Shown here one piece after another: positions 1 through 64,000 of a stretch of DNA of 64,000 bases (position 1 is the first letter of the stretch; each line of letters starts with the position of its first letter). Both the position numbers and the translations under genes were made by a program. This stretch comes from Sphingomonas sp. LR60. Its GTDB lineage: Bacteria; Pseudomonadota; Alphaproteobacteria; Sphingomonadales; Sphingomonadaceae. The notes below the pieces were generated by a model that saw only the letters and a program-made list of their open reading frames with translations, had not been told where the DNA came from and did no database searches. Location: assembly GCF_036855935.1 (NCBI RefSeq), contig NZ_JASPFK010000001.1, forward strand, positions 655,501 through 719,500, in the 5' to 3' direction.

Positions 1-1048
1 CGTCGTGATCGAACTCGAGTCGCTCGGCGACCAGATCGGCCAGCCGCGCATCGTCGGCGGCGCGGATATAATGGCCGTTGAGGTTCTCGAGCTTCTTGAG
101 ATCGAAACGGCTCGGCGACTTGCCGACGCCGGCCAGGTCGAACCATTCGATCGCTTCGGCGCGTGAGATGATCTCGGCGTCGCCATGCCCCCAGCCGAGC
201 CGGAGCAGGTAATTGTCGAGCGCCTCGGGCAGGATGCCCAGCTCGTCGCGATACGCCTCGATCCCGACCGCGCCGTGGCGCTTCGACAGCTTTGCGCCAT
301 CGCTGCCATGGATCAGCGGGATGTGCGCGTAGACCGGATCGGGCCAGCCGCCTTCGATCGCATCCATCGCGCGATAGATCGGCAATTGGCGGAAGGCGTT
401 GTTGAGGTGGTCGTCGCCGCGGATGACGTGCGTAACGCCCATGTCGTGATCGTCGACGACCACGGCCAGCATATAGGTGGGCGTGCCGTCGGAGCGGAGC
501 AGGACGAGATCGTCGAGTTCGGCATTCTGAACGGTAACGCTGCTCTGGACGCGATCCTCGATCGTCACTGCGCCTTCGGTCGGCGCCCGCAGGCGGACAA
601 CATAGGGCTTGTCAGCGGGATAGTCGGTGCGGTCGCGCCACGGCGAACGGATGCGCAGCGGCTGCTTGGCGGCCTGTGCCGCGGCGCGCATCGCGTCCAG
701 CTCTTCCTGCGTCAGATAGCAGCGATAGGCATGACCGTTCTCGACCATCGTCTGCGCGACGGCGGCGTGGCGATCGGCGCGTTCGAACTGATAGACCTCC
801 TCGCCGTCCCAATCGAGGCCGAGCCAGCGCATCCCCGAGAGGATCGCGTCGATCGCGGGCTGCGTCGAGCGCGCGCGGTCGGTGTCCTCGATCCGCAGCC
901 GGAACGTGCCGCCGTGATGGCGCGCGTATAGCAGGTTGAACAGCGCGGTGCGCGCGCCGCCGATGTGAAGGAACCCCGTCGGCGACGGGGCGAAGCGGGT
1001 GACGACGGCGCGGCCGTCCGCGCTGGCGGTTTTGTCGGTTGCGCTCAA
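1..1048 (-). CDS. gltX: Glutamate--tRNA ligase (C-terminal end cut by window edge)
   Basis: Class I glutamyl-tRNA synthetase, which charges tRNA-Glu in the cytoplasm. Read leftwards, the N-terminal part shows [13 protein letters not shown] (HIGH-type ATP motif) close to the start and AKLSKRH (KMSKS-type motif) near residue 250. The translation stays open to the left edge, so the anticodon-binding end lies outside. I place the start at a TTG (1046-1048), because a GGGAG ribosome site sits nine bases before it and no ATG lies between it and the conserved FAPSPTG; this start is inferred. The gene is divergent from comEC, with about 29 bases between the starts, so the two probably share a short promoter region. 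Confidence 0.93.
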
Positions 1049-1077
1049 GCGCGCTTGCTCCCAGGCTGGATAATCGG

Positions 1078-3307
1078 ATGGCCAGTTCAGCCGCGCCCGC
1101 CTCTAGCAAAGCATCGTCGGCGCTTCAAACACGCGCCGCGCATGGCATCGCTTTGATACAGCGGGCTGTCGAACGGCGGCTGGAGGCGGAGCGCGACCAG
1201 CTCGTCCTGTGGGTGCCCGTGGCATTGGGGGCGGGCGCGGCGGCGTGGTTCGCGCTGCCTGACCCGCGAAGCTGGGTTTCGGTGCTGTTGCTGGTGCTGG
1301 CGACGGGGTCGGCGGCGCTGGCGGTCGCGCGGGGCGGGCGTGCGCCCGTGCTGGCGGCGGTACTCTCGGTCGCCGTGGCGATGGGGCTGGCGCTGACCTG
1401 GGCGCGAGCGGAGCGGGTCGCGGCGCCGGTGCTGAGTCGGCCGGCGATCGCATGGCTGAGCGGGCGCGTCGAGCAGATCGAGCCATTGCCGGCACGGCGG
1501 TTGACCCGAGTGACGTTGACGGTCTCGAAATGGGACGGGGAAGGCTCCGCACCGGCGCGGGTGCGGGTTAATTTCGATGCGCAGGCGGCACCGGGCGGGC
1601 TGGTACGCGGCGCGACGATCCGGGTTCGGGCACGCTTGATGCCCCCCGCGCCACCCGCCGTCCCCGGCGCCTATGATTTCGCGCGGGTAGCGTGGTTTAC
1701 CGGCCTCGGCGCGACAGGCCGCGGCTTCCCCAATAACGATCACCAGCCCCGGCGAGGCGGGCGCAACCGACATTCGCGCGGCGTTGACGCGGCATATAGA
1801 GGCGCGGCTGGCGGGCAGCGCGGGCGGGATCGCCGCGGCGCTGGCGACCGGGGATACCGGCGCGATCGACGAGCAGGATGCGGAGGCGATGCGTCGCGCA
1901 GGGCTCGCGCATCTGTTGTCGGTCAGTGGGTTGCACATCACTGCCGCGGTCGGATTGGTGATGTGGCTGACCCTGCGGCTGCTGGCGCTGTCACCGCGGC
2001 TGGCGCTGACCGGGCGGCTGCCGCTGGTCGCCGCCGCGGCGGGGGCGGTCGCGGCGATCGGCTATACGTGGCTGACCGGCTCGCAGGTGCCGACGATCCG
2101 CAGCTGTGTCGCGGCGCTGATGGTGCTGGTGGCGCTGGTGCTGGGGCGCGAGGCGCTGACGCTGCGGCTGGTCGCGGCGGGGGCGATGGTGGTGCTGCTG
2201 TGCTGGCCGGAGTCGGTGGTCGGGCCAAGCTTCCAGCTTTCGTTTGCGGCGGTGACGGCGATCATCGCCTTTCACGAGCATCCGCGGGTCCGAGCGTGGT
2301 TCGGCGAGCATGAGGAAGCGCGGTGGCGGGCGGGGCTGCGCGCGGTGGCGTCGTTGCTGCTGACAGGGCTGCTCGTCGAACTGACGCTGATGCCGATCGC
2401 CGTCTATCACTTTCATCAGGCGGGACTTTATGGAGCGATCGCCAATATCGTCGCGATCCCGCTGACGACGTTCGTGGTGATGCCGGCCGAGGCGGTGGCG
2501 TTGCTGCTCGATACCATCGGGCTCGGGGCACCAGGGTGGTGGGTGGCCGATCGGGCGCTGGCGATCTTATTGTGGATTGCCAGGACAGTAGCGGGGGCCC
2601 CGGGCGCTGTGACGGCGCTGCCGGTGATGCCGCGGGCGGCGTTCGGGGCGATGGTGGCGGGTGGATTGTGGCTGGCGATATGGCGGACGCGGTGGCGTTA
2701 TATCGGGCTCTTGCCGATCGTGGTCGGTGCGATCTGGACGGTCGCGACTCCGGTCCCGGACCTGATCGTCACCGGTGACGGGCGGCATCTGGCGCTGCGT
2801 GGAGACGACGGCCGGGTGGCGATTTTGCGTGATCGTACAGGGGATTACGTCAGCGATCTGCTCGCAGAGGCGGGCGGGCTGGATGGTACGCCCGCGCTGC
2901 TGAGCGAGGTGGAGGGCGCGCGGTGCAATCGCGATCTGTTCTGGATGGAGCGGCACGTGGACGGGCGTGTCTGGCGCGTGCTGGCGACGCGGAGCCTGTA
3001 TCTGGTGCCCTCCAAGCAGCTGATATCGCTGTGTCGGCGCGCGGATGTGGTGGTCAGCGAGCGGCGGTTGCCGCGTCGGTGACGGGGACGGTGGCTGACG
3101 CTCGGCCGAACCACGCTGGCCCGGACGGGTGGGGTGCGGGTGACGTTTGCGACCGGAAGCGTCGCGACGGTGCGTGCGGCGGACGACGCGCATCCGTGGG
3201 TGATTGCGAGTCAGCATCAGGCGCGGGACGCGGCGAAAGGCTCGCCGATGTTTGCGGGAGGGTTGTCGATGTTGCCTGTTGCGGGCTCGAACGCGACGCG
3301 GCCGTGA
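1078..3307 (+). pseudogene. comEC: ComEC/Rec2 DNA-uptake channel, broken by a frameshift and an in-frame stop
   Basis: ComEC/Rec2 family inner-membrane protein that passes transforming single-stranded DNA into the cell. The first frame (from ATG 1078) encodes hydrophobic N-terminal segments and the OB-like region up to GLGATGRGF. The competence domain continues in the next frame with LSVSGLHITAAVG and many membrane segments. Dropping one C from the run at 1728-1731 joins the frames as GRGFPITITSPGEAG. A second lesion is TGA at 3080-3082: the same frame continues beyond it for 74 codons (RWLTLGRTTLARTGG..., stop at 3305-3307), which reads like the natural C-terminus. Repaired length is about 742 residues, normal for the family. 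The gene converges on lexA. Confidence 0.85.
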
Positions 3308-3539
3308 CGGGTCTGTCGCGGTGCTGCGAGATTGTGGGGTTTGGTTGGCGGCCAGCGCTAAGTCGTTGCGAAGGTTCGCCCAACTGGGCCCCGGCGTTCG
3401 CCGGGGTGGTGCGTGAGGGTCGCCGTGCGGGCCTTGCCGACGCTTCGATGTTTGCGAAGGTTGTGCCTATGCGGGCTGTTCGCCGAGCGTTGAGAAGAAG
3501 CGGGGCCCCGGATCAAGTCCGGGGCGACGGTCTGGGTTT
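3308..3539. repeat. comEC-lexA intergenic repeats
   Basis: This convergent gap holds no gene. It carries a roughly 40-base element at 3368-3407 (core CAACTGGGCCCCGG, then a short palindromic end) that recurs with few changes at 58537-58576 in the glycosidase operon. A GC-rich inverted repeat, ggccccggatc/gtccggggc, lies at about 3501-3526. Both look like extragenic palindromic elements; a terminator role for the convergent genes is possible but no T-tract follows. Confidence 0.6.
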
Positions 3540-4202
3540 CTACGAGTAACGCCGCAGCAAGCCGGCGAGCTTGCCCTGTACGCGGACCTGCGCGGGGGCG
3601 TAGCGTTGCGGGTCGTAGGCGCGGTTGGCGGGATCGAGGCGGATCATCGCACCTTCGTGGCGGAAATATTTGAGCGTCGCCTCGCTGTCCTCGATCAGCG
3701 CCACGACGATCTCGCCGTCACGCGCCACTTCCTGACGACGGATCAGCGCATAGTCGCCGTCGAAGATGCCGGCCTCGACCATCGAGTCACCCGCCACCTC
3801 CAGCGCGAAATGCTCGCCCGCGCCGAGCAGCGCGGCGGGCACCGGAAGCATCGTCGACCCCTCGAACGCCTCGATCGGGACGCCGGCCGCGATCCGGCCG
3901 TGCAGCGGGATCTCGACCACGTCGTTGGCTGGCTCCGGCATGGTGCGCTTGACTGAGGGCGGCGCGGGGCGCTTCGCCTCGGGGCCACGCTCGGGCGCCT
4001 TGATAACCTCGAGCGCGCGGGCACGGTTGGGAAGGCGGCGGAGATAGCCGCGTTCCTCGAGCGCGCTGATGAGACGGTGGACACCCGACTTGCTCTTCAG
4101 CTCCAGCGCGTCCTTCATCTCCTCGAACGAGGGCGAGACGCCCGTATCGGCGAGACGGTCCTCGATGAAGCATATCAGCTCGTGCTGCTTGCGCGTCAGC
4201 AT
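3540..4202 (-). CDS. lexA: LexA repressor (SOS response)
   Basis: Transcriptional repressor of the SOS regulon that cleaves itself when RecA filaments form. The 220-residue protein has an N-terminal winged-helix domain (about 1-65), a linker, and an S24 peptidase domain. Visible key sites are the Ala106-Gly107 cleavage bond in GRIAAGVP, the nucleophile Ser140 in AGDSM, and Lys178 in EATLKYF. A ribosome site (AGGAAGG) precedes the ATG by nine bases. The gene is downstream of moeA in the same direction, but the 58-base gap contains three evenly spaced operator half-sites, so it most likely has its own autoregulated promoter. Confidence 0.97.
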
Positions 4203-4221
4203 GTCCGGGCGCCTTCCTAGT

Positions 4222-4247
4222 GAACGGATTGCGAACCTTTATGGAAC
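4222..4247 (-). promoter_or_regulatory. Tandem SOS operator upstream of lexA
   Basis: Three GAAC tetramers on the plus strand at 4222-4225, 4233-4236 and 4244-4247 are separated by exactly seven bases each. On the lexA strand this reads GTTC-N7-GTTC-N7-GTTC, which is two overlapping copies of the alphaproteobacterial LexA box (GTTC-N7-GTTC). It lies 20-45 bases upstream of the lexA start, as expected for autorepression. The spacing is seen directly; LexA binding is inferred from the family consensus. Confidence 0.85.
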
Positions 4248-4260
4248 ATAGCGCTGTCCG

Positions 4261-5436
4261 TCAAGCGATCATCAGGATTTCCGCCGAGTCGCCTGCGCGT
4301 GCCGCCGGGGCGTGCGGATCGCGCACAATCAGGCAGGTCGAACGCGCGAGCGTGCGCAGCATCGAGCTGTCCTGAATGGTCGAGGCGAAGGCGCGGCCGT
4401 CGCGCAGTTCGGCGCGCAGATAGTCGGTCCGCTCATTGTTGGCGGGCAGGTCCTCGCCGAGCAACGCGCGAGAAACTTGAGGAAGAGGATCGGCGGCCCC
4501 GCCGAGATGCGCGACCAGCGGGCGAACGAACAACAGCGCCGTGACGAACGCCGACACCGGATTGCCGGGCAGCCCGACCACCGCCATGTCGCCGCGCCGA
4601 CCAGCGAGCATCGGCTTGCCAGGACGCAGCGCGATCCGCCAGAAATCGAGCGTCGTGTCGGCGGCGAGCAGCGCGGGGCGGACGAGATCGTGGTCGCCCA
4701 CCGACGCGCCGCCGGTGGTGACGAGCACGTCGGCGTCGATGGCGGTGAACGCCTCGGTCAGCCGGTCGAGCCGGTCGGGAAGGATGCCGAGGTCGACGAT
4801 CTCGACTCCGCTGCCCGCGAGCAAGGCGCGGATGAGCAAGCGGTTGGATTCGGGGAGCGCGTCGCCAGGGGTGCCGGGTTCGACCAGTTCGTCGCCGGTT
4901 GCGGCGAGCGCGACACGGACCGGGCGCGCGACGGCGATCCGCGCAACGCCGCCCGTCGCGGCGACCGCCAGGCGGGCGGGCGTAAGCCGCTGCCCCTGCT
5001 CGACGAGCACGTCGCCCTCGGCGAAGTCGAGCCCGCGGCGGCGAACATTGCGACCGTGATGCGGAGGGCCTTCGCCGTCGAGGCGCAGCGTTTCGCCGTC
5101 ACGCGCGGCTTCTTCCTGGACGAGCACGGTGTCCGCACCGGTCGGCATCGCGGCGCCGGTGAAGATGCGGATCGCCTCGCCCGCGCCGACCGTGCCGGAG
5201 AAGGGCGTGCCGGCAGCGCTTTCGCCGATCACGCGAAACGGGCCGGGCAGGTCGGCGAAGCGGAGCGCGTAGCCGTCCATCGCCGACAGGTCGGTCGACG
5301 GCTGCGTGCGCCGCGCGATGACGGGGGCGGTGGCCCAGCGGGCAAGTGCCTGATCGAGCGGCACGTCAATCGTGTCGACCGGACGGCCGAGCGCGAGGAC
5401 GCGTGCCTGCGCCTCGGCGACCGGGAGCAAGGTCAC
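4261..5436 (-). CDS. moeA: Molybdopterin molybdenumtransferase MoeA
   Basis: MoeA inserts molybdate into adenylylated molybdopterin to finish molybdenum cofactor. The 391-residue protein has the usual order: linker/domain segment with [11 protein letters not shown], an [13 protein letters not shown] block, then the MogA-like domain with [11 protein letters not shown] and a [10 protein letters not shown] motif, and a C-terminal beta domain. I prefer the GTG at 5434-5436, because it overlaps the moaC stop as GTGA and leaves the usual [11 protein letters not shown]-terminus. A TTG four codons upstream (5448) is also open. It is translationally coupled to moaC and followed by lexA. Confidence 0.95.
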
Positions 5437-5903
5437 GGCGCGCGCCAATCGCCGGAGCGGCCGCCGCGCTTTTCGAGCAAGCGAATATCCCTGATCGTCA
5501 TTGCCTTATCGATCGCCTTCGCCATGTCGTAGACGGTCAGCAAGGCGGTGGAGACCGCGGTCAGCGCCTCCATCTCGACGCCGGTCTTGCCGTCGGTGGC
5601 GACCGTCGCCGTGGCGGTGATGCCGGCCGCGTCGGGCACGAGATCGAGCGAGACGCGGGTGATCGGGAGCGGATGACAGAGCGGAATGAGGTCGCTGGTG
5701 CGCTTCGCGGCCATGATGCCGGCGACGCGGGCGACTGCCAGGACGTCACCCTTCTTCACCGCGCCGTCGCGGATCGCGTTCAGTGCCACATCGGACATCG
5801 TGATCGTGCCGGTCGCGACCGCCTCGCGGCGGGTGATGGCCTTGTCGCCGACATCGACCATATGCGCTGCGCCGTCGGCGTCGAGGTGGGTGAGGTTCGT
5901 CAT
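5433..5903 (-). CDS. moaC: Cyclic pyranopterin monophosphate synthase MoaC
   Basis: MoaC, with MoaA, converts GTP into cyclic pyranopterin monophosphate, the first step of molybdenum cofactor synthesis. The 156-residue length is typical. Conserved stretches include [30 protein letters not shown] (active-site histidine/lysine region) and [16 protein letters not shown]. It overlaps moeA by four bases and lies 131 bases downstream of trpC on the same strand, so it may be read through from the trp genes. No other moa gene is in the window. Confidence 0.96.
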
Positions 5904-5932
5904 CTATCAGGCGGGGTGCCGTGGGGCACGTG

Positions 5933-6006
5933 CTTCGACAGGCTCAGCACGAACGGTTGATTGGCAGCTCGGCATCGTGATCGTGACAAGCTCAGCACGA
6001 ACGACG
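5933..6006. repeat. Tandem short extragenic repeat between trpC and moaC
   Basis: Two direct copies of a short motif occur here: CTTCGACAGGCTCAGCACG at 5933-5951 followed by AACGG, and a shorter version, TGACAAGCTCAGCACGAACG, at 5984-6003. Sequences of this type are widespread between genes in sphingomonads. No function can be read from it. Confidence 0.6.
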
Positions 6007-6034
6007 GATGGGCGGCGTGGCATTCCGGGCGACC

Positions 6035-6820
6035 CTAGCCGACCATCGCGCGGGTTGCGGCGGCGACGTCGGCGTGGCGCATCAGCGCTTCGCCGATCAG
6101 GAAGCAATGCACGTCATGCGCGGCGAGTTCGTCCAGGTCGGCGCGGCTGGTGAGCCCGCTTTCGGCGACGAAGGTGCAACCGGCCGGGGCATGCGCGATC
6201 AGATCGTAGGTGAGGCGGAAATCGACCGCGAAGGTGCGCAGGTCGCGATTGTTGACGCCGATCAACCGGGTCTTGAGCCGGGCGGCGCGCTCCATCTCGG
6301 CAGCGTCATGCACCTCGACGAGCACGTCGAGCCCCTGTTCGATCGCGGCGGCCTCGCATTCGGCCATGCACGCATCGTCGATCGCGGCGGCGATCAGCAG
6401 GATCGCGTCGGCACCGATGCTGCGCGCCTCGACGACCTGCCACGGATCGACGGTGAAATCCTTGCGGAGCACGGGGAGGTCGCAGGCGGCGCGCGCGGCG
6501 ATCAGATAGTCCTCATGGCCTTGGAAGTAGTGCGCGTCGGTGAGCACCGACAGGCAGGTCGCGCCGCCTTCGGCATAAGCGCGGGCGTGCGCGGGCGGGT
6601 CGAAATCGGCGCGGATCAACCCCTTGGACGGGCTGGCCTTCTTGATCTCGGCGATCAGCGCGTGGCGGCCGGCGGCGACGGTCGCGTCGAGCGCGGCGCG
6701 GAAGCCGCGCGGCGCGCTCTGTGCGGCGGCGCGCACGGTCAGGTCGGCGAGCGAGGTCGCGGCCTTGCGCGCGGCGACTTCGGTGCGCTTGGTCGCGCAG
6801 ATGTCGGCGAGGATGGTCAT
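6035..6820 (-). CDS. trpC: Indole-3-glycerol-phosphate synthase
   Basis: TrpC cyclises carboxyphenylaminodeoxyribulose phosphate to indole-3-glycerol phosphate in tryptophan synthesis. The 261-residue TIM barrel contains [16 protein letters not shown] (catalytic lysine loop), [12 protein letters not shown] (second catalytic lysine), [26 protein letters not shown] and VAESGL, all in the expected order. The start ATG overlaps the trpD stop as ATGA, so the two are translationally coupled. It is a single-function enzyme with no fused TrpF domain. Confidence 0.97.
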
Positions 6821-7812
6821 GACCAGGCGATCCAGCGATCGAGGAGGGTGTTGGCGTGACCGGCGTCGATCGCCTCGGCCGCCTGCGCCGCGGCGGCGCG
6901 CAGCTCGGTCTGGCGGCCGGCGAGCACCAGCGCGGCGGCGGCGTTGAGGAGCACGGCGTCGCGATACGCGCCTTGCTCGCCGGTCAGCAGGCGACGGAGC
7001 GCAGCGGCATTATAGGCCGGATCGCCACCGCGGATCGCGATCGTCGGGTGCCGCGCTACCCCAGCATCCTCGGGGACGATCCGGGCCGGCAGCGGAACGT
7101 CGCCGACCGTGACGACACGCGTCGGGCCGGCGCCGGAGATTTCGTCGAGCCCTTCTTCGCCGGCGACGACCGCGGCGGCGTCGCTGCCGAGCCGCGCAAG
7201 CGCCTCGGCATAGATCGGGGCGTAATCGGGGCGGGCGATGCCGATCAACTGGCGCGTGACATGCGCGGGATTGGCGAGCGGGCCCATCAGGTTGAAGATC
7301 GTCCGCCGCCCGATCTTGCGGCGGATCGGGGTGATGCGGCGCATCGCGGGGTGATGGTTGGCGGCGAACAGGAAGCAGATACCGAGGTCGCGCAGCGTCG
7401 CCTCGGCCTGCGCGCCGGCGCGCTCCATATCGAGCCCGAGCATCTCGAGCGTGTCGGCCGCGCCGGCCTTCGACGAGGCGGCGCGGTTGCCGTGCTTGGC
7501 GACCGGCACGCCGCAGGCGGCGACGACGAGGCTGACCGCGGTCGAGACGTTGAGCGTGTGCTGGCCATCGCCGCCGGTGCCGCAGACGTCGATCGCGTCG
7601 ACGGGGGCGGCGATCGGGACCAGCCGCTGGCGCAGCGCGCGCGCCGCCTCGGCGATCTCGATGCTGGTCTCGCCGCGTTCGGCGAGGCGGATCAGGAAGT
7701 CGGCGACCCCTTCCTCGCTGGTGCGCGCATCGAGGATGTCGGCGAACGCCTGCGCCGCCGACTCGCGCGCCAGCGGCGACGACGGATCGGGCAGCAACGC
7801 CACGCTCGTCAC
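6817..7812 (-). CDS. trpD: Anthranilate phosphoribosyltransferase
   Basis: TrpD joins anthranilate to phosphoribosyl pyrophosphate. The 331-residue protein has the glycine-rich PRPP motif [16 protein letters not shown], the [17 protein letters not shown] block, and [31 protein letters not shown] split over the next segment, all diagnostic for the family. It overlaps trpG at its 5' side and trpC at its 3' side by four bases each, giving a tight trpG-trpD-trpC unit. Confidence 0.97.
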
Positions 7813-8399
7813 GCGGCGATCCGCCCCGCATGGTTGACGCCCGCGAGTCGCAGGAAATTGGCGATCAGTTCGTGGCCATGCTCGGTCGCGATGCTTTCCG
7901 GGTGGAATTGCACGCCGTGGATCGGCAACTCGCGGTGGCGCAGGCCCATGACCGACGCGTCACCGGCGGTGGCGTTGACGACGAGGCAGTCGGGCACGTC
8001 GGTGACGATCAACGAATGATAGCGGGTGGCGGTGAACGGCGACGGCAGCCCGGCGAAGACGCCGGTGCCGTCATGCTCGACCGGGCAGGTCTTGCCGTGC
8101 ATCAGCCCGCCGCGCACGACCTTGCCGCCGAAATGCTGGCCGATCGCCTGATGGCCGAGGCAGACGCCGAACAACGGCCGGCGTGCTTCCGCGCAGGCTG
8201 CGACCAGCTCGAGGCTGACCCCCGCTTCGTTGGGCGTGCACGGGCCGGGTGAGATCAGGATCGCCTGCGCGCCGCTCGCCAACGCCTCGGCAGCGCTAAG
8301 CGCGTCGTTGCGGACCACGCGAACCTCCGCGCCCAGTTCCATGACGTAATGGACCAGGTTCCACGTAAAGCTGTCGTAATTGTCGACCACCAGGATCAT
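7809..8399 (-). CDS. trpG: Anthranilate synthase glutamine amidotransferase subunit
   Basis: Class I glutamine amidotransferase that feeds ammonia to TrpE. The 196-residue protein starts [18 protein letters not shown] and carries the nucleophile cysteine in [12 protein letters not shown] and the His/Glu pair in VQFHPESI. The reading frame is open upstream to 8609, but the conserved VVDNYDSF places the true start at the ATG 8397-8399. It is separated from trpE by a plus-strand gene (8558-9016), so it must have its own promoter in 8400-8557. Because the sequence is TrpG-like and sits with trpDC, a shared role in folate synthesis (PabA) is possible but not visible. Confidence 0.95.
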
Positions 8400-8557
8400 G
8401 CGTCCGCCATAGCCGATGCGCCGCCGACCGCAACCGCCGAGCGACCCGGCGGACGACAGGAATATTGCAACGGCGCAAAGATTCGTCATGGCTGGGCAAA
8501 CCGTGACGCGGAGAAAAGCGCCACCCCTGCGCGTTCGCGGGACCAAGGAGAAAGACG

Positions 8558-9016
8558 ATGCGCCGTCCGATGATCGCCGTGCTGAGTGCCGCCATGCTGG
8601 TGCTGCCAAGCGGAGCCATGGCGCAGGTCGAGTCGGCCGGGGATGCCGGGCGCGCGCCGCAGCGCGTGCGCAGCGTGACGCTGGAGGGCGACGAGAAATG
8701 CCCGGTCGCGCAGGGCGACGAGGTGGTGGTGTGCAGCCGGCTCAACCCCGACGAGCAATTCCGCATCCCCAAGCCGCTGCGCGACAGCGCGGAGCCGGCG
8801 GCGAAGAATCAGGCGTGGGCCAATCGCGTCGCGACCGCCGATCAGGTCAGCCGCGTCGCGGGTGGGTTGCCGGACACGTGCTCGCCGGTCGGTTCGGGCG
8901 GGCAGACCGGCTGCGCACTGGCGATCAACCGCGCCTGGGCCGCGGAGCGCCGCGCGGCGGAGAAAAACGATTCGATGATCCCAGGGGGCGGTAAGGATCT
9001 GCGGACCGGACAATAA
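8558..9016 (+). CDS. Secreted protein of unknown function, inside the trp locus
   Basis: A 152-residue protein with a clear Sec signal peptide (charged MRRP, hydrophobic segment to GAMAQ, cleavage near residue 23). The mature part has four cysteines, two in [17 protein letters not shown] and two in [17 protein letters not shown], which could form disulfides in the periplasm. A strong AAGGAG ribosome site lies seven bases before the ATG. It is on the opposite strand to trpE and trpG and splits them. I do not recognise a named domain; homologues are known to me only as hypothetical proteins of sphingomonads. Confidence 0.8.
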
Positions 9017-9058
9017 GCGCGGTCCCGGGTAGAGCCCGGGACGACGGGGAAGCCGAAG

Positions 9059-10575
9059 TTACTGTCCGAAGTCAGGCGTCGATGCGTGGCGCACCGCCTC
9101 GCGCGCGGCGGCGAGGATGGCGCCGGCCTTGGCGTCGCATTCGCGTTGTTCGTAGACGGGGTCGCTGTCGGCGACGATACCCGCGCCGGACTGGACGTGG
9201 ATCGTGCCGTCCTTGACCACCGCGGTGCGCAGCACGATGCACGAGTCCATCGAACCATCGGGCGAGAAATAACCGACGCCGCCGGCATAGGCGCCGCGCT
9301 TCTCGGGCTCCAGTTCGGCGATGATCTGGCAGGCGCGGACCTTGGGCGCGCCGCTGACGGTGCCGGCCGGGAAGCCCGCGAACAGCGCGTCGATCGCGTC
9401 ATGCTCGGGCGCGAGCCGGCCGACGACGTTCGAGACGATGTGCATGACGTGGCTGTAGAATTCGATGCCGTAGCTGTCGGTTACCTGCACCGTGCCCGGC
9501 GACGCGACACGCCCGACGTCGTTGCGGCCGAGGTCGAGCAGCATCAGATGCTCGGCACGCTCCTTGGGATCGGCGAGCAGGCTGTCGCGGTTGGCGGCGT
9601 CCTCCAGCGCGGTCTTGCCGCGGGGACGGGTGCCGGCGATCGGGCGAATCGTGACCTCGCCGTCGCGGGCGCGGACGAGAATCTCGGGGCTTGAGCCGGT
9701 CAGCGCGAAGCCGGGGAGGTCGAGATGGTAGAGGAACGGCGACGGGTTGATGCGGCGGAGCGCGCGATACAGCTCGAACGCCGGGAGCGGAAACGGCGCG
9801 GTGAAGCGCTGCGCGAGCACGACCTGGAAGATGTCGCCGGCCGCGATATACTCCTGCGCGCGCGCGACCATGTCCGCGTAGCGACCAGGGGCGAGCGTGG
9901 GGGCGAGTGCGATCTCGGTCAGGTCGGCGCGGGCGCGCGGCGGCAGCGCGCTAGCGGCGAGGCGGGCCTCGACCGCATCGAGGCGATCCTCCGCCTCCGC
10001 GATCTGCTTGTCGGGCTGTCGCGCGGCGTCGGGCCAGACCGGCGCGACCAGGAACAGTTCGTCGGCGAGCCGGTCGAACATCAGGATGACGGTCGGGCGC
10101 ACGAACATCAGGTCGGGTAGGCCGAGCGCATCCTGCTCGGGCTGCGGAAGCTTCTCGACCAGCCCGATCGTCTCATAGCCGAAATAGCCGACGAGGCACG
10201 CCAGCGCGCGCGGTAGCTCGGGGGCAATTCCATGCGGATCGACGCGACGAGGTCGCGCAACGCTGCCAGCGTCGGCGCGGCGCAGGGCGCGAAGGCGTCG
10301 CGATCTTCCAGCCAGCGCGAGTTGATCTCGGCGGCGTCGCCCTGCGCGCGCAGCACGAGATCGGGGGCGAGGCCGATCATCGAGTGGCGACCACGTACCG
10401 CGCCGCCCTCGACCGACTCGAGCAGGAAGTCGCCGCGGCCGGGCTCGATCAGCTTGAGCGCGGCGGCGACCGGCGTCTCGGTGTCGGCAATCCGCCGCCG
10501 CCAGATGAGCGCGGGGCGACCGGCGGCGAGCGCCGCGGCCGCCGCATTGGAGGCGTCACTGTCCGGCGTCGCCAC
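9059..10575 (-). pseudogene. trpE: Anthranilate synthase component I, one-base frameshift
   Basis: TrpE makes anthranilate from chorismate with ammonia from TrpG. The N-terminal 120 or so residues start at GTG 10575 (AAGGA eight bases before) and include the feedback site region ESVEGG and GRHSMIGLAPD. After SIRMELPP the frame is lost; the remaining protein continues in another frame from LPRALACLVGYFGYETIGL through the chorismate-binding domain (DIFQVVLAQRF, SSPEILVR, IAGTRPRG, GTVSGAPKVRA, GGVGYF, IQSGAGIVADS-like end). One extra base in the G run at 10220-10224 rejoins them to about 505 residues, normal for TrpE. It follows ppiD with a 20-base overlap. A sequencing error is more likely than a real tryptophan-synthesis defect. 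Confidence 0.88.
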
Positions 10576-12490
10576 CGAGCAGGTCCTTCTTCAGCGTGGC
10601 GATGGCATCGGGGTAGCGCTTGGCGCCCTGCGCGGCGGCGACGGCATTGGCGAATTGCTGCGCATATTCGCCGCCGATCGAGCGGCCGAGATCGGCGCGG
10701 GTCGCCTGGATCGCCGCCGGCTGCTTGCTGGCGTCGCCGGGGACGATCTGCTCGACGCGCAGCACCAGCCAGCCGCGACCGTCCGGCGCCTGGATCGCGC
10801 GCGCGCTGCCCTGCTTCATCCCGAACATCATCGCGAGCACCGGGTTCACCTGCCCCTGATTGGCGGTGATCTGCGCGCGGGTCGCCTCGACACGCTCGAC
10901 CGGCGCCTTGACCCCGGCCTGTGCGACCGCCGCGGCAAGCGGGGTGCCGGCGTTGACCTTGGCGACGATCGCGTTGGCGGCCGCCTGCGCGGCGCGGCGG
11001 GCGCGATCGGCGGTGAGGTCGGCGACGACCTTGGCGCGCGCCTGTGCGAGCGGAACCGGGGTGGCGGGGACGATGCGGTCGAGCGCGGCGATCGCGAAGC
11101 CGCCGTCCTGCCCGATGCCGACCGTCGTCGGCGTGTCGCCGTCCTCGGCCGCGAAGCCGGCGGCGATCACCGGCGCGAGCGTCGCGTCGGGCTGCGCCTG
11201 CGGCTGGTCGGGGTTGATGCCGCTCGACAGCACGGCCGGGGTGGCCTGCACGGTGAGCTTCTGGTCGCGGGCGACCTCGGCGATGTTGGCGTTGTCGGCG
11301 AGCGCATCCTCGACCGCGTCGCGGATCTTGCCGATCGCGTCGTTCGCCTTCTGCTTGGTCAGCGCGGCGACGATCTCCGGGCGGGCCTGCGCCAGCGTCT
11401 TGCCGGGATCCTGCGTGACCTTCTCTACGCGCGCGACGACGAAGCCGATCGCGCCGCGGACCGGGCCGACGACATTGCCCTGCGACGCGCCAAACAAGGC
11501 GGCGGCGACGGCGGGCGAGGTCTGGGTGGCGAGCGCGGATTGCTCGACCGCGGTGACCGTGCGCGCCTCGAGCCCGGCGGCGCGCGCAGCGGTGGCAAGC
11601 GGGGTGCCGCCCTTGACCTTGTCGGCGAGCGCCTGCGCCGCCTTCTGGTCGAGGACGGTCGCCAGCGTCACGTCGCGGAGCGGCTTGGGCGCGTATTTCG
11701 CCTTGTCGGCGTCATAGGCCTTCTGGATTTCGGCGTCGCTGGGCACTGCCTGTGCCGCGACCTGCTGCGGGGTGACCAGCGCGTAGCGGATCACGCGACG
11801 CTCGGGCGTGGTGTAGCGCGCGACATTGCGCTTGTACCAATCCTGCACCTCGGCGTCGGTCGGCGCAGGGCCGGACATTGCGGCGGGGATCAGCGCCGCC
11901 TGACCGGCGCGACGCTCCAGCAGGAGCGAGGCGTAGCGGAGCGCGAGCTGCTGCGGCACCTGGCTGGCGCCCACGGTCGGTACGATCAGGAACTGCGCCA
12001 TCGTCTCGCGAGCGATCTCGCGCTGGACCTGTGCGTCGGTCATGCCGCGCTGCGCGATCAGACGGAGATAGGCCTGCTGGTCGAACTGGCCGGTCGCCCC
12101 TGCGAAGGCCGGGATCGCCTTCAGCTCGCTGCCGACCAGTGCGCGGCTGACGCGCAGTCCGTGTTCCTCGCCGAACGTTTCCAGCGCCAATCCGGTGAGC
12201 GAGCGGGTGATGAGGCTTTCGACCCCGCCGGCGCGCACGAAGGTCGCCATGTCCAGATCGGGCTGTTGCTGACGCGCGGCGCGGATCTCGTCCTGCGCGC
12301 GGCGGCGGATGTCGTCGGCGGTCACCTTCTCGCCGTCGACGCTCGCCAGCGGGTGCCCCAGAAGGCCGCCGCCGCTCGCCAGACCGGTGACGTCGCCGGC
12401 CGCGAACGCCAGCGCGATCACGATCAGGATGCCGAAGGTGACGATCATGCCGACCTTCGAATGGATGATGCCGCGGAGGAAGCTGAGCAT
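10556..12490 (-). CDS. ppiD: Membrane-anchored peptidyl-prolyl isomerase, PpiD/SurA type
   Basis: Periplasmic folding helper anchored in the inner membrane. The 644-residue protein has one N-terminal membrane anchor (about residues 13-32), a SurA-like N-terminal chaperone region, a parvulin-type (PpiC) segment around 240-370, and a second helical repeat region rich in alanine to the C-terminus. The parvulin core is diverged, so chaperone activity may matter more than isomerase activity. It is divergent from tpiA, with a 109-base gap that must contain both promoters, and its stop overlaps the start of trpE. Confidence 0.9.
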   Translation of the reverse strand: MLSFLRGIIHSKVGMIVTFGILIVIALAFAAGDVTGLASGGGLLGHPLASVDGEKVTADDIRRRAQDEIRAARQQQPDLDMATFVRAGGVESLITRSLTGLALETFGEEHGLRVSRALVGSELKAIPAFAGATGQFDQQAYLRLIAQRGMTDAQVQREIARETMAQFLIVPTVGASQVPQQLALRYASLLLERRAGQAALIPAAMSGPAPTDAEVQDWYKRNVARYTTPERRVIRYALVTPQQVAAQAVPSDAEIQKAYDADKAKYAPKPLRDVTLATVLDQKAAQALADKVKGGTPLATAARAAGLEARTVTAVEQSALATQTSPAVAAALFGASQGNVVGPVRGAIGFVVARVEKVTQDPGKTLAQARPEIVAALTKQKANDAIGKIRDAVEDALADNANIAEVARDQKLTVQATPAVLSSGINPDQPQAQPDATLAPVIAAGFAAEDGDTPTTVGIGQDGGFAIAALDRIVPATPVPLAQARAKVVADLTADRARRAAQAAANAIVAKVNAGTPLAAAVAQAGVKAPVERVEATRAQITANQGQVNPVLAMMFGMKQGSARAIQAPDGRGWLVLRVEQIVPGDASKQPAAIQATRADLGRSIGGEYAQQFANAVAAAQGAKRYPDAIATLKKDLLGGDAGQ

Positions 12491-12599
12491 GGAAGAGGCA
12501 GACCGGGACCAGGAGTGAAGCTCGTCGCTTTAGGCACAGGTCCGGCTGGCATCAAGCCGCGCACGCGTCTAACAGGTTTAACAAGCGAGTAGGAGAACG

Positions 12600-13340
12600 A
12601 TGGTGCGGCGCAAGCTGGTGGCGGGCAACTGGAAGATGAACGGCGATCTGGCGTTGCTGGCGGAGCTGGACGCGATGGCGACGGCGGCGGCGGCGCATCC
12701 GGATGTCGATGTCGCGATCGCGGTGCCGGCGACGTTGATCGCGCCGGCCGCGCAGCGCGTACCGGGGCTGGCGATCGGCGCGGAGGACGTCCACGAGGCG
12801 GACGGCGGCGCCTATACCGGCTGCGTCTCGGCAGCGATGGTGCGCGAGGCGGGCGCGCGCTTCACGATCGTCGGCCATTCGGAACGGCGCGAATATCAGA
12901 ACGAGACCAGCCAGGACGCCTGGGCGAAGGCGGCAGCGGCGCGGCGGCAGGGGCTGTCGGTGATCCTGTGTTGCGGCGAGACGGGCGCGGAGCGCGATGC
13001 GGGCCGGGCCGAGCGGGTGGTGCAGGCGCAGATCGAGAAGTCGCTGCCCGAAAAGGCGCATGGCGACTGGCTGACGCTGGCCTATGAACCGCGCTGGGCG
13101 ATCGGCAGCGGGCGGACGCCGACGCTGGAGGAGATCGGAGCGATCCATGCGATCGCGCGTGCGAAGATGCGGCAGCTGATCGGCGATGCGGCTGATGGCG
13201 TGCGCATCCTGTACGGCGGATCGGTGACCGGCGACAATGCGCGCGCGATCATGGCGGTGCCGGATGTGGATGGCGCCTTGGTCGGGGGAGCGAGCCTGAC
13301 CGCGGCGAAGTTCGTGCCGATCATCGAGGCGGCGGGGTGA
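12600..13340 (+). CDS. tpiA: Triosephosphate isomerase
   Basis: Glycolytic enzyme that interconverts dihydroxyacetone phosphate and glyceraldehyde 3-phosphate. The 246-residue barrel shows all catalytic features: Lys12 in GNWKMNG, His in FTIVGHSERRE, Glu in LAYEPRWAIGSGRTPT (with the mobile loop), and the phosphate-binding LYGGSV and VGGASL. An AGGAG site precedes the ATG by four bases. It is divergent from ppiD. Confidence 0.98.
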   Translation: MVRRKLVAGNWKMNGDLALLAELDAMATAAAAHPDVDVAIAVPATLIAPAAQRVPGLAIGAEDVHEADGGAYTGCVSAAMVREAGARFTIVGHSERREYQNETSQDAWAKAAAARRQGLSVILCCGETGAERDAGRAERVVQAQIEKSLPEKAHGDWLTLAYEPRWAIGSGRTPTLEEIGAIHAIARAKMRQLIGDAADGVRILYGGSVTGDNARAIMAVPDVDGALVGGASLTAAKFVPIIEAAG

Positions 13341-13709
13341 GAGTGATCCAGCTGGCTTGAACCATCTTCCGTCGTCACCCCGGACGAGTTCCGGGGTCCA
13401 CCGTCCCGCAAAAGCACCGGCTTGCGCGTTTGCGGAACGGTGGATGCCGGAACGGGGCCGGCATGACGGGTGAAGGTCGAAGGTGATGCTCTGTTTGGAT
13501 GGATCGCACTTTATATAACGCGCCGTCGCCCCTGCGGAGGCAGGGGCCTATGGCTGTCGAGTTTTTCGGCGAGCCGACACATTAGCGAGGGGATTTGCGT
13601 CAGAACTTGCGCGGCACGATGCAGACATGGGCCCCTGCCTGCGCAGGGGCGACGATTTTTGGGGCAGAGCGTCTCTCTTCTTCGTCGCCGGGATGACGTG
13701 GGAAGTTGA
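13341..13709. repeat. Intergenic region with palindromic repeats, tpiA to pepA
   Basis: No gene is supported in these 369 bases. From 13373 to 13468 there is a long imperfect palindrome whose arms both resemble cgtcaccccgga...ccaccgt. Two related GC-rich palindromes sit in opposite orientation at about 13524-13553 and 13626-13654 (core GCCCCTGC...GCAGGGGC). The second is followed by a T run at 13656-13660 on the plus strand, so it could end tpiA transcription, although it lies about 290 bases downstream. Confidence 0.6.
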
Positions 13710-15095
13710 TCAGCCGAAACGCTTCTTCAGCAGCGCCCATGTCGCGCGCAGGCCATAGGCTTCGCCGCCTTTCGGACGAGCGGGCCGTGGCGACGGGCGC
13801 CAGGCGAAGGTGTCGAGGTGCGCCCAAGGGACGCTCGCCGGCACGAAGCGACGCAGGAACAGGGCGGCGGTGATCGATCCTGCGAAGCCGCCGTCGGGGG
13901 CGTTGACCATATCGGCGATGTCGGACTTCAGCATGTCGTCATAGCCGTCCCACAGCGGAAGCCGCCACAGCGGGTCGTGCGTCGCGGTCCCGGCGGCGAG
14001 CAGGTCGGTGGCGAGCGTTTCGTCCTGCACGAACGTCGCGGGCAGGTCCGGCCCGAGCGCGACGCGCGCCGCGCCGGTCAGCGTCGCGAAGTCGATCAGC
14101 AGGTCGGGCGCGCCCTCGACCGCCTTGGTGAGCGCGTCGCCGAGGATCAGCCGGCCCTCGGCATCGGTGTTGGTGTTCTCGACCGTCAGCCCCTTGCGCG
14201 TCGTCAGCACGTCGCCGGGGCGGAAGGCGTTGCCGGCGATGGCATTCTCGACCGCCGGGATAAGGAGGTGGAGCCGGACCTTGAGCCGCGCCTGCATGAC
14301 GAGCGCGGCGAGCGCCAGCGCGTGGGCGGCGCCGCCCATGTCCTTCTTCATCAGGCGCATCCCCGCCGATGGCTTGATATCGAGCCCGCCCGAGTCGAAG
14401 CAGACACCCTTGCCGACCAACGCGACGCGCGGCGCGGCGGGATCACCCCATTCGAGTTCGATCAGGCGCGGCGCGCGGTCCTTGCTCGCCGCCTGTCCGA
14501 CCGCGTGGATCATCGGGTAACCGGTGGCGAGCGCGTCGCCGCGGGTGACGGTGACGGTCGCGCCATGTTGCGCGGCGAGCGCGTCGGCCTCCGCCTCCAG
14601 CTCGGCCGGGCCGAGGTCGCTGGCGCCGGTGTCGACCAGATCGCGGACGCGCGCGGTGGCGGCGGCGAGGCGGACGGTCTCGTCGATCGCGGCGACCTCG
14701 GTGGTGAGCAGTACGCGCGGCGCGGCGGGCTCGACCTTGCGGTAGCGGGCGAAGCGGTGTTGCGCGAGCAGCCAGCCGAACCCGGCCGCGCCGGTCGCGC
14801 CGCCGTCTGCGAGCCGGTAAATGCCCTCGGGCAGCGAGTCGCCGAGCGAGGCGATCCGCCACGGCGAATCGAGCGGCTCGTTGCAGACCAGCAGCATCGC
14901 CCAATCGTCCGCCGCCTCGCCGGGCAGGATCGCGCGGTTGCCGGCGCGGCCGGTCACCTTGTTGGCGGCGACCGCGGTGCGGACGCGAACGGGCTGCTCG
15001 GCGAGCCACTCGGCGAAGCGATCGGGGTGGACGACGTGGATGTCGCGAGCGGGCTGGCCGCGATCGGGCTGGAGCAGGGCGCTAAAGTCGGTCAT
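13710..15095 (-). CDS. Leucyl aminopeptidase family protein (M17)
   Basis: Cytosolic dimetal aminopeptidase that removes N-terminal residues from peptides. The 461-residue protein has a variable N-terminal domain and a C-terminal catalytic domain with VGKGVCFDSGGLDIKPS (metal-binding Lys/Asp), MKKDMGGAA, and the family signature NTDAEGRLILGDAL. It is close in length to the shorter PepB-like members rather than to 500-residue PepA. It is divergent from trxB with a gap of about 80 bases. Confidence 0.94.
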   Translation of the reverse strand: MTDFSALLQPDRGQPARDIHVVHPDRFAEWLAEQPVRVRTAVAANKVTGRAGNRAILPGEAADDWAMLLVCNEPLDSPWRIASLGDSLPEGIYRLADGGATGAAGFGWLLAQHRFARYRKVEPAAPRVLLTTEVAAIDETVRLAAATARVRDLVDTGASDLGPAELEAEADALAAQHGATVTVTRGDALATGYPMIHAVGQAASKDRAPRLIELEWGDPAAPRVALVGKGVCFDSGGLDIKPSAGMRLMKKDMGGAAHALALAALVMQARLKVRLHLLIPAVENAIAGNAFRPGDVLTTRKGLTVENTNTDAEGRLILGDALTKAVEGAPDLLIDFATLTGAARVALGPDLPATFVQDETLATDLLAAGTATHDPLWRLPLWDGYDDMLKSDIADMVNAPDGGFAGSITAALFLRRFVPASVPWAHLDTFAWRPSPRPARPKGGEAYGLRATWALLKKRFG

Positions 15096-15174
15096 CGCGG
15101 GACCAAAGCAGGACTTGGGGCGGGGCGCAACGCGTGCGGTTCCCTTGGGCCACGCGCCATCCTACATCGCGCGC

Positions 15175-16143
15175 ATGACGACACATTCGACTCGCATGTT
15201 GATCCTGGGCTCGGGCCCGGCCGGGCTGTCCGCCGCAATCTATGGCGCGCGCGCCGGGATGGCGCCGATCGTGGTGCAGGGCATCCAGCCCGGGGGCCAG
15301 CTGACCACCACCACCGACGTGGAGAATTATCCCGGCTTCAAGGAAGTGATCCAGGGGCCGTGGCTGATGGAGCAGATGCAGGCGCAGGCCGAGCATGTCG
15401 GCACGCGCTTGATGTGGGACACGATCGTCGAGGTCGACCTGACCGCGCGCCCGTTCCGGCTGATCGGCGACGGCGGCGATGTCTATGAGGGCGAGGTGCT
15501 GGTGATCGCGACGGGCGCCCAGGCCAAGTGGCTGGGGCTCGACAGCGAGGACGCCATGAAGGGCAAGGGCGTCAGCGCCTGCGCGACGTGCGACGGGTTC
15601 TTCTATCGCGGCAAGAAGGTGGCGGTGATCGGCGGCGGCAATACCGCGGTCGAGGAGGCGCTATACCTCACCAACCACAGCGACGACGTGACGTTGATCC
15701 ACCGTCGCGACACGTTGCGGGCGGAGCGGATCCTGCAGGAGCGGTTGTTCGCGCATCCGAACGTCAAGGTGCTGTGGAACAAGGAAGTTCGTGAGTTCGT
15801 CGACGGCGGCGGGAATGCCGGGCTGGTCGCCTTGGAGCTGGAGGACACCGTCTCCGGCGCGTCTTCGCGGATCGATGTCGAGGGCGGGTTCGTGGCGATC
15901 GGGCACCATCCGGCGACCGAGCTGTTCCGCGGGCATCTCGCGCTCGACGAGGATGGGTATATCGCGGTCGAGACCGGCTCGACGCGGACCAGCGTGCCGG
16001 GCGTGTTCGCGTGCGGTGATGTGATGGACAAGGTCTATCGCCAGGCGGTGACCGCGGCGGGGACCGGGTGCATGGCGGCGCTGGATGCCGAGCGCTTCCT
16101 CGCGGCGGCGGAGTTCGAGGCGGTGAAGGAAGCGGCGGAGTAA
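15175..16143 (+). CDS. trxB: Thioredoxin-disulfide reductase
   Basis: Flavoenzyme that reduces thioredoxin with NADPH. The 322-residue protein has the FAD motif LILGSGPAGLSAAIYGARAG, the redox pair in SACATCDGFF, the NADPH motif VIGGGNTAVEEALYL followed by HRRDTLRAE, and the C-terminal FAD motif VFACGDVMDKVYRQAVTAAGTGC. The frame is open far upstream, but the ATG at 15175 gives the family's usual N-terminus right before the dinucleotide fold. Confidence 0.97.
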   Translation: MTTHSTRMLILGSGPAGLSAAIYGARAGMAPIVVQGIQPGGQLTTTTDVENYPGFKEVIQGPWLMEQMQAQAEHVGTRLMWDTIVEVDLTARPFRLIGDGGDVYEGEVLVIATGAQAKWLGLDSEDAMKGKGVSACATCDGFFYRGKKVAVIGGGNTAVEEALYLTNHSDDVTLIHRRDTLRAERILQERLFAHPNVKVLWNKEVREFVDGGGNAGLVALELEDTVSGASSRIDVEGGFVAIGHHPATELFRGHLALDEDGYIAVETGSTRTSVPGVFACGDVMDKVYRQAVTAAGTGCMAALDAERFLAAAEFEAVKEAAE

Positions 16144-16257
16144 CGGCGGGAACGCCGTCATTCCCGCGGCGGTGGGAATCCAGACGTGCTGTTCTTTGTA
16201 AGGGTCGCGCAATCAGAGGTTCTGGATCCCCGCCGGCGCGGGGATGGCGGCAGGAAA
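16144..16257. repeat. Palindromic repeat after trxB
   Basis: The gap between trxB and the convergent acyl carrier protein gene is filled by a long imperfect palindrome: gtcattcccgcggcggtgg near 16157 and its near-complement ccccgccggcgcggggatgg near 16230-16250. It could fold on both strands and may terminate transcription from both sides, but no T tract is present. Confidence 0.5.
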
Positions 16258-16530
16258 TTAAACCAGCGCCTTGCCGGCGACGAACGTCACCAGCGCGCCG
16301 AATGTTTCGAGCATCTCGCCGTCGACCTCGTCGTCCTCGATCACGATGCCGAGCCGGTCTTCGATTTCGGTGAGCACGCCGGCGACCGCCATCGAATCGA
16401 GTTCGGGCAGCGCGCCGAACATTGGGGTGTCGGCGCGGAAGGCGGCGACGCGTTCGGGGGCGAGCGCCAGCACGTCGACCAGCACCGCGCGAATGGTCGT
16501 CTCGATTTCGCTCGTGCCTTCGGGAATCAC
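16258..16530 (-). CDS. Acyl carrier protein, exosortase-A-cluster type
   Basis: A 90-residue phosphopantetheine carrier. The attachment serine is in ALPELDSMAV near residue 40, followed by the typical acidic helix (EIEDRLGIVIEDDEVDGEMLETFG). Start chosen at GTG 16530 because a GGAGG site lies just upstream and the longer open frame adds only arginine-rich sequence. It is divergent from the AMP-forming ligase, 98 bases apart, so the carrier and the ligase that would load it probably share a regulatory region. It is more divergent than the fatty-acid ACP, consistent with a dedicated role. Confidence 0.88.
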   Translation of the reverse strand: MIPEGTSEIETTIRAVLVDVLALAPERVAAFRADTPMFGALPELDSMAVAGVLTEIEDRLGIVIEDDEVDGEMLETFGALVTFVAGKALV

Positions 16531-16628
16531 GCAACCTCCACCTTTGCCGCGTCGCTCCCGGCGGCATGTCGGCGTCGCGTTAGGCGCAAGGGGTGGATTC
16601 CGCAACGCCTGAGCCTAGAAGCCGAGCC

Positions 16629-18118
16629 ATGGATGCTGTGCCGCGCCCGATCGACCATGTGCTGCTGGGAGCGCCGCACGCGCCTGCGCTGATCGATCGC
16701 GAGGGGTCGGTCGATTACGTTGCCGCCGAAGAGGCGGTGGCGCGGCTGGCGGGGTGGCTGGCGGGGCTGGGGCTCCCGGCCGGCGCGCGGGTCGCGACGT
16801 GGTTGCCGAAGACGCGCGTGGCGTGCTGGATGCCGCTGGCGACGGCACGCGCGGGGCTGGTGCATGTGCCGGTCAATCCGGTGCTGCGGCGCGCGCAGGT
16901 CGCGCATATCCTTGTCGATAGCGGGGCGGCGCTGCTGCTGACGCAGGAGGCGCGGGCGACGACGCTGGAGGCGGATGACGTTCCGGGCGACTGCCGGGTC
17001 GTGACCGAGGCGCGGACGGGTGATCCCTTGCCGCGGTCGGACGCCGATCCCGCCGCACTGGTCGCGCTTCTCTATACCTCGGGGTCGACGGGACGGCCGA
17101 AGGGGTGATGCTCAGCCATGCCAATTTGTGGCTGGGAGCGGTCGGGGTGGCGCAGTATCTGGGGATCGCGCCCGACGACCGCGCGCTGGCGGTGCTGCCG
17201 CTCGGGTTCGATTATGGGCAGAACCAGCTGCTGTCGACATGGGCGGCGGGTGGGTGCGTCGCGCCGCTCGACTATCTGACGCCGCGCGATGTCGTGAAGG
17301 CGGTGGCGCGGTTTGGAGCGACGACCTTGGCAGGGGTGCCGCCGCTGTGGACGCAGCTTCTGGAAAGCGAATGGCCGGACGAGGCCGCGGGGCAGTTGCG
17401 GCGACTGACCAATTCGGGCGGCGCGCTGACACCGACGATGGTGCAGACGCTGCGGACGCGGTTCCCGGCGGCGCGACTGTTCCCGATGTACGGGCTGACC
17501 GAGGCGTTCCGCTCGACCTATCTCGATCCCGATCTGGTCGACAAGCATCCCGATTCGATCGGGCGTGCGGTGCCATTCGCAGAGGTGCTGGTGGTGCGGC
17601 GCGACGGGGCGCTGGCGGCGGCGGGCGAGCCGGGCGAGCTGGTCCATGCCGGACCGTTGGTCGCGCAGGGCTATTGGCGCGATGCCGAGCGGACCGCGCT
17701 GCGCTTCCGGCCGGCGCCGGCGGCGTCGCGTTATGGCGGGTCGGCGGTCTGGTCTGGAGACACGGTGGTGGCGGATGGTGATGGGCTGCTGCGGTTCGTC
17801 GGACGCGACGACGAGATGATCAAGAGCGCGGGGCACCGCATCAGTCCTCAAGAGATCGAGGAAGCGGCGACGGCCGGACCGGAGACCGCCGAGGCGGTCG
17901 CGGTCGGTGTGCCAGACGCGAGGCTGGGGCAGGCGATCGTGCTGGTGGCGCGCGGCGAAGCGGCGGCCGAGGCGGCGTTGCGCGAACGGCTCAGGCGCGA
18001 CCTGCCCGCCTATATGCAGCCATCGCGGATCGAGTGGCGCGCGGAGTTGCCGCGTAACGCCAATGGCAAGCTGGACCGAGCCGCCATCGCGGCTTCGGTG
18101 AAGGAGGCGGGCGCATGA
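16629..18118 (+). pseudogene. AMP-forming acyl-CoA/ACP ligase, exosortase-A associated, one-base frameshift
   Basis: Adenylate-forming ligase that resembles the exosortase-A-associated ligase family (TIGR03098 type), thought to act with the adjacent carrier protein and PLP decarboxylase. The first frame ends inside the ATP motif YTSGSTGRPKG; the next frame resumes at VMLSHANL and runs through MYGLTEAFRSTYL, GYWRDAERT, VRFVGRDDEMIKSAGHRISPQEIE-like motifs and the catalytic lysine region RNANGKLDRA. The break is a G run of four at 17102-17105 where five are needed. Repaired length is about 496 residues. ATG 16629 is preferred; a GTG at 16593 is also open. The stop overlaps the decarboxylase start (ATGA). 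Confidence 0.85.
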
Positions 18119-19335
18119 AGCCGATGGGGCCGATTCCGCCCGCCTTCGCCGCGCAGCGCGCCGCGCTGGCGATCGGCGGGCACGATGCCACGGCACTGGT
18201 CGCGGCGCATGGTTCGCCGCTGTTCGTCTATGACGCCGCGTTGATCGCGGCGCAGGTGGCCCGTTTCCGCGCGACGATGCCGGGGGAGATCGACCTGCAT
18301 TATGCGATCAAGGCCAATCCCTTGCCGGCGTTGCTGGCGCGGGTCGCGCCGTTGGTCGATGGGCTGGACGTCGCCTCGGCAGGCGAGTTGTCGCGCGCGC
18401 TGGCGGTCAAGCCGGGGGCGGCGATCAGCTTCGCGGGGCCGGGCAAGCGCGACGACGAACTTATGGCGGCGATCGCGGTGGGGGCGACGATCAATCTCGA
18501 ATCCGCGGGCGAGGCGCGGCGCGCGTTGGCGGCGGGCGAGCGGCTCGGGATCGTTCCGCGTCTCGCGGTTCGGGTGAACCCCGATCTGGAGTTGCGCGGC
18601 TCCGGGATGAAGATGGGCGGGCGTGCTTCGCCGTTCGGGATCGACGCCGAGCATGCCGCGGCGGTGGTACGTGAGGTGATCGCGGCGGGGGCGGACTGGC
18701 GCGGCTTCCATATTTTCGCGGGCTCGCAGGCGCTGGATGCGGCGGCGGTGATCGAGACGCAGGCGGCAACGCTGGCGCTCGCCGCGCGGCTGGCGGAAGA
18801 GGCAGGGGCGGTGCCGCCGCTGGTCAATCTTGGCGGCGGGTTCGGGTTGCCGTATTTCGCGGGCGACGTTCCGCTGGATGTTGCGGCGGTCGGGGCGGCG
18901 CTGAGTGAGGCACTGGCGGCGCGTGGCGACGTGTTGCGCGACAGCCGCTTCGCGATCGAACTGGGGCGCTGGCTCGTCGCGGAAGCGGGCGTGTATCTGA
19001 CGCGGGTTGTCGACGTGAAGCAGAGCCGTGGCGAGACGTTCGTCGTGGTCGATGGCGGGCTGCACCATCAACTGGCGGCGAGCGGCAATTTCGGGACGGT
19101 GGTGCGGCGGAACTATCCGCTGGCGGTGGCGGGGCAGATGGGCGCAGTGGCGGAAGGCGAGGCGTCGGTGGTCGGTTGCCTGTGCACGCCGCTCGACCGG
19201 CTCGGCGATCGGGTGGCGCTGCCGGTGGTCGCCGAAGGTGCGGTGATCGCGATCTTTCTGGCGGGTGCCTATGGCGCGACCGCGAGTCCGGCGGCGTTCC
19301 TGGGGCATCCTGCGCCCGGTGAGATCGTCGTGTGA
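18115..19335 (+). CDS. PLP-dependent decarboxylase, exosortase-A associated
   Basis: A 406-residue alanine-racemase-fold decarboxylase of the ornithine/diaminopimelate group, closest to the exosortase-A-associated type (TIGR03099). The PLP lysine is in LHYAIKANPLP near residue 65. Other conserved pieces are GLDVASAGEL, VNLGGGFGLPYF, IELGRWLVAEAG and the substrate cysteine region VGCLCTPLDRL. It is translationally coupled to the ligase by an ATGA overlap. The substrate is unknown; family context suggests it modifies an amino-acyl group made by the ligase. No exosortase or PEP-CTERM gene is in the window. Confidence 0.88.
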   Translation: MKPMGPIPPAFAAQRAALAIGGHDATALVAAHGSPLFVYDAALIAAQVARFRATMPGEIDLHYAIKANPLPALLARVAPLVDGLDVASAGELSRALAVKPGAAISFAGPGKRDDELMAAIAVGATINLESAGEARRALAAGERLGIVPRLAVRVNPDLELRGSGMKMGGRASPFGIDAEHAAAVVREVIAAGADWRGFHIFAGSQALDAAAVIETQAATLALAARLAEEAGAVPPLVNLGGGFGLPYFAGDVPLDVAAVGAALSEALAARGDVLRDSRFAIELGRWLVAEAGVYLTRVVDVKQSRGETFVVVDGGLHHQLAASGNFGTVVRRNYPLAVAGQMGAVAEGEASVVGCLCTPLDRLGDRVALPVVAEGAVIAIFLAGAYGATASPAAFLGHPAPGEIVV

Positions 19336-19464
19336 GGGGGCGAGCGAGCTGAACGCTCGCGCGTTCGCTCCTCACCCAGCTCCGACTAAGCCTTCGCTTC
19401 GCAAAGACTAAGTCTGCGCAACCCTCTCCCCTCTTCGAGGGGCGAGGGAAGAGCCCTGCATCCC
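19336..19464. repeat. Intergenic spacer with GC-rich inverted sequence
   Basis: No gene. It contains ccctctcccctcttcgagg followed by ggcgagggaagag, an imperfect hairpin at about 19421-19452 between two convergent genes. It may serve as a bidirectional terminator, but the sequence lacks a clear T tract. Confidence 0.4.
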
Positions 19465-19650
19465 TTAACGGAACAGCAGCGCCAGCGCGCCGATCAAGGT
19501 GGCGCCGCCGATCGGCGCAATCAGCAGCAGCACGACGTTGAAGCCGATGATCGCCGCCAGCGCCTTTTCCTGACCGGCGGTCAGTCGCGGGCGGGGGCGC
19601 TGGGGTTGCCACGGCGGGGGTGGTGGCTGATCGCGGAAGTCGACGAACAT
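19465..19650 (-). CDS. Small single-pass membrane protein, unknown function
   Basis: A 61-residue protein with a proline-rich N-terminal half (QPPPPPWQPQRPRPRL) and one strong membrane segment in the second half (IIGFNVVLLLIAPIGGATLIGALALLF). I start it at ATG 19650; the longer frame to 19713 adds a basic stretch that is not needed. Its short length and layout suggest a small inner-membrane protein. No family is recognised. Confidence 0.6.
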   Translation of the reverse strand: MFVDFRDQPPPPPWQPQRPRPRLTAGQEKALAAIIGFNVVLLLIAPIGGATLIGALALLFR

Positions 19651-19770
19651 GCGCTGCCTTTGCGAAAGAGGGACGCCGCCCCCTTTAGCATGGATCGTTC
19701 GAACGATCGCCACGCTGCTTTCGTCATCCCGGATCTGATCCGGAATCCCGCTTCCTTCCGGTAGCCGGCG

Positions 19771-20679
19771 TTATGCCGCCTGCGGGATCGGATCGCGGCG
19801 GCGGTGGCGGATGTGGTCGTCGATCGCGTCGACGATCCGGTCGACCAGCTCGGGCGGCAACGTGTGTCCCATGCCGTCGATCTCGAGCAGCCGTGCGCCG
19901 TGGATTGCCTGCGCGGTGGCGCGACCGCCCGCGACCGGCACGAGCGGATCGTCACTGCCGTGGATGACGAGCGTCGGCGCGGTGATGCGACGCAGGCGAT
20001 CGGTGCGGTCGCCATCGGCGATGATCGCAGCCATCTGGCGAAGGAAGCCGGTCGGGCAGCGGTTGCGCAGCGTCTCGGCGCGGATGCGCTCGGCCATGAT
20101 CGCGTCTTCGATCGGGAAGCGCCCACCGACCGCGCGACCGGCCATCGTGCCGTGCGCGACGATCGCCTCGATATCCTCGCTTTTGGGGTGGCGCAGCAGC
20201 AGCGCGGTGGCGCGCATCGTCGGGCGCGAGCAATGCGGATGCCCGGTGGTCGACATGATCGAGGTCAGCGTGCGCACGCGCTCTGGCCAGCGCGCCGCGA
20301 TCAATTGAGCGATCATTCCGCCCATCGACGCGCCGACGACATGCGCGCGATCGATGCCGAGCGCGTCGAGCAAGCCGATGCCGTCCTGCGCCATGTCGGT
20401 GAGCGTGTAGGGGACCGCGGGTACGCGCCCGAACTGCATCTGCATCGCGGTCCAGACGATGTGCGGCGCGCCGCGTTCGTCGAACTTGGTGGAGAGGCCG
20501 ACGTCGCGATTGTCGAAGCGGATGACGCGATAGCCGCGCTCTACAAGGGCATCGACCATCGACTGCGGCCAGCGGACCAGTTGGGCACCCAGGCCCATCA
20601 CCATCAGGATCGGTTGACCGTCGCGCGGTCCTTCGTCCTCATATTCGATCTGGATACCGTTCGCCGTAATCGATGCCAT
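19771..20679 (-). CDS. Alpha/beta-fold hydrolase
   Basis: A 302-residue cytoplasmic alpha/beta hydrolase. Visible parts: oxyanion-type VMGLGAQLVRWP, RFDNRDVGLSTKFD, the nucleophile elbow VVGASMGGMIAQ (Ser near 120), the acid in VIHGSDDPLVPV and the catalytic histidine in IDGMGHTLP. It resembles esterases and 3-oxoadipate-enol-lactonase-like enzymes, but the substrate cannot be inferred. It is divergent from a MarR regulator with about 130 bases between starts, so it is a likely target of that regulator. Confidence 0.88.
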   Translation of the reverse strand: MASITANGIQIEYEDEGPRDGQPILMVMGLGAQLVRWPQSMVDALVERGYRVIRFDNRDVGLSTKFDERGAPHIVWTAMQMQFGRVPAVPYTLTDMAQDGIGLLDALGIDRAHVVGASMGGMIAQLIAARWPERVRTLTSIMSTTGHPHCSRPTMRATALLLRHPKSEDIEAIVAHGTMAGRAVGGRFPIEDAIMAERIRAETLRNRCPTGFLRQMAAIIADGDRTDRLRRITAPTLVIHGSDDPLVPVAGGRATAQAIHGARLLEIDGMGHTLPPELVDRIVDAIDDHIRHRRRDPIPQAA

Positions 20680-20810
20680 AATGTGCTCCTTAAGACCTCC
20701 CGAATGTCACTCCGCGAAATTGGTTGGATGCTTGTGCGCCTTGTCACATTAATGCAACGTTTCCGGTTCTGGTTCCGATCGTTTCTTTCCCGTACTCTCT
20801 TGGGTGTCCC

Positions 20811-21254
20811 ATGGTAGAACGCCTCCATCTCGAGCAATTCCTCCCGTACCTGCTGTCGGTCACCTCCAACCGGGTCAGCGGACGGATCGCGGGTGCCTAT
20901 GAGGCGGCGTTCGGCTTGACGGTGCCCGAGTGGCGGCTGGTGACGCTGATCGCGGAATATGCGCCGGTTACGCAGGCGCAGCTCGGCGAGCGCAGCCGGA
21001 TGGACAAAGTGACGGTCAGCCGCGCCGCAATCGCGCTGACCGAGCGCGGATTGCTGACGCGGACCCCCAACGCCACCGACCGGCGGTCGCACCATCTCCG
21101 CTTGAGCCCGGAGGGCGAAGCGCTGTACGCGCAGGTCGCGCCGCAGGCCGTCGCGCTGGAGCGCCGGATTTTCGGACGCTTCGACGCGGACGAACTGGCG
21201 CGGTTCACGGACATGCTGCGGCGGATCGACGCCGCGGCCGAGGAGGAAGACTGA
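20811..21254 (+). CDS. MarR-family transcriptional regulator
   Basis: A 147-residue dimeric winged-helix regulator: VPEWRLVTLIAEYAPVTQAQLGERSRMDKVTVSRAAIALTERGLL contains the helix-turn-helix (about 40-85), followed by the wing TPNATDRRSHHLRLSPEG. Start at ATG 20811, because a longer frame from a TTG upstream has no ribosome site. It is divergent from the hydrolase gene and immediately upstream of the ROK kinase gene (adjacent, no gap), so it may control either or both. The ligand is unknown. Confidence 0.92.
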   Translation: MVERLHLEQFLPYLLSVTSNRVSGRIAGAYEAAFGLTVPEWRLVTLIAEYAPVTQAQLGERSRMDKVTVSRAAIALTERGLLTRTPNATDRRSHHLRLSPEGEALYAQVAPQAVALERRIFGRFDADELARFTDMLRRIDAAAEEED

Positions 21255-22172
21255 ATGGCGCAGCTGCCGTTGATCGCGGGCGTGGAACTGGGCGGCACGA
21301 AGTGCATCGCGGTGCTCTCCAGCGGACCCGACGCGATTCTCGAGGAAGTGCGCGTTCCGACCACCCGGCCCGAGGAAACGCTGCCCGCGCTGGAGGCGGC
21401 GATGGACAAGTGGCGCGGCGTCGCGGCGATCGGGATCGCCAGCTTCGGCCCCGTCTCGATCGATCCGCAATCGCCCGATTACGGGAAGATCACCTCGACG
21501 CCTAAGCCGCATTGGGCGGGCACCGACGTCGCGCGACGGCTGGCGGCGCGCTATGACGTGCCGGTCGGCTTCCACAGCGACGTGGTCGGCGCAGCGATGG
21601 CGGAGGCGCGCTGGGGCGCGGGACAGGGGCTGGGCGACCTCGCCTATGTCACGGTCGGGACCGGCGTCGGCGCTGGCATGATCGCACACGGGCGGCCGGT
21701 CGACGGGTTGACACACAGCGAGTTCGGCCATGTCCGCCCGCCGCGGCTGCCCGGCGACGACTGGGCGGGATCGTGCCCCTATCACGGCGCGTGCGTCGAA
21801 GGGCTGGCCGCCGGACCGGCGATCGCGGCGCGGACGGGCGTCAAGGGCGAGGACCTGCCGCATGACCATCCGGCGTGGGAAACGGTGGTCGGCGCGCTGT
21901 CGTCGCTGTTCGCGACGCTGACGCTGACCGGGGTGCCGCGTCGGATCGTGCTGGGCGGCGGCGTGATGGTCGGCAACCCGTGGTTGCTGCCGCGCTTGCG
22001 GGCGGCGACGGCGACGAGCCTGAACGGCTATGTCGCGTTGCCGGCGGTAGCGGACATGGACACGTTCATCGTGCCGGCGGCGCTGGGCGGTAACGCCGGC
22101 CCGCTGGGCGCGGTGGTGCTGGGCGCGCAGGCGCTGGAGGATCGGACCGGGATCAAGGTGCTGGCGGCCTGA
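21255..22172 (+). CDS. ROK-family fructokinase
   Basis: A 305-residue sugar kinase. The N-terminus has the ATP motif VELGGTKCIAVL; the catalytic region is SEFGHV; and zinc-type residues are present as H in EFGHVRP and the cysteines in CPYHGACVEGLAAGPA. TVGTGVGAGMIA and LGGGVMVGNP complete the fold. This matches bacterial ROK fructokinases. It starts directly after the MarR stop and is probably cotranscribed. A role in sucrose or fructose use is likely from family knowledge, but no transporter is nearby. Confidence 0.9.
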   Translation: MAQLPLIAGVELGGTKCIAVLSSGPDAILEEVRVPTTRPEETLPALEAAMDKWRGVAAIGIASFGPVSIDPQSPDYGKITSTPKPHWAGTDVARRLAARYDVPVGFHSDVVGAAMAEARWGAGQGLGDLAYVTVGTGVGAGMIAHGRPVDGLTHSEFGHVRPPRLPGDDWAGSCPYHGACVEGLAAGPAIAARTGVKGEDLPHDHPAWETVVGALSSLFATLTLTGVPRRIVLGGGVMVGNPWLLPRLRAATATSLNGYVALPAVADMDTFIVPAALGGNAGPLGAVVLGAQALEDRTGIKVLAA

Positions 22173-22228
22173 TTGTTGCCCCCACGGCCCAAGGCCGGGG
22201 CGGCGGTAAAGATCGTTCGAGACGCTTC

Positions 22229-22308
22229 CGTGTTCCTGCGCACGCAGGAACCCAGAGCCGCACACGACATCGTTCAATACTCTGGGCTCCTGCGTGCGCA
22301 GGAGCACG
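22229..22308. repeat. Pair of inverted palindromic repeats after the ROK kinase
   Basis: Two related elements face each other: one at 22229-22258 (GTTCCTGCGCACGCAGGAAC core, then CCCAGAGC) and one at 22280-22308 (CTCTGGGCTCCTGCG then TGCGCAGGAGCACG). Each has its own internal palindrome and together they form a large inverted repeat between two convergent genes. A bidirectional termination or extragenic-repeat role is inferred. Confidence 0.65.
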
Positions 22309-22331
22309 GGGCATTTCGGTCGCGGATCGCC

Positions 22332-23135
22332 TTAACCTAGCGCATATGCCTCCGCCGCCGCGACCTGTTCGTCGCTTGGGCGTAAGCCAGTGTAGAGGAC
22401 GAATTGATCCAGCGCCTGAAGCGTCGCGATCTGGGCGCCGGTGACGACCGTCTTGCCGGCCGCCATCGCCGCGCGGAGCAACGGTGTTTCGACCGGCTTG
22501 GCCACCGCATCGATCACGATCTGCGCGGCGGCGATCTGGTCCGGGGTGAAGGCGAGCGCGTCCTGGTCCGCGCCGGTCATGCCGAGCGGGGTGACGTTGA
22601 CGAGCAGCGGCGCGTCCCCGGTCGCCTCCGCCTGCCAGCGGCAGCCGAGCCGCTCGGCCAGCGTGCGGCCGGCCGCCTCGTTGCGCGCGACGATCGTGCC
22701 GTCGGAGAAGCCGGCGTCCACCAGCGCGGTTGCGACCGCCTTGCCCATCCCGCCGCTGCCGCGCAGCAGGAACGGCACGCGCGGCAGCTCCGCGATCAGG
22801 TCGCGCACCGCGCTGTAATCGGTGTTGTAGCCGAGCAATTCGCCGTCGGTGTTGACGATCGTATTGACGCTGTCGATCGCCGCGGCGCTGTCACGCAGGC
22901 CGTCGAGCATCGGGATGACGGCTTCCTTGAACGGCATCGACACCGCGCAGCCACGAATGCCGAGCGCGCGGATGCCGGTGATCGCGCCGGCCAGATCGTC
23001 GGTGGTGAACGCCTTGTAGACGTAATCCAGCCCGAGCGCGTCATAGAGATGGTTGTGGAAGCGTGACCCGAAGGTGCCGGGGCGCGCGGCGAGCGACATG
23101 CACAGGCGGGTGGCGGGGCCGATCGGCGGCTTCAT
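22332..23135 (-). CDS. Shikimate dehydrogenase-like oxidoreductase (HI0607/SdhL type)
   Basis: A 267-residue member of the shikimate dehydrogenase superfamily. LCMSLAARPGTFGSRFHNHLYDALGLDYVYKAFT and RALGIRGCAVSMPFKEA are hallmarks of the HI0607-like branch, which is distinct from housekeeping AroE. The NADP fold follows with LLRGSGGMGKAVATAL and the end NVTPLGMTG. The catalytic lysine of the family is in SMPFKEA. Start at ATG 23135, with AAGGAT upstream. It lies 17 bases after the dinB stop on the same strand. Physiological substrate is uncertain; members of this branch have weak shikimate activity. Confidence 0.87.
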   Translation of the reverse strand: MKPPIGPATRLCMSLAARPGTFGSRFHNHLYDALGLDYVYKAFTTDDLAGAITGIRALGIRGCAVSMPFKEAVIPMLDGLRDSAAAIDSVNTIVNTDGELLGYNTDYSAVRDLIAELPRVPFLLRGSGGMGKAVATALVDAGFSDGTIVARNEAAGRTLAERLGCRWQAEATGDAPLLVNVTPLGMTGADQDALAFTPDQIAAAQIVIDAVAKPVETPLLRAAMAAGKTVVTGAQIATLQALDQFVLYTGLRPSDEQVAAAEAYALG

Positions 23136-23152
23136 CGGCAGATCCTTGCGGT

Positions 23153-24232
23153 TCAAAGGGGAAGGGCGGGTTGCACGAGTTCCTCGTCGCGCAGGATGCC
23201 CGACAGCGTCAACCCGAGCAGCCGTATTCCGCCCGGCGCCGGCAGCAACGGCGCGAGCAGCCCGCGCCCGAGATCGAGCAGTTGCGCCTGCGTGTCGATG
23301 GTCCCCGTGAGCGACCGGGCGCGGGTGAGCGTGGTGAAATCGGCGCGGCGCAGTTTCAGCGTCGCGGTCCGCCCGCGCACGTCCGCCCGCTCGACGCGGG
23401 TCCAAGCGGCGGCGGCGACCGTCTCCAGCGCGGCGTCGATCTCGGCCGCGTCGGTAAGGTTGGTGTCGAAGGTGCGCTCCGCGCCGACCGACTTGGCCTG
23501 ACGCTCGGCGCGGACCGGGCGGTCGTCGATCCCGCGCGCCGCGCCGTGAAGGTAGTCGGCGTGGCTGCCGAAATGCGTGCGCAGGAACGTCGTCGGGCGG
23601 TCGCGCAGGTCGGCGCCGGTGTGGATGCCTAGCCGCGCCATCTTATCGGCAGTGACCGGACCGATGCCGTGGAAGCGCTTGACCGGTAACGTGGCGACGA
23701 ACGCTGCGCCCTTGGCGGGCGGGATCACGCACAGGCCGTCGGGCTTGTTCTGGTCGGAGGCGAGCTTGGCGATGAACTTGTTGTAGCTGACCCCGGCCGA
23801 AGCGGTGAGCCCGGTGTCGGCCTTGATCCGCGCGCGGATCTCGGCGGCGATCGCGCTGGCCGAGCCGAGCGCGCGGCGGTCCGCGCTGACGTCGAGATAG
23901 GCTTCGTCGAGCGACAATGGCTCGATCGCATCGGCATAGTCGGCGAAGATCGCATGGATCTGCCGGCTGACCGCGCGGTAGACGTCGAAGCGCGGCGGCA
24001 CGAACACCAGCTCCGGGCAGCGCCGCGCCGCGACCACGGAGGGCATGGCAGAGCGTACCCCGAAGACACGCGCCTCATAGCTGGCCGCGGCGACCACTCC
24101 CCGCGCGCGGTTGCCGCCGACCGCGACCGGCCGCCCGCGCAACTCTGGGGCGTCACGCTGTTCGACCGACGCATAGAAGGCGTCCATGTCGATATGGATG
24201 ATCTTGCGGCTGGCAGAGACTTGATCGGCCAT
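23153..24232 (-). CDS. dinB: DNA polymerase IV
   Basis: Y-family translesion DNA polymerase of about 359 residues. The catalytic acids are in IHIDMDAFYASVEQ and PLSLDEAYLDVS; the fingers motif is AAASYEARVFGVRSAMP; the thumb helix-hairpin-helix is VKRFHGIGPVTADKMARLGI; and the little-finger domain ends with ILRDEELVQPALPL, close to a beta-clamp motif. Start at ATG 24232; a TTG three codons upstream also fits. No GTTC-N7-GTTC operator was found in the 250 bases upstream, so SOS control by LexA is not visible here. Confidence 0.95.
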   Translation of the reverse strand: MADQVSASRKIIHIDMDAFYASVEQRDAPELRGRPVAVGGNRARGVVAAASYEARVFGVRSAMPSVVAARRCPELVFVPPRFDVYRAVSRQIHAIFADYADAIEPLSLDEAYLDVSADRRALGSASAIAAEIRARIKADTGLTASAGVSYNKFIAKLASDQNKPDGLCVIPPAKGAAFVATLPVKRFHGIGPVTADKMARLGIHTGADLRDRPTTFLRTHFGSHADYLHGAARGIDDRPVRAERQAKSVGAERTFDTNLTDAAEIDAALETVAAAAWTRVERADVRGRTATLKLRRADFTTLTRARSLTGTIDTQAQLLDLGRGLLAPLLPAPGGIRLLGLTLSGILRDEELVQPALPL

Positions 24233-24241
24233 GCAGTTCAA

Positions 24242-24478
24242 CGACCTAGCGGCTCCGTGACAGGGTACGGCATGGGGTGCCGCCGCGGGTGGCGAGATTA
24301 TCCGACGATCGCCGAAGATGCCAGTCCGATCGGGAACAAAGGAGGAATATGGCCGCGATTGGCTTCGTTCGCGCGGGGTTTGCGCGTGAGTGGGTGTTGG
24401 AACCGTTGGTGCGCGCCCAACGCGACTTTCGCGCCATTGTGGCTAACCTCGCGGACGATTTGCGCTACACGCATCGCT
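24242..24478. other. Intergenic region, divergent between dinB and a secreted protein gene
   Basis: This 237-base gap holds only short open frames without ribosome sites or family features. It should contain the promoters of the divergent dinB and the secreted protein gene, but no clear -35/-10 pair or operator can be called. Confidence 0.4.
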
Positions 24479-25068
24479 ATGTGCACCATTTCGCCCGCCG
24501 CCCTGCTGTCCGGTCTTGCGCTTGCCACGAGCATGGTGGGCGGTTCGGCGTTCGCCGCCGATTATGCCACCCGCGATGTCGGCGCGTGGATCGTCGCCGC
24601 GAGCAGCGACCAGAAGGGGTGCTTCATCACGCGGACCTATCCCGCGCCACGCGGCACCATCCTTCAGTTCGGTCTGGACATGGATGGCAGCAACCGGCTG
24701 ACGTTGCTCAATCCCAATTGGTCGGTTCGCGCGCGCGAGCAGTTGCGGCTCGACTTCCAGCTCTCGAACTCCGCTTTTCCGCGGCACCTTGCGATCGGTA
24801 TCGCGCCGCAGGAAAGCGGGGCTTCGTTACCGACTTCGGCGCGACCTTCCCGCGCAGCTTCGCCACGTCCGCCTATCTCAAGGTACGGCGCGGCGACGTG
24901 CCGATCGAGGAGCTCAAGCTGGACGGGAGCGGCGCCGCCGTCGCCGAGCTGCGTCGCTGTGTCGATCGGCAACGCACGCCGGTTATCGGCAAAGCGGCGC
25001 GCGGTGGTGGCGATCGCATTCCACTCGACCCGTTCGCTAGTGAAGGTCGACGCGATTCGAAGAGGTGA
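24479..25068 (+). pseudogene. Secreted protein of unknown function, one-base frameshift
   Basis: A protein with a Sec signal peptide (MCTISPAALLSGLALATSMVGGSAFA, cleaved before ADYA). The mature part starts DYATRDVGAWIVAASSDQKGCFITRTY and reads through AIGIAPQES, then loses frame. The adjacent frame continues as GFVTDFGATFPRSFATSAYLKV and ends RRDSKR, with a second cysteine in RRCVD. One extra G in the run at 24818-24821 joins them to about 196 residues. No domain is recognised. The two cysteines may pair in the periplasm. Confidence 0.65.
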
Positions 25069-25271
25069 GAACCAGATCATTTTGGTTCAGCAATGGTTAA
25101 TAGGAAAGTATTTCCGACTTTCGCAAAAGACCTGAAGCATCTTATCACGAACATCCGCGCGAGTTACACCTCGGCTCGACGTGCGTCGGGCTCGCTTTAT
25201 CGCCTCGACTATTGCCGCTGCGTTACGTTCCGGGCTCCCTCTGCGGGCTAGAGATTATTTGGAAGATTGTG

Positions 25272-25580
25272 ATGCTTACCTCCTTTGCGAAACTCTCCCC
25301 TGCAATTGCGATCCTGCTTATCGCCCCGACGCTTGGCGGTTGCGCCACCAAAAAGTATGTGCGCGAGCAGATCCAGCCGGTCAGCGCGCGGGTCAGCACG
25401 CTGGAGACGCAATTGCAGGCCACCGACGGCACCGCCAAGCAGGCGCTCGCCGAGGCGCAGGCCGCGTCGGGACAGGCTCAGCAACAAGGGCAGCGCCTTG
25501 ATCAGTTGAACGGCCGCGTCGATGGCGTCGAGCAGCGGCTCCAGCAGCAGGAGCAGCGCGGCAAGCGTCCGCGCCACTAA
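25272..25580 (+). CDS. Coiled-coil lipoprotein, unknown function
   Basis: A 102-residue protein with a lipoprotein signal: hydrophobic AIAILLIAPTLGGC gives a lipobox with the acceptor cysteine near residue 24. After ATKKYVREQIQPV, the rest is one long heptad-type helix rich in Ala and Gln (VSTLETQLQATDGTAKQALAEAQAA..., then DGVEQRLQQQEQ). It resembles Lpp-like or OmpH-like outer-membrane coiled-coil lipoproteins. Start at ATG 25272 rather than an upstream in-frame ATG, because it places the signal peptide at the N-terminus. No partner gene is evident. Confidence 0.78.
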   Translation: MLTSFAKLSPAIAILLIAPTLGGCATKKYVREQIQPVSARVSTLETQLQATDGTAKQALAEAQAASGQAQQQGQRLDQLNGRVDGVEQRLQQQEQRGKRPRH

Positions 25581-25746
25581 GTACGCCGCGCGAGCGCGAT
25601 TCCGCCATCCGGCTTCGCGATGGCGGGATCGTTGCGCGACGGATAAGCGGCGTAGCGGTGGCATCTTGCGGTCGTCGCGCCCGCCGTTGACAAGATCCGG
25701 TGGCCGTCCGCAATGGGCGACCGCTCTCGATCCGTGGCGATAGAAA

Positions 25747-26436
25747 ATGATTTCACCGATATTTGCCGGCCTTGCGCTGGTAATCGCCACCGCGTCGTCC
25801 GGTGGCAAGACGAAGCCGCATCGTCCAGCCGAGGCACCGGTCGCGACAGCGGTCGCCGAGCCGGTCCTGCCGCCCTCGGCCGAAGCGCTCCGCGTCGCCG
25901 ACTGGATCGCGTCGTCGCGCGACAATCATGCGCTGCCCTATGCGGTGATCGACAAGCAGGCGGCCGCATTGCTGCTGTTCGACGGCAGCGGAAAGATGGT
26001 CTCGCAGGTGCCGGTGCTGATCGGTATCGCACCGGGCGACGATGCGACGCCGGGCGTCGGGAGCAAGAAGCTCGGCGAGATCGGTCCGGCCGAAAAGACC
26101 ACGCCGGCCGGACGGTTTCTCGCCAAATTCGGTTATGCCGCAGGCCGTCAGAAAGTGCTGTGGGTCGATTACACCAACAGCGTCGCGATCCATCCGATCC
26201 CCGGCGACGCCGCGCGGTCGGAGAACCGCCGCGCGCGGATGCTGTCACCGGAACCCGACGACAATCGCATTACCTTCGGCTGCATCAACGTTCCGCGCGC
26301 CTTCTACGCCACCGATCTGCGGCCGTTGTTCCAGCAGAAGGGCGGTTACGTTTATGTCCTTCCCGACAGCAAATCGCTCGAGGAGGTGTTCCCCCGGTTG
26401 CGCGTCCATGCGCTGACGGCGGAGCGGGGTGCTTAG
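25747..26436 (+). CDS. L,D-transpeptidase-family protein
   Basis: A 229-residue exported protein of the YkuD-type L,D-transpeptidase fold, which cross-links or anchors peptidoglycan in the periplasm. The start carries a short hydrophobic signal (MISPIFAGLALVIATASSG). The catalytic block shows SVAIHPIPG (conserved histidine) and, about 45 residues later, ITFGCINVP with the nucleophile cysteine, matching the H...S/G-C-I/V-N pattern. A preceding stretch TTPAGRFLAKFG is the usual entry strand. The arrangement with a shorter HPI instead of HGT is a variant, so activity is probable, not certain. Confidence 0.85.
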   Translation: MISPIFAGLALVIATASSGGKTKPHRPAEAPVATAVAEPVLPPSAEALRVADWIASSRDNHALPYAVIDKQAAALLLFDGSGKMVSQVPVLIGIAPGDDATPGVGSKKLGEIGPAEKTTPAGRFLAKFGYAAGRQKVLWVDYTNSVAIHPIPGDAARSENRRARMLSPEPDDNRITFGCINVPRAFYATDLRPLFQQKGGYVYVLPDSKSLEEVFPRLRVHALTAERGA

Positions 26437-26466
26437 GTCTCTTACACGCGCTGCCGTGGATCGATC

Positions 26467-27645
26467 CTAACGCAGCGCGCGTACCGCTGGTGTATCGAGG
26501 CAGGCGAGCATCGCCGCCGGGCTGGTACCGGGCGTCGGCGGCGGCGTGGTGGCGACCGGGATTTCGACCGTCCGTCCGATCGCGACCGCGTCGAAGCCGG
26601 TGCGGCCGAGGCACTTCATCGCTGCCTCCAGCATGCGCGGCGGTGTGTCGCGCGCCTCGTAGGAGAGGCGGAACGTGCCCCAGTGGATCGCGAGCGCCCG
26701 CGCCGCGCGCAGCCGCTCGAACACCAGAGCGGCATGGGCGGGGCCGATATGAGCGCCTGAAGCCATCTGGCCGGGGACGAAGCGGAAGGCTCCGATCGGG
26801 AGCAAGGCGAGCCGGATCGGGCCGAGCGCGGCGGCTTCGGCGGGCCAGTTTCCGTCGCCGAAGCCGGTGTCGCCCGCGACGAACAGATTGCCGCCCGCCG
26901 GTAACTGCACGACGAAGCTCGACCAGAGCGCGCGGTTGCGATCGGCGAACCAGCGGCTGCCCCAGTGATGGTTGCGGGTGACGGCGACGCGTACGCCGGG
27001 GCGGACCTGCACCACGCCGCGCCAGTCGAGCGCGGTGGAGCGCGCGCCGGTCTGCGCGATGACGCTGTCGTTGCCGAGGCTGGTGACGATCGTCGGCCGG
27101 TCGCGCTGCCACAGCCGCCTGAGCGTCGCTTTCTCGAGATGATCGTAGTGATTGTGGCTGACCAGCACGAGGTCGATGCGCGGCAGGTCCTCGAAACGCA
27201 CGCCAGCCGCGGCGACGCGGCGCGGGCCGAGGCCGAGCGGGCCGGCGCGCTCACCCCAGACCGGATCGGTGAGGATGTTGAGGCCCTGCGTCTGCACCAG
27301 CACGGTGGCGTGGCCGATCCATGTCACGAGCATCCGCGTGCCGTCGACGCGCGCGGGCGGCCGCGTGGGGGTGACCGCAACCGTCTCTGGCCAGGCGGGG
27401 CGGTCGTCGCTGCCGGTCAATTGTCGCCAGATGAACCCACCGCGGCTGCCGCCGGCAGGCGGCGCCATGGTGTCGTCGCCATCGGGGTTGAAGAAGCGGG
27501 CGCCGTCATAATGATCGGTTGCCGGGCCTTCGTAATAGCGCCGGTCGAGGAAGCGCGGGACGATCGTGATCGCGAGCCCGACCGCGATGACGATCAACAG
27601 CGTGGCGGCGAGGACGGTCTTGGCGATCTTGCTGGCGATCGGCAC
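26467..27645 (-). CDS. Membrane-anchored metallo-beta-lactamase-fold hydrolase
   Basis: A 392-residue protein with an N-terminal membrane anchor (IAKTVLAATLLIVIAVGLAITIV) and an MBL domain of the UlaG/NAPE-phospholipase-D-like group. Metal ligands are visible in LVSHNHYDHLE, NHHWGSRW, FVAGDTGFG and AIHWGTF. Start at GTG 27645 with AAGGA seven bases upstream; the longer frame to 27726 runs into a repeat element. Members of this group cleave phosphodiester or lactone bonds, but the substrate is unknown. Confidence 0.88.
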   Translation of the reverse strand: MPIASKIAKTVLAATLLIVIAVGLAITIVPRFLDRRYYEGPATDHYDGARFFNPDGDDTMAPPAGGSRGGFIWRQLTGSDDRPAWPETVAVTPTRPPARVDGTRMLVTWIGHATVLVQTQGLNILTDPVWGERAGPLGLGPRRVAAAGVRFEDLPRIDLVLVSHNHYDHLEKATLRRLWQRDRPTIVTSLGNDSVIAQTGARSTALDWRGVVQVRPGVRVAVTRNHHWGSRWFADRNRALWSSFVVQLPAGGNLFVAGDTGFGDGNWPAEAAALGPIRLALLPIGAFRFVPGQMASGAHIGPAHAALVFERLRAARALAIHWGTFRLSYEARDTPPRMLEAAMKCLGRTGFDAVAIGRTVEIPVATTPPPTPGTSPAAMLACLDTPAVRALR

Positions 27646-27720
27646 GCGCCGTTCCTTCCGCGGGAGGTGAGGTGGCGGAATGATCGCGGGGTGGTTTCGA
27701 TCCCGATGCGGACGGGCGTT

Positions 27721-27797
27721 CGTCATTGCGAGCGTAGCGAAGCAATCCAGGGTTGGACCAGGACGCCCTGGATTGCTTCGCTACGCTCGCAATGACG
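27721..27797. repeat. Perfect 32-base inverted repeat (extragenic palindrome)
   Basis: Arms at 27721-27752 and 27766-27797 are exact reverse complements over 32 bases with a 13-base loop. The outer core is CGTCATTGCGAGCGTAGCG. It lies between nrdA and the hydrolase gene. The same family recurs at 31641-31717 (imperfect) and 52513-52557 (shortened). Confidence 0.88.
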
Positions 27798-27847
27798 TAG
27801 AGGGAGTGCCGCCAACTCCGGCTTCCGCCGGGGCGACGTTTGCCCTT

Positions 27848-29779
27848 TTACTGGCAGGCGAGACACTCGTCATAGTCGGTGGTTTCGCCGATCGAGAATT
27901 TCGGCGTAGCGATCGTGTTGTCGGCCTCGACCCCGCCCGATCCTTCCGAGCCCGCGAACCCGGCGCGCTGCACCGACTTGGAGCGGAGATAGTAGAGCGA
28001 CTTGATCCCCAGTTCCCATGCACGGAAGTGGAGCATCAGCAGGTCCCACTTCTCGACGTCGGCGGGGATGAACAGGTTCAGCGACTGCGCCTGATCGATG
28101 TAGGGCGTGCGGTCGCCGGCGAGTTCGAGCAGCCAGCGCTGGTCGATCTCGAACGAGGTCTTGTAGCAGTCCTTTTCCTCCTGACTGAGGAAGTCGAGGT
28201 GCTGCACCGATCCGCCGTGTTCGAGGATCGAGTTCCACACCGACTCGGCGTTCTTGCTCTTCTCACTGAGCAGTTTTTCCAGATACGGGTTCTTGACCGC
28301 GAAGCTGCCCGAGAGCGTCTTGTGCGTGTAGATGTTCGCCGGGATCGGCTCGATGCACGCGCTGGTGCCGCCGCAGATGATGCTGATCGACGCGGTCGGC
28401 GCGATCGCCATCTTGCAGCTGAACCGCTCCATGACGCCGACATCCGCTGCGTCGGGGCACGGCCCGCGCTCATGCGCGAGCACCATCGACGCCTCGTTCA
28501 CTTGCGCGTTGATCTGCTTGAACATCCGCAGGTTCCAGCTCTTGGCCATCGCGCCTTCGAACGGCAGCCCGCGCGCCTGCAGGAACGAGTGGAAGCCCAT
28601 CACGCCCAAGCCCACCGACCGCTCGCGCGCCGCGCTATAGGCGGCACGCTCCATGCCGGGTTCGTGGCGGTCGATATAGTCCTGGAGGACGTTGTCGAGG
28701 AAGCGCATCACATCCTCGACGAAGCCCTTCTCGTCCTTCCACTGATCCCAGGTCTCCAGGTTGAGCGACGACAGGCAGCAGACCGCGGTGCGATCGTTGC
28801 CGAGATGATCGGTGCCGGTCGGCAGTGTGATCTCGCTGCACAGGTTCGAGGTCGAGACCTTCAGCCCCAGCTCGCGGTGATGCTTGGGCATCGTCGAGTT
28901 CACATGGTCGGAGAAGACGATGTACGGCTCGCCGGTCGCCAGCCGGGTTTCGACCAGCTTCTGAAACAGCGCGCGCGCATCGACGGTGGCGCGGACGGTC
29001 TTGTCCTTCGGCGACAGCAGCTGCCATTCGGCGCCCTCGCGCACCGCCGCCATGAAGGCGTCGGGGATCAGCACGCCGTGGTGGAGGTTGAGCGCCTTGC
29101 GGTTGAAGTCGCCGCTCGGCTTGCGGATTTCGAGGAACTCCTCGATCTCGGGATGCGAGATGTCGAGGTAGCAGGCCGCCGAGCCGCGGCGCAGCGAGCC
29201 TTGTGAAATCGCGAGCGTCAGCGAATCCATGACGCGGACGAATGGGATGATCCCGCTGGTCTTGCCGTTCAGCCCGACCGGCTCGCCGATCCCGCGAACG
29301 TTGCCCCAATAGGTACCGATCCCGCCGCCGCGCGACGCGAGCCAGACGTTCTCGTTCCACGTCTTGACGATGCCGTCGAGGCTGTCGGGGACCGAATTGA
29401 GGTAGCAGGAGATCGGCAGACCGCGCCCGGTGCCGCCGTTCGACAGCACCGGCGTGGCCGGCATGAACCACAGCTTCGAGATGTAATCATACAGACGCTG
29501 CGCATGCGTCTGATCGTCGGCATAGGCGCTGGCGACGCGGACGAAGAGGTCCTGGTAGCTTTCGCCGGGCAGGAGGTAGCGGTCCTTGAGCGTTTCCTTG
29601 CCGAAATCGGTCAGCAGCGCGTCGCGGCTGTGGTCGACGTCGAGCGGGAAGGGCGCGGTGCGCGCACCATGCTTCGCCATCGCCTGTTCGGTGGCGGTCG
29701 CCTCTGCGGCCCCCTGCGTGGTCATCGCTTCGATCATGTCTGTGCTCATCGCCTCGGCGTCCGTGGTCGTGAAGTTCAT
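27848..29779 (-). CDS. nrdA: Ribonucleoside-diphosphate reductase, alpha subunit (class I)
   Basis: Large catalytic subunit that reduces ribonucleotides to deoxyribonucleotides. The 643-residue protein starts MNFTTTDAEAMSTD at ATG 29779. The barrel contains LSNGGTGRGLPISCYLNSV (first active-site cysteine), SLRRGSAACYLDISHPEI, STSNLCSEI, GVMGFHSFLQ, MAIAPTASISIICGGTSACIEPIP (glycyl/thiyl strand) and the mobile C-terminal pair ECLACQ. The usual N-terminal ATP cone of about 90-100 residues is absent. No nrdB follows on the strand; the next gene downstream is the MBL-fold hydrolase. Confidence 0.95.
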   Translation of the reverse strand: MNFTTTDAEAMSTDMIEAMTTQGAAEATATEQAMAKHGARTAPFPLDVDHSRDALLTDFGKETLKDRYLLPGESYQDLFVRVASAYADDQTHAQRLYDYISKLWFMPATPVLSNGGTGRGLPISCYLNSVPDSLDGIVKTWNENVWLASRGGGIGTYWGNVRGIGEPVGLNGKTSGIIPFVRVMDSLTLAISQGSLRRGSAACYLDISHPEIEEFLEIRKPSGDFNRKALNLHHGVLIPDAFMAAVREGAEWQLLSPKDKTVRATVDARALFQKLVETRLATGEPYIVFSDHVNSTMPKHHRELGLKVSTSNLCSEITLPTGTDHLGNDRTAVCCLSSLNLETWDQWKDEKGFVEDVMRFLDNVLQDYIDRHEPGMERAAYSAARERSVGLGVMGFHSFLQARGLPFEGAMAKSWNLRMFKQINAQVNEASMVLAHERGPCPDAADVGVMERFSCKMAIAPTASISIICGGTSACIEPIPANIYTHKTLSGSFAVKNPYLEKLLSEKSKNAESVWNSILEHGGSVQHLDFLSQEEKDCYKTSFEIDQRWLLELAGDRTPYIDQAQSLNLFIPADVEKWDLLMLHFRAWELGIKSLYYLRSKSVQRAGFAGSEGSGGVEADNTIATPKFSIGETTDYDECLACQ

Positions 29780-30106
29780 GGTCTCGCGTCCCGCCTGTCG
29801 TTGGTGCGATCCGTTCGGATCGGCTAATCTGAATGTCCGGTCGATCGCGCCAGCGATGGTGTGCACCCCGCGCCACCTTACTACCACTAGCGGCGCGACC
29901 CGGCCTCTACCTCTACAGATTGTGGCAGATGCGCATCCTGGGCAAGAGCCTTATTGGGTCCGTTCCCGGCCCCAATCGCGACGACGCGCGGAGTTCCGCC
30001 GTTTCTCGGAACGCAAGCGGAGAAAAATTTTTCGCCGCATCCGGGTCGCGGTTGGGCGGATCGTGGTGCTGTTGCCCCGGCCCCGCCACGCTTATAGAGC
30101 GTCGTC
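29780..30106. promoter_or_regulatory. Divergent promoter region, nrdA and fumarase
   Basis: This 327-base gap separates the two divergently read genes and must carry both promoters. No protein-coding signal is seen. A small palindrome, gttccgccg...cggaac, is present around 29995-30015. I could not identify a convincing NrdR box pair or a LexA operator, and no riboswitch fold was recognised. Confidence 0.4.
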
Positions 30107-31630
30107 ATGACGATTGTGATCCGTACCGCCGACCTGATCGAGAGCGTCGCCGACGCGCTTCAATTCATCAGCTACTATCACCCGATGGATTATATCCGCG
30201 CCTTGGGCACCGCCTATGAGGCGGAGCAGTCGCCCGCCGCCAAGGATGCGATCGCGCAGATCCTGACCAACAGCCGGATGTGCGCCGAGGGGCATCGCCC
30301 GATCTGCCAGGATACCGGGATCGTCAACGTGTTCGTGAAATGGGGCATGGACTGCCGCCTCGACGACAACAGCCGCTCGATGCAGGATGTCGTCGACGAG
30401 GGCGTGCGCCGCGCCTACCTGCACCCGGAGAACAAGCTGCGCGCCTCGGTGCTCGCCGATCCGGCGTTCACGCGTCGCAACACCAAGGACAACACGCCGT
30501 GCGTGCTGCACGTCGAGATGGTGCCGGGGAACACCGTCTCGGTCGATGTCGCGGCCAAGGGCGGCGGCAGCGAGAACAAGTCGAAGTTCAAGATGATGAA
30601 CCCCAGCGATTCGATCGTCGACTGGGTGGTCGAGATGCTGCCGCAGATGGGCGCGGGCTGGTGCCCGCCGGGGATGCTGGGCATCGGCATCGGTGGCACC
30701 GCGGAGCATTGCGTGCTGCTGGCAAAGCAGGCGCTGATGGAGCCGATCGACATGGGGCCGCTGAAGGCGCGCGGACCGCGGAACGATATCGAAGCGCTGC
30801 GCATCGAGATCTTCGACAAGGTCAACGCGCTCGGTATCGGCGCGCAAGGGCTGGGCGGCCTGTCGACGATCCTCGACGTCAAGATCAAGGACGCGCCGTG
30901 CCACGCCGCGGGCAAGCCGGTGGCGATGATCCCGAACTGCGCCGCGACCCGCCACGCGCATTTCACGCTCGACGGCTCGGGGCCGGCGTTCCTCGAGGCG
31001 CCGAAGCTCGCCGAATGGCCGGACGTCAACTGGACCCCGGACGAGGCCGCGATCCGCGTCGATCTTGACACGCTGACGCCGGAGGTGGTGCAGTCGTGGA
31101 AGCAGGGCGACCGGTTGTTGCTGAACGGCAAGATGCTGACCGGGCGCGATGCGGCGCACAAAAGGATCGCCGACATGCTGGCGAAGGGCGAGGAACTGCC
31201 GGTCGAGTTCAAGGGTCGCGTGATCTATTATGTCGGCCCGGTCGACCCGGTCGGCGAGGAAGTGGTTGGCCCCGCCGGCCCGACCACCGCGACGCGGATG
31301 GACAAGTTCACGCGGATGATGCTCGATCAGGGGCTGCTCGCGATGGTCGGCAAGGCCGAGCGTGGGCCGGCGGCGACCGAGGCGATCCGCGAGGCGAAGA
31401 GCGCGTATCTGATGGCGGTCGGCGGCGCGGCATATCTCGTCGCGCGCGCGATCAAGGGCAGCAAGGTCGTCGGCTTCGCGGATCTCGGGATGGAGGCGAT
31501 CTACGAGTTCGAGGTGTCCGACTTCCCGGTGACGGTGGCGGTGGATGCCGAGGGCAACAACGTCCACCAGCTCGCGCCGCTGGTGTGGCGCGAGAAGATC
31601 GCGCGTGAGGCGTTGCTGGTCGGGGCCTGA
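30107..31630 (+). CDS. Fumarate hydratase, class I (iron-sulfur)
   Basis: A 507-residue oxygen-sensitive [4Fe-4S] fumarase of the citric acid cycle, hydrating fumarate to malate. The protein has the N-terminal alpha domain with PICQDTGIVNVFVKWG and cluster cysteine, GWCPPGMLGIGIGGTAEHC (second cysteine region), GLGGLSTILDVKI and the C-terminal beta domain with YYVGPVDPVGEEVVGPAGPTTATRMDKFT, as in FumA/FumB. It is a single chain, so it is not the split two-subunit form. It is divergent from nrdA. Confidence 0.95.
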   Translation: MTIVIRTADLIESVADALQFISYYHPMDYIRALGTAYEAEQSPAAKDAIAQILTNSRMCAEGHRPICQDTGIVNVFVKWGMDCRLDDNSRSMQDVVDEGVRRAYLHPENKLRASVLADPAFTRRNTKDNTPCVLHVEMVPGNTVSVDVAAKGGGSENKSKFKMMNPSDSIVDWVVEMLPQMGAGWCPPGMLGIGIGGTAEHCVLLAKQALMEPIDMGPLKARGPRNDIEALRIEIFDKVNALGIGAQGLGGLSTILDVKIKDAPCHAAGKPVAMIPNCAATRHAHFTLDGSGPAFLEAPKLAEWPDVNWTPDEAAIRVDLDTLTPEVVQSWKQGDRLLLNGKMLTGRDAAHKRIADMLAKGEELPVEFKGRVIYYVGPVDPVGEEVVGPAGPTTATRMDKFTRMMLDQGLLAMVGKAERGPAATEAIREAKSAYLMAVGGAAYLVARAIKGSKVVGFADLGMEAIYEFEVSDFPVTVAVDAEGNNVHQLAPLVWREKIAREALLVGA

Positions 31631-31640
31631 CAGCGCTTTT

Positions 31641-31717
31641 CGTTGTTGCGAGCGTAGCGAAGCAAGCCAGGGCGTCCTGGTCCGGCCCTGGATTGCTTCG
31701 CTATGCTCGCAATGACG
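31641..31717. repeat. Extragenic palindrome, second copy
   Basis: Imperfect inverted repeat: left arm 31641-31672 and right arm 31686-31717 match the perfect element at 27721-27797 with a handful of changes (GTTGTTGCGAGCG in place of GTCATTGCGAGCG, and CTATGCTCGC in place of CTACGCTCGC). It separates two convergent genes. Confidence 0.85.
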
Positions 31718-31724
31718 GACGGGC

Positions 31725-32414
31725 TCAGGCCCGCGGTCGCCGGCCCCAGGGTTGCTCGCGGAACCACTTGGTGATGATGTATTTGGTGCCCTCCAGCACC
31801 GCCATCCCCTCGTGCAATGTCGCGGTGTTCGGGCTGCCGTCGGGGTTCATGTTGTCCCACACCAGCAGCATCCCCTTGCGCGGTGCCACCCGCAGGCCAC
31901 CCTTGGGGAACCAGGTCGCGCCGCCTTCCTCGACCTCGTTGAGGTAGATCATCGCGGTGACGGTGCGCTGCCCGCCATTCTCGCGCATCGCCGGCCAGTA
32001 ACTTTCCGCTTCGTGGAAATAATCGTGGTGCGCGCGGAAGAGCTGGCCGGGGGCATAACGCTGTCCCTGCATCGTCTCGCCGAACTCGGGTGCGATGCCA
32101 AGTGAGGCGGCGATATATTCGTCGATCTGGCGAATGCCGTCGGCGTTGCGATCCATGTCGCAACTGTCGCTGGTGCGGCTGGCCGGGCCACCGCGATCGC
32201 TGAACAAGGTCGAGGGACGGCGGTTGCCGTCGATCACCTGCACCAGCCAATCGCAATTGGCGGCGTCGAGAAAGTCGGGGCAGCGCCACGCGGCGATGGT
32301 TTCGCTGGGCAGGCGCTGCATTCGGGGATCGGCGTCGAGCCGCGCCGCCACCGCCGCGCCTTGCTGGGCGCGGACGGCGGACGGATGGCCGGGCGGGGTG
32401 GTGGCAAGCGACAT
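31725..32414 (-). CDS. 2-oxoglutarate/Fe(II)-dependent prolyl-4-hydroxylase-like protein
   Basis: A 229-residue double-stranded beta-helix oxygenase. Iron ligands fit H-x-D in FRAHHDYFH and a distal His in ATLHEGMAV; the 2-oxoglutarate-binding basic residue is in GTKYIITKWFRE. TVTAMIYLNEVEEGGATWFP is the typical P4Hc strand. Start at ATG 32414; an earlier TTG at 32450 adds a basic tail. Bacterial P4Hc proteins hydroxylate proline or other residues in proteins, but the target here is unknown. Confidence 0.85.
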   Translation of the reverse strand: MSLATTPPGHPSAVRAQQGAAVAARLDADPRMQRLPSETIAAWRCPDFLDAANCDWLVQVIDGNRRPSTLFSDRGGPASRTSDSCDMDRNADGIRQIDEYIAASLGIAPEFGETMQGQRYAPGQLFRAHHDYFHEAESYWPAMRENGGQRTVTAMIYLNEVEEGGATWFPKGGLRVAPRKGMLLVWDNMNPDGSPNTATLHEGMAVLEGTKYIITKWFREQPWGRRPRA

Positions 32415-32460
32415 GCTCGCCGGTTTGTCCCGCCCCGCTGCGACTTTCAAGCCACCGACG

Positions 32461-33294
32461 TCACTCGAAGATGCCGTGGATCACGTCGACCACCGTGCCA
32501 TCCTCGATGTCGACGAGCAGCGCGTCGTCGTAATAGCGGACCCAGCGATATGGCTCCTCGGCATAGGGGAGCCGGTACGCATAAGGATCGTAGATCCAGT
32601 AGCGCGGCGTGTAGAGCACCGGAGCGAGCGCAAAGCCGACATCGAAGCGACGGTAGCCGCTGTTCCAGCCATAGGGCGCGTAATAGCGCGGCAGGCGGAA
32701 GGCGGAGCGCTGCTCGGCCCGGTAGCGGTTCCAGTCATATTGCGGTTCGCGACGCCAGCCGCGATCCCAGCGGCCGTCACGCTCCGACCGCCAGACTGCA
32801 GCGGGCGGGGGTGCGCCGCGCCGGTCGTATTGGCGACGACCCGGCTCCGCGCTCCAGTTACGATCGGGCGCTACCTGCGCGGGACCGCGCCAGTCGTCGC
32901 GGCGCTGCTGCACGTCGCGGTCGCGACGCCAGTCGCCGCGCGGCCCCTCGGGCGCGCGGGCGCTCCGCCAGTCGCCGTCGGGCGAAGGTGGGCGCGCCAC
33001 GCCATCTGGACGGGGTGCGCCCGGCTCGCCACCGCGCGCCCAGCGCGGCGCGTCACGACGTTCGCCGTCACCCTGACGATCCCAGCGCTGCGGCGCTGCC
33101 TCCGGCGGGCGGGGCGCATCGGCGACCCGCGCGGGGCGTTCGGGCGCGCCGGGAGTCGGCATCGGACGTTCCGCGCGCTCGCGCCGCCACTCGCCACGGT
33201 CCATCGACCGCTCGTCCCGCTGCTGCGCCAATACCGGCGGCACCAGTGCCGTCATCGACAACAATCCCGCCACGATCGCCTTCAGCATCGCCAT
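32461..33294 (-). CDS. RcnB-family periplasmic protein
   Basis: A 277-residue exported protein with a Sec signal (MLKAIVAGLLSMTALVPPVLAQ). A long Arg/Pro/Asp-rich, low-complexity middle (about 25-180) is followed by a C-terminal RcnB-like domain: PRYYAPYGWNSGYRRF, then PYRWVRYYDDALLVDIEDGTVVDVIHGIF. The family is linked to nickel/cobalt homeostasis in enterobacteria, but many alphaproteobacterial members are uncharacterised and no metal-efflux gene is nearby. The repeated DWR/RDWRGP segments suggest an unstructured linker. Confidence 0.82.
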   Translation of the reverse strand: MAMLKAIVAGLLSMTALVPPVLAQQRDERSMDRGEWRRERAERPMPTPGAPERPARVADAPRPPEAAPQRWDRQGDGERRDAPRWARGGEPGAPRPDGVARPPSPDGDWRSARAPEGPRGDWRRDRDVQQRRDDWRGPAQVAPDRNWSAEPGRRQYDRRGAPPPAAVWRSERDGRWDRGWRREPQYDWNRYRAEQRSAFRLPRYYAPYGWNSGYRRFDVGFALAPVLYTPRYWIYDPYAYRLPYAEEPYRWVRYYDDALLVDIEDGTVVDVIHGIFE

Positions 33295-33370
33295 TCTCCA
33301 AACCTCATGCCATGCTTGTGCTACGGCAAGCGAGAACGATGACTGAACCGCTCGTGCAGCGGATTGAAAG

Positions 33371-36253
33371 CTACGCGCTATCCTTCAGCAGAATCGCGCG
33401 CACGCGCTCCAGCAGCACGCGGCGCGGATAGGGTTTGCGGATCAGCCGGTCCTCGCTGACGCCTTCCATATCGGACGGATCGGCATGGCCGGTGACGAAC
33501 AGCACTTCGACATGCCGGTGCAGATCGTGCACGCGCCGCGCGAACTGGATGCCGGTCATGCCGGGCATCGCGATATCGGTGACGACCAATCGGATCGCAG
33601 GTTCGTGGAGCAGCGCCTCCAGCGCCGACTCGCCGTCCGCCGCCTCGACCACGCGGCAACCCGCCTCGCGCAGCGCCTCGACCGCGACCTGGCGGACGCG
33701 ATCGTCGTCGTCCAGCACCAGCACCGTCACGCCGTTCAACAGCTCGGCCGACGTGGCGGCATGATTGTCGGTCGTCGTGGCAGCGGCTTCGCTGGCGGCG
33801 CGGGGGACGAACACGCTGACCGTGGTGCCCACGCCCGGCGTGCTGTCGATCCGCACCCCGCCGCCCGATTGCTTGGCAAATCCGAACACCTGCGCCAGCC
33901 CGAGCCCGGAGCCCTTGCCCACCTCCTTGGTGGTGAAGAACGGCTCGAACGCGCGCGCCAACACCGCTTCGGACATGCCGGTGCCGGTATCGGTCACCGC
34001 GACGCGGACATAGTCGCCCGGCGGCGGTTCCTCGGCGCGCTCGGGCCGCCTGAGCGTGGCGTTCTCGACCGACAACACCAAGGCGCCGCCGTCCGGCATC
34101 GCATCGCGCGCGTTGATCGCGAGGTTGAGGATGATGAGTTCCATCTGCGTCGCATCGACCAGCGCGGGCCAGATGCCGGGCGGCGTACGCGTCTCGATCG
34201 CGATATCGCGTCCCAGCGTGCCGCCGAGCAGGTCGAGCAGGCCGGTGACAGTGCGGTTCAGGTCGACGACCTTCGCCTCCAGCCGCTGCCGCCGCGAGAA
34301 GGCGAGCAACTGGGCGGTCAGCGCCGCGCCGCGTTCGGCGGCGATCCGGATATGCTCCAGCCGGGTTTCGAGCCGCGGATCGAGCAGCCCGCGCTTTCCC
34401 GCGGCGACCAGCGAGTCGACATTGCCGAGGATCACCGTCAGCAGATTGTTGAAATCGTGCGCGACCCCGGAGGTGAGCTGCCCGATCGCCTCCAGCCGCT
34501 GCATCTGGTGAAGCGTCTCCTCGACGCGCTCGCGCTCCGCGATCTGTTGGGTCAGTGCGGCGGTACGATCCGCGACGCGCGCCTCCAGCCGCTCGCCGGC
34601 GAGGTGCGCGTCGGTCACGTCGATCGCGCAGGCGGTATAGCCCTGGAAGGCATCGCCGATGAAGCGGGGTCGCGCCTCGATATGCATCCAGCGCGTCGCG
34701 CCGTCCCGTCGGAGCAACGGATGCTCCCCGCTGAGCGCGCGTGGGCGGGCGAACCATTCGTTGCGTGCCTTGAGCGCGGCGTCGCGGCGATCGGGGCGCA
34801 GCAGGTCGGTCCAGCCGCGCTCGCCGAGTCGATCGGGCGCGACGCCTAGGATCGCCTCGAAGCCACGGTTGGCGAAGGTGACGTTGCCATGCGGGTCCGT
34901 CATCCACACCAGAGCGGGCAGGCTGTCGGCGAGCGTTCGGAAACGCGCCTCGCTCTCGCGCCATGCCTCGGTCTGCAATTTGCGCGCGGTGATGTCGATG
35001 ATCGTGCCGACGACACGGACGCAGACATCGCCGTCGAAGATGCCGCGCCCGCGCACCGACAGCCAGCGGACGCCCCCGACGCGTTCCTGTGCGACGCGAT
35101 ATTCGACGTCGAACGCCGCTCGCTCCGCCGGATCGACGACGCGCGGGAAGGCTTGCTGCAAGACCGGGAGATCTTCGGGTTCGACCAGCGACTGGAACGC
35201 CTCGCGGGTCAGCGGCTGGCTGTCGGGCGGGAGCGCGTAGAGCGACATGCCGAGCGGAGAACAGGTGAAACGATCATGCTCTACGTCGTAATCCCATGTC
35301 CCGATCTCCCCCGCCTCGGTCGCCTGTTCGAGTGAGGCGCGACTGCGCGCCAGCGCCGCACGCGCGCGGTGGTGATCGGTGCGGTCGATGCCTTCGATGA
35401 AGATCGCGGTGACGTCGCCGGTTTCGTCGGTGATCGGCTGGCAGATGAAGTCGATCCAGAAGTCGCGCATTACGCCTGGCGTGCTGGTCGGCAGCTGCAC
35501 CGGCATGTCGACGGCGCGGAACGGCTCGCGGGTGCGACGGATCTCGTCCAGCCGCTCGATGAAGCCGGCGGCGGCCACCTCCGGCAGGGCCTCCGCATAG
35601 CGCCGCCCGATCAGCGTGCGCCCGCCGCTCATCCGCTGATAGGTCGCGTTGGCGAGTTCGATCATATAGTCCGGCCCGCGGAGTACCGCGATGAAGCCGG
35701 GCGCCTGATCGAACATCTGGCGGAGGCGCTCACGATCGCGCGTCGCCGTCTCGACGATGCGCATCCGCTCGGTGACGTCCGACACCACGCCCAGCACCCC
35801 GCCGACGGTGCCGTCGTCGAGCATCACGGCGGACAGCGACATGTCGAAATGGACGGTGGTCGGCAGTCCGTCGGCGAGAAGGTCGAAGCGTTGGTTACCG
35901 ACCGTCACCGTCCGGGCGGTGGTGAACACCGCGTCGACCATCGGTGACACCACGTCCCACCCGCGATGCCACCTCTTGTCGGCGGGCTGCCCCAGCGCGG
36001 CCGGATGCCGCTCGTGCAGCAGCGCGGCGTACGCGTCGTTGTAGAACACGCGACGCTCCGCGCCCCAGATCAGCAACACCTGCGCGCCCGCCGGCAACAG
36101 CAGTTCGAGTGCGCTGCGCAGCGGTGCGGGCCATGTCCCGAGCGGGCCGAGCGAGGTGCCCGACCAATCGGTCGCGCGGAGTAGCTTTCCGATTTCTCCG
36201 CCCAGCGCAAAGGGTTGCCGGGAATCATCCGCGCGGGAGAAGGGAGGCATCAT
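33371..36253 (-). CDS. Multi-PAS hybrid sensor histidine kinase
   Basis: A 960-residue cytoplasmic kinase without membrane segments. Domains: four PAS/PAC repeats (about 45-165, 175-300, 305-425, 435-550), a short coiled region, HisKA with phosphorylated His599 in TSGVAHDFNNLL, HATPase (about 695-815: NLAINARDAMP N-box, DTGTGM, GSGLGLAQVFG), and a C-terminal receiver with Asp893 in VVTDIAMPGMTG and Lys940. This is the GVAHDFNNLL class often called hybrid PAS kinase. The signal and the output partner are unknown. The start region MMPPFSRADDSRQP is the first ATG after the upstream stop. Confidence 0.92.
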   Translation of the reverse strand: MMPPFSRADDSRQPFALGGEIGKLLRATDWSGTSLGPLGTWPAPLRSALELLLPAGAQVLLIWGAERRVFYNDAYAALLHERHPAALGQPADKRWHRGWDVVSPMVDAVFTTARTVTVGNQRFDLLADGLPTTVHFDMSLSAVMLDDGTVGGVLGVVSDVTERMRIVETATRDRERLRQMFDQAPGFIAVLRGPDYMIELANATYQRMSGGRTLIGRRYAEALPEVAAAGFIERLDEIRRTREPFRAVDMPVQLPTSTPGVMRDFWIDFICQPITDETGDVTAIFIEGIDRTDHHRARAALARSRASLEQATEAGEIGTWDYDVEHDRFTCSPLGMSLYALPPDSQPLTREAFQSLVEPEDLPVLQQAFPRVVDPAERAAFDVEYRVAQERVGGVRWLSVRGRGIFDGDVCVRVVGTIIDITARKLQTEAWRESEARFRTLADSLPALVWMTDPHGNVTFANRGFEAILGVAPDRLGERGWTDLLRPDRRDAALKARNEWFARPRALSGEHPLLRRDGATRWMHIEARPRFIGDAFQGYTACAIDVTDAHLAGERLEARVADRTAALTQQIAERERVEETLHQMQRLEAIGQLTSGVAHDFNNLLTVILGNVDSLVAAGKRGLLDPRLETRLEHIRIAAERGAALTAQLLAFSRRQRLEAKVVDLNRTVTGLLDLLGGTLGRDIAIETRTPPGIWPALVDATQMELIILNLAINARDAMPDGGALVLSVENATLRRPERAEEPPPGDYVRVAVTDTGTGMSEAVLARAFEPFFTTKEVGKGSGLGLAQVFGFAKQSGGGVRIDSTPGVGTTVSVFVPRAASEAAATTTDNHAATSAELLNGVTVLVLDDDDRVRQVAVEALREAGCRVVEAADGESALEALLHEPAIRLVVTDIAMPGMTGIQFARRVHDLHRHVEVLFVTGHADPSDMEGVSEDRLIRKPYPRRVLLERVRAILLKDSA

Positions 36254-36326
36254 CCAGCCTAATGTAGCTTAGCGGATGCATCGCGAATAGTTGGCAAAGT
36301 CGCGGTCGCACCGGTATTCCAACGGC

Positions 36327-38369
36327 ATGAACCCAGCCTTCCGCTCGCTGCATCGCCACGGGATGGTGCGCGTCGCCGCCGCCACCCCGCTCGCCACCGT
36401 CGGGGACGTCGCGGCCAATGCCGAGGCCGCGATCGCGATCGCGCGCACCGCGGATGCCGCCGGGGTCGATCTGGTCGTCTATCCCGAGCTGAACCTGAGC
36501 AGTTACGCGATCGACGATCTGCACCTGCAATCGGCGTTACAGCGCGCGACACGCGAGGCGATTGCGGCGGTGACGGCGGCGAGTGCCGAGCTGCGCCCGG
36601 TGCTGCTGGTCGGAGCGGCGCTGGAGCGCAGCGGGCGGCTCTATAATTGTGCGCTCGCGATCGCACGCGGGCGCGTGCTGGGGGTGGTGCCCAAGACCTT
36701 CCTGCCCAACTACCGTGAATATTACGAGAAGCGCTGGTTCGCGAGCGGCGCGGGGCTGACCGGGCTGACGATCGCGATCGATGGCGAGGAGGTGCCGTTC
36801 GGGACCGACCTGATCTTCGCCGCCGAAGACCTGCCGAACTTCGTTTTTCATGCCGAGATCTGCGAGGATTATTGGGCGCCGACCCCGCCCTCGACGCACG
36901 GTGCGCTGGCCGGGGCGCTGATCTGCGCCAATCTCTCGGCGTCGAACGTCGTGATCGGCAAGTCGCGGGAGCGGATGATGCTGTCGGCGTCGCAATCGGC
37001 GCGGGCAATGTGCGCCTATGTCTATTCCGCCGCCGGTCCGGGCGAGAGCACGACCGATCTGGCGTGGGACGGGCAGGGCAGCGTGCATGAACTCGGCGAG
37101 CTGCTGGCGACCTCCGATCGCTTCGCGCATGAGCCGGGCCTGACGATCGCGGATGTCGATACCGAGCGGCTGGTGCAGGATCGATTGCGCAACGGCACGT
37201 TCAACGACGCTGCCGTCTTCGCCGGTCATCCTGAGACGCGCTTCCGTCGGATCGGCTTCCGGCACCAGTCCGAGTTCGCCGACGTCGGGCTGAAGCGCGA
37301 GATCCGCCGCTTTCCCTTCGTGCCCAACACGCCCGGCAAGCTCGACGAGGATTGCTACGAGGCGTTCAACATTCAGGTCGAGGGCATTGCCAAAAGGCTG
37401 GTCGCGGCGCGCGCGCAGCGGCTGGTGATCGGCGTGTCCGGCGGGCTCGACAGCACGCACGCCTTGATCGTCGCCGCCAAGGCGCTCGACCGGCTCGGGC
37501 GGCCGCGTACCGACATCCTCGGCATCACCATGCCCGGCTTCGCGACCAGCGCAGGGACGAAGGACAATGCGTGGAAGCTGATGCGCGCGCTCGGGATCAC
37601 CGCCGAGGAGATCGATATCCGCCCGGCGGCGACCCGTATGCTGGAGGACATGGGGCATCCGTTCGGGCGCGGCGAGCCGGTCTATGACGTGACGTTCGAG
37701 AACGTGCAGGCAGGGCTGCGCACCGATTATCTGTTCCGCATTGCCAACCAGCGCGACGGGCTGGTGGTCGGAACCGGCGACCTTTCGGAGTTGGCGCTCG
37801 GCTGGTGCACGTACGGCGTCGGCGACCAGATGAGCCATTATGCGGTCAATGCCGGAGTGCCGAAGACGCTGATCCAGTTCCTGATCCGCTGGGCGATCGG
37901 CACCGACCAATATGATCGCGAGACCGATGCGGTGCTGGAGGCCATTCTCGGACAGGAAATCAGCCCCGAACTGGTTCCGGGCGAAGAGTTGCAGAGCACC
38001 GAAAGCAAGATCGGGCCGTATGCGCTCAACGACTTCTTCGCGCATTATCTGATCCGGCACGGACTCGCGCCGTCGAAGGTCGCGTTCCTTGCGTGGCATG
38101 CGTGGCACGATGCGTCGGCGGGGCGCTGGCCGCTCGGCTATCCCGAGAACAAACGCACCGCCTACGACCTCGCGACGATCACGCTTTGGCTCGAGCGGTT
38201 CCTGATCCGCTTCTTCCAGACGAGCCAGTTCAAGCGCTCGGCGATCCCGAACGGGCCGAAGGTTTCGGCAGGCGGTGCGCTGTCGCCGCGTGGCGACTGG
38301 CGCGCGCCTTCCGACGGCACCGCGGCAGCGTGGCTGGCGGAGCTGAAGGCAAACGGGCCGGGGATTTAA
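36327..38369 (+). CDS. nadE: Glutamine-dependent NAD+ synthase
   Basis: A 680-residue enzyme that amidates nicotinic acid adenine dinucleotide, the last step of NAD synthesis, using ammonia from glutamine. The N-terminal nitrilase-fold glutaminase shows Glu54 (VVYPELNL), Lys123 (VVPKTFLPNY) and Cys179 (HAEICEDYW). The C-terminal synthase has the ATP-pyrophosphatase P-loop GVSGGLDST, GTGDLSELALGWCTYG and the TESKIGPYALNDFF region. Start at ATG 36327; twelve more codons upstream are open but unlike the family. The gene lies opposite the hybrid kinase. Confidence 0.97.
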   Translation: MNPAFRSLHRHGMVRVAAATPLATVGDVAANAEAAIAIARTADAAGVDLVVYPELNLSSYAIDDLHLQSALQRATREAIAAVTAASAELRPVLLVGAALERSGRLYNCALAIARGRVLGVVPKTFLPNYREYYEKRWFASGAGLTGLTIAIDGEEVPFGTDLIFAAEDLPNFVFHAEICEDYWAPTPPSTHGALAGALICANLSASNVVIGKSRERMMLSASQSARAMCAYVYSAAGPGESTTDLAWDGQGSVHELGELLATSDRFAHEPGLTIADVDTERLVQDRLRNGTFNDAAVFAGHPETRFRRIGFRHQSEFADVGLKREIRRFPFVPNTPGKLDEDCYEAFNIQVEGIAKRLVAARAQRLVIGVSGGLDSTHALIVAAKALDRLGRPRTDILGITMPGFATSAGTKDNAWKLMRALGITAEEIDIRPAATRMLEDMGHPFGRGEPVYDVTFENVQAGLRTDYLFRIANQRDGLVVGTGDLSELALGWCTYGVGDQMSHYAVNAGVPKTLIQFLIRWAIGTDQYDRETDAVLEAILGQEISPELVPGEELQSTESKIGPYALNDFFAHYLIRHGLAPSKVAFLAWHAWHDASAGRWPLGYPENKRTAYDLATITLWLERFLIRFFQTSQFKRSAIPNGPKVSAGGALSPRGDWRAPSDGTAAAWLAELKANGPGI

Positions 38370-38460
38370 ATGAATCCGTCATCCCGACGACGAACGGGGA
38401 GGTGATCCCCTCGATAGCTCGCAGGCTTCCCTTCCTTACAACCGGGTCGTAGAAGGCGCC

Positions 38461-39501
38461 ATGCTACAGGCAAGTCCGGGTTTCTCGCTCTCAACGCGTC
38501 CGGCAGCGCTCGCGCGCTGGCTCTATTGGGTCGCCGCACTGATCGTCGCGATGGTGGTGGTCGGGGGGATCACCCGCCTGACCGAGTCAGGGCTGTCGAT
38601 CACTCAGTGGAAGCCGATCAGCGGGGTGGTCCCGCCGCTCACACAGGCGCAATGGCAGGCCGAATTCGCCAATTACCAGCGGATACCGGAATATCAGCAG
38701 CTCAACCGCGGCATGACGCTGGATGGGTTCAAGGCGATCTTCTTCTGGGAATATCTGCACCGGCTGCTCGGGCGCGTGATCGGGCTGGCCTTCGCGCTGC
38801 CGCTGTTGTGGTTCGCGGTGAAGCGGCAGATCCCGCGCGGTTATGGCTGGCGGCTGAGCGCGTTGCTGGCGCTCGGCGGGTTGCAGGGGGCGATCGGCTG
38901 GTGGATGGTCGCGTCGGGTCTGTCGGTGCGCACCGACGTCAGCCATCTGCGGCTTGCGACCCATCTCGGCACCGCCTTGTTCATCCTCGGCGGGATCGTC
39001 TGGACCGCGCGCGACCTGAGCGCACTCGCCGCCAACCCGCTGGCGCGTCCCGCCAAGCTGCGCACCTGGCCGGCGCTGGTGATCGTGGCGCTGGCGGTGC
39101 AGATCACCCTCGGCGCGCTCACCGCCGGGCTCGACGCCGGTTATGCCTTCTCGAGCTGGCCTCTGATGGGTGACGCGTGGTTTCCCGCGAATGTGCCGAT
39201 GCTGACCCCGGCGTGGAGCAATGCGATCGACAATCCCGTGGTGGTCCAGTTCCTGCACCGCTGGATCGCGTTCGTCGCGGCGGGGGCGTTGGTCTGGCTG
39301 GCGTATCAGGCGCGGAAGATGCGCGCCGATCGTGTCGCCGCAGCGGTGGCACTGCTGGTCGTGGTGCAGATCGCGCTCGGCATCGCGACCTTGCTGTCGG
39401 GGGTCGAGATCGTCGTTGCGGTGGCGCATCAGGCGAATGCCGCCCTGCTGCTGATCGCCACCGTCGTCGCGGCGCACGCGGTCAGCCGCCGCCGAGCGTA
39501 G
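38461..39501 (+). CDS. ctaA: Heme A synthase (COX15/CtaA)
   Basis: Eight-helix inner-membrane enzyme that converts heme O to heme A for cytochrome oxidase. The 346-residue protein has VGGITRLTESGLSITQWKPISG, EYLHRLLGRVIG with one heme-ligand histidine, DVSHLRLATHLGTAL, NPVVVQFLHRWIAFVAAG and VAVAHQANAALLL carrying further conserved histidines, all in the order of the type 2 (COX15) group. No ctaB/ctaG is nearby. Confidence 0.95.
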   Translation: MLQASPGFSLSTRPAALARWLYWVAALIVAMVVVGGITRLTESGLSITQWKPISGVVPPLTQAQWQAEFANYQRIPEYQQLNRGMTLDGFKAIFFWEYLHRLLGRVIGLAFALPLLWFAVKRQIPRGYGWRLSALLALGGLQGAIGWWMVASGLSVRTDVSHLRLATHLGTALFILGGIVWTARDLSALAANPLARPAKLRTWPALVIVALAVQITLGALTAGLDAGYAFSSWPLMGDAWFPANVPMLTPAWSNAIDNPVVVQFLHRWIAFVAAGALVWLAYQARKMRADRVAAAVALLVVVQIALGIATLLSGVEIVVAVAHQANAALLLIATVVAAHAVSRRRA

Positions 39502-39605
39502 AAGCGCTTGAAGCCTCCGCAGGTCGTTCAGGTATCATAATACCGGTCAGCAAACCCGCGGAAACCTTGACAGGATCGTCGTCGCGCGGCATTGCGCCGC
39601 CATCG

Positions 39606-39640
39606 ACGCGTACACCCGGCGGGGTGGCGCGTTTTTCTCT
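39606..39640 (+). terminator. Hairpin with T tract between ctaA and rplM
   Basis: Stem ACGCG (39606-39610) pairs with CGCGT (39628-39632), an inner CACC/GGTG pairs above it, the loop is GC-rich, and a T-rich tract follows at 39632-39640. It can act as the rho-independent terminator of ctaA. Because it sits only 32 bases before the rplM start it could instead be part of an rplM leader. Confidence 0.5.
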
Positions 39641-39671
39641 TTCGACGCGAATATGAAGGTCACCAGGCACC

Positions 39672-40151
39672 ATGAAGGCGCTGATGAAGACCACCAAGGC
39701 GGCCAAGCCGTACGAGGTGGAGAAGAAGTGGCACATCGTCGACGCCACCGACCTCGTGGTCGGTCGTGCGGCGGTGGTGATCGCCAACGTGCTGCGCGGC
39801 AAGCACAAGACCAGCTTCACCCCGCACGTCGATTGCGGTGACAATGTCATCGTCATCAACGCGGACAAGGTGCGGTTCACCGGCAACAAGCTGACCGACA
39901 AGGTCTATTACAAGCACACCGGCTATGCCGGCGGCATCAAGGGCATCACGCCCGCCAAGGTGCTGGAGGGCAAGTTCCCCGAGCGCGTGCTGGAGAAGGC
40001 CGTTGAGCGCATGATCCCGCGCGGTCCGCTGGGCCGTCAGCAGATGCGCAACCTGCGCATCTTCGCCGGATCGGAGCATCCGCACGAAGCGCAGAACCCG
40101 GAAGTCCTCGATATCGCGGCCATGAGCCGCAAGAACAAGGTGGGCGCATAA
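39672..40151 (+). CDS. rplM: 50S ribosomal protein L13
   Basis: Ribosomal protein L13 of 159 residues: [51 protein letters not shown] and [19 protein letters not shown] are classic. It sits in the conserved rplM-rpsI pair and overlaps rpsI by one base (TAATG). An in-frame ATG four codons in (39684), preceded by AAGG five bases before, is an alternative start with the more usual [10 protein letters not shown]-terminus. Confidence 0.97.
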
Positions 40152-40714
40152 TGTCCGACAACCGCCAGTCCCTTTCCGATCTGGGTGCGGCGCTCCAGCA
40201 GCAGCGCGAGACCACCGACGGCGAGCAGGTCGAGACGACCTCTTCCCCCTCGGCCGACGCGTATCTGGCCGGTGACGTGCAGGAGCCGGTGCAGCGCGCG
40301 CCGCTGCGCGCGCAGGAAATCGACAAGTACGGCCGCGCCTATGCGACCGGCCGTCGTAAGGACGCCGTCGCACGCGTCTGGCTGAAGCCGGGCTCGGGCA
40401 AGATCACGATCAACGGTCGCGATCAGGAAATCTATTTCGCGCGTCCGACGCTGCGCCTCGTCATCAACCAGGTGTTCGGGATCACCGAGCGCGAAGGTCA
40501 GTATGACGTGATCTGCACCGTCAAGGGCGGTGGCCTTTCGGGTCAGGCCGGCGCAGTGAAGCACGGCATCAGCCAGGCGATCACCCGCTACGAGCCGGCG
40601 CTGCGCGCACCGGTGAAGGCGGCAGGCTTCCTGACGCGCGATCCGCGCGTCGTCGAGCGTAAGAAGTACGGCCGCGCCAAGGCACGTCGTAGCTTCCAGT
40701 TCTCGAAGCGCTAA
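40151..40714 (+). CDS. rpsI: 30S ribosomal protein S9 with N-terminal extension
   Basis: Ribosomal protein S9, 187 residues. The conserved core starts around residue 57 ([22 protein letters not shown]) and ends with the basic tail [18 protein letters not shown] that reaches the P site. The first 55 residues are an acidic, low-complexity extension ([27 protein letters not shown]...) found in several alphaproteobacteria and absent from most S9 proteins. It is coupled to rplM. A terminator follows at 40785. Confidence 0.97.
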
Positions 40715-40784
40715 GGTCAAGCGGGCGGTTCCGGCTCGGCCGGCACCGCTCGACGACATGGCGTACCAGCGATGGTGCGAAGGA

Positions 40785-40815
40785 GCGGTCCGGCAACGGG
40801 CCGCCCTTTTGCTTT
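40785..40815 (+). terminator. Rho-independent terminator after rpsI
   Basis: Stem GCGGTCCG (40785-40792) pairs with CGGGCCGC (40797-40804) through one G-U pair, closed by a GCAA tetraloop, and is followed by CCTTTTGCTTT. It ends the rplM-rpsI transcript and sits just before the convergent nhaA stop. Confidence 0.75.
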
Positions 40816-40823
40816 GGGTGCGG

Positions 40824-41998
40824 TCAGTCGTCTTCGCGCTCGGCCGCGCCACGCAGCACCAGGTACCCCGATAGGCCTGCCAGCAACGATCCCGCGAGCA
40901 CGCCGAGCTTCGCCTCGGTCTGCAACAACGGGGCGGCCGGGAAGGCTAGCAACGTGATGAAGATGCTCATCGTGAAGCCGATCCCGCACAGCAGCGCGAC
41001 GCCGAGCAACTGACGACGGCTGGCGTGCGCGGGCATATCGGCCCATCCCAGCCGGATCGTGAGCGATGCCGCGCCGAACACGCCCGCCAGCTTGCCGATG
41101 AGCAATCCGCTCGCGACGCCCAGGGTCACCGGTGCGGTGAATGCCTCGGAAGACAGGCCGAGCACCGGGACGTCGGCATTCGCTAGCCCGAAGATCGGCA
41201 CCACGATGAACCCGACGGGCAGGTGCAGCGCGCGCTCGAGACGGTGGAGCGGACTGCTGCCCTTCGCCCCGTCGCGCGACGGCACACGGTCGATCGGGAT
41301 CGTCAGCGCGAGCATCACGCCGGCCAGCGTGGCGTGAACCCCCGATCGCAGCAAGAAGACCCACAGGATCACGCCGACGAGCAGGTAGGGCGACAGCCGC
41401 CGCACACCGCCTCGGTTGAGCGCGACCAGCACGGCGACCGCACCGATCGCACCGGCCAGGTCGGGCAGCGAAACATGGGCGGTATAGAACAACGCGATGA
41501 TCACGACCGCGCCGAGATCGTCGATGATCGCCAGGGCGGCGAGGAACACGCGCAATGCCGCCGGCACGCGATCACCGAGCAATGCGATGACGCCGAGCGC
41601 GAAGGCGATGTCGGTCGCCGCCGGGATCGCCCAGCCGCTGGCGGTCCCCCCGCGGTTGAAGGCGAGATAGAGCAGCGCGGGCGCGATCATTCCACCGGCC
41701 GCGGCTGCACCCGGAAGGATGCGGCGGCGCCAGGACGAAAGCTCGCCGTCGATCAACTCGCGCTTGATCTCCAGCCCGACCAGCAGGAAGAAGACGGTCA
41801 TCACTCCGTCGTTGATCCAGTGGCCGAGCGAGAGCGGGCCGACCTGGCTGTGGAGCAGCGCGTCGTAAGCGGGGGCGAGGGTGAGTTGGCGAGGATCAGC
41901 GCCACCACCGCCGATGCCATCAGGACGATGCCGGAAGAGGACTGTGCATGGAGGAAGGCGCGGATCGTGCCAAGTCGCCCGGGGACGTGGTGCTGCAT
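40824..41998 (-). pseudogene. nhaA: Na+/H+ antiporter NhaA, one-base frameshift
   Basis: Sodium/proton antiporter of the inner membrane. The N-terminal 38 or so residues (from ATG 41998: [39 protein letters not shown]) are in one frame; the rest, from [42 protein letters not shown] to the end, is in another. One extra base in the G run at 41879-41881 restores the typical ANSPLAP. The transport site [15 protein letters not shown] and the NADVPV segment are intact. Repaired length is about 391 residues, as usual for NhaA. Sequencing error is likely. Confidence 0.87.
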
Positions 41999-42088
41999 CG
42001 CCGAGGCTGTGAGGGATGCGCGATGCTGAGGCAAGGCAGTGAGCCACGATCGCACCGCCGGCACATACCGGCGACGGGTCAGGTGATG

Positions 42089-42412
42089 TTATGCTGCGTC
42101 GCTGGTTAGGAACGTCCGCAGCCGGTCGGCCATGTCCTGCAACGTCACCTGCGCGATGTCGCTGTCCGCACCCCGGGAGGTTCGCAGCAGGTCCGCGATC
42201 GCGAGCTGGATCTGCGTGATGTGGTCGATGCGCTGGAGGCTGGCCATGTGCCGGCGTAGCGTCGCGTCGTCGCTGCCCAGATCATAGGCGAGGTCGGCCA
42301 ACATACTCGACGCGAGCACCAGCTCGGCGGCGAGCGCCTGCGCCAGCGGGCGCGGTACGCCAGCCGTCGGCACCTCCCCGTCCGGCATCGGCATTGCCGC
42401 CATCGCGGTCAT
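42089..42412 (-). CDS. Small helical protein at the end of the chemotaxis operon
   Basis: A 107-residue protein with predicted long helices and no signal or membrane segment. Start ATG 42412 overlaps the stop of the CheB-like gene as ATGA, so it is translated with it. After a short Pro/Gly N-terminus, [44 protein letters not shown] and [13 protein letters not shown] form amphipathic helices with a CheZ-like flavour, but no real motif is recognised. Its position as the last gene of the operon suggests a chemotaxis accessory role. Function is unknown. Confidence 0.78.
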
Positions 42413-43413
42413 TTCGAGCACATCTTCATGACACCGGCGACCAGCGCGTCGCTGGCGACCGGCTGCGACACCATACCGCGCGTCAGCGTATAGCCGCCGC
42501 CGCTTTCGGCCGGGGCGAAGGCATAGCCGCCCGCCGCGTTGAGCGCGCGCAAGCCACCCGCACCATCCTCGTTGGCGTCGAGCAGCAGCACGCCGACCGC
42601 ATTCGCCGCCGCCGCCTTCGCCGCAGAGGCGAACAGCAGCGAGATCGACGGACGCTCACCCGCGACCGGATCCTTGGCGAGCAGGCGCAGCGTGCCGTTC
42701 GGCCAGCTGTCGATCACCAGATGGGCGTCGCCGTTCGGGGCGAGATAGATCGTGCCCTGTTCCGGCTTCATGCCGTCGGCCGCGACCACCACCTTGGCCG
42801 CACATTGCTCGGCGAGTTTCTCGACCATGCTCTCGACCAGCCCCGGGCCGAGATGCTGGACGACGACGGTCGGCGGGCAATTGGCGGGAAAGGCGGTGAA
42901 CAGGTCGAAGATCGACTTGGTATTCGACGCATCGCCGCCGACCAGCAGCAGCCGACCGTTCCAGTCGATCGGGGGCGCCTTGCCGGTCTTCGGTGCGGCC
43001 TTGGGCTTCAGGTCGGCCTTCTTGGCAGCCTTCAGACGCTTGGCGAGCTTGGCGATGATCGCGTCCAGTTCGGCGGGCGCCGCGACGCGCGGCTTCGGGA
43101 AGCAATCGATCGCGCCGAGCCGCAGCGCCTCGATCGATTCCGCCGCGCCGTCCTGCGTCCGGGTCGAGAACATGATGACCGGCATCGGCTTCGTGTCCAT
43201 GATCTCGGCCAGGTAATCGAGGCCGCTCATGCCCGGCATCTCGACGTCGAGCGTCATCACGTCAGGGCGGGTGCTCTCCACCAGCCCGCGCGCTTCCGCC
43301 GCGCCATCGGCCATGCCGACCACTTCGACACCCGGGATCCGCTCGAGCGCACCCGAGATCAGCGCGCGCATGGTCAACGAGTCGTCGACCACCAATACTT
43401 TCGTTCCAGCCAT
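42409..43413 (-). CDS. CheB-like response regulator with degenerate methylesterase domain
   Basis: A 334-residue protein with a full receiver domain (DD at 10-11, phosphorylated Asp56 in VMTLDVEMPGMSG, FSTRTQDGA, Lys107) and a C-terminal domain of the CheB methylesterase fold. Aligned without gaps to the neighbouring CheB, the nucleophile Ser161 (GASTGG) is replaced by Asp161 (VGGDASNTKS). His187 (VVVQHLGPG) and an aspartate near 283 (ANEDGAGG) are kept, but GMGADG is lost. It is therefore unlikely to hydrolyse receptor methyl esters and may be a phosphorylation-gated binding protein. It follows cheW and is coupled to the small helical protein. Confidence 0.88.
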   Translation of the reverse strand: MAGTKVLVVDDSLTMRALISGALERIPGVEVVGMADGAAEARGLVESTRPDVMTLDVEMPGMSGLDYLAEIMDTKPMPVIMFSTRTQDGAAESIEALRLGAIDCFPKPRVAAPAELDAIIAKLAKRLKAAKKADLKPKAAPKTGKAPPIDWNGRLLLVGGDASNTKSIFDLFTAFPANCPPTVVVQHLGPGLVESMVEKLAEQCAAKVVVAADGMKPEQGTIYLAPNGDAHLVIDSWPNGTLRLLAKDPVAGERPSISLLFASAAKAAAANAVGVLLLDANEDGAGGLRALNAAGGYAFAPAESGGGYTLTRGMVSQPVASDALVAGVMKMCSK

Positions 43414-43450
43414 GACCCAGTCCTAAATTACGCGCGTTAACTATGTGTTG

Positions 43451-43891
43451 TCAGGCGGCATCCGCCATCGCGGCGCGCTCCACCAGCCGCTCCAGCGCGA
43501 GCACCAGGATCAGCCGCTGATCGATGGTCGCGAGGCCGTCGAGGAATTGTTGGGCGGCGGTGTCGCCCATGTCGGGGAGCGGTTGCATGTCTTCGCTCTG
43601 CACCGTCACGATGTCGTTGACCGCATCGACGATAATGCCCTGCAATTGCTCGCCGATCCGCACGACGATGATGACGTGCCGCGCGGTCGGATCGGTCATG
43701 CCCCAGCCGAGCCGGTGACGCAGATCGAGCACCGGAAGCACCACGCCGCGCAAGTTTACCACGCCGCGAACGTGGCTGGGCACGTTCGGGAGCGGCGTGG
43801 CGGGCGACCAGGCGCGGATTTCGCGGATCGCCATGATGTCGACGCCCAGATACTGATCGCCGAGCTGGAAGGTGATGAGCTGACGGGACAT
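43451..43891 (-). CDS. cheW: Chemotaxis coupling protein CheW
   Basis: CheW links chemoreceptors to CheA. The 146-residue protein has the SH3-like double barrel: RQLITFQLGDQYLGVDIMAIREI, HVRGVVNLRGVVLPVLDLRHRLG, VIIVVRIGEQLQGIIVDAVNDIV, all family hallmarks. Start at ATG 43891, seven bases after AAGGAA. It lies 20 bases after cheY in the operon. Confidence 0.95.
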   Translation of the reverse strand: MSRQLITFQLGDQYLGVDIMAIREIRAWSPATPLPNVPSHVRGVVNLRGVVLPVLDLRHRLGWGMTDPTARHVIIVVRIGEQLQGIIVDAVNDIVTVQSEDMQPLPDMGDTAAQQFLDGLATIDQRLILVLALERLVERAAMADAA

Positions 43892-43911
43892 GGGGTTCGT
43901 TCCTTGTGACA

Positions 43912-44286
43912 TCAGTGCAGCACGCGCCGGATCGCGGCGGCGAGCTTTTCGGGGTGGAAGGGCTTGACGATCCAGCCGGTCGCGCCGGCCTGACGCGCAC
44001 GCTGCTTCTTCTCGTCGGAGCTTTCCGTCGTCAGCACCAGGATCGGCAGCGTGCGGCGGCCGTCGGCGCGAACGTTCTCGATCAGCCCGAACCCGTCCAT
44101 GCGCGGCATGTTGATGTCGGTGATGAGCAGATCGGGCTCGTCCTCCTCGTCGAAATTGGCGAGCGTTTCGAGCGCATGGACGCCGTCCTCGGCCTCGACG
44201 ACGTGATAGCCGAGGTCAGTCAGCGCGGCGCGCAACAGCATTCTCATGCTGGGCGAGTCATCCACGGTCATGATCGTCTTGGTCAC
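43912..44286 (-). CDS. cheY: Chemotaxis response regulator CheY
   Basis: Single receiver domain of 124 residues that, when phosphorylated by CheA, controls the flagellar motor. Key residues: acidic pair at 9-10 (TVDDSPSM), Asp57 (LLITDINMPRMDG), Thr in VLTTESSDE and Lys109 in WIVKPFHPEKL. It fits the PatA/CheY group found in sphingomonad operons. Located between cheD and cheW. Confidence 0.94.
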   Translation of the reverse strand: MTKTIMTVDDSPSMRMLLRAALTDLGYHVVEAEDGVHALETLANFDEEDEPDLLITDINMPRMDGFGLIENVRADGRRTLPILVLTTESSDEKKQRARQAGATGWIVKPFHPEKLAAAIRRVLH

Positions 44287-44320
44287 GGGTAACGGCTCCT
44301 GGGCAGAATGCGGGGCGTAA

Positions 44321-44881
44321 TCAGAAGAACTCGACGTCGCCGAGCGACGCGGGCGGCGGCGGCGGCGGGACGGGGCGCGGCCGGATCACCGGCGCCGCGA
44401 TCGCCTGTTCGGTCACGACGCGGCACCGGGCGAGGCCCACCGCGGGGCGGAACTCGACGCGCCGCGCGCCATTGCCGCCGACATCCTCGCCGACCAACGG
44501 GATGCGCTCGTCACGCAAGAACCGCCGCGCGAAAGCGATGTTGTCGCCGCCGATGTCGCGAAAGCCGGTGCGCATCGTCGCGCCGCCGAAGATCCGCGCC
44601 TTGAGCCGCGACCGTGCCCCGCCCATCGCCAGCATGGCGTTGATGAGCACTTCCATCGCATAGACGCCGTAGCGCTGCATCGAGGCGGGATCGGAGGCAT
44701 GACCCTCCGCTAACAGGTAGTGGTTAATACCTCCTACCTTGGCGACCGGATCGTAAAAACAGGCGGCGATGCAACTGCCGAGCACGGTGGTGAGCACCAC
44801 GTCAGTCTCGTCGCTGACGCGCGTCTCCCCTTGCGCCACGGTGATCCGGCGCAGCCCGTCACGGAGCGCGATCACCGTCAT
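44321..44881 (-). CDS. cheD: Chemoreceptor glutamine deamidase CheD
   Basis: CheD deamidates glutamines on chemoreceptors. The 186-residue protein has the catalytic cysteine in VVLTTVLGSCIAACFYDP, the histidine in GGINHYLLAEG, and the IFGGATMRTGFRDIGGDN segment. A proline-rich tail (RPRPVPPPPPPASL) extends past the usual end. Start at ATG 44881, overlapping the cheB stop as ATGA. Confidence 0.95.
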   Translation of the reverse strand: MTVIALRDGLRRITVAQGETRVSDETDVVLTTVLGSCIAACFYDPVAKVGGINHYLLAEGHASDPASMQRYGVYAMEVLINAMLAMGGARSRLKARIFGGATMRTGFRDIGGDNIAFARRFLRDERIPLVGEDVGGNGARRVEFRPAVGLARCRVVTEQAIAAPVIRPRPVPPPPPPASLGDVEFF

Positions 44882-45903
44882 GCACGACACTCCTGGAGCA
44901 GGCGAGCGGCGATCCGCCGCAGCGGCATCTGCTGCACGACCGCGCCGATGCGATGCGCAACCGCGGGCATCCCGTAGACGACGCTGGACGATTCATCCTG
45001 CCCGATCGTCAAGGCACCGGCCTGACGCATCGCGAGCATCCCCTCGGCACCGTCCGCGCCCATACCGGTCAGGATCGCGCCGACGGCATCGCCACCGGCG
45101 ATCCGCGCGACCGAGTGGAACAGCACGTCGACCGACGGCTGGTGTCCGCTCGCCTTCGGGCCGGCCAGCAAGCGGCAGTAGCGCCGCGTTGCAGGCCCGG
45201 CGATCTCGAGATGCTGATCGCCACCCGGCGCCAGATAGACCTTGCCGGGGCGCAGCACCGCGCCCGCGCGGGCTTCCTCGACGCTCGGCTTGCACAGGCG
45301 ATCGAGCCGCGCGGCGAAGCTGGCGGTGAAGCTGGGCGGCATGTGCTGGACGATCACGGTCGGCGGGCAGTTGGCCGGGAAGCCGGAGAGCAGCTCGATC
45401 AGCGCCTCGACCCCGCCGGTCGACGCACCGACCGCGATCATCGACTGATCGCGCGGGACGTAATCGGCCTGAGGCGCGGGCTCGGCGATGCGCGGCGCCG
45501 CCGCGGCGCTCCGGCCGCGCGACCCGGAGGCGGCGCGGACCAGGGCGGGCAGGCGGATCGCCTCTTCGGGACGGCGCAGCGCCAGCTTGTCGAAACATTC
45601 GAAGGCGCCGAGTTCGAGCGCGGCGATGCTGGCGTCCGCGCCCTCGGAGGTCAGCGTCGAGAGCATGACGACCGGCGTGGGACGCAGCCGCATCAGCCGT
45701 TCGAGGAAGTCGAGGCCGTTCATGCCCGGCATCTCGATGTCGAGCGTCACGACATCGGGATCGAGTTCCTTGATCCGCGCGCGCGCTTCCTCGGCGCTCG
45801 ATGCGGTGCCGACGACCTGGATATGCGGATCGTTGGCGAGCGTGCGCTGGATCAGCGCCTGCATCGTCAGCGAGTCGTCGACGACGAGGGTGCGAACGCT
45901 CAT
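44878..45903 (-). CDS. cheB: Protein-glutamate methylesterase CheB
   Basis: Removes methyl groups from chemoreceptors when phosphorylated. The 341-residue protein joins a receiver domain (acidic pair 9-10, Asp55 in VVTLDIEMPGMNG) to a methylesterase domain with an intact triad: Ser161 in VGASTGG, His187 in VQHMPPSF and Asp284 in GMGADGAEG. Start at ATG 45903 overlaps the cheR stop as ATGA. The longer open frame upstream overlaps cheR and is not used. Contrast with the inactive-looking paralogue at 42409-43413. Confidence 0.96.
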   Translation of the reverse strand: MSVRTLVVDDSLTMQALIQRTLANDPHIQVVGTASSAEEARARIKELDPDVVTLDIEMPGMNGLDFLERLMRLRPTPVVMLSTLTSEGADASIAALELGAFECFDKLALRRPEEAIRLPALVRAASGSRGRSAAAAPRIAEPAPQADYVPRDQSMIAVGASTGGVEALIELLSGFPANCPPTVIVQHMPPSFTASFAARLDRLCKPSVEEARAGAVLRPGKVYLAPGGDQHLEIAGPATRRYCRLLAGPKASGHQPSVDVLFHSVARIAGGDAVGAILTGMGADGAEGMLAMRQAGALTIGQDESSSVVYGMPAVAHRIGAVVQQMPLRRIAARLLQECRA

Positions 45904-46751
45904 GCGCGCACCTTCAGATAGGCGGTGCGGCCGACGCACTCGAACCGCGAGGCAATTTCGGGCGCGAGGCGCTCCGAATGGCCGATGTAGAGCATCCCCC
46001 CGGTCTCCAGATGGTCGGCCAGCCGTGACTGCAGCTTGGCCTTCGTTGGTTCGTCGAAATAGATCATGACGTTGCGACAGCAGATCGCGTCGAACCGCCC
46101 CTTCATCGGCCATGGGCCGAGCAGGTTGAGCGGGCGAAACGAGATCGCCTCGCGTAGCGCCGGGTCGACCGTCAGCCGGTCGCTGACCCAGGTCGCGCGC
46201 ATCTTGGGCGGCACGGTGCGCAGCGTGTCGGCGGAATAGCGGCCGGCGCGCGCCGTCTCCAGCACGCTGGGCGACACGTCGGTGGCGAGCATCCGCAGAT
46301 CGCCCTTGAGCAACCGCTGCGCCGCCGACCGATCATGGCCGAGCGCTGCCATCAGCCACGTATAGGGTTCCTCGCCGCTGGAGCAGGCCGCCGACCACAG
46401 CCGCACGCGCCCGCCATTGACCAGGCGTTGCGCGAGCGTCGGCCACATCCGCTCGACGAAATCGTCGAAATGATGCGCCTCGCGGAAGAAGCTGGTGTGG
46501 TTGGTGGTCAGCGCATCCAGCATCCGGTTGCGCTCTTCCTCGTCGTCCTCGATCACCTTCAGATAGGCCGAGACGCTGGTCAGTCCGCACGCGCGCACGC
46601 GCGGGGCGACGCGACCGTAGACGAGCTGCGACTTGCCTTCCGGCAGCAGGATGCCGAGCGTGTCGTAGACGATCCGGGCGATCCGCTGGTGATCGGCGGG
46701 CGCGAAGTCGAACTCGCGCTTCGCCGAGGAGATGGCGAGCGCGGCGGTCAC
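45900..46751 (-). CDS. cheR: Chemotaxis protein methyltransferase CheR
   Basis: S-adenosylmethionine-dependent methyltransferase acting on chemoreceptor glutamates. The 283-residue protein has the N-terminal helical domain (IARIVYDTLGILL, NRMLDALTTNHTSFFRE) and the SAM fold with WSAACSSGEEPYTWLM, DVSPSVLETARAGRYS, DAICCRNVMIYFDEPTK and a beta-subdomain. It overlaps cheA at its start and cheB at its stop by four bases each. Confidence 0.96.
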   Translation of the reverse strand: MTAALAISSAKREFDFAPADHQRIARIVYDTLGILLPEGKSQLVYGRVAPRVRACGLTSVSAYLKVIEDDEEERNRMLDALTTNHTSFFREAHHFDDFVERMWPTLAQRLVNGGRVRLWSAACSSGEEPYTWLMAALGHDRSAAQRLLKGDLRMLATDVSPSVLETARAGRYSADTLRTVPPKMRATWVSDRLTVDPALREAISFRPLNLLGPWPMKGRFDAICCRNVMIYFDEPTKAKLQSRLADHLETGGMLYIGHSERLAPEIASRFECVGRTAYLKVRA

Positions 46752-48937
46752 GCGGCGTGCGCCAGCTGCCCGCGCCGCGCACGCTGCGAGGTGAGCGCGT
46801 CGACGTCGATGATCAGCGCGACGCGCCCGTCGCCGAGGATCGTCGCCCCCGCCAGCCCGTCGATCGCCTGGTAATTGGCCTCGAGGCTCTTCACGACCAC
46901 CTGTCGCTGATCCTGGATCGAATCGACCAGCAGCGCGGCCTGACCCTGATCGCCTTCGACGACGATCAGCACCGCCTTCTCGGGATCGCGCTCGCCGCTG
47001 CCGATGCCGAGCTGTTCGGCGACCGGATAGATCGGCACATAGGAGCCGCGCACGTCGAGTACTGCTCCGTTGATGCCGATCGCGGTGACCGACCGGTCCG
47101 AGGGCCGCAGGCTTTCGACGATGTGGCTGAGCGGGATCACGAACGTCTGATCGCCGACCGTGACGATCATGCCGTCAACCACCGCCAGCGTGAGCGGCAG
47201 GCTGAGCGAGAAGCTCGACCCGGACCCGAAGCGCGAATGGATGCCGATCCGCCCGCCGAGCGCCTGAACGTTCTTGCGCACAACGTCCATGCCGACGCCG
47301 CGCCCCGAGATGTTCGAGACGGTCGCCGCGGTCGAGAAGCCGGGCGCGAAGATGAGATTGTCGACTTCCTCGTCGCTCAGCACCGCGTCGGGCAGGATGA
47401 TCCCGCGCTCGACCGCCTTGGCGCGGACGCGCGTGCGGTCGATCCCGCGTCCGTCGTCTGCGACGGTGATGACGATCCGTCCCGAATGATGCGCGGCCGA
47501 GAGCGTGACGACACCGGTTTCGGGCTTGCCTGCCTTGATGCGCTCTTCGGTGGTTTCCAGCCCGTGATCGACCGCGTTGCGGATCAGATGCGTCAGCGGC
47601 TCGCCGATCCGCTCGACGACGGTCTTGTCGACCTCGGTCATCTCGCCTTCGATGTCGAGCCGGACGCGCTTGCCGGTTTCGCCCTCGAGTTCGCGGATGA
47701 TGCGCGGCACGCGGCTGAAGACGGTCTTCATCGGCTGTGCGCGGATCGCCATCGTCGATTCCTGAAGCTCGCGCGTCAGGTGATCGAGGTCGGTCAGCTC
47801 GGAGATGCCGGCCATGTCGTTCTCGCTCAGCCGTTGCGCGAGCATCGCCTGGGTGATGACGAGTTCGCCGACGAGGTTGACGAGTCGATCGAGCTTGTCG
47901 AGGTCGACGCGGATCGTCTGGGCGACCGGGGTCGGCGGTGCGGCGGGGGCGGCGGCCACGGGACGCGGTGCGGGAGCGGCGGCCGGTGCCACGGCAACGG
48001 GCGTCGGGGCCGGGGTCGGCGTCGGTGCCGGGGCAGCCGCGATCGGCGCGGGGGCAGGGGCAGGGGCGACCGGCGGAGCCGCCACCGGCTCCGGTGCCGC
48101 AGCGACCACGACCGTCGGCGGCGCGGCCGGCGGGAGGCTGGCGACCTTCTCCAGCGTCAGCGCGCAGCCGTCGGTGAATTCGAAGACGCCGCGGATGTCG
48201 TCTTCGGCGACCGCCGCAGGCACCGCGATCCGCCATGCCAGATATGAGAGTTCGGGATCGAGCGTCGCGAGCGGGGGCAGCGTGTCGGCGTCGCACGACA
48301 GCACCTGCGCGCCCATCCGCAGCAATTCGCGGAGCAGCAGCAGCGGCTCGCCGCCATTGTCGAGTCCGTTGGCGGGCGGGCGGAAGGTCAGCAGCCAGCC
48401 GGGGGTTGCTTCTTCGTCATTGTCCTCTGCGGGCGGTGCCGCAGCCGGACCGCCGACATCGTCGAGCATCGCCATCAGGTCGTCGAAATCGTCACCGATG
48501 CCGATCGGCGCGGTATCGGTGACCGCCTCGATGGTTACCGGCTCGGGCGCGGGTGCCGCTTCGCCGCTCGCCGCCGCGATCAGCCGCGCCAGCATCGCCG
48601 CGTCGTCGGGCGCGTCGCCACCGTCGCGCGCCGCGGCGACATGATCGGCGAGCATGTCGAAGGCGGCGACGATCAGGTCGACCAGCGCCGGGGTGAGTGC
48701 CAGCGACTCGCTGCGCAACAGGTCGAGCAGCGTCTCGTACTGATGGGTATAGGCCTGAAGCCGCTCGTGCCCGAACGCGCCCGCCCCGCCCTTGATCGAG
48801 TGGACCGCGCGGAAGATGCCGTTGATCGTCTCGCCGTCATATTGCTGGTCGCGAAGCGCGGCGAAGGCGCTTTCCATGCCGGCCAGGCCTTCTTCGCATT
48901 CCTGGAAGAAGATCTGCTGGATTGCATCGAGGTCCAA
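46748..48937 (-). CDS. cheA: Chemotaxis histidine kinase CheA
   Basis: Central chemotaxis kinase, 729 residues. P1 phosphotransfer domain has His46 (AVHSIKGGAGAFGH). A region near 150-240 resembles a P2-like adaptor. A long Pro/Ala linker (APAPAPIAAAPAPTPTPAP) follows. P3 dimerisation, P4 ATPase (LIRNAVDHGLET, DDGRGID, GRGVGMDVVRKN, FGSGSSFSLSLPLTLA) and the CheW-like P5 end complete it. I start it at a TTG (48935-48937) because AGGAG lies seven bases before and the P1 domain begins right there (MDLDAIQQIFFQEC). It is downstream of the STAS gene and overlaps cheR by four bases. Confidence 0.95.
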   Translation of the reverse strand: MDLDAIQQIFFQECEEGLAGMESAFAALRDQQYDGETINGIFRAVHSIKGGAGAFGHERLQAYTHQYETLLDLLRSESLALTPALVDLIVAAFDMLADHVAAARDGGDAPDDAAMLARLIAAASGEAAPAPEPVTIEAVTDTAPIGIGDDFDDLMAMLDDVGGPAAAPPAEDNDEEATPGWLLTFRPPANGLDNGGEPLLLLRELLRMGAQVLSCDADTLPPLATLDPELSYLAWRIAVPAAVAEDDIRGVFEFTDGCALTLEKVASLPPAAPPTVVVAAAPEPVAAPPVAPAPAPAPIAAAPAPTPTPAPTPVAVAPAAAPAPRPVAAAPAAPPTPVAQTIRVDLDKLDRLVNLVGELVITQAMLAQRLSENDMAGISELTDLDHLTRELQESTMAIRAQPMKTVFSRVPRIIRELEGETGKRVRLDIEGEMTEVDKTVVERIGEPLTHLIRNAVDHGLETTEERIKAGKPETGVVTLSAAHHSGRIVITVADDGRGIDRTRVRAKAVERGIILPDAVLSDEEVDNLIFAPGFSTAATVSNISGRGVGMDVVRKNVQALGGRIGIHSRFGSGSSFSLSLPLTLAVVDGMIVTVGDQTFVIPLSHIVESLRPSDRSVTAIGINGAVLDVRGSYVPIYPVAEQLGIGSGERDPEKAVLIVVEGDQGQAALLVDSIQDQRQVVVKSLEANYQAIDGLAGATILGDGRVALIIDVDALTSQRARRGQLAHAA

Positions 48938-48969
48938 GGTCGGGCTCCTGCGCGAAAAGGGTCTTGAGG

Positions 48970-49233
48970 TCAGGCGGCGGCGAGGACGTCGAGCGCGGCA
49001 AGCTCGCCGGCCTCGATCATCGCGACGCTGGGGAAGGCGACCTGCCACGGCAGGCCGCGCGCCACGGCGGCGGCGCGCGCCGCGGCCAGCACCTGAAGGC
49101 ACGCCTGCCCGATCTGGTCGACGGCGCCGGCATCGATCGCGATCGGCTCCGCGGCCTCGACCAGCTTTTGCAGCGACTGGCGCAGCGGCGCCGCCGCGGC
49201 GGTATCCAATCGGGAGCTGAGGACGATCGACAT
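48970..49233 (-). CDS. STAS-domain protein heading the chemotaxis operon
   Basis: An 87-residue STAS domain (like anti-sigma-factor antagonists): VLSSRLDTAAAAPLRQSLQKLVEAAEPIAIDAGAVDQIGQACLQVL shows the alternating strand/helix pattern. The usual phosphorylatable serine/threonine of DxSGI/LDS is not clear: VDQIGQACL carries a cysteine where D-S is typical. It is the first gene of the operon, 32 bases before cheA. A sensor-scaffold role or a chemotaxis-linked switch is possible; function not established. Confidence 0.8.
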   Translation of the reverse strand: MSIVLSSRLDTAAAAPLRQSLQKLVEAAEPIAIDAGAVDQIGQACLQVLAAARAAAVARGLPWQVAFPSVAMIEAGELAALDVLAAA

Positions 49234-49533
49234 CGCGGACTTTCCTGTCAGATGACGCAGGGACGGCGCGGGCCGAAGCGATGTGCGATCACGATGGTCC
49301 CTTCCGTCCCCAGAGATGGTCGATTTCCCGCGCTTGATCCGCCGACGGGGAACCGGTCTGCGGTCGATCTGCCCGATCTCTCCTAAGATGACGTTAAATG
49401 CGCCGAGGCGCGGCGAAGTAGCCGCCAAGAGTACGGCGGTTAATACGATCACAACCAATGACTTGCATGGCTGATCGCAGAACGGCGACGGCGCCGGCGG
49501 GGGTGCGTTTTGTTGCAGTCGGTAAGGACGGTG
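49234..49533. promoter_or_regulatory. Divergent promoter region, chemotaxis operon and DUF2332-like gene
   Basis: This 300-base gap contains no coding signal and must carry the operon promoter on the minus strand and a promoter for the plus-strand gene. A small palindrome gccgccaagagtacggcggt lies at about 49420-49441. No sigma-28 (TAAA-N15-GCCGATAA) or sigma-54 signature was found by eye. Confidence 0.4.
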
Positions 49534-50562
49534 ATGCCGGAGGATCGATCGGGCGAGTTGCTGCGCCAGTCGGCGGTGATGCGCGCGATCGGCTCGCCGT
49601 TCGTCGCCGACGTGCTGGCCGCCGCCGCGCGGCAATTGACGCACGCGCCGCTGACCTGCGCGATGCTCGCGGACTGGCCGGGTGACCCGGCGGCGGCGGC
49701 GGTGGCGATGAGGCTGAACGCGGCGTTGCACGCGCTGGCGCGCCGCAACACGCCGCCGGTGCTCGGCGCCTTGTATCGCGGCGCGCATGACGATTTCGAC
49801 GGTGCGGTGCGCGCGGCGTTGCGGGCGCACGATGCCTTCATCGCGCGCTGGCTGCGCGACATGCCGCAGACCAACGAGGTCGGCCGCGCGGCCGCGATCC
49901 TGGGTGCGTTGATGGAAGTGGTCGGTCGGGTGGCGTTGCCGGTCGAGTTGATCGAACTGGGGGCGAGCGCCGGGCTCAACCTCAACCTCGCTCGCTATCG
50001 CTACGATCTGGGCGGAGTCTCGGCGGGGGCGGCCGAGTCGGCGGTGCGGATCGCGCCCGAGTGGCGCGGCGCGGCGGCACCGGACCGGACCGTCGACGTC
50101 GTGGCGGCGGAGGGGGTCGATCTCGATCCGCTCGACCCGCACGACCCCGCGACGTGCGAGCGGTTGATGGCCTATGTCTTCGCCGACCAGCCGGCGCGCG
50201 CGGCGCGGCTCGCGGCGGCGCTGGTGGTGGCGCGGCAGCATCCGCCGCGGATCGCGCATGCCAATGCGACGACGTGGCTGGCGGAGCGGCTGGCGACGCC
50301 GCAGCCTGCCGGGCGGTGGCGCGTGGTCTTCCATTCGATGATGGCGCAATATGTCGACGCGGCGGCGCGTGCGTCGCTGGACCGCTGCATCGCCGCTGCG
50401 GGCGCGCGCGCGGATGCCGAGCGGCCGCTGGCGCGGATCGCGTTCGAATGGGACAGGACGCGCAGTGAAGTGGAGCTGCGGCTCAGCTGCTGGCCTGGCG
50501 GCGACACACGCGTGCTGGCGACGTGCCATCCCTATGGCGCGTGGATCGACTGGATCGGGTAA
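49534..50562 (+). CDS. DUF2332-like protein
   Basis: A 342-residue cytoplasmic protein similar to the DUF2332 family. Conserved pieces: SPFVADVLAAAARQL, TPPVLGALYRGAHDDFD, TNEVGRAAAILGALMEVVGRVALPVELIELGASAGLNLNLARYRYDL and IAFEWDRTRSEVELRLSCWPGG. The ELGASAGLNL segment resembles an SAM-type nucleotide-binding loop, so a methyltransferase-like fold is possible but unproven. ATG 49534 is chosen because AAGGA is five bases upstream. Confidence 0.82.
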   Translation: MPEDRSGELLRQSAVMRAIGSPFVADVLAAAARQLTHAPLTCAMLADWPGDPAAAAVAMRLNAALHALARRNTPPVLGALYRGAHDDFDGAVRAALRAHDAFIARWLRDMPQTNEVGRAAAILGALMEVVGRVALPVELIELGASAGLNLNLARYRYDLGGVSAGAAESAVRIAPEWRGAAAPDRTVDVVAAEGVDLDPLDPHDPATCERLMAYVFADQPARAARLAAALVVARQHPPRIAHANATTWLAERLATPQPAGRWRVVFHSMMAQYVDAAARASLDRCIAAAGARADAERPLARIAFEWDRTRSEVELRLSCWPGGDTRVLATCHPYGAWIDWIG

Positions 50563-50644
50563 AAATCCCGCCTTTATCCATGTTTAACTAACCGACGCTA
50601 GACGCAGAGCGTACATACGAGCCCCTGCGGCAGAAAGAACAGAG

Positions 50645-52476
50645 ATGTTCAAGACTCTGAGCATACCGAGGAAGCTGGGTTTTCCTTCCTCGTCATCAAT
50701 GCCTCGGCGGCGATCATGATGGTCGTGTTCTTCGCCAATATCTGGATGATCCGCGCGGCGACCGCGAGCAACAACCACAGCCAGGAAGTCTATGCCAAGG
50801 CGTTGACGCTGGAGACGTCGATCCTGCGCGAGAACAGCCAGTTGCGCGGGTATCTGGTCACAGCCGATCCGACGTATCTGAAGTCGTACAACGAAGCGCG
50901 CGCGGAATATGACCAGGCGACGGTCGCCCTCGAACAGATGTTGACCGACCCGGCGCAGCGCGCGCTGGTGCTCACGTCGCGCGAACAGACCGCCAAGTGG
51001 CGGCGCGACTGGAGCAACCGGCTGGTCGCGATGGTGAAGGCCGGACAGCGCGAGGTCGCCGAACAGGCGGTGCGCGATGCCGGCAAGAAGGTGCTGACCA
51101 GCGCGATCGTGCTGCCGTTGCGCGACCTGCGCGATCAGGAAACCGCCGCGATCGACGAGAATGCCGCCGAGCAGGCGCAGGTGCTGACCACCGCGACGAT
51201 CGCGCTGGTGCTGGGCGGCATCGCGCTGATCGGGATCGCGGTGCTGTTGCAGACCGCATTGAGCCGAAGCATCGCGCGGCCGGTGAGCGCGCTGACGCGG
51301 CGCATGGCCGACCTGGCCGCGGGCAAGAGCGCGATCGACGTGCCGGACACCGCGCGTGCGGACGAACTGGGCGACATGGCGCGCGCGGTGCTGGTGTTCC
51401 GCGACGCCGCGCAGGCCAAGCTGACCGCCGATCAAGAGCGCGAACTGGCGATGCGCGCGATCGGCGACGGGCTGCACCGTCTGTCCGAAGCCGACCTGAC
51501 GGTGCGGCTGGCGGCGCTGCCGGGGTCCTATGCCGTGCTGTCGAAGGACTTCAACGGTGCGGTCGGCAAGCTTTCGGACCTGACGTGCAACGTGCGGCGC
51601 AGCGTCGAGACGATCAAGCAGAATGCCGAGGAGATCAGCCAGTCCGCGCGCGACCTGTCGTCACGCAGCGAGCAGCAGGCGGCATCGTTGCGCGAAACCG
51701 CCGCGGCGATGGACGAGATCACCGGCACCGTCCGCGAAGGCGCGACCAACGCCGCCGATGCCAACAAGGCGATGGCCGAGGCGCGCAACGCCGCACAGCA
51801 GGGCGGCGAGGTCGTTCGCAAGTCGGTCGCGGCGATGAACGGGATCGATCAGGCGAGCCGTGAAATTGCCGATATCATCAGCGTGATCGACGGCATCGCG
51901 TTCCAGACCAATCTGCTCGCGCTCAATGCCGGCGTCGAGGCGGCGCGGGCCGGGGAGGCGGGCAAGGGCTTCGCTGTCGTCGCCAGCGAGGTGCGCGCGC
52001 TGGCGCAGCGTTCCGCCGATGCCGCGGCCGACGTGAAGACGCGGATCATGTCGGCGATCCACCACGTCAAGTCGGGGGTCGAGCTGGTCGACGAAACCGG
52101 ACAGGCGCTGGAACGGATCATCGACCGTGTCGGCAGTGTCAGCGACGTCATGGCGACGATCGCGCGCGCGTCGGATCATCAGGCCGAAAGCCTGGGACAG
52201 GTCAATATTGCGATCAGCGAGATGGACGGGGTGACGCAGCAAAATGCCGCGATGGTCGAGGAATCGACCGCCGCCGCGAACCTGCTGGCGCGCGAATCCG
52301 AGCAACTCGCGGGGGCGGTGGCGATCTTTACCGTCGACGACGCACCGGTGCGCTCGGCGCCGGTCGCGGTGAGCGCGCCGCGCGCGCGCCACATCACCGC
52401 GCCGACCCGTCCGCTGCCGCGCACGATCGGCAATACCGCGCTGAAGGCGAGCGAGGACGACTGGTCGGCGTTTTGA
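50645..52476 (+). pseudogene. Methyl-accepting chemotaxis protein, one-base frameshift near the start
   Basis: Membrane chemoreceptor of about 610 residues after repair. From ATG 50645 the first 12 codons (MFKTLSIPRKLG) are followed by a G run of three at 50677-50679 where four are needed; the resumed frame FSFLVINASAAIMMVVFFANIWMI supplies the first membrane segment. A periplasmic CHASE3-like helical region, a second membrane segment (ATIALVLGGIALIGIAVLLQTAL), HAMP, and the signalling domain with [45 protein letters not shown]-type hairpin follow. The C-terminus ends DDWSAF, a W-x-x-F type tether. The receptor ligand is unknown. Confidence 0.9.
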
Positions 52477-52512
52477 TTTTTTACGCCGTCTCGGGTTTGT
52501 TGCGCTCGGGGC

Positions 52513-52557
52513 CGTCATTGCGAGCGTAGCGATTGCTTCGTTGCGCTCGCAATGACG
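52513..52557. repeat. Extragenic palindrome, shortened third copy
   Basis: Arms CGTCATTGCGAGCG (52513-52526) and CGCTCGCAATGACG (52544-52557) are the outer parts of the same inverted repeat seen at 27721 and 31641, with the inner parts deleted. It lies between the chemoreceptor and GH29 genes. Confidence 0.8.
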
Positions 52558-52615
52558 GGAGGGGACGTTCCGGACCGAACAAGCGGAACCCCGGCTAAGG
52601 GCCGGCGCGCGGTGG

Positions 52616-54517
52616 TCAGCCCGTGAACGCTCCGATTTCGGCGACCGTCAGGTTGCCCGCCGGGATCGCCGGTGCCTCGAAGCGTAGCCGCAGGTAGCGG
52701 GCCTGCCGGACTGCGAACGGCACGCGCTGGGTGGCGAGCGCGTAGGCGATGTTGGCGAACTCGCCGGTCGCCGCGGGCACCCAGTTCTTGCCGTCGGCGC
52801 TCGTCTCCACATCATAGCCGCGCGGCGGCGCAGTATCCTTGGCGATGGTGCGCGATGGAGTGAGGCTGAAGCCGGCGAGTGGCAGGACGCGGCCGAGGTC
52901 GATCGTCACGCTCGCGGGATTGGCCGCCGTCGGTGACGGCACCGTCCAGCGCGTCTGCGCGTCGCCGTCGATCAGTTTCTCCGCGCCGGGTCCGCTGGCG
53001 GTGACGATCGACCAACCCTGCCGCGGGATGATCGTCGGATCGGATACCTTGGGTGGCGCGACGGGGACGGGCTGGACCTGGCGGAACAGCGAAATCTCGC
53101 TGATCGCGGGGCAGGCGGGGGCATCGAGTATGCGCAGCCGCAGCCGGCGCGCCGAGGACGGTTGCGGCAGGCGCACGATCCGCTGCGCGCTGATGCACTC
53201 ATGCTCGGCAACCGTCCGCCATTGCCCGGCTTCCTCAAGGTCTATCGCGAACTTCGTCACGCGGACGCCGAGCGGGAGGTATTCGCGCAGCCGGATCACG
53301 TCGAACGTCCGGCCGGGTGGCAGGTCGAGCGTCAGCGTCGGCGTTGTGTCGCCATCGGGCGTCGACCAATAGGTGTCGCGGCGCCCGTCGAGCACCCGCG
53401 ACGCGGCGAAGGCGCGGCCGCGCTCGGCACTGGCATGTGCGACCGCGCCCTGGGCCAGATTGCGGGCATAGGTCTGCGCCTGCGCGTCGCCGAAGCTCTT
53501 GAGCACCGCGGCGTCGTGATCGGCGACACGGCCGCGGCGATCGGGCGGGATGTTGAGGTGCATGTTGGTGCCGCGTCCGACCGATTCGTCGAAATAGCGC
53601 AGCAGGCGGGCGGGGCTCTTTACCTTGGCGTCCTCGTCGGCGTGGTAGAACCAGCCGGGACGGATCGAAGTGTTGGTCTCCGCCGGCCACCACACAGGCG
53701 CGCCGCGCACGCCGGAATTGCCCTCCGACTGGACGTAGGGATGCGCGGGCATCGTCGGCCAGCACGGGTCGCCGGCAATACCGTCTTCGTTGCCGACCCA
53801 GCGAATGTCCGCGCCATACGGGTCGAAGGTGCAGGCCATCGGCTGATGCTGGTGCACCAGCGCGATGATCGACGGCCAGTTATAGTATTTCGGCGCATCG
53901 ATCTTCCGCGTCTCGCGGGCGCCGCCGTAATAACCGTCGCCGCCGTTCGCGCCATCGAACCAGAATTCGAACAGCTCGCCATAGCGCGTGCAGAGTTGGA
54001 CGACCTGCTTGCGATAGTAATCGATATACGCGGGACGCCCATATTCGGCGTGGTTGCGGTCCCAGGGTGACAGATACAGGCCGAAGGCGAGCCCGGCGCG
54101 GCGCGTCGCCTTTTCCATCTCGCCGACGATATCACCCTTGCCGCCTTTATACGGGCTGTTGCGGATGCAATGCTCGGTCAGCAGCGTCGGCCACAGGCAG
54201 AAGCCGTCGTGGTGCTTGGCGGTGAGAATGATGCCGCGCATCCCGCCCGCCTTGGCCGCGGCGACGATCTGGTCGGCGTCGAAGTCGGTCGGGTTGAAGA
54301 GCTTCGGGCTCTCGTCGCCGTATCCCCATTCGCGATCGGTGAAGGTGTTGATCGAGAAATGGATGAACGCGTATTGCTCGCGCATGTGCCACGCGGCCTG
54401 CCGCTTGGAGGGCGTCGCGCCCCATGGCTTCGGCGCGCCGGTGCCCTGTGCGAAGGCGGGGAGCGCGGTGGTCGCGGCTCCGGCGGCGATCAGCGCGCGG
54501 CGGGTGAGGTCGGTCAT
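52616..54517 (-). CDS. Alpha-L-fucosidase, GH29, with C-terminal F5/8-type domains
   Basis: Exported alpha-fucosidase of 633 residues. The twin-arginine signal MTDLTRRALIAAGAATTALPAFAQG is visible. The GH29 barrel has WGYGDESPKLFNPTDFDADQIVAAAKAGGMRGIILTAKHHDGFCLWP and the nucleophile Asp188 in LFEFWFDGANGG. The C-terminal third holds one or two galactose-binding/F5-8C type folds (ASRVLDGRRDTYWSTP and EKLIDGDAQTRWTVPS). It is the last gene of the leftward glycosidase set. Family GH29 removes alpha-1,2/1,3/1,4/1,6-linked fucose; linkage is not readable here. Confidence 0.93.
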   Translation of the reverse strand: MTDLTRRALIAAGAATTALPAFAQGTGAPKPWGATPSKRQAAWHMREQYAFIHFSINTFTDREWGYGDESPKLFNPTDFDADQIVAAAKAGGMRGIILTAKHHDGFCLWPTLLTEHCIRNSPYKGGKGDIVGEMEKATRRAGLAFGLYLSPWDRNHAEYGRPAYIDYYRKQVVQLCTRYGELFEFWFDGANGGDGYYGGARETRKIDAPKYYNWPSIIALVHQHQPMACTFDPYGADIRWVGNEDGIAGDPCWPTMPAHPYVQSEGNSGVRGAPVWWPAETNTSIRPGWFYHADEDAKVKSPARLLRYFDESVGRGTNMHLNIPPDRRGRVADHDAAVLKSFGDAQAQTYARNLAQGAVAHASAERGRAFAASRVLDGRRDTYWSTPDGDTTPTLTLDLPPGRTFDVIRLREYLPLGVRVTKFAIDLEEAGQWRTVAEHECISAQRIVRLPQPSSARRLRLRILDAPACPAISEISLFRQVQPVPVAPPKVSDPTIIPRQGWSIVTASGPGAEKLIDGDAQTRWTVPSPTAANPASVTIDLGRVLPLAGFSLTPSRTIAKDTAPPRGYDVETSADGKNWVPAATGEFANIAYALATQRVPFAVRQARYLRLRFEAPAIPAGNLTVAEIGAFTG

Positions 54518-54580
54518 CGGGGGCTCCTGACGAAAACGAAAGCACTGAATTGTTTAAAAAATCCGGCCCATTACCTCAGC

Positions 54581-54694
54581 CATTCGCCTCGAGTAGCCGT
54601 CGAGCTCGTCGAGACGGCCTATCGAGAGGACGCCGCATGGGACCACCTCTCGATACGGGCTCTCGACAGGCTCGATCCCTACTCGAGGCGAACG
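54581..54694. repeat. Large imperfect inverted repeat between GH92 and GH29 genes
   Basis: Left part 54581-54629 and right part 54645-54694 are imperfect complements: CGCCTCGAGTAGCCGTCGAG on the left and CTCGATCCCTACTCGAGGCG on the right, with CTATCGAGAGG facing CCTCTCGATACG in the middle. It is an extragenic palindrome inside the operon and may reduce read-through to the GH29 gene. Confidence 0.75.
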
Positions 54695-54724
54695 GCGTGG
54701 GTGAATGGCGACGGCCCATGTCCA

Positions 54725-57037
54725 TCACGCCGGCGTGCGCCCGAACGACGGCGGGCGATCCGGCATGTCACGTCCGAACGCCGGGTTCGGCGTCGCGCTC
54801 GTCGTGAAGCGCAATGTGCCGCCATTCACCAGATCGGCGTGCGCGATCCAGCTCTTCGTCCACGGGCGGCCGTTCCACGTCACTGCGGTGACATAGGGTG
54901 TGGCGGCGGTGTTGCCCGGCGCCTCGACCACCAGCCGCTTGCCGCCGGGCAGCGCCAGCGTCGCGCGCTCGAACAGCGGCGAGCCGAATACGTATACCGC
55001 CTCGACCGGATCGACCGGGTAGAAGCCGAGCGAAGACATCACGAACCAGGCGCTCATCTGCCCGCAATCGTCGTTGCCGATCACGCCGTTCGGATCGTTC
55101 TTGTACATCTCGGTGAGTAGCCGTCGCACCATCCGCTGCGTCTTCCACGGCGCGCCGACATAGGCATAGAGATAGGCGACATGCTGGTCGGGCTCGTTGC
55201 CGTGCGCATATTGGCCGACCAGCCCGCTGATATCGGGCGGCGCGTTCTTCGGCAGCGTCGACGGCGCGGTGAACAGCGTGTCGAGCTTCGCCTCGAACTT
55301 GGCGTCGCCGCCGATGTGCGCGATCAGGCCATAGACGTCGTGCTGGTTGAGGAACGTCGCCTGCCAGCCGTTCGCCTCCGTATAATCGCGCCACCACGGC
55401 TTGGGCATGTGCCCGAGCTGGATCGGGTCATAGTCCTTCCACCACGAACCATCCGCGAAGCGCGGGCGTGCGAAGCCGATCGACGCGTCGATGACGTTGC
55501 GCCAATTGCCCGAGCGCTTGAGCAGCCGGGCCGCTTCCGCCTCGGCACCAGCGACGCGCGCGATCCTGGACGACGCCCAATCGTCATAGGCATATTCCTG
55601 CGTGCGGCTGACGCTTTCGAACCATTTGTCCGCCGGGACATAGCCCTTGGCGTCGTACAGGTCGCGGCCCTTGCTGTTGTCGAGATCGGGCGCGCTGAAA
55701 TCGAAGGAGCGCTTGGCGATCGCGGGCCACGCCGCCGCGTAATTGGCGGGGATGCCCTTGGCGTGCGACTCGGCGAGCACCGACACGCCATGCCAGCCGA
55801 TCATCGTGCCGGTCTCGACACCCTGCAACGGCCAGACCAATGGGCCGTACGGGCTTTGCTGCGTCTGCCGGATCAGGTCGTCGACGAGCGACTTGACGCG
55901 ATCCGGCGCGACAATCGTCAGCAGCGGGTGGAGCGCGCGATACGTATCCCACAGCGAATAGGTCGAATACGCGCGCTGGCCGGCGGGCACATTGTGCACC
56001 TGCCGGTCGAGCCCGACGTACCGGCCGTCGACATCCGAGAAGAGCGTCGGCGCGACCATCGTGTGATAGAGCGCGCTCGCCATGATCGTGCGCTGGTCGG
56101 CGGTGCCGCCTTCGACGGTGATCGCGCCCAGCGCCTCGGCCCAGCGGCGCGCGGCGGCGCGACGGATGCCGTCGAAGTCGCCGCGGGTCGCCTCGGCCTT
56201 GAGGTTCGCGCGCGCGCCCGCGACGTCGACCGCCGAGATACCGCAGCGGATCACGATCGGCGCCGCGCCGGCATCGTCGTAGAACAGCACCGCCTTGACG
56301 CGCTTCGCCGATACGGACGTCGCCCCCTTCGGCTGTTCGACGTCGTCGTCGCCGTAGAAAGCGACACGATCGGGCTTGCGCGAGAGCTGCATCGCGAAAT
56401 GGATGCGCCGGCCCTTGGACCAGCGATGGACGCGACGGCTGCCGGTCAGCGTGCCGTCGGCGTCGAGCGTGAGGCTGCCGTCGTCGATCAGCGGTCCGCT
56501 GTCCCATTTGTCGAGGATCATGTGCGCCATGTCGATCAGGATGTGACCGGCGCCCGTGGGGAAAGTGTAGCGGTGCCAGCCGGTCCGCTCGGTCACGGTC
56601 AGCTCGGCGCGGACGCCGCTTTCCAGGGCGACACGGTAATAGCCCGGCTCGGCATGTTCGTCCGAGTAACGCTGGCGATACCCCTGGTCGGGCGTCTCGA
56701 TCGGACCGGGCTGGAGCTGCACGGGGCCGCGCGTCGGCACGACCAGCACGTCGAGCATGTCGCCGATCCCGGTGCCCGACAGATGCGTGTGGCTGAACCC
56801 CATGATCGAGCCGTCGCCGTGGTGATAGCCGGAGCAGGTGTCCCAGCGCGCCACATCGGTGTCGGGGGACAGCTGCACCATGCCGAAGGGCAGGGTCGCG
56901 CCGGGATAGGTATGGCCGTCGCCACCGGTGCCGACGAACAAATTGGGCGCGGCGCGGCGCGGGGCGGCGGCGAAGCTGGGGAGCGGCGCGATCGCGGCGG
57001 TGGCGGTGGTCGCGAGCAAGGCGCGGCGGGTGAGCAT
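54725..57037 (-). CDS. Alpha-mannosidase, GH92
   Basis: Exported calcium-dependent exo-alpha-mannosidase of 770 residues. The N-terminus MLTRRALLATTATAAIA is a twin-arginine signal. The galactose-mutarotase-like N-domain has NLFVGTGGDGHTYPGATLPFGMVQLSPD and GYHHGDGSIMGFSHTHLSGTG; the barrel has YSLWDTYRALHPLLTI, GYVPADKWFESVSRTQEYAYDDW, GNEPDQHVAYLYAYVGAP and NGVIGNDDCGQMSAWFVMSSLGFYPVDP, which are family hallmarks. Start at ATG 57037 overlaps the GH125 stop by one base. GH92 enzymes trim alpha-mannose from N-glycans. Confidence 0.95.
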   Translation of the reverse strand: MLTRRALLATTATAAIAPLPSFAAAPRRAAPNLFVGTGGDGHTYPGATLPFGMVQLSPDTDVARWDTCSGYHHGDGSIMGFSHTHLSGTGIGDMLDVLVVPTRGPVQLQPGPIETPDQGYRQRYSDEHAEPGYYRVALESGVRAELTVTERTGWHRYTFPTGAGHILIDMAHMILDKWDSGPLIDDGSLTLDADGTLTGSRRVHRWSKGRRIHFAMQLSRKPDRVAFYGDDDVEQPKGATSVSAKRVKAVLFYDDAGAAPIVIRCGISAVDVAGARANLKAEATRGDFDGIRRAAARRWAEALGAITVEGGTADQRTIMASALYHTMVAPTLFSDVDGRYVGLDRQVHNVPAGQRAYSTYSLWDTYRALHPLLTIVAPDRVKSLVDDLIRQTQQSPYGPLVWPLQGVETGTMIGWHGVSVLAESHAKGIPANYAAAWPAIAKRSFDFSAPDLDNSKGRDLYDAKGYVPADKWFESVSRTQEYAYDDWASSRIARVAGAEAEAARLLKRSGNWRNVIDASIGFARPRFADGSWWKDYDPIQLGHMPKPWWRDYTEANGWQATFLNQHDVYGLIAHIGGDAKFEAKLDTLFTAPSTLPKNAPPDISGLVGQYAHGNEPDQHVAYLYAYVGAPWKTQRMVRRLLTEMYKNDPNGVIGNDDCGQMSAWFVMSSLGFYPVDPVEAVYVFGSPLFERATLALPGGKRLVVEAPGNTAATPYVTAVTWNGRPWTKSWIAHADLVNGGTLRFTTSATPNPAFGRDMPDRPPSFGRTPA

Positions 57038-58461
57038 TACAGGGCTTCCTTGAGGATCGCAGGGTTCGTGCGCGCGAGCCGCACGATCAGTTCGCCGAAC
57101 AGGCCGTTCGCCCAGGCGAACCAGTGGCGCGTCCATTTGGCCGGGTCGTTCATGTCGAAGGTCTCGTGCATGAAGCCTGTGCCCGCATCGGTGTCACGCA
57201 AGGTCTTCAGACAGGTGCGGATCGTGGCCGCATCGGTGGTGGAGAGCGCGCGGACGATCAGCGACATCGGCCAGATCTGACCCAAGCCGACGTGCGGTCC
57301 GCCGATCCCTTCACCCGCCGTGCCGCGGAAGAAATAGGGGTTGGCCTCGCTCCACGCCGCCGCCTCGGTACGCCGCCACAAGGCGTCGTCGGGCGCGACG
57401 CAGCCGAGATAGCCGAGGCCGGACAGCGAGGGCACGTTGGCGTCGTCCATGAACATGGCGTTCCCGAAGCCGTCGACCTCGTACGCCCACACCTCGCGGC
57501 CGTCGCGCAGCCGCATCGTGCCCCATTGCTTCAGCGCGGCCTCGACCTCGGCGGCGAGCGCGGTGGCGTCGGCGGCGAGCGCATCGTCATGCGCGGCTTC
57601 ACTGGCGACGCGCGCCATCTCGCGCAGCGCGGTGACCGCGAACAGGTTCGACGGGATCAGGAACGGATATTGGCAGGCGTCGTCCGACGGGCGGAAGCCG
57701 GAGACGATCAAACCCACCGGACGGATCGGATTGCCCCAACCTTCCAGCGGCATCATCTCGGTATTGCGGTTAGAGGTGCGCAGGAAGCTGTACGGACCGC
57801 GCCCGTCCTTGCGTTGCTGTTCGCGGAAGGTGCGGACGCTCGCGCGCGCGGCCTCGGCCCAGGTCGTGTCGAACGGGCGCGGGTCGCGCGTCGCCTGCCA
57901 GTAACCGTGCGCGAGCCGCATCGGATAGCAGAGCGAGTCGATCTCCCACTTCCGCTCGGCGACGCCGGGCTTCATCTCGGTCTGGTCCTTGAGCGACCAT
58001 TCGAGATCGGTCTTGGCCGCCGGATCCTGCATGAAGGCGTTCGCATAGGGGTCGATCAGTATCGACCGCGCCTGTCGCGCAATCAGCCCGCGGAACAGCT
58101 CGCCGAGCTTCGGGTCGTCCTTGACGAGGTGCAGGTAGGGCGTGACCTGCGCCGAACTGTCACGCAGCCATAGCGCATTGATGTCCCCGGTAATGACGAA
58201 GGCGTCGGGGCGTCCGTCGATGGTGCCCATCTTGACGGTGGTGTCGAGCGTGTTCGGATAGCAATTGCCGAACATCCAGCGCAGCTTCGGGTCGGCAATC
58301 TGCTTCGACACGCGCGCGAGTTCGCGCTCGACCGCGGGCGAGGTGAAGCGGCGGTCGGCGAGCGCAGGGCGCTTGCTGGCAACGTCCGGCTTGGCGGCGA
58401 AGGCGGGCGTCGCGGCGAGCGCGGCGCTGCCGGCGAGGAAGTGGCGGCGGGTGGGGGTCAT
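57037..58461 (-). CDS. Exo-alpha-1,6-mannosidase, GH125
   Basis: Exported metal-independent alpha-mannosidase of 474 residues. MTPTRRHFLAGSAALAATPAFA is a twin-arginine signal. The (alpha/alpha)6 barrel has FGNCYPNTLDTTV, TGDINALWLRDSSAQVTPYLH, WEIDSLCYPMRLAHGYW, SGFRPSDDACQYPFLIPSNLFAV and ETFDMNDPAKWTRHWFAWANGLFGELI, all typical of GH125, which cleaves alpha-1,6 mannose. It is coupled to GH92 by TAATG and follows GH3 across 130 bases. Confidence 0.95.
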   Translation of the reverse strand: MTPTRRHFLAGSAALAATPAFAAKPDVASKRPALADRRFTSPAVERELARVSKQIADPKLRWMFGNCYPNTLDTTVKMGTIDGRPDAFVITGDINALWLRDSSAQVTPYLHLVKDDPKLGELFRGLIARQARSILIDPYANAFMQDPAAKTDLEWSLKDQTEMKPGVAERKWEIDSLCYPMRLAHGYWQATRDPRPFDTTWAEAARASVRTFREQQRKDGRGPYSFLRTSNRNTEMMPLEGWGNPIRPVGLIVSGFRPSDDACQYPFLIPSNLFAVTALREMARVASEAAHDDALAADATALAAEVEAALKQWGTMRLRDGREVWAYEVDGFGNAMFMDDANVPSLSGLGYLGCVAPDDALWRRTEAAAWSEANPYFFRGTAGEGIGGPHVGLGQIWPMSLIVRALSTTDAATIRTCLKTLRDTDAGTGFMHETFDMNDPAKWTRHWFAWANGLFGELIVRLARTNPAILKEAL

Positions 58462-58591
58462 GCGGGTATACTCCGTGTCCCGGCGCAGGCCGGGACTCAG
58501 TTGCGGAACAAGTGTGACGACGTGCTGCCTTCCATCGCGAAGGGCGTCCCAACTGGGCCCCGGCCTTCGCCGGGGTACAGGGTGCGGGCGA
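58462..58591. repeat. Repeat-bearing gap between GH3 and GH125 genes
   Basis: The 130-base spacer contains a copy (58537-58576) of the 40-base element found after comEC at 3368-3407, plus a small palindrome gtcccggcgcaggccgggac at about 58480-58497. No gene is present. A separate promoter for GH125 is possible. Confidence 0.6.
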
Positions 58592-61114
58592 TCACTTCGG
58601 TAGATCCACGTCGGTTCCGGTCACCGCGAAGTCGGTCCAGGTTCCCGCGGCACTTCCCGGCTGGCCACCGCCGACCCACAGGCGATAGCCACCGGGCACG
58701 ATGTGCCGCCGCCCGTCGCGCTCGACGATGCTCATCATCCGCGGGTCGATCGTGAAGCGCGCGGTGGCGGCCTTGCCGGCGCGGAGCGGAATGCGCTGGA
58801 AGCCGACCAGCTGTCGTTGCAGCACCGGCGTCGTGAAGCCGCCACTTCCGACCTTGGGCGGCACCAGATACGCTTGCACCACTTCCTCGCCGTCGCGTCG
58901 TCCGCTGTTGGTGACGCGCGCGGTGACGGTCAGCGGCTGCCCGGCGGCGACGCTGGCTGCGCCCGCAACCCGGTCATAGCCGAAGCTCGTATACGACAGC
59001 CCGTGCCCGAAGCCCCAGAGCGGCGTGCCGGTGAAGTAGCGATAGGTGCGCTCCTTCATCCCGTAATCGACGAAGGCGGGCAGGTCGGTGGTCGCCTTGT
59101 AGAAGGTCACCGGCAGCCGTCCCGACGGGTTGGTCGCACCCGTCAGCACGTCGGCGAGCGCGGTGCCGCCCGCTTCGCCCGGATACCAGAGCGCGAGCAC
59201 CGCATCGGCCATTGCCGGATCGACCGCCACCGCGCTGCCGCTCGCCAGCACCAGAACAATCGGCTTCCCGGTCGCCTTCAGCGCGGTCAGCAGGCGTTGT
59301 TGCGCGAAAGGAAGCGCGATGTCGCTGCGGTCGCCGCCGATGAAGCCGGGCACCTGCACCTGCAGCGCCTCGCCCTCCAGGTCAGGGGAAAGGCCACCGA
59401 CCATCACGACGACGTCGGACGCCTGCGCCGCCTTGACCGCTTCGGCGACCAGCGGCTCTTCGGGTGGGAGCCACAACAGGCGGAACGTCTCGTCCTGGCT
59501 GCTGTGATCGAGCGTCAGGTCGAACGGCTGCGGCTGGCCGTCGCTGTCCCAAGCGATCTCGACCCGGCCCTTGGCGACTGCGCCCTGATGAAGCACGCGC
59601 CCGCCGACCGACAGCGTCGCGGTGTCGTGCGTGCTGCAATTCTTCCAGCATTGCGCCTGATCGAGCATTAGCCGGTACGCGCCCGGTCCTGGCGGGGTCA
59701 GCGTGCCGGTCCAGCGCGCGACATAGCCCTGCACCGGCAAGCCGGGGGCCGGGGGGACACGCGTCAGGTCGAGGTCGATATGGCGCTCGGCACGCTTCAG
59801 TACCTCGCGCCCTCCGACGCTGTAGCTGGCGGTCAGGTTCCTGAGCGCCGTCTCCGGCAGCACCACCGGCGCGCCATCGGCAAGCACCGAGCCCTGCGCA
59901 TAGGCGACATTCGCAAATCGCTGACGCAAGCCGGCCAGCGGGGTGACCGGCTGGACCGCGGTGCCGTGGTAATTGCCCTGCAGCACGCCGAGATCGTCGG
60001 CGTTCGCACCGATCACCGCCAATTTGGTGCCCGGCGCGAGCGGTAGCCGCTGGCCACTGTTCTGAAGCAGGACGATCGCCTTGCGCGCCGCGTCCAGCGC
60101 CAGCGCGCGGTTGCCGGCCGTGTTGATCGCATCCGGCTTGATGTTCGCCCACGGGCTGGTCGCGCCGAACGCGATCCCCAACCGGCGACGCGCGTCGAGC
60201 GAGCGGTGGAGTGCGGTGTCGACCTCCGCCGTGCTGACCAATCCGCGCTGCACCGCTTGCGGAATCGCCGAATAGGTGTTGCCGCAATTCAGGTCGTTGC
60301 CACCCTTTACCGCCGCCGCGGCAGCCGCCGCCGCGTCGAGCCGGTAATGGTGGAACATGTGGATGTTCGCGACCGCATCGCAGTCCGAGACGGTGAAGCC
60401 GGTGAACCCCCAGTCGCGGCGCACGCGATCGTTGAGCAGCGTGCCCGACGCGCACGCCGGCGTGCCGTGGATCGAATTGTACGCGCACATCAGCGACTGC
60501 GCCTTGCCCTCGGTCACCGCCATGCGGAACGCGGGGAGATAGGTCGCCTCAAGATCCTGCGGGCTGGGATCGACGTCGAAGCCGTCGCGTCCGGCCTCGG
60601 GCCCGCTGTGCACCGCGAGATGCTTGGGCGTCGCGATCACCTTGGGATGGAGCGGGTCCGGGCCTTGCAGGCCGGTGACGAACGCGACGCCCAGCTTGCC
60701 GGTGAGATACGGGTCCTCGCCATAGGTTTCCTGCCCGCGGCCCCAGCGCGGATCGCGGAAGATGTTGATGTTGGGCGACCAGATCGTCAGCCCTTCGTAG
60801 ATGCGGCGGTTCGCGCCGACCGGCTGCGCGTTGAACTTCGCGCGCGCCTCGGTGGCGACCACATCGCCGATCTTGTGGACCAAGGCGGTGTCCCACGTCG
60901 CCGCCATGCCGATCGCCTGCGGGAAGACGGTGGCATGGCCGTTGCGCGCGAGGCCGTGCAGCCCCTCGTTCCACCAGTCATAGGCGGGTAGCCCGGCCTT
61001 GGCGTCGGCGGGCGCGGTGCTTTGCAGCTGCGCGGCTTTCTCCTCGATCGTCATCGTCGCGATCGTCGTCGCGACCGGGTCGGCGGCGGCGCTTGCCAAC
61101 AGCAGCCAGATCAT
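58592..61114 (-). CDS. Exported beta-glycosidase GH3, likely beta-xylosidase/beta-glucosidase type, with PA14-like insertion
   Basis: An 840-residue GH3 enzyme with a short Sec signal. The N-terminal barrel has NEGLHGLARNGHATVFPQAIGMAATWD, SPNINIFRDPRWGRGQETYGEDPYLTG and VIATPKHLAVHSGPE; the nucleophile Asp244 is in FTVSDCDAV. Then a sandwich domain (VLLQNSGQRLPL), a PA14-like insert (about 435-545, with YVARWTGTL and YRLMLDQAQCWKNCSTHD), and a fibronectin-type end. The pattern is that of bacterial GH3 xylosidase/glucosidases. A role in removing beta-xylose from plant N-glycans is inferred. It overlaps the GH2 stop by four bases (ATGA). Confidence 0.92.
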   Translation of the reverse strand: MIWLLLASAAADPVATTIATMTIEEKAAQLQSTAPADAKAGLPAYDWWNEGLHGLARNGHATVFPQAIGMAATWDTALVHKIGDVVATEARAKFNAQPVGANRRIYEGLTIWSPNINIFRDPRWGRGQETYGEDPYLTGKLGVAFVTGLQGPDPLHPKVIATPKHLAVHSGPEAGRDGFDVDPSPQDLEATYLPAFRMAVTEGKAQSLMCAYNSIHGTPACASGTLLNDRVRRDWGFTGFTVSDCDAVANIHMFHHYRLDAAAAAAAAVKGGNDLNCGNTYSAIPQAVQRGLVSTAEVDTALHRSLDARRRLGIAFGATSPWANIKPDAINTAGNRALALDAARKAIVLLQNSGQRLPLAPGTKLAVIGANADDLGVLQGNYHGTAVQPVTPLAGLRQRFANVAYAQGSVLADGAPVVLPETALRNLTASYSVGGREVLKRAERHIDLDLTRVPPAPGLPVQGYVARWTGTLTPPGPGAYRLMLDQAQCWKNCSTHDTATLSVGGRVLHQGAVAKGRVEIAWDSDGQPQPFDLTLDHSSQDETFRLLWLPPEEPLVAEAVKAAQASDVVVMVGGLSPDLEGEALQVQVPGFIGGDRSDIALPFAQQRLLTALKATGKPIVLVLASGSAVAVDPAMADAVLALWYPGEAGGTALADVLTGATNPSGRLPVTFYKATTDLPAFVDYGMKERTYRYFTGTPLWGFGHGLSYTSFGYDRVAGAASVAAGQPLTVTARVTNSGRRDGEEVVQAYLVPPKVGSGGFTTPVLQRQLVGFQRIPLRAGKAATARFTIDPRMMSIVERDGRRHIVPGGYRLWVGGGQPGSAAGTWTDFAVTGTDVDLPK

Positions 61115-63696
61115 TTGCGTCCTCCCAGCGAGCGCAGCGTCAAGGCGCGCTTCAATTGTGCGGGCGTCGCGCTCGACGCCACGGTGATCGCGCGGCTTTC
61201 GCCGGGCAGCAGGTCGAAGCCGTCGTCGGACGGCTGGGCGGAGGTCGCGCCGAAATCGAGCATCACCGCGCGCGCCAGCGCCTTCGCGGTGATCGTCACG
61301 GTCCGGCCCTCCCAGCGCACCGACAGGCCGGGGTCGGGCCAGCGCACGTCCTTGGGGAGTACCCGCTCGACGATGCGCCGGTGCAGCAGGCGGGTGTCGA
61401 AGTATAGTTCCGCCACGGCATAGCTCTCACCCGGCGCGGCCGTCCCGAACAGTTCGGCGTCGGGGATCGTCGCCGCCTCGCTGGCGGCCAGCGGTTCGAT
61501 CATCGTCTCGCCGCCGCGCTCGCCGAGCACATGTCCGGCCATATCGAACCCGCGAACGCGCCAGCGCCCCGATAGCGGCGTCGTAGCGTCCGACACGATC
61601 GCGACGCGTGTCGCCGCGTCCTTGTGCTCGGCGACGATCACCTGCTCCGCGAAGAAGCGTCGCGCGGCATATTGGAGCAGCTTCCACCGCCCGTCATAGT
61701 CGATGCTCGACCAGGAGATGGCGGGCCAGGTGTCGTTCAACTGCCAATAGAGCGACCCCATCGTCACCGGGCGGCAGGCGCGATGATGCAGCGCCGCCAT
61801 TTCGATCGCCTGCGCCTGATTGACCTGGCTCAGATACACGTAGTCCGCCAGTCCCTTGGGCTCGCCGAGCCGCTCGCGGATGTAGAAGAGCAGCCGGTCG
61901 TTGCCTTCCCCGGCAAGGAACTTCTGGTGTGCCTTCATCACCGGATCGGTGGGCGCGACGTTCAGATTGCCCGCGAAGTCCTTGATCGTCGCCAGATCGG
62001 GCATCGCCTGAAAGCCATATTCCGACATGAAGCGCGGGCAGGAGTTCAGATAGTTCGCGACCGGCTTCGACCCGGACCAGACATCCCAGAAATGGCGGTC
62101 GCCCGCGGCATCGGTGTCCACCGGACCTTCGTAATCGGTCGAGGGTGAACCCGGCCAGTACGGTACCGCCGGATCGAAGTCGCGCACCGCCTGCCGCAGC
62201 ACGCGGTCGAACAGCACGGCCATCCCGATGCCGATCCGTTCCTGCTCGTCCGCGCCGACGGCTTTCTTGAACGCCTTGCGATCCGACCAGTTTTCCCAGC
62301 CCGACAGCACTTCGTTGCCGCCCGCCCACAACACGATCGACGGGTGACCGGACACGCGGGCGACCTGCTGTTCGGCCTCGACGCGGACATTCTCGCGGAA
62401 CGCCACGTCGGGTGGTGTCACCGCGCCGCCGAACATGAAGTCCGACCAGATCATCAGCCCGAGCTCGTCGGCGGCATCGAAGAAGGCATCGGGGAGATAA
62501 TAACCGCCGCCCCAGATGCGGATCATGTTCATATTGGCCGATTTCGCATCGGCGAGCAGGCCGCGCATCTTGGCGGGCGTGACGCGCGCCGGAAAGTTGT
62601 CGAAGGGGATCAGGTTCGCGCCCTTGGCGAAGATCGGTGTATCGTTGACCTTGAACCCGAAGGCGCCGCCACCGCGGATCAGCTCGACGGTGCGCAGCCC
62701 GATGCGGCGTTCCGCCCGGTCGCTCTCGGTGCCGTTCTCGGCCAGCGTGCCTGCCACCCGGTAGAGCGGCTGCGCACCGTAACCGACCGGCTGCCAGCGT
62801 TGCGGCTGCGCGATCGTCAGCGGAATGATGACGCGATTGTCGCCGGGCGTCAGCGTCACGTTCTGCTCGGCGGTGACCAGCTTCCCGTCAGGCGCGGTGA
62901 TCGTTGCGCGCACCAGCGCCGGGCCGCTCCGATCGGCGACCACGTCGAACTTCGCATCGAGCCGCGCCTCGGCGTCGGTCAGCGCGACCTGCTCGAAGCG
63001 CAGTTGCGCCAGCCGGGCATCGTCCCATGCCTCCAGCCGCATCGGCTGCGTCGGGCCGATGTTGATGATGCGGGGGCCCCAGTCCCAGCTCCAGTCGTAT
63101 TTGGGTTTGCGGATGTAGGGGGAGGTCTGCTTGCCCTTCGGTTCGTCGCCGAACGCGGAGTCGTATTCGCCGGGCAGCGGGTGCGCCTCGGCCAGCACCT
63201 TCGGCTGCATCGTCCTGATCGGCGAGGCGAAGGTGAGGGTGATGATGTTGTCGCCGGCCTTGAGGAAGCGCTTGGCATCGACGCGCCATTGCCGGTGCGC
63301 ATTGTCGGCGCTCAGCACCGGCTGGCCGTTGACCGACACGGTCGCGAAGGTGTCGAGCGCGTCGAACACCAAGTCGAGATGGCCGCGCGCGATCTGTTCG
63401 GCGCTCAGCCGGAGCGTGCGCTGATATTGCCAGCCGGTCAGCCCGGCCCATTGGATCGCCGCCTCGTTGGTGCCCTTGAAGGGATCGGGCACCTGTCTGG
63501 TCGCGATCAGCGCCTGTTGCACGCTGCCCGGCACGGTCGCGTCGAACCATTTGGCGGCGCGCGGATGCGTGCGCGCGGCGTCGGCGTCCCGGGGGTCGAT
63601 GCGTACCTGCCAGCCCTGATCGAGCGGCGTCACCGTCTTCGGTGCCGCCACCGCCGCGGTCGAGGCGAGCAGCAACGGCAGGGCCAGCCACCGCAT
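61111..63696 (-). CDS. Beta-mannosidase, GH2
   Basis: Exported GH2 enzyme of 861 residues. It begins with a Sec signal (MRWLALPLLLASTAAVAAP). The N-terminal sugar-binding domain has QVPDPFKGTNEAAIQW, and PKYDWSWDWGPRI is typical of beta-mannosidases. The barrel carries the acid/base Glu462 in LWAGGNEV and the nucleophile Glu559 in FMSEYGFQ. It overlaps the downstream GH3 start by four bases and the upstream gene's stop by one base, so it is in one operon. It would cleave the core beta-1,4 mannose of N-glycans. Confidence 0.94.
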   Translation of the reverse strand: MRWLALPLLLASTAAVAAPKTVTPLDQGWQVRIDPRDADAARTHPRAAKWFDATVPGSVQQALIATRQVPDPFKGTNEAAIQWAGLTGWQYQRTLRLSAEQIARGHLDLVFDALDTFATVSVNGQPVLSADNAHRQWRVDAKRFLKAGDNIITLTFASPIRTMQPKVLAEAHPLPGEYDSAFGDEPKGKQTSPYIRKPKYDWSWDWGPRIINIGPTQPMRLEAWDDARLAQLRFEQVALTDAEARLDAKFDVVADRSGPALVRATITAPDGKLVTAEQNVTLTPGDNRVIIPLTIAQPQRWQPVGYGAQPLYRVAGTLAENGTESDRAERRIGLRTVELIRGGGAFGFKVNDTPIFAKGANLIPFDNFPARVTPAKMRGLLADAKSANMNMIRIWGGGYYLPDAFFDAADELGLMIWSDFMFGGAVTPPDVAFRENVRVEAEQQVARVSGHPSIVLWAGGNEVLSGWENWSDRKAFKKAVGADEQERIGIGMAVLFDRVLRQAVRDFDPAVPYWPGSPSTDYEGPVDTDAAGDRHFWDVWSGSKPVANYLNSCPRFMSEYGFQAMPDLATIKDFAGNLNVAPTDPVMKAHQKFLAGEGNDRLLFYIRERLGEPKGLADYVYLSQVNQAQAIEMAALHHRACRPVTMGSLYWQLNDTWPAISWSSIDYDGRWKLLQYAARRFFAEQVIVAEHKDAATRVAIVSDATTPLSGRWRVRGFDMAGHVLGERGGETMIEPLAASEAATIPDAELFGTAAPGESYAVAELYFDTRLLHRRIVERVLPKDVRWPDPGLSVRWEGRTVTITAKALARAVMLDFGATSAQPSDDGFDLLPGESRAITVASSATPAQLKRALTLRSLGGRK

Positions 63697-64000
63697 CAGC
63701 GGCGCTCCGTCAACTGGACGCTGCCGACTGCGTAATAAGGGTCGCTGAGCGGCGCGGTGAACTGAAAGCAGATGTCCTGATCTCCGGTCATCTTCGGCAG
63801 CGTGCCTTCGAAGGTGAAGCGTTGCGGCGCGCTCGCCGGATCGGGCAAAGGGAACGCGCCGATGGCGACCGGCTTGGCGGTCTTGTCGCCCGCCTCCTGC
63901 GCCTTCGCCGCCGCGGTGCAGCCCAACTGGACCAGCAGCTCGCCGTATGGCGAGACCGCATATTGCTGGCGCGCCTTCGCCCCGTCGTGGCCGAGCGCCC
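63696..64000 (-). CDS. Probable beta-N-acetylhexosaminidase (GH20), C-terminal end only
   Basis: The last 100 or so codons of a gene whose start lies beyond the window. Residues visible are HDGAKARQQYAVSPYGELVQLGCTAAAK, then GTLPKMTGDQDICFQFTAPLSDPYYAVGSVQLTERR, a beta-sandwich-like C-terminal segment of the kind that closes exported GH20 hexosaminidases. The family call rests on this short tail and on context, since a GlcNAc-removing step is otherwise missing from the operon. The stop overlaps the GH2 start by one base (TGATG). Confidence 0.5.
   Translation of the reverse strand, partial: ALGHDGAKARQQYAVSPYGELLVQLGCTAAAKAQEAGDKTAKPVAIGAFPLPDPASAPQRFTFEGTLPKMTGDQDICFQFTAPLSDPYYAVGSVQLTERR

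Follow-up and report, generated by a model that had tools for sequence, protein, structure and literature searches.

A probable Sphingomonas locus for asparagine-linked N-glycans, with a terminal glycosylasparaginase and a candidate role for CutC

Here, we describe a ~26 kb locus of Sphingomonas sp. LR60 which, as we hold with good confidence, feeds on N-linked glycans still bound to asparagine. It is a variant of the nix type known from Xanthomonas, in which the glycosidases are ordinary and the interesting parts are the terminal step, performed by a putative glycosylasparaginase (AGA), and the protein CutC. The window, i.e., the whole 64,000-nucleotide stretch that was analysed, comprises bases 655501-719500 of the 3.82 Mb contig NZ_JASPFK010000001.1; neighbours right of position 64000 were read from the genome sequence and are given in window-equivalent coordinates. 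The full locus occupies 52616-78371 on this scale, and the glycosidase genes in the window form its left half.

Gene content and organization of the locus

A Pfam scan of the open reading frames placed GH29, GH92, GH125, GH3 and GH2 genes on the minus strand at 52616-63696, followed at the window edge by the last ~101 codons (305 bases, 63696-64000) of a GH20 gene whose whole reading frame lies at L004:14197-16512(-) in a fetched stretch, window-equivalent 63696-66011. Farther right lie a receptor, a regulator and a second operon.

52616..54517, minus strand: exported GH29 alpha-L-fucosidase with a C-terminal F5/8-type domain, GH29B-like (Pfam PF01120 9e-36, PF00754 3e-25)
54725..57037, minus strand: exported GH92 alpha-mannosidase (PF07971 8e-158)
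57037..58461, minus strand: exported GH125 alpha-mannosidase, alpha-1,6 by family (PF06824 4e-156)
58592..61114, minus strand: exported GH3 glycosidase, beta-xylosidase-like (PF00933 8e-44, PF01915 1e-51)
61111..63696, minus strand: exported GH2 beta-mannosidase, start at 63696 (Pfam GH2 7e-46, Ig_mannosidase 1e-14)
63696..64000, minus strand: GH20 beta-N-acetylhexosaminidase gene, 3' end (PF00728 3e-110)
66145-69018 (window-equivalent): TonB receptor (TIGR01782, 622 bits)
69162-70007 (window-equivalent), plus strand: GntR/UTRA regulator, divergent, between the two operons
~70138-71838 (window-equivalent), leftward operon: PTS IICB (IIBC-nag model, 606 bits vs cut-off 553)
71835-74312 (window-equivalent), leftward operon: PTS IIA-HPr-EI
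74337-75479 (window-equivalent), leftward operon: NagA (281 bits vs cut-off 226)
75476-76510 (window-equivalent), leftward operon: NagB-II (334 bits, under NCBIfam cut-off 430)
76594-77346 (window-equivalent), leftward operon: CutC (NCBIfam 139 bits, under cut-off 311)
77343-78371 (window-equivalent), leftward operon: AGA (glycosylasparaginase)

Sequence read at the junctions revealed TGATG between GH20 and GH2, ATGA between GH2 and GH3, and TAATG between GH125 and GH92, and since these overlaps amount to 1-4 bases, translational coupling across the three junctions is likely. Because of the TAATG overlap, in which one base is shared with the GH125 stop, the likely start of GH92 is 57037 rather than 57136. 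Spacers of 130 and 207 nt separate GH3 from GH125 and GH92 from GH29, respectively. A preliminary description of this DNA, made from its letters, had named the five families on one strand, a probable GH20 and overlapping starts and stops; the first and last are borne out as just described, and the GH20 is a true one. To the right of 64000, where that description looked for a TonB receptor, a regulator and a GH18/GH85 endoglycosidase, the receptor and a GntR/UTRA regulator are present, while GH85 and a stand-alone GH18 were not found.

By eye, the GH29, GH92 and GH125 proteins begin with twin-arginine-type leaders (GH125 matched Pfam TAT_signal at 1.5e-4, just below that model's cut-off), and GH2, GH20 and GH3 with Sec-type leaders, that of GH3 being short. 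GC content of the glycosidase stretch (68.1%) nearly equals that of the window (68.6%), and base composition thus gives no hint that the stretch was recently acquired from elsewhere. Immediately left of the glycosidase operon, at 44878-52476, the window holds a chemotaxis cluster (CheB, CheR, a CheA-type kinase, a STAS protein and a CHASE3 methyl-accepting receptor).

The second operon likewise contains ATGA overlaps, at AGA/CutC, NagB/NagA and EI/IICB. As NagB-II and CutC scored below the NCBIfam cut-offs, they are assigned to their families only, and the equivalog names do not apply. Between the PTS and TonB receptor genes, a 273-aa reading frame (L009:6570-7391, minus strand) runs antisense to the GntR gene and had no Pfam match. 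A search around the regulator gave no perfect palindrome; an imperfect one, TGGT-N6-ACCA at L009:6531-6544 between the GntR and TonB genes, is a possible operator, with look-alikes at the same place in two relatives (L018, L038) and none clear in the other relatives compared.

Specificity of the glycosidases

Compared with solved structures, the GH2 protein scored 895 bits against beta-mannosidase 6bye, presumably the Xanthomonas citri enzyme, vs 493 against 2vjx, the 6by- series being closest. For GH92, two structures were effectively tied (7zgm, 508 bits; 6f8z, 504.5 bits), namely the plant-N-glycan-specific alpha-1,3-mannosidase of Bacteroides massiliensis and BT3130, an alpha-1,3-mannosidase (PMC9522356). 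The GH125 family is described as specific for alpha-1,6-mannose (PMC10154615).

The best solved relatives of the GH3 protein are beta-xylosidases (343 bits; the best chain named beta-glucosidase reached 263), and the nearest NCBIfam model is the xylan beta-xylosidase Xyl3A, at 717 bits under a cut-off of 1250. The protein is thus beta-xylosidase-like, and the beta-1,2-xylose linkage is our assignment, one for which its sequence offers no N-glycan-specific anchor. All further GH3 matches in this genome are remote, at 31-39% identity. A GH3 relative on contig 2 (13451-15273; L106, L107) has two TGA stops inside one part and is apparently a broken gene.

With 8ayr, 5k9h, 4zrx and the alpha-1,3/4-fucosidase 3ues as best solved relatives, the GH29 protein resembles GH29B, a placement by similarity to these structures. 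Its target may be core alpha-1,3 or antennary alpha-1,4 fucose, both being possible because the enzyme is GH29B-like while the Xanthomonas fucosidase NixE is GH29A (PMC10154630). In four stretches from relatives (L140, L142, L155, L156), GH20 is accompanied by a second GH2 match, a distant one (27-29% identity) that is possibly a galactosidase for Lewis-a antennae. Elsewhere on contig 1 (~1222000-1258000; L006 and L007), a second locus combines TonB receptors and a GntR regulator with two further GH92 genes, GH43 and a DUF5597/GH35-like protein.

Glycosylasparaginase and the searches for glycan-releasing enzymes

The gene product of 'asparaginase' type is, by its sequence, a glycosylasparaginase (EC 3.5.1.26). 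It scored 311 bits against a solved glycosylasparaginase vs 101 against the best isoaspartyl peptidase, and the alignment matched the Thr of HDTIG, which we take to be catalytic, as well as W43, GRVGDSP and TG, presumably functional or binding motifs; the sole NCBIfam match was a beta-aspartyl-peptidase model at 100 bits, far under its cut-off of 567. Because the protein starts with a twin-arginine-type leader (by eye), it is probably periplasmic.

In the genome, no GH85 was found by a search in which one control genome was positive, and no stand-alone GH18, the single GH18 match lying inside a GH18-NodB-GT2 fusion (NodB and GT2 recognized by eye). The PNGase F N-domain was likewise not found in the genome, but control genomes also gave none, which makes this negative a weak one. 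In place of an endoglycosidase, AGA could perform the terminal step. As of a 2023 review, plant glycans had no reported GH18 or GH85 enzyme (PMC10154615). AGA requires free asparagine (PMC6960285), and therefore proteases are also required.

Distribution in Sphingomonas and relatives

AGA (E up to 1e-40) was detected in 4 of 149 genomes sampled over 96 genera of the family. A sample of 151 genomes of the genus gave AGA (E up to 1e-60) in 78, GH125 in 93 and CutC in 89, with GH125 present in 76 of the 78 AGA genomes. In the genus sample, 26 of the 80 AGA matches have neither CutC nor GH125 nearby, so the locus is frequently found in separate parts. Among 20 genus stretches, which were chosen around CutC, AGA and GH125 matches and are not a random sample, nine hold GH125-GH3-GH2 in the window's order, all nine with a relative of the GntR regulator and eight with GH92. 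Further, a GH3-GH92-GH29 run ends directly before AGA in 8 of the 80 fetched AGA loci, with GH125 inside the run in six. A relative of the GH3 enzyme (59-72% identity) is kept in the nine stretches and the eight AGA loci that have the gene run. The closest of the 80 named AGA loci is that of Sphingomonas phyllosphaerae FA2 (AGA 94%, NagB 99%), in keeping with the sphingomonad named in the preliminary description, and strains named 'Leaf' are the source of nine.

CutC

CutC has long been annotated as a copper-homeostasis protein. The protein encoded here matches the PF03932 family and fold (Pfam; VIA-align of the CutC model). In the genus sample, CutC occurs in 78/78 genomes with AGA vs 11/73 without it (Fisher p 2e-31, which is overstated since genomes share ancestry). 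The distance between the two genes in these 78 genomes is ≤500 bp in 32, 0.5-40 kb in 20, and larger or across contigs in 26; 78 of the 91 CutC matches lie ≤35 kb from AGA or ≤25 kb from GH125, and 13 lie elsewhere.

A comparable link appears in 247 genomes of Bacteroidota, the phylum of a locus titled Chitinophaga (L092): 91 have AGA, 76 CutC and 60 both (p 6e-20). Of these 60, 27 have the two genes no more than 2 kb apart, and in 26 of the 27 CutC follows AGA on the same strand. Other glycosidases of the query set were present in 4 of the 20 stretches fetched from the 27 close pairs, and a scan for further enzyme families covered ten reading frames of L119, L128, L131 and L134; L119 combines ROK, a SusC-size reading frame, SusD, a PNGase F C-domain protein, AGA, CutC, GH92, two GH29 and a melibiase.

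Counterexamples exist: 31 of the 91 Bacteroidota AGA genomes are without CutC, as are two AGA genomes, out of a set of eight genomes, that were reached through loci titled Brevundimonas. Moreover, four members of the genus that have neither AGA nor GH125 (L144-L148) carry CutC beside NagA and NagB, and the link of CutC may therefore be to GlcNAc-phosphate metabolism in general. In the Xanthomonas nix region, cutC was labelled copper resistance in 2019 (PMC6718126), and in X. citri it directly precedes an asparaginase gene by tag (XAC3091 and XAC3092; PMC5700972, PMC6718126).

Taken together, we tentatively propose, at somewhat less than even confidence, that CutC works in N-glycan catabolism as a sugar-phosphate-type enzyme of the cytoplasm, handling the glycosylamine (1-amino-GlcNAc or its 6-phosphate) released by glycosylasparaginase and PNGase.

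Comparison with known systems

As in nix systems, a TonB receptor here lies in one run with a hexosaminidase, a beta-mannosidase, a GH3 enzyme, alpha-mannosidases and a fucosidase. NixF (COG3858), which we take to be GH18-like, has no counterpart among the locus proteins, nor does the beta-galactosidase NixL among those scanned, a DUF5597/GH35-like protein occurring in L006. For nix genes other than NixE, which is GH29, family numbers are as we presume them. The likeness to nix noted in the preliminary description extends to the receptor and the glycosidase set, and does not extend to the GH29B-like fucosidase or to NixF.

The nix cluster (nixD-L) of Xanthomonas campestris and X. citri likewise brings together a TonB receptor, fucosidase, beta-hexosaminidase, beta-mannosidase, GH3-type enzyme and alpha-mannosidases (PMC5700972, PMC6718126), and Xanthomonas GH92 and GH29 enzymes act on plant N-glycans (PMC10154615). 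Unlike the nix cluster, the Sphingomonas locus adjoins an operon for a GlcNAc PTS with AGA and CutC. A plant N-glycan pathway of B. massiliensis has a similar GH92 (for alpha-1,3-mannose beside xylose), a GH3 beta-1,2-xylosidase and a core GH29, acting in that sequence, but PNGase acts first and several loci with SusC/D pairs are involved (PMC9522356). The alf-2 cluster of Lactobacillus casei also pairs a fucosidase with a glycosylasparaginase, splitting Fuc-GlcNAc-Asn; it differs in its MFS permease, intracellular enzymes and alpha-1,6-fucose, and does not trim the glycan tree (PMC6960285). A literature search on Sphingomonas and N-glycans found no title about such a locus.

Proposed pathway and alternative readings

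From the gene content, order and overlaps, the families and motifs, and their conservation across species, we infer the linkages cleaved, the order of action, enzyme location, regulation and the role of CutC as follows. The TonB-dependent receptor would import glycopeptides or glyco-asparagines, which exported exo-enzymes would trim in the order GH20 (antennary GlcNAc), GH92 (alpha-1,3-mannose), GH3 (probably beta-1,2-xylose), GH125 (alpha-1,6-mannose), GH2 (beta-mannose), GH20 (core GlcNAc) and GH29 (fucose). Residual GlcNAc-Asn would be split in the periplasm by glycosylasparaginase into aspartate and 1-amino-GlcNAc, the latter becoming GlcNAc, to be taken up and phosphorylated by the dedicated PTS and converted by NagA and NagB-II to fructose-6-P. 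The GntR/UTRA regulator probably detects GlcNAc-phosphate, and CutC, whose gene overlaps that of AGA by ATGA, may act on an amino-sugar intermediate. The best reading is thus an all-exo N-glycan route ending at GlcNAc-Asn, nix-like with different parts.

For a plant Asn-GlcNAc2-Man3-Fuc-Xyl glycan, the locus holds a candidate enzyme for each linkage, and a plant-type substrate is likely. This part of the preliminary description still depends on inference, because the GH3 linkage is itself inferred and the fucosidase is unlike NixE; its N-glycan part is strongly supported by the neighbours, GH2 and GH92. The same machinery could serve N-glycans generally (fungal, insect, algal or high-mannose), plant material being secondary, which we consider unlikely without being negligible; as the mechanism would be unchanged and only the substrate would differ, this estimate and that for the locus as a whole overlap. 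GH92, GH125, GH2, GH20, AGA and the nag genes suit any N-glycan, and the GH92 tie includes an alpha-1,3-mannosidase other than the plant-specific one. Against such breadth stand the retention of the GH3 relative with the gene run, the Leaf strains among the AGA loci, and the description of beta-1,2-xylose from plants, and of core alpha-1,3-fucose from plants and invertebrates (PMC10154615, PMC9522356).

A main role of the exported enzymes in stripping glycoproteins of the host to dampen plant immunity, with nutrition second, has been put forward for Xanthomonas nix (PMC5700972) and seems very improbable here, since the receptor, AGA, PTS and NagAB make up a feeding route and leaders by themselves give no indication of release from the cell. 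Equally improbable, and rejected on gene content, is a hemicellulose (mannan or xylan) or simple chitin/GlcNAc system with an incidental family mix: mannan and xylan loci do hold GH2 beta-mannosidases and GH3 beta-xylosidases, and a nag PTS suits chitin, but such a system would have no use for alpha-mannosidases, a fucosidase or a glycosylasparaginase, the locus proteins scanned included neither an endo-mannanase nor a xylanase, and where the preliminary description weighed hemicellulose-mannan neighbours, the genome shows a TonB receptor, a GntR regulator, glycosylasparaginase and GlcNAc catabolism.

Conclusions

Together, these results describe a probable Sphingomonas N-glycan feeding locus in which a terminal glycosylasparaginase and a GlcNAc PTS adjoin the glycosidases, and which would provide an all-exo route to plant glycans. 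Because of the AGA-CutC link, found in both the Sphingomonas genus and Bacteroidota samples, what CutC does can be put to a direct test. Human CUTC has the same fold (VIA-align) and invariant polar residues in common with CutC, and if the proposed role is true, it would be a candidate for the same role.
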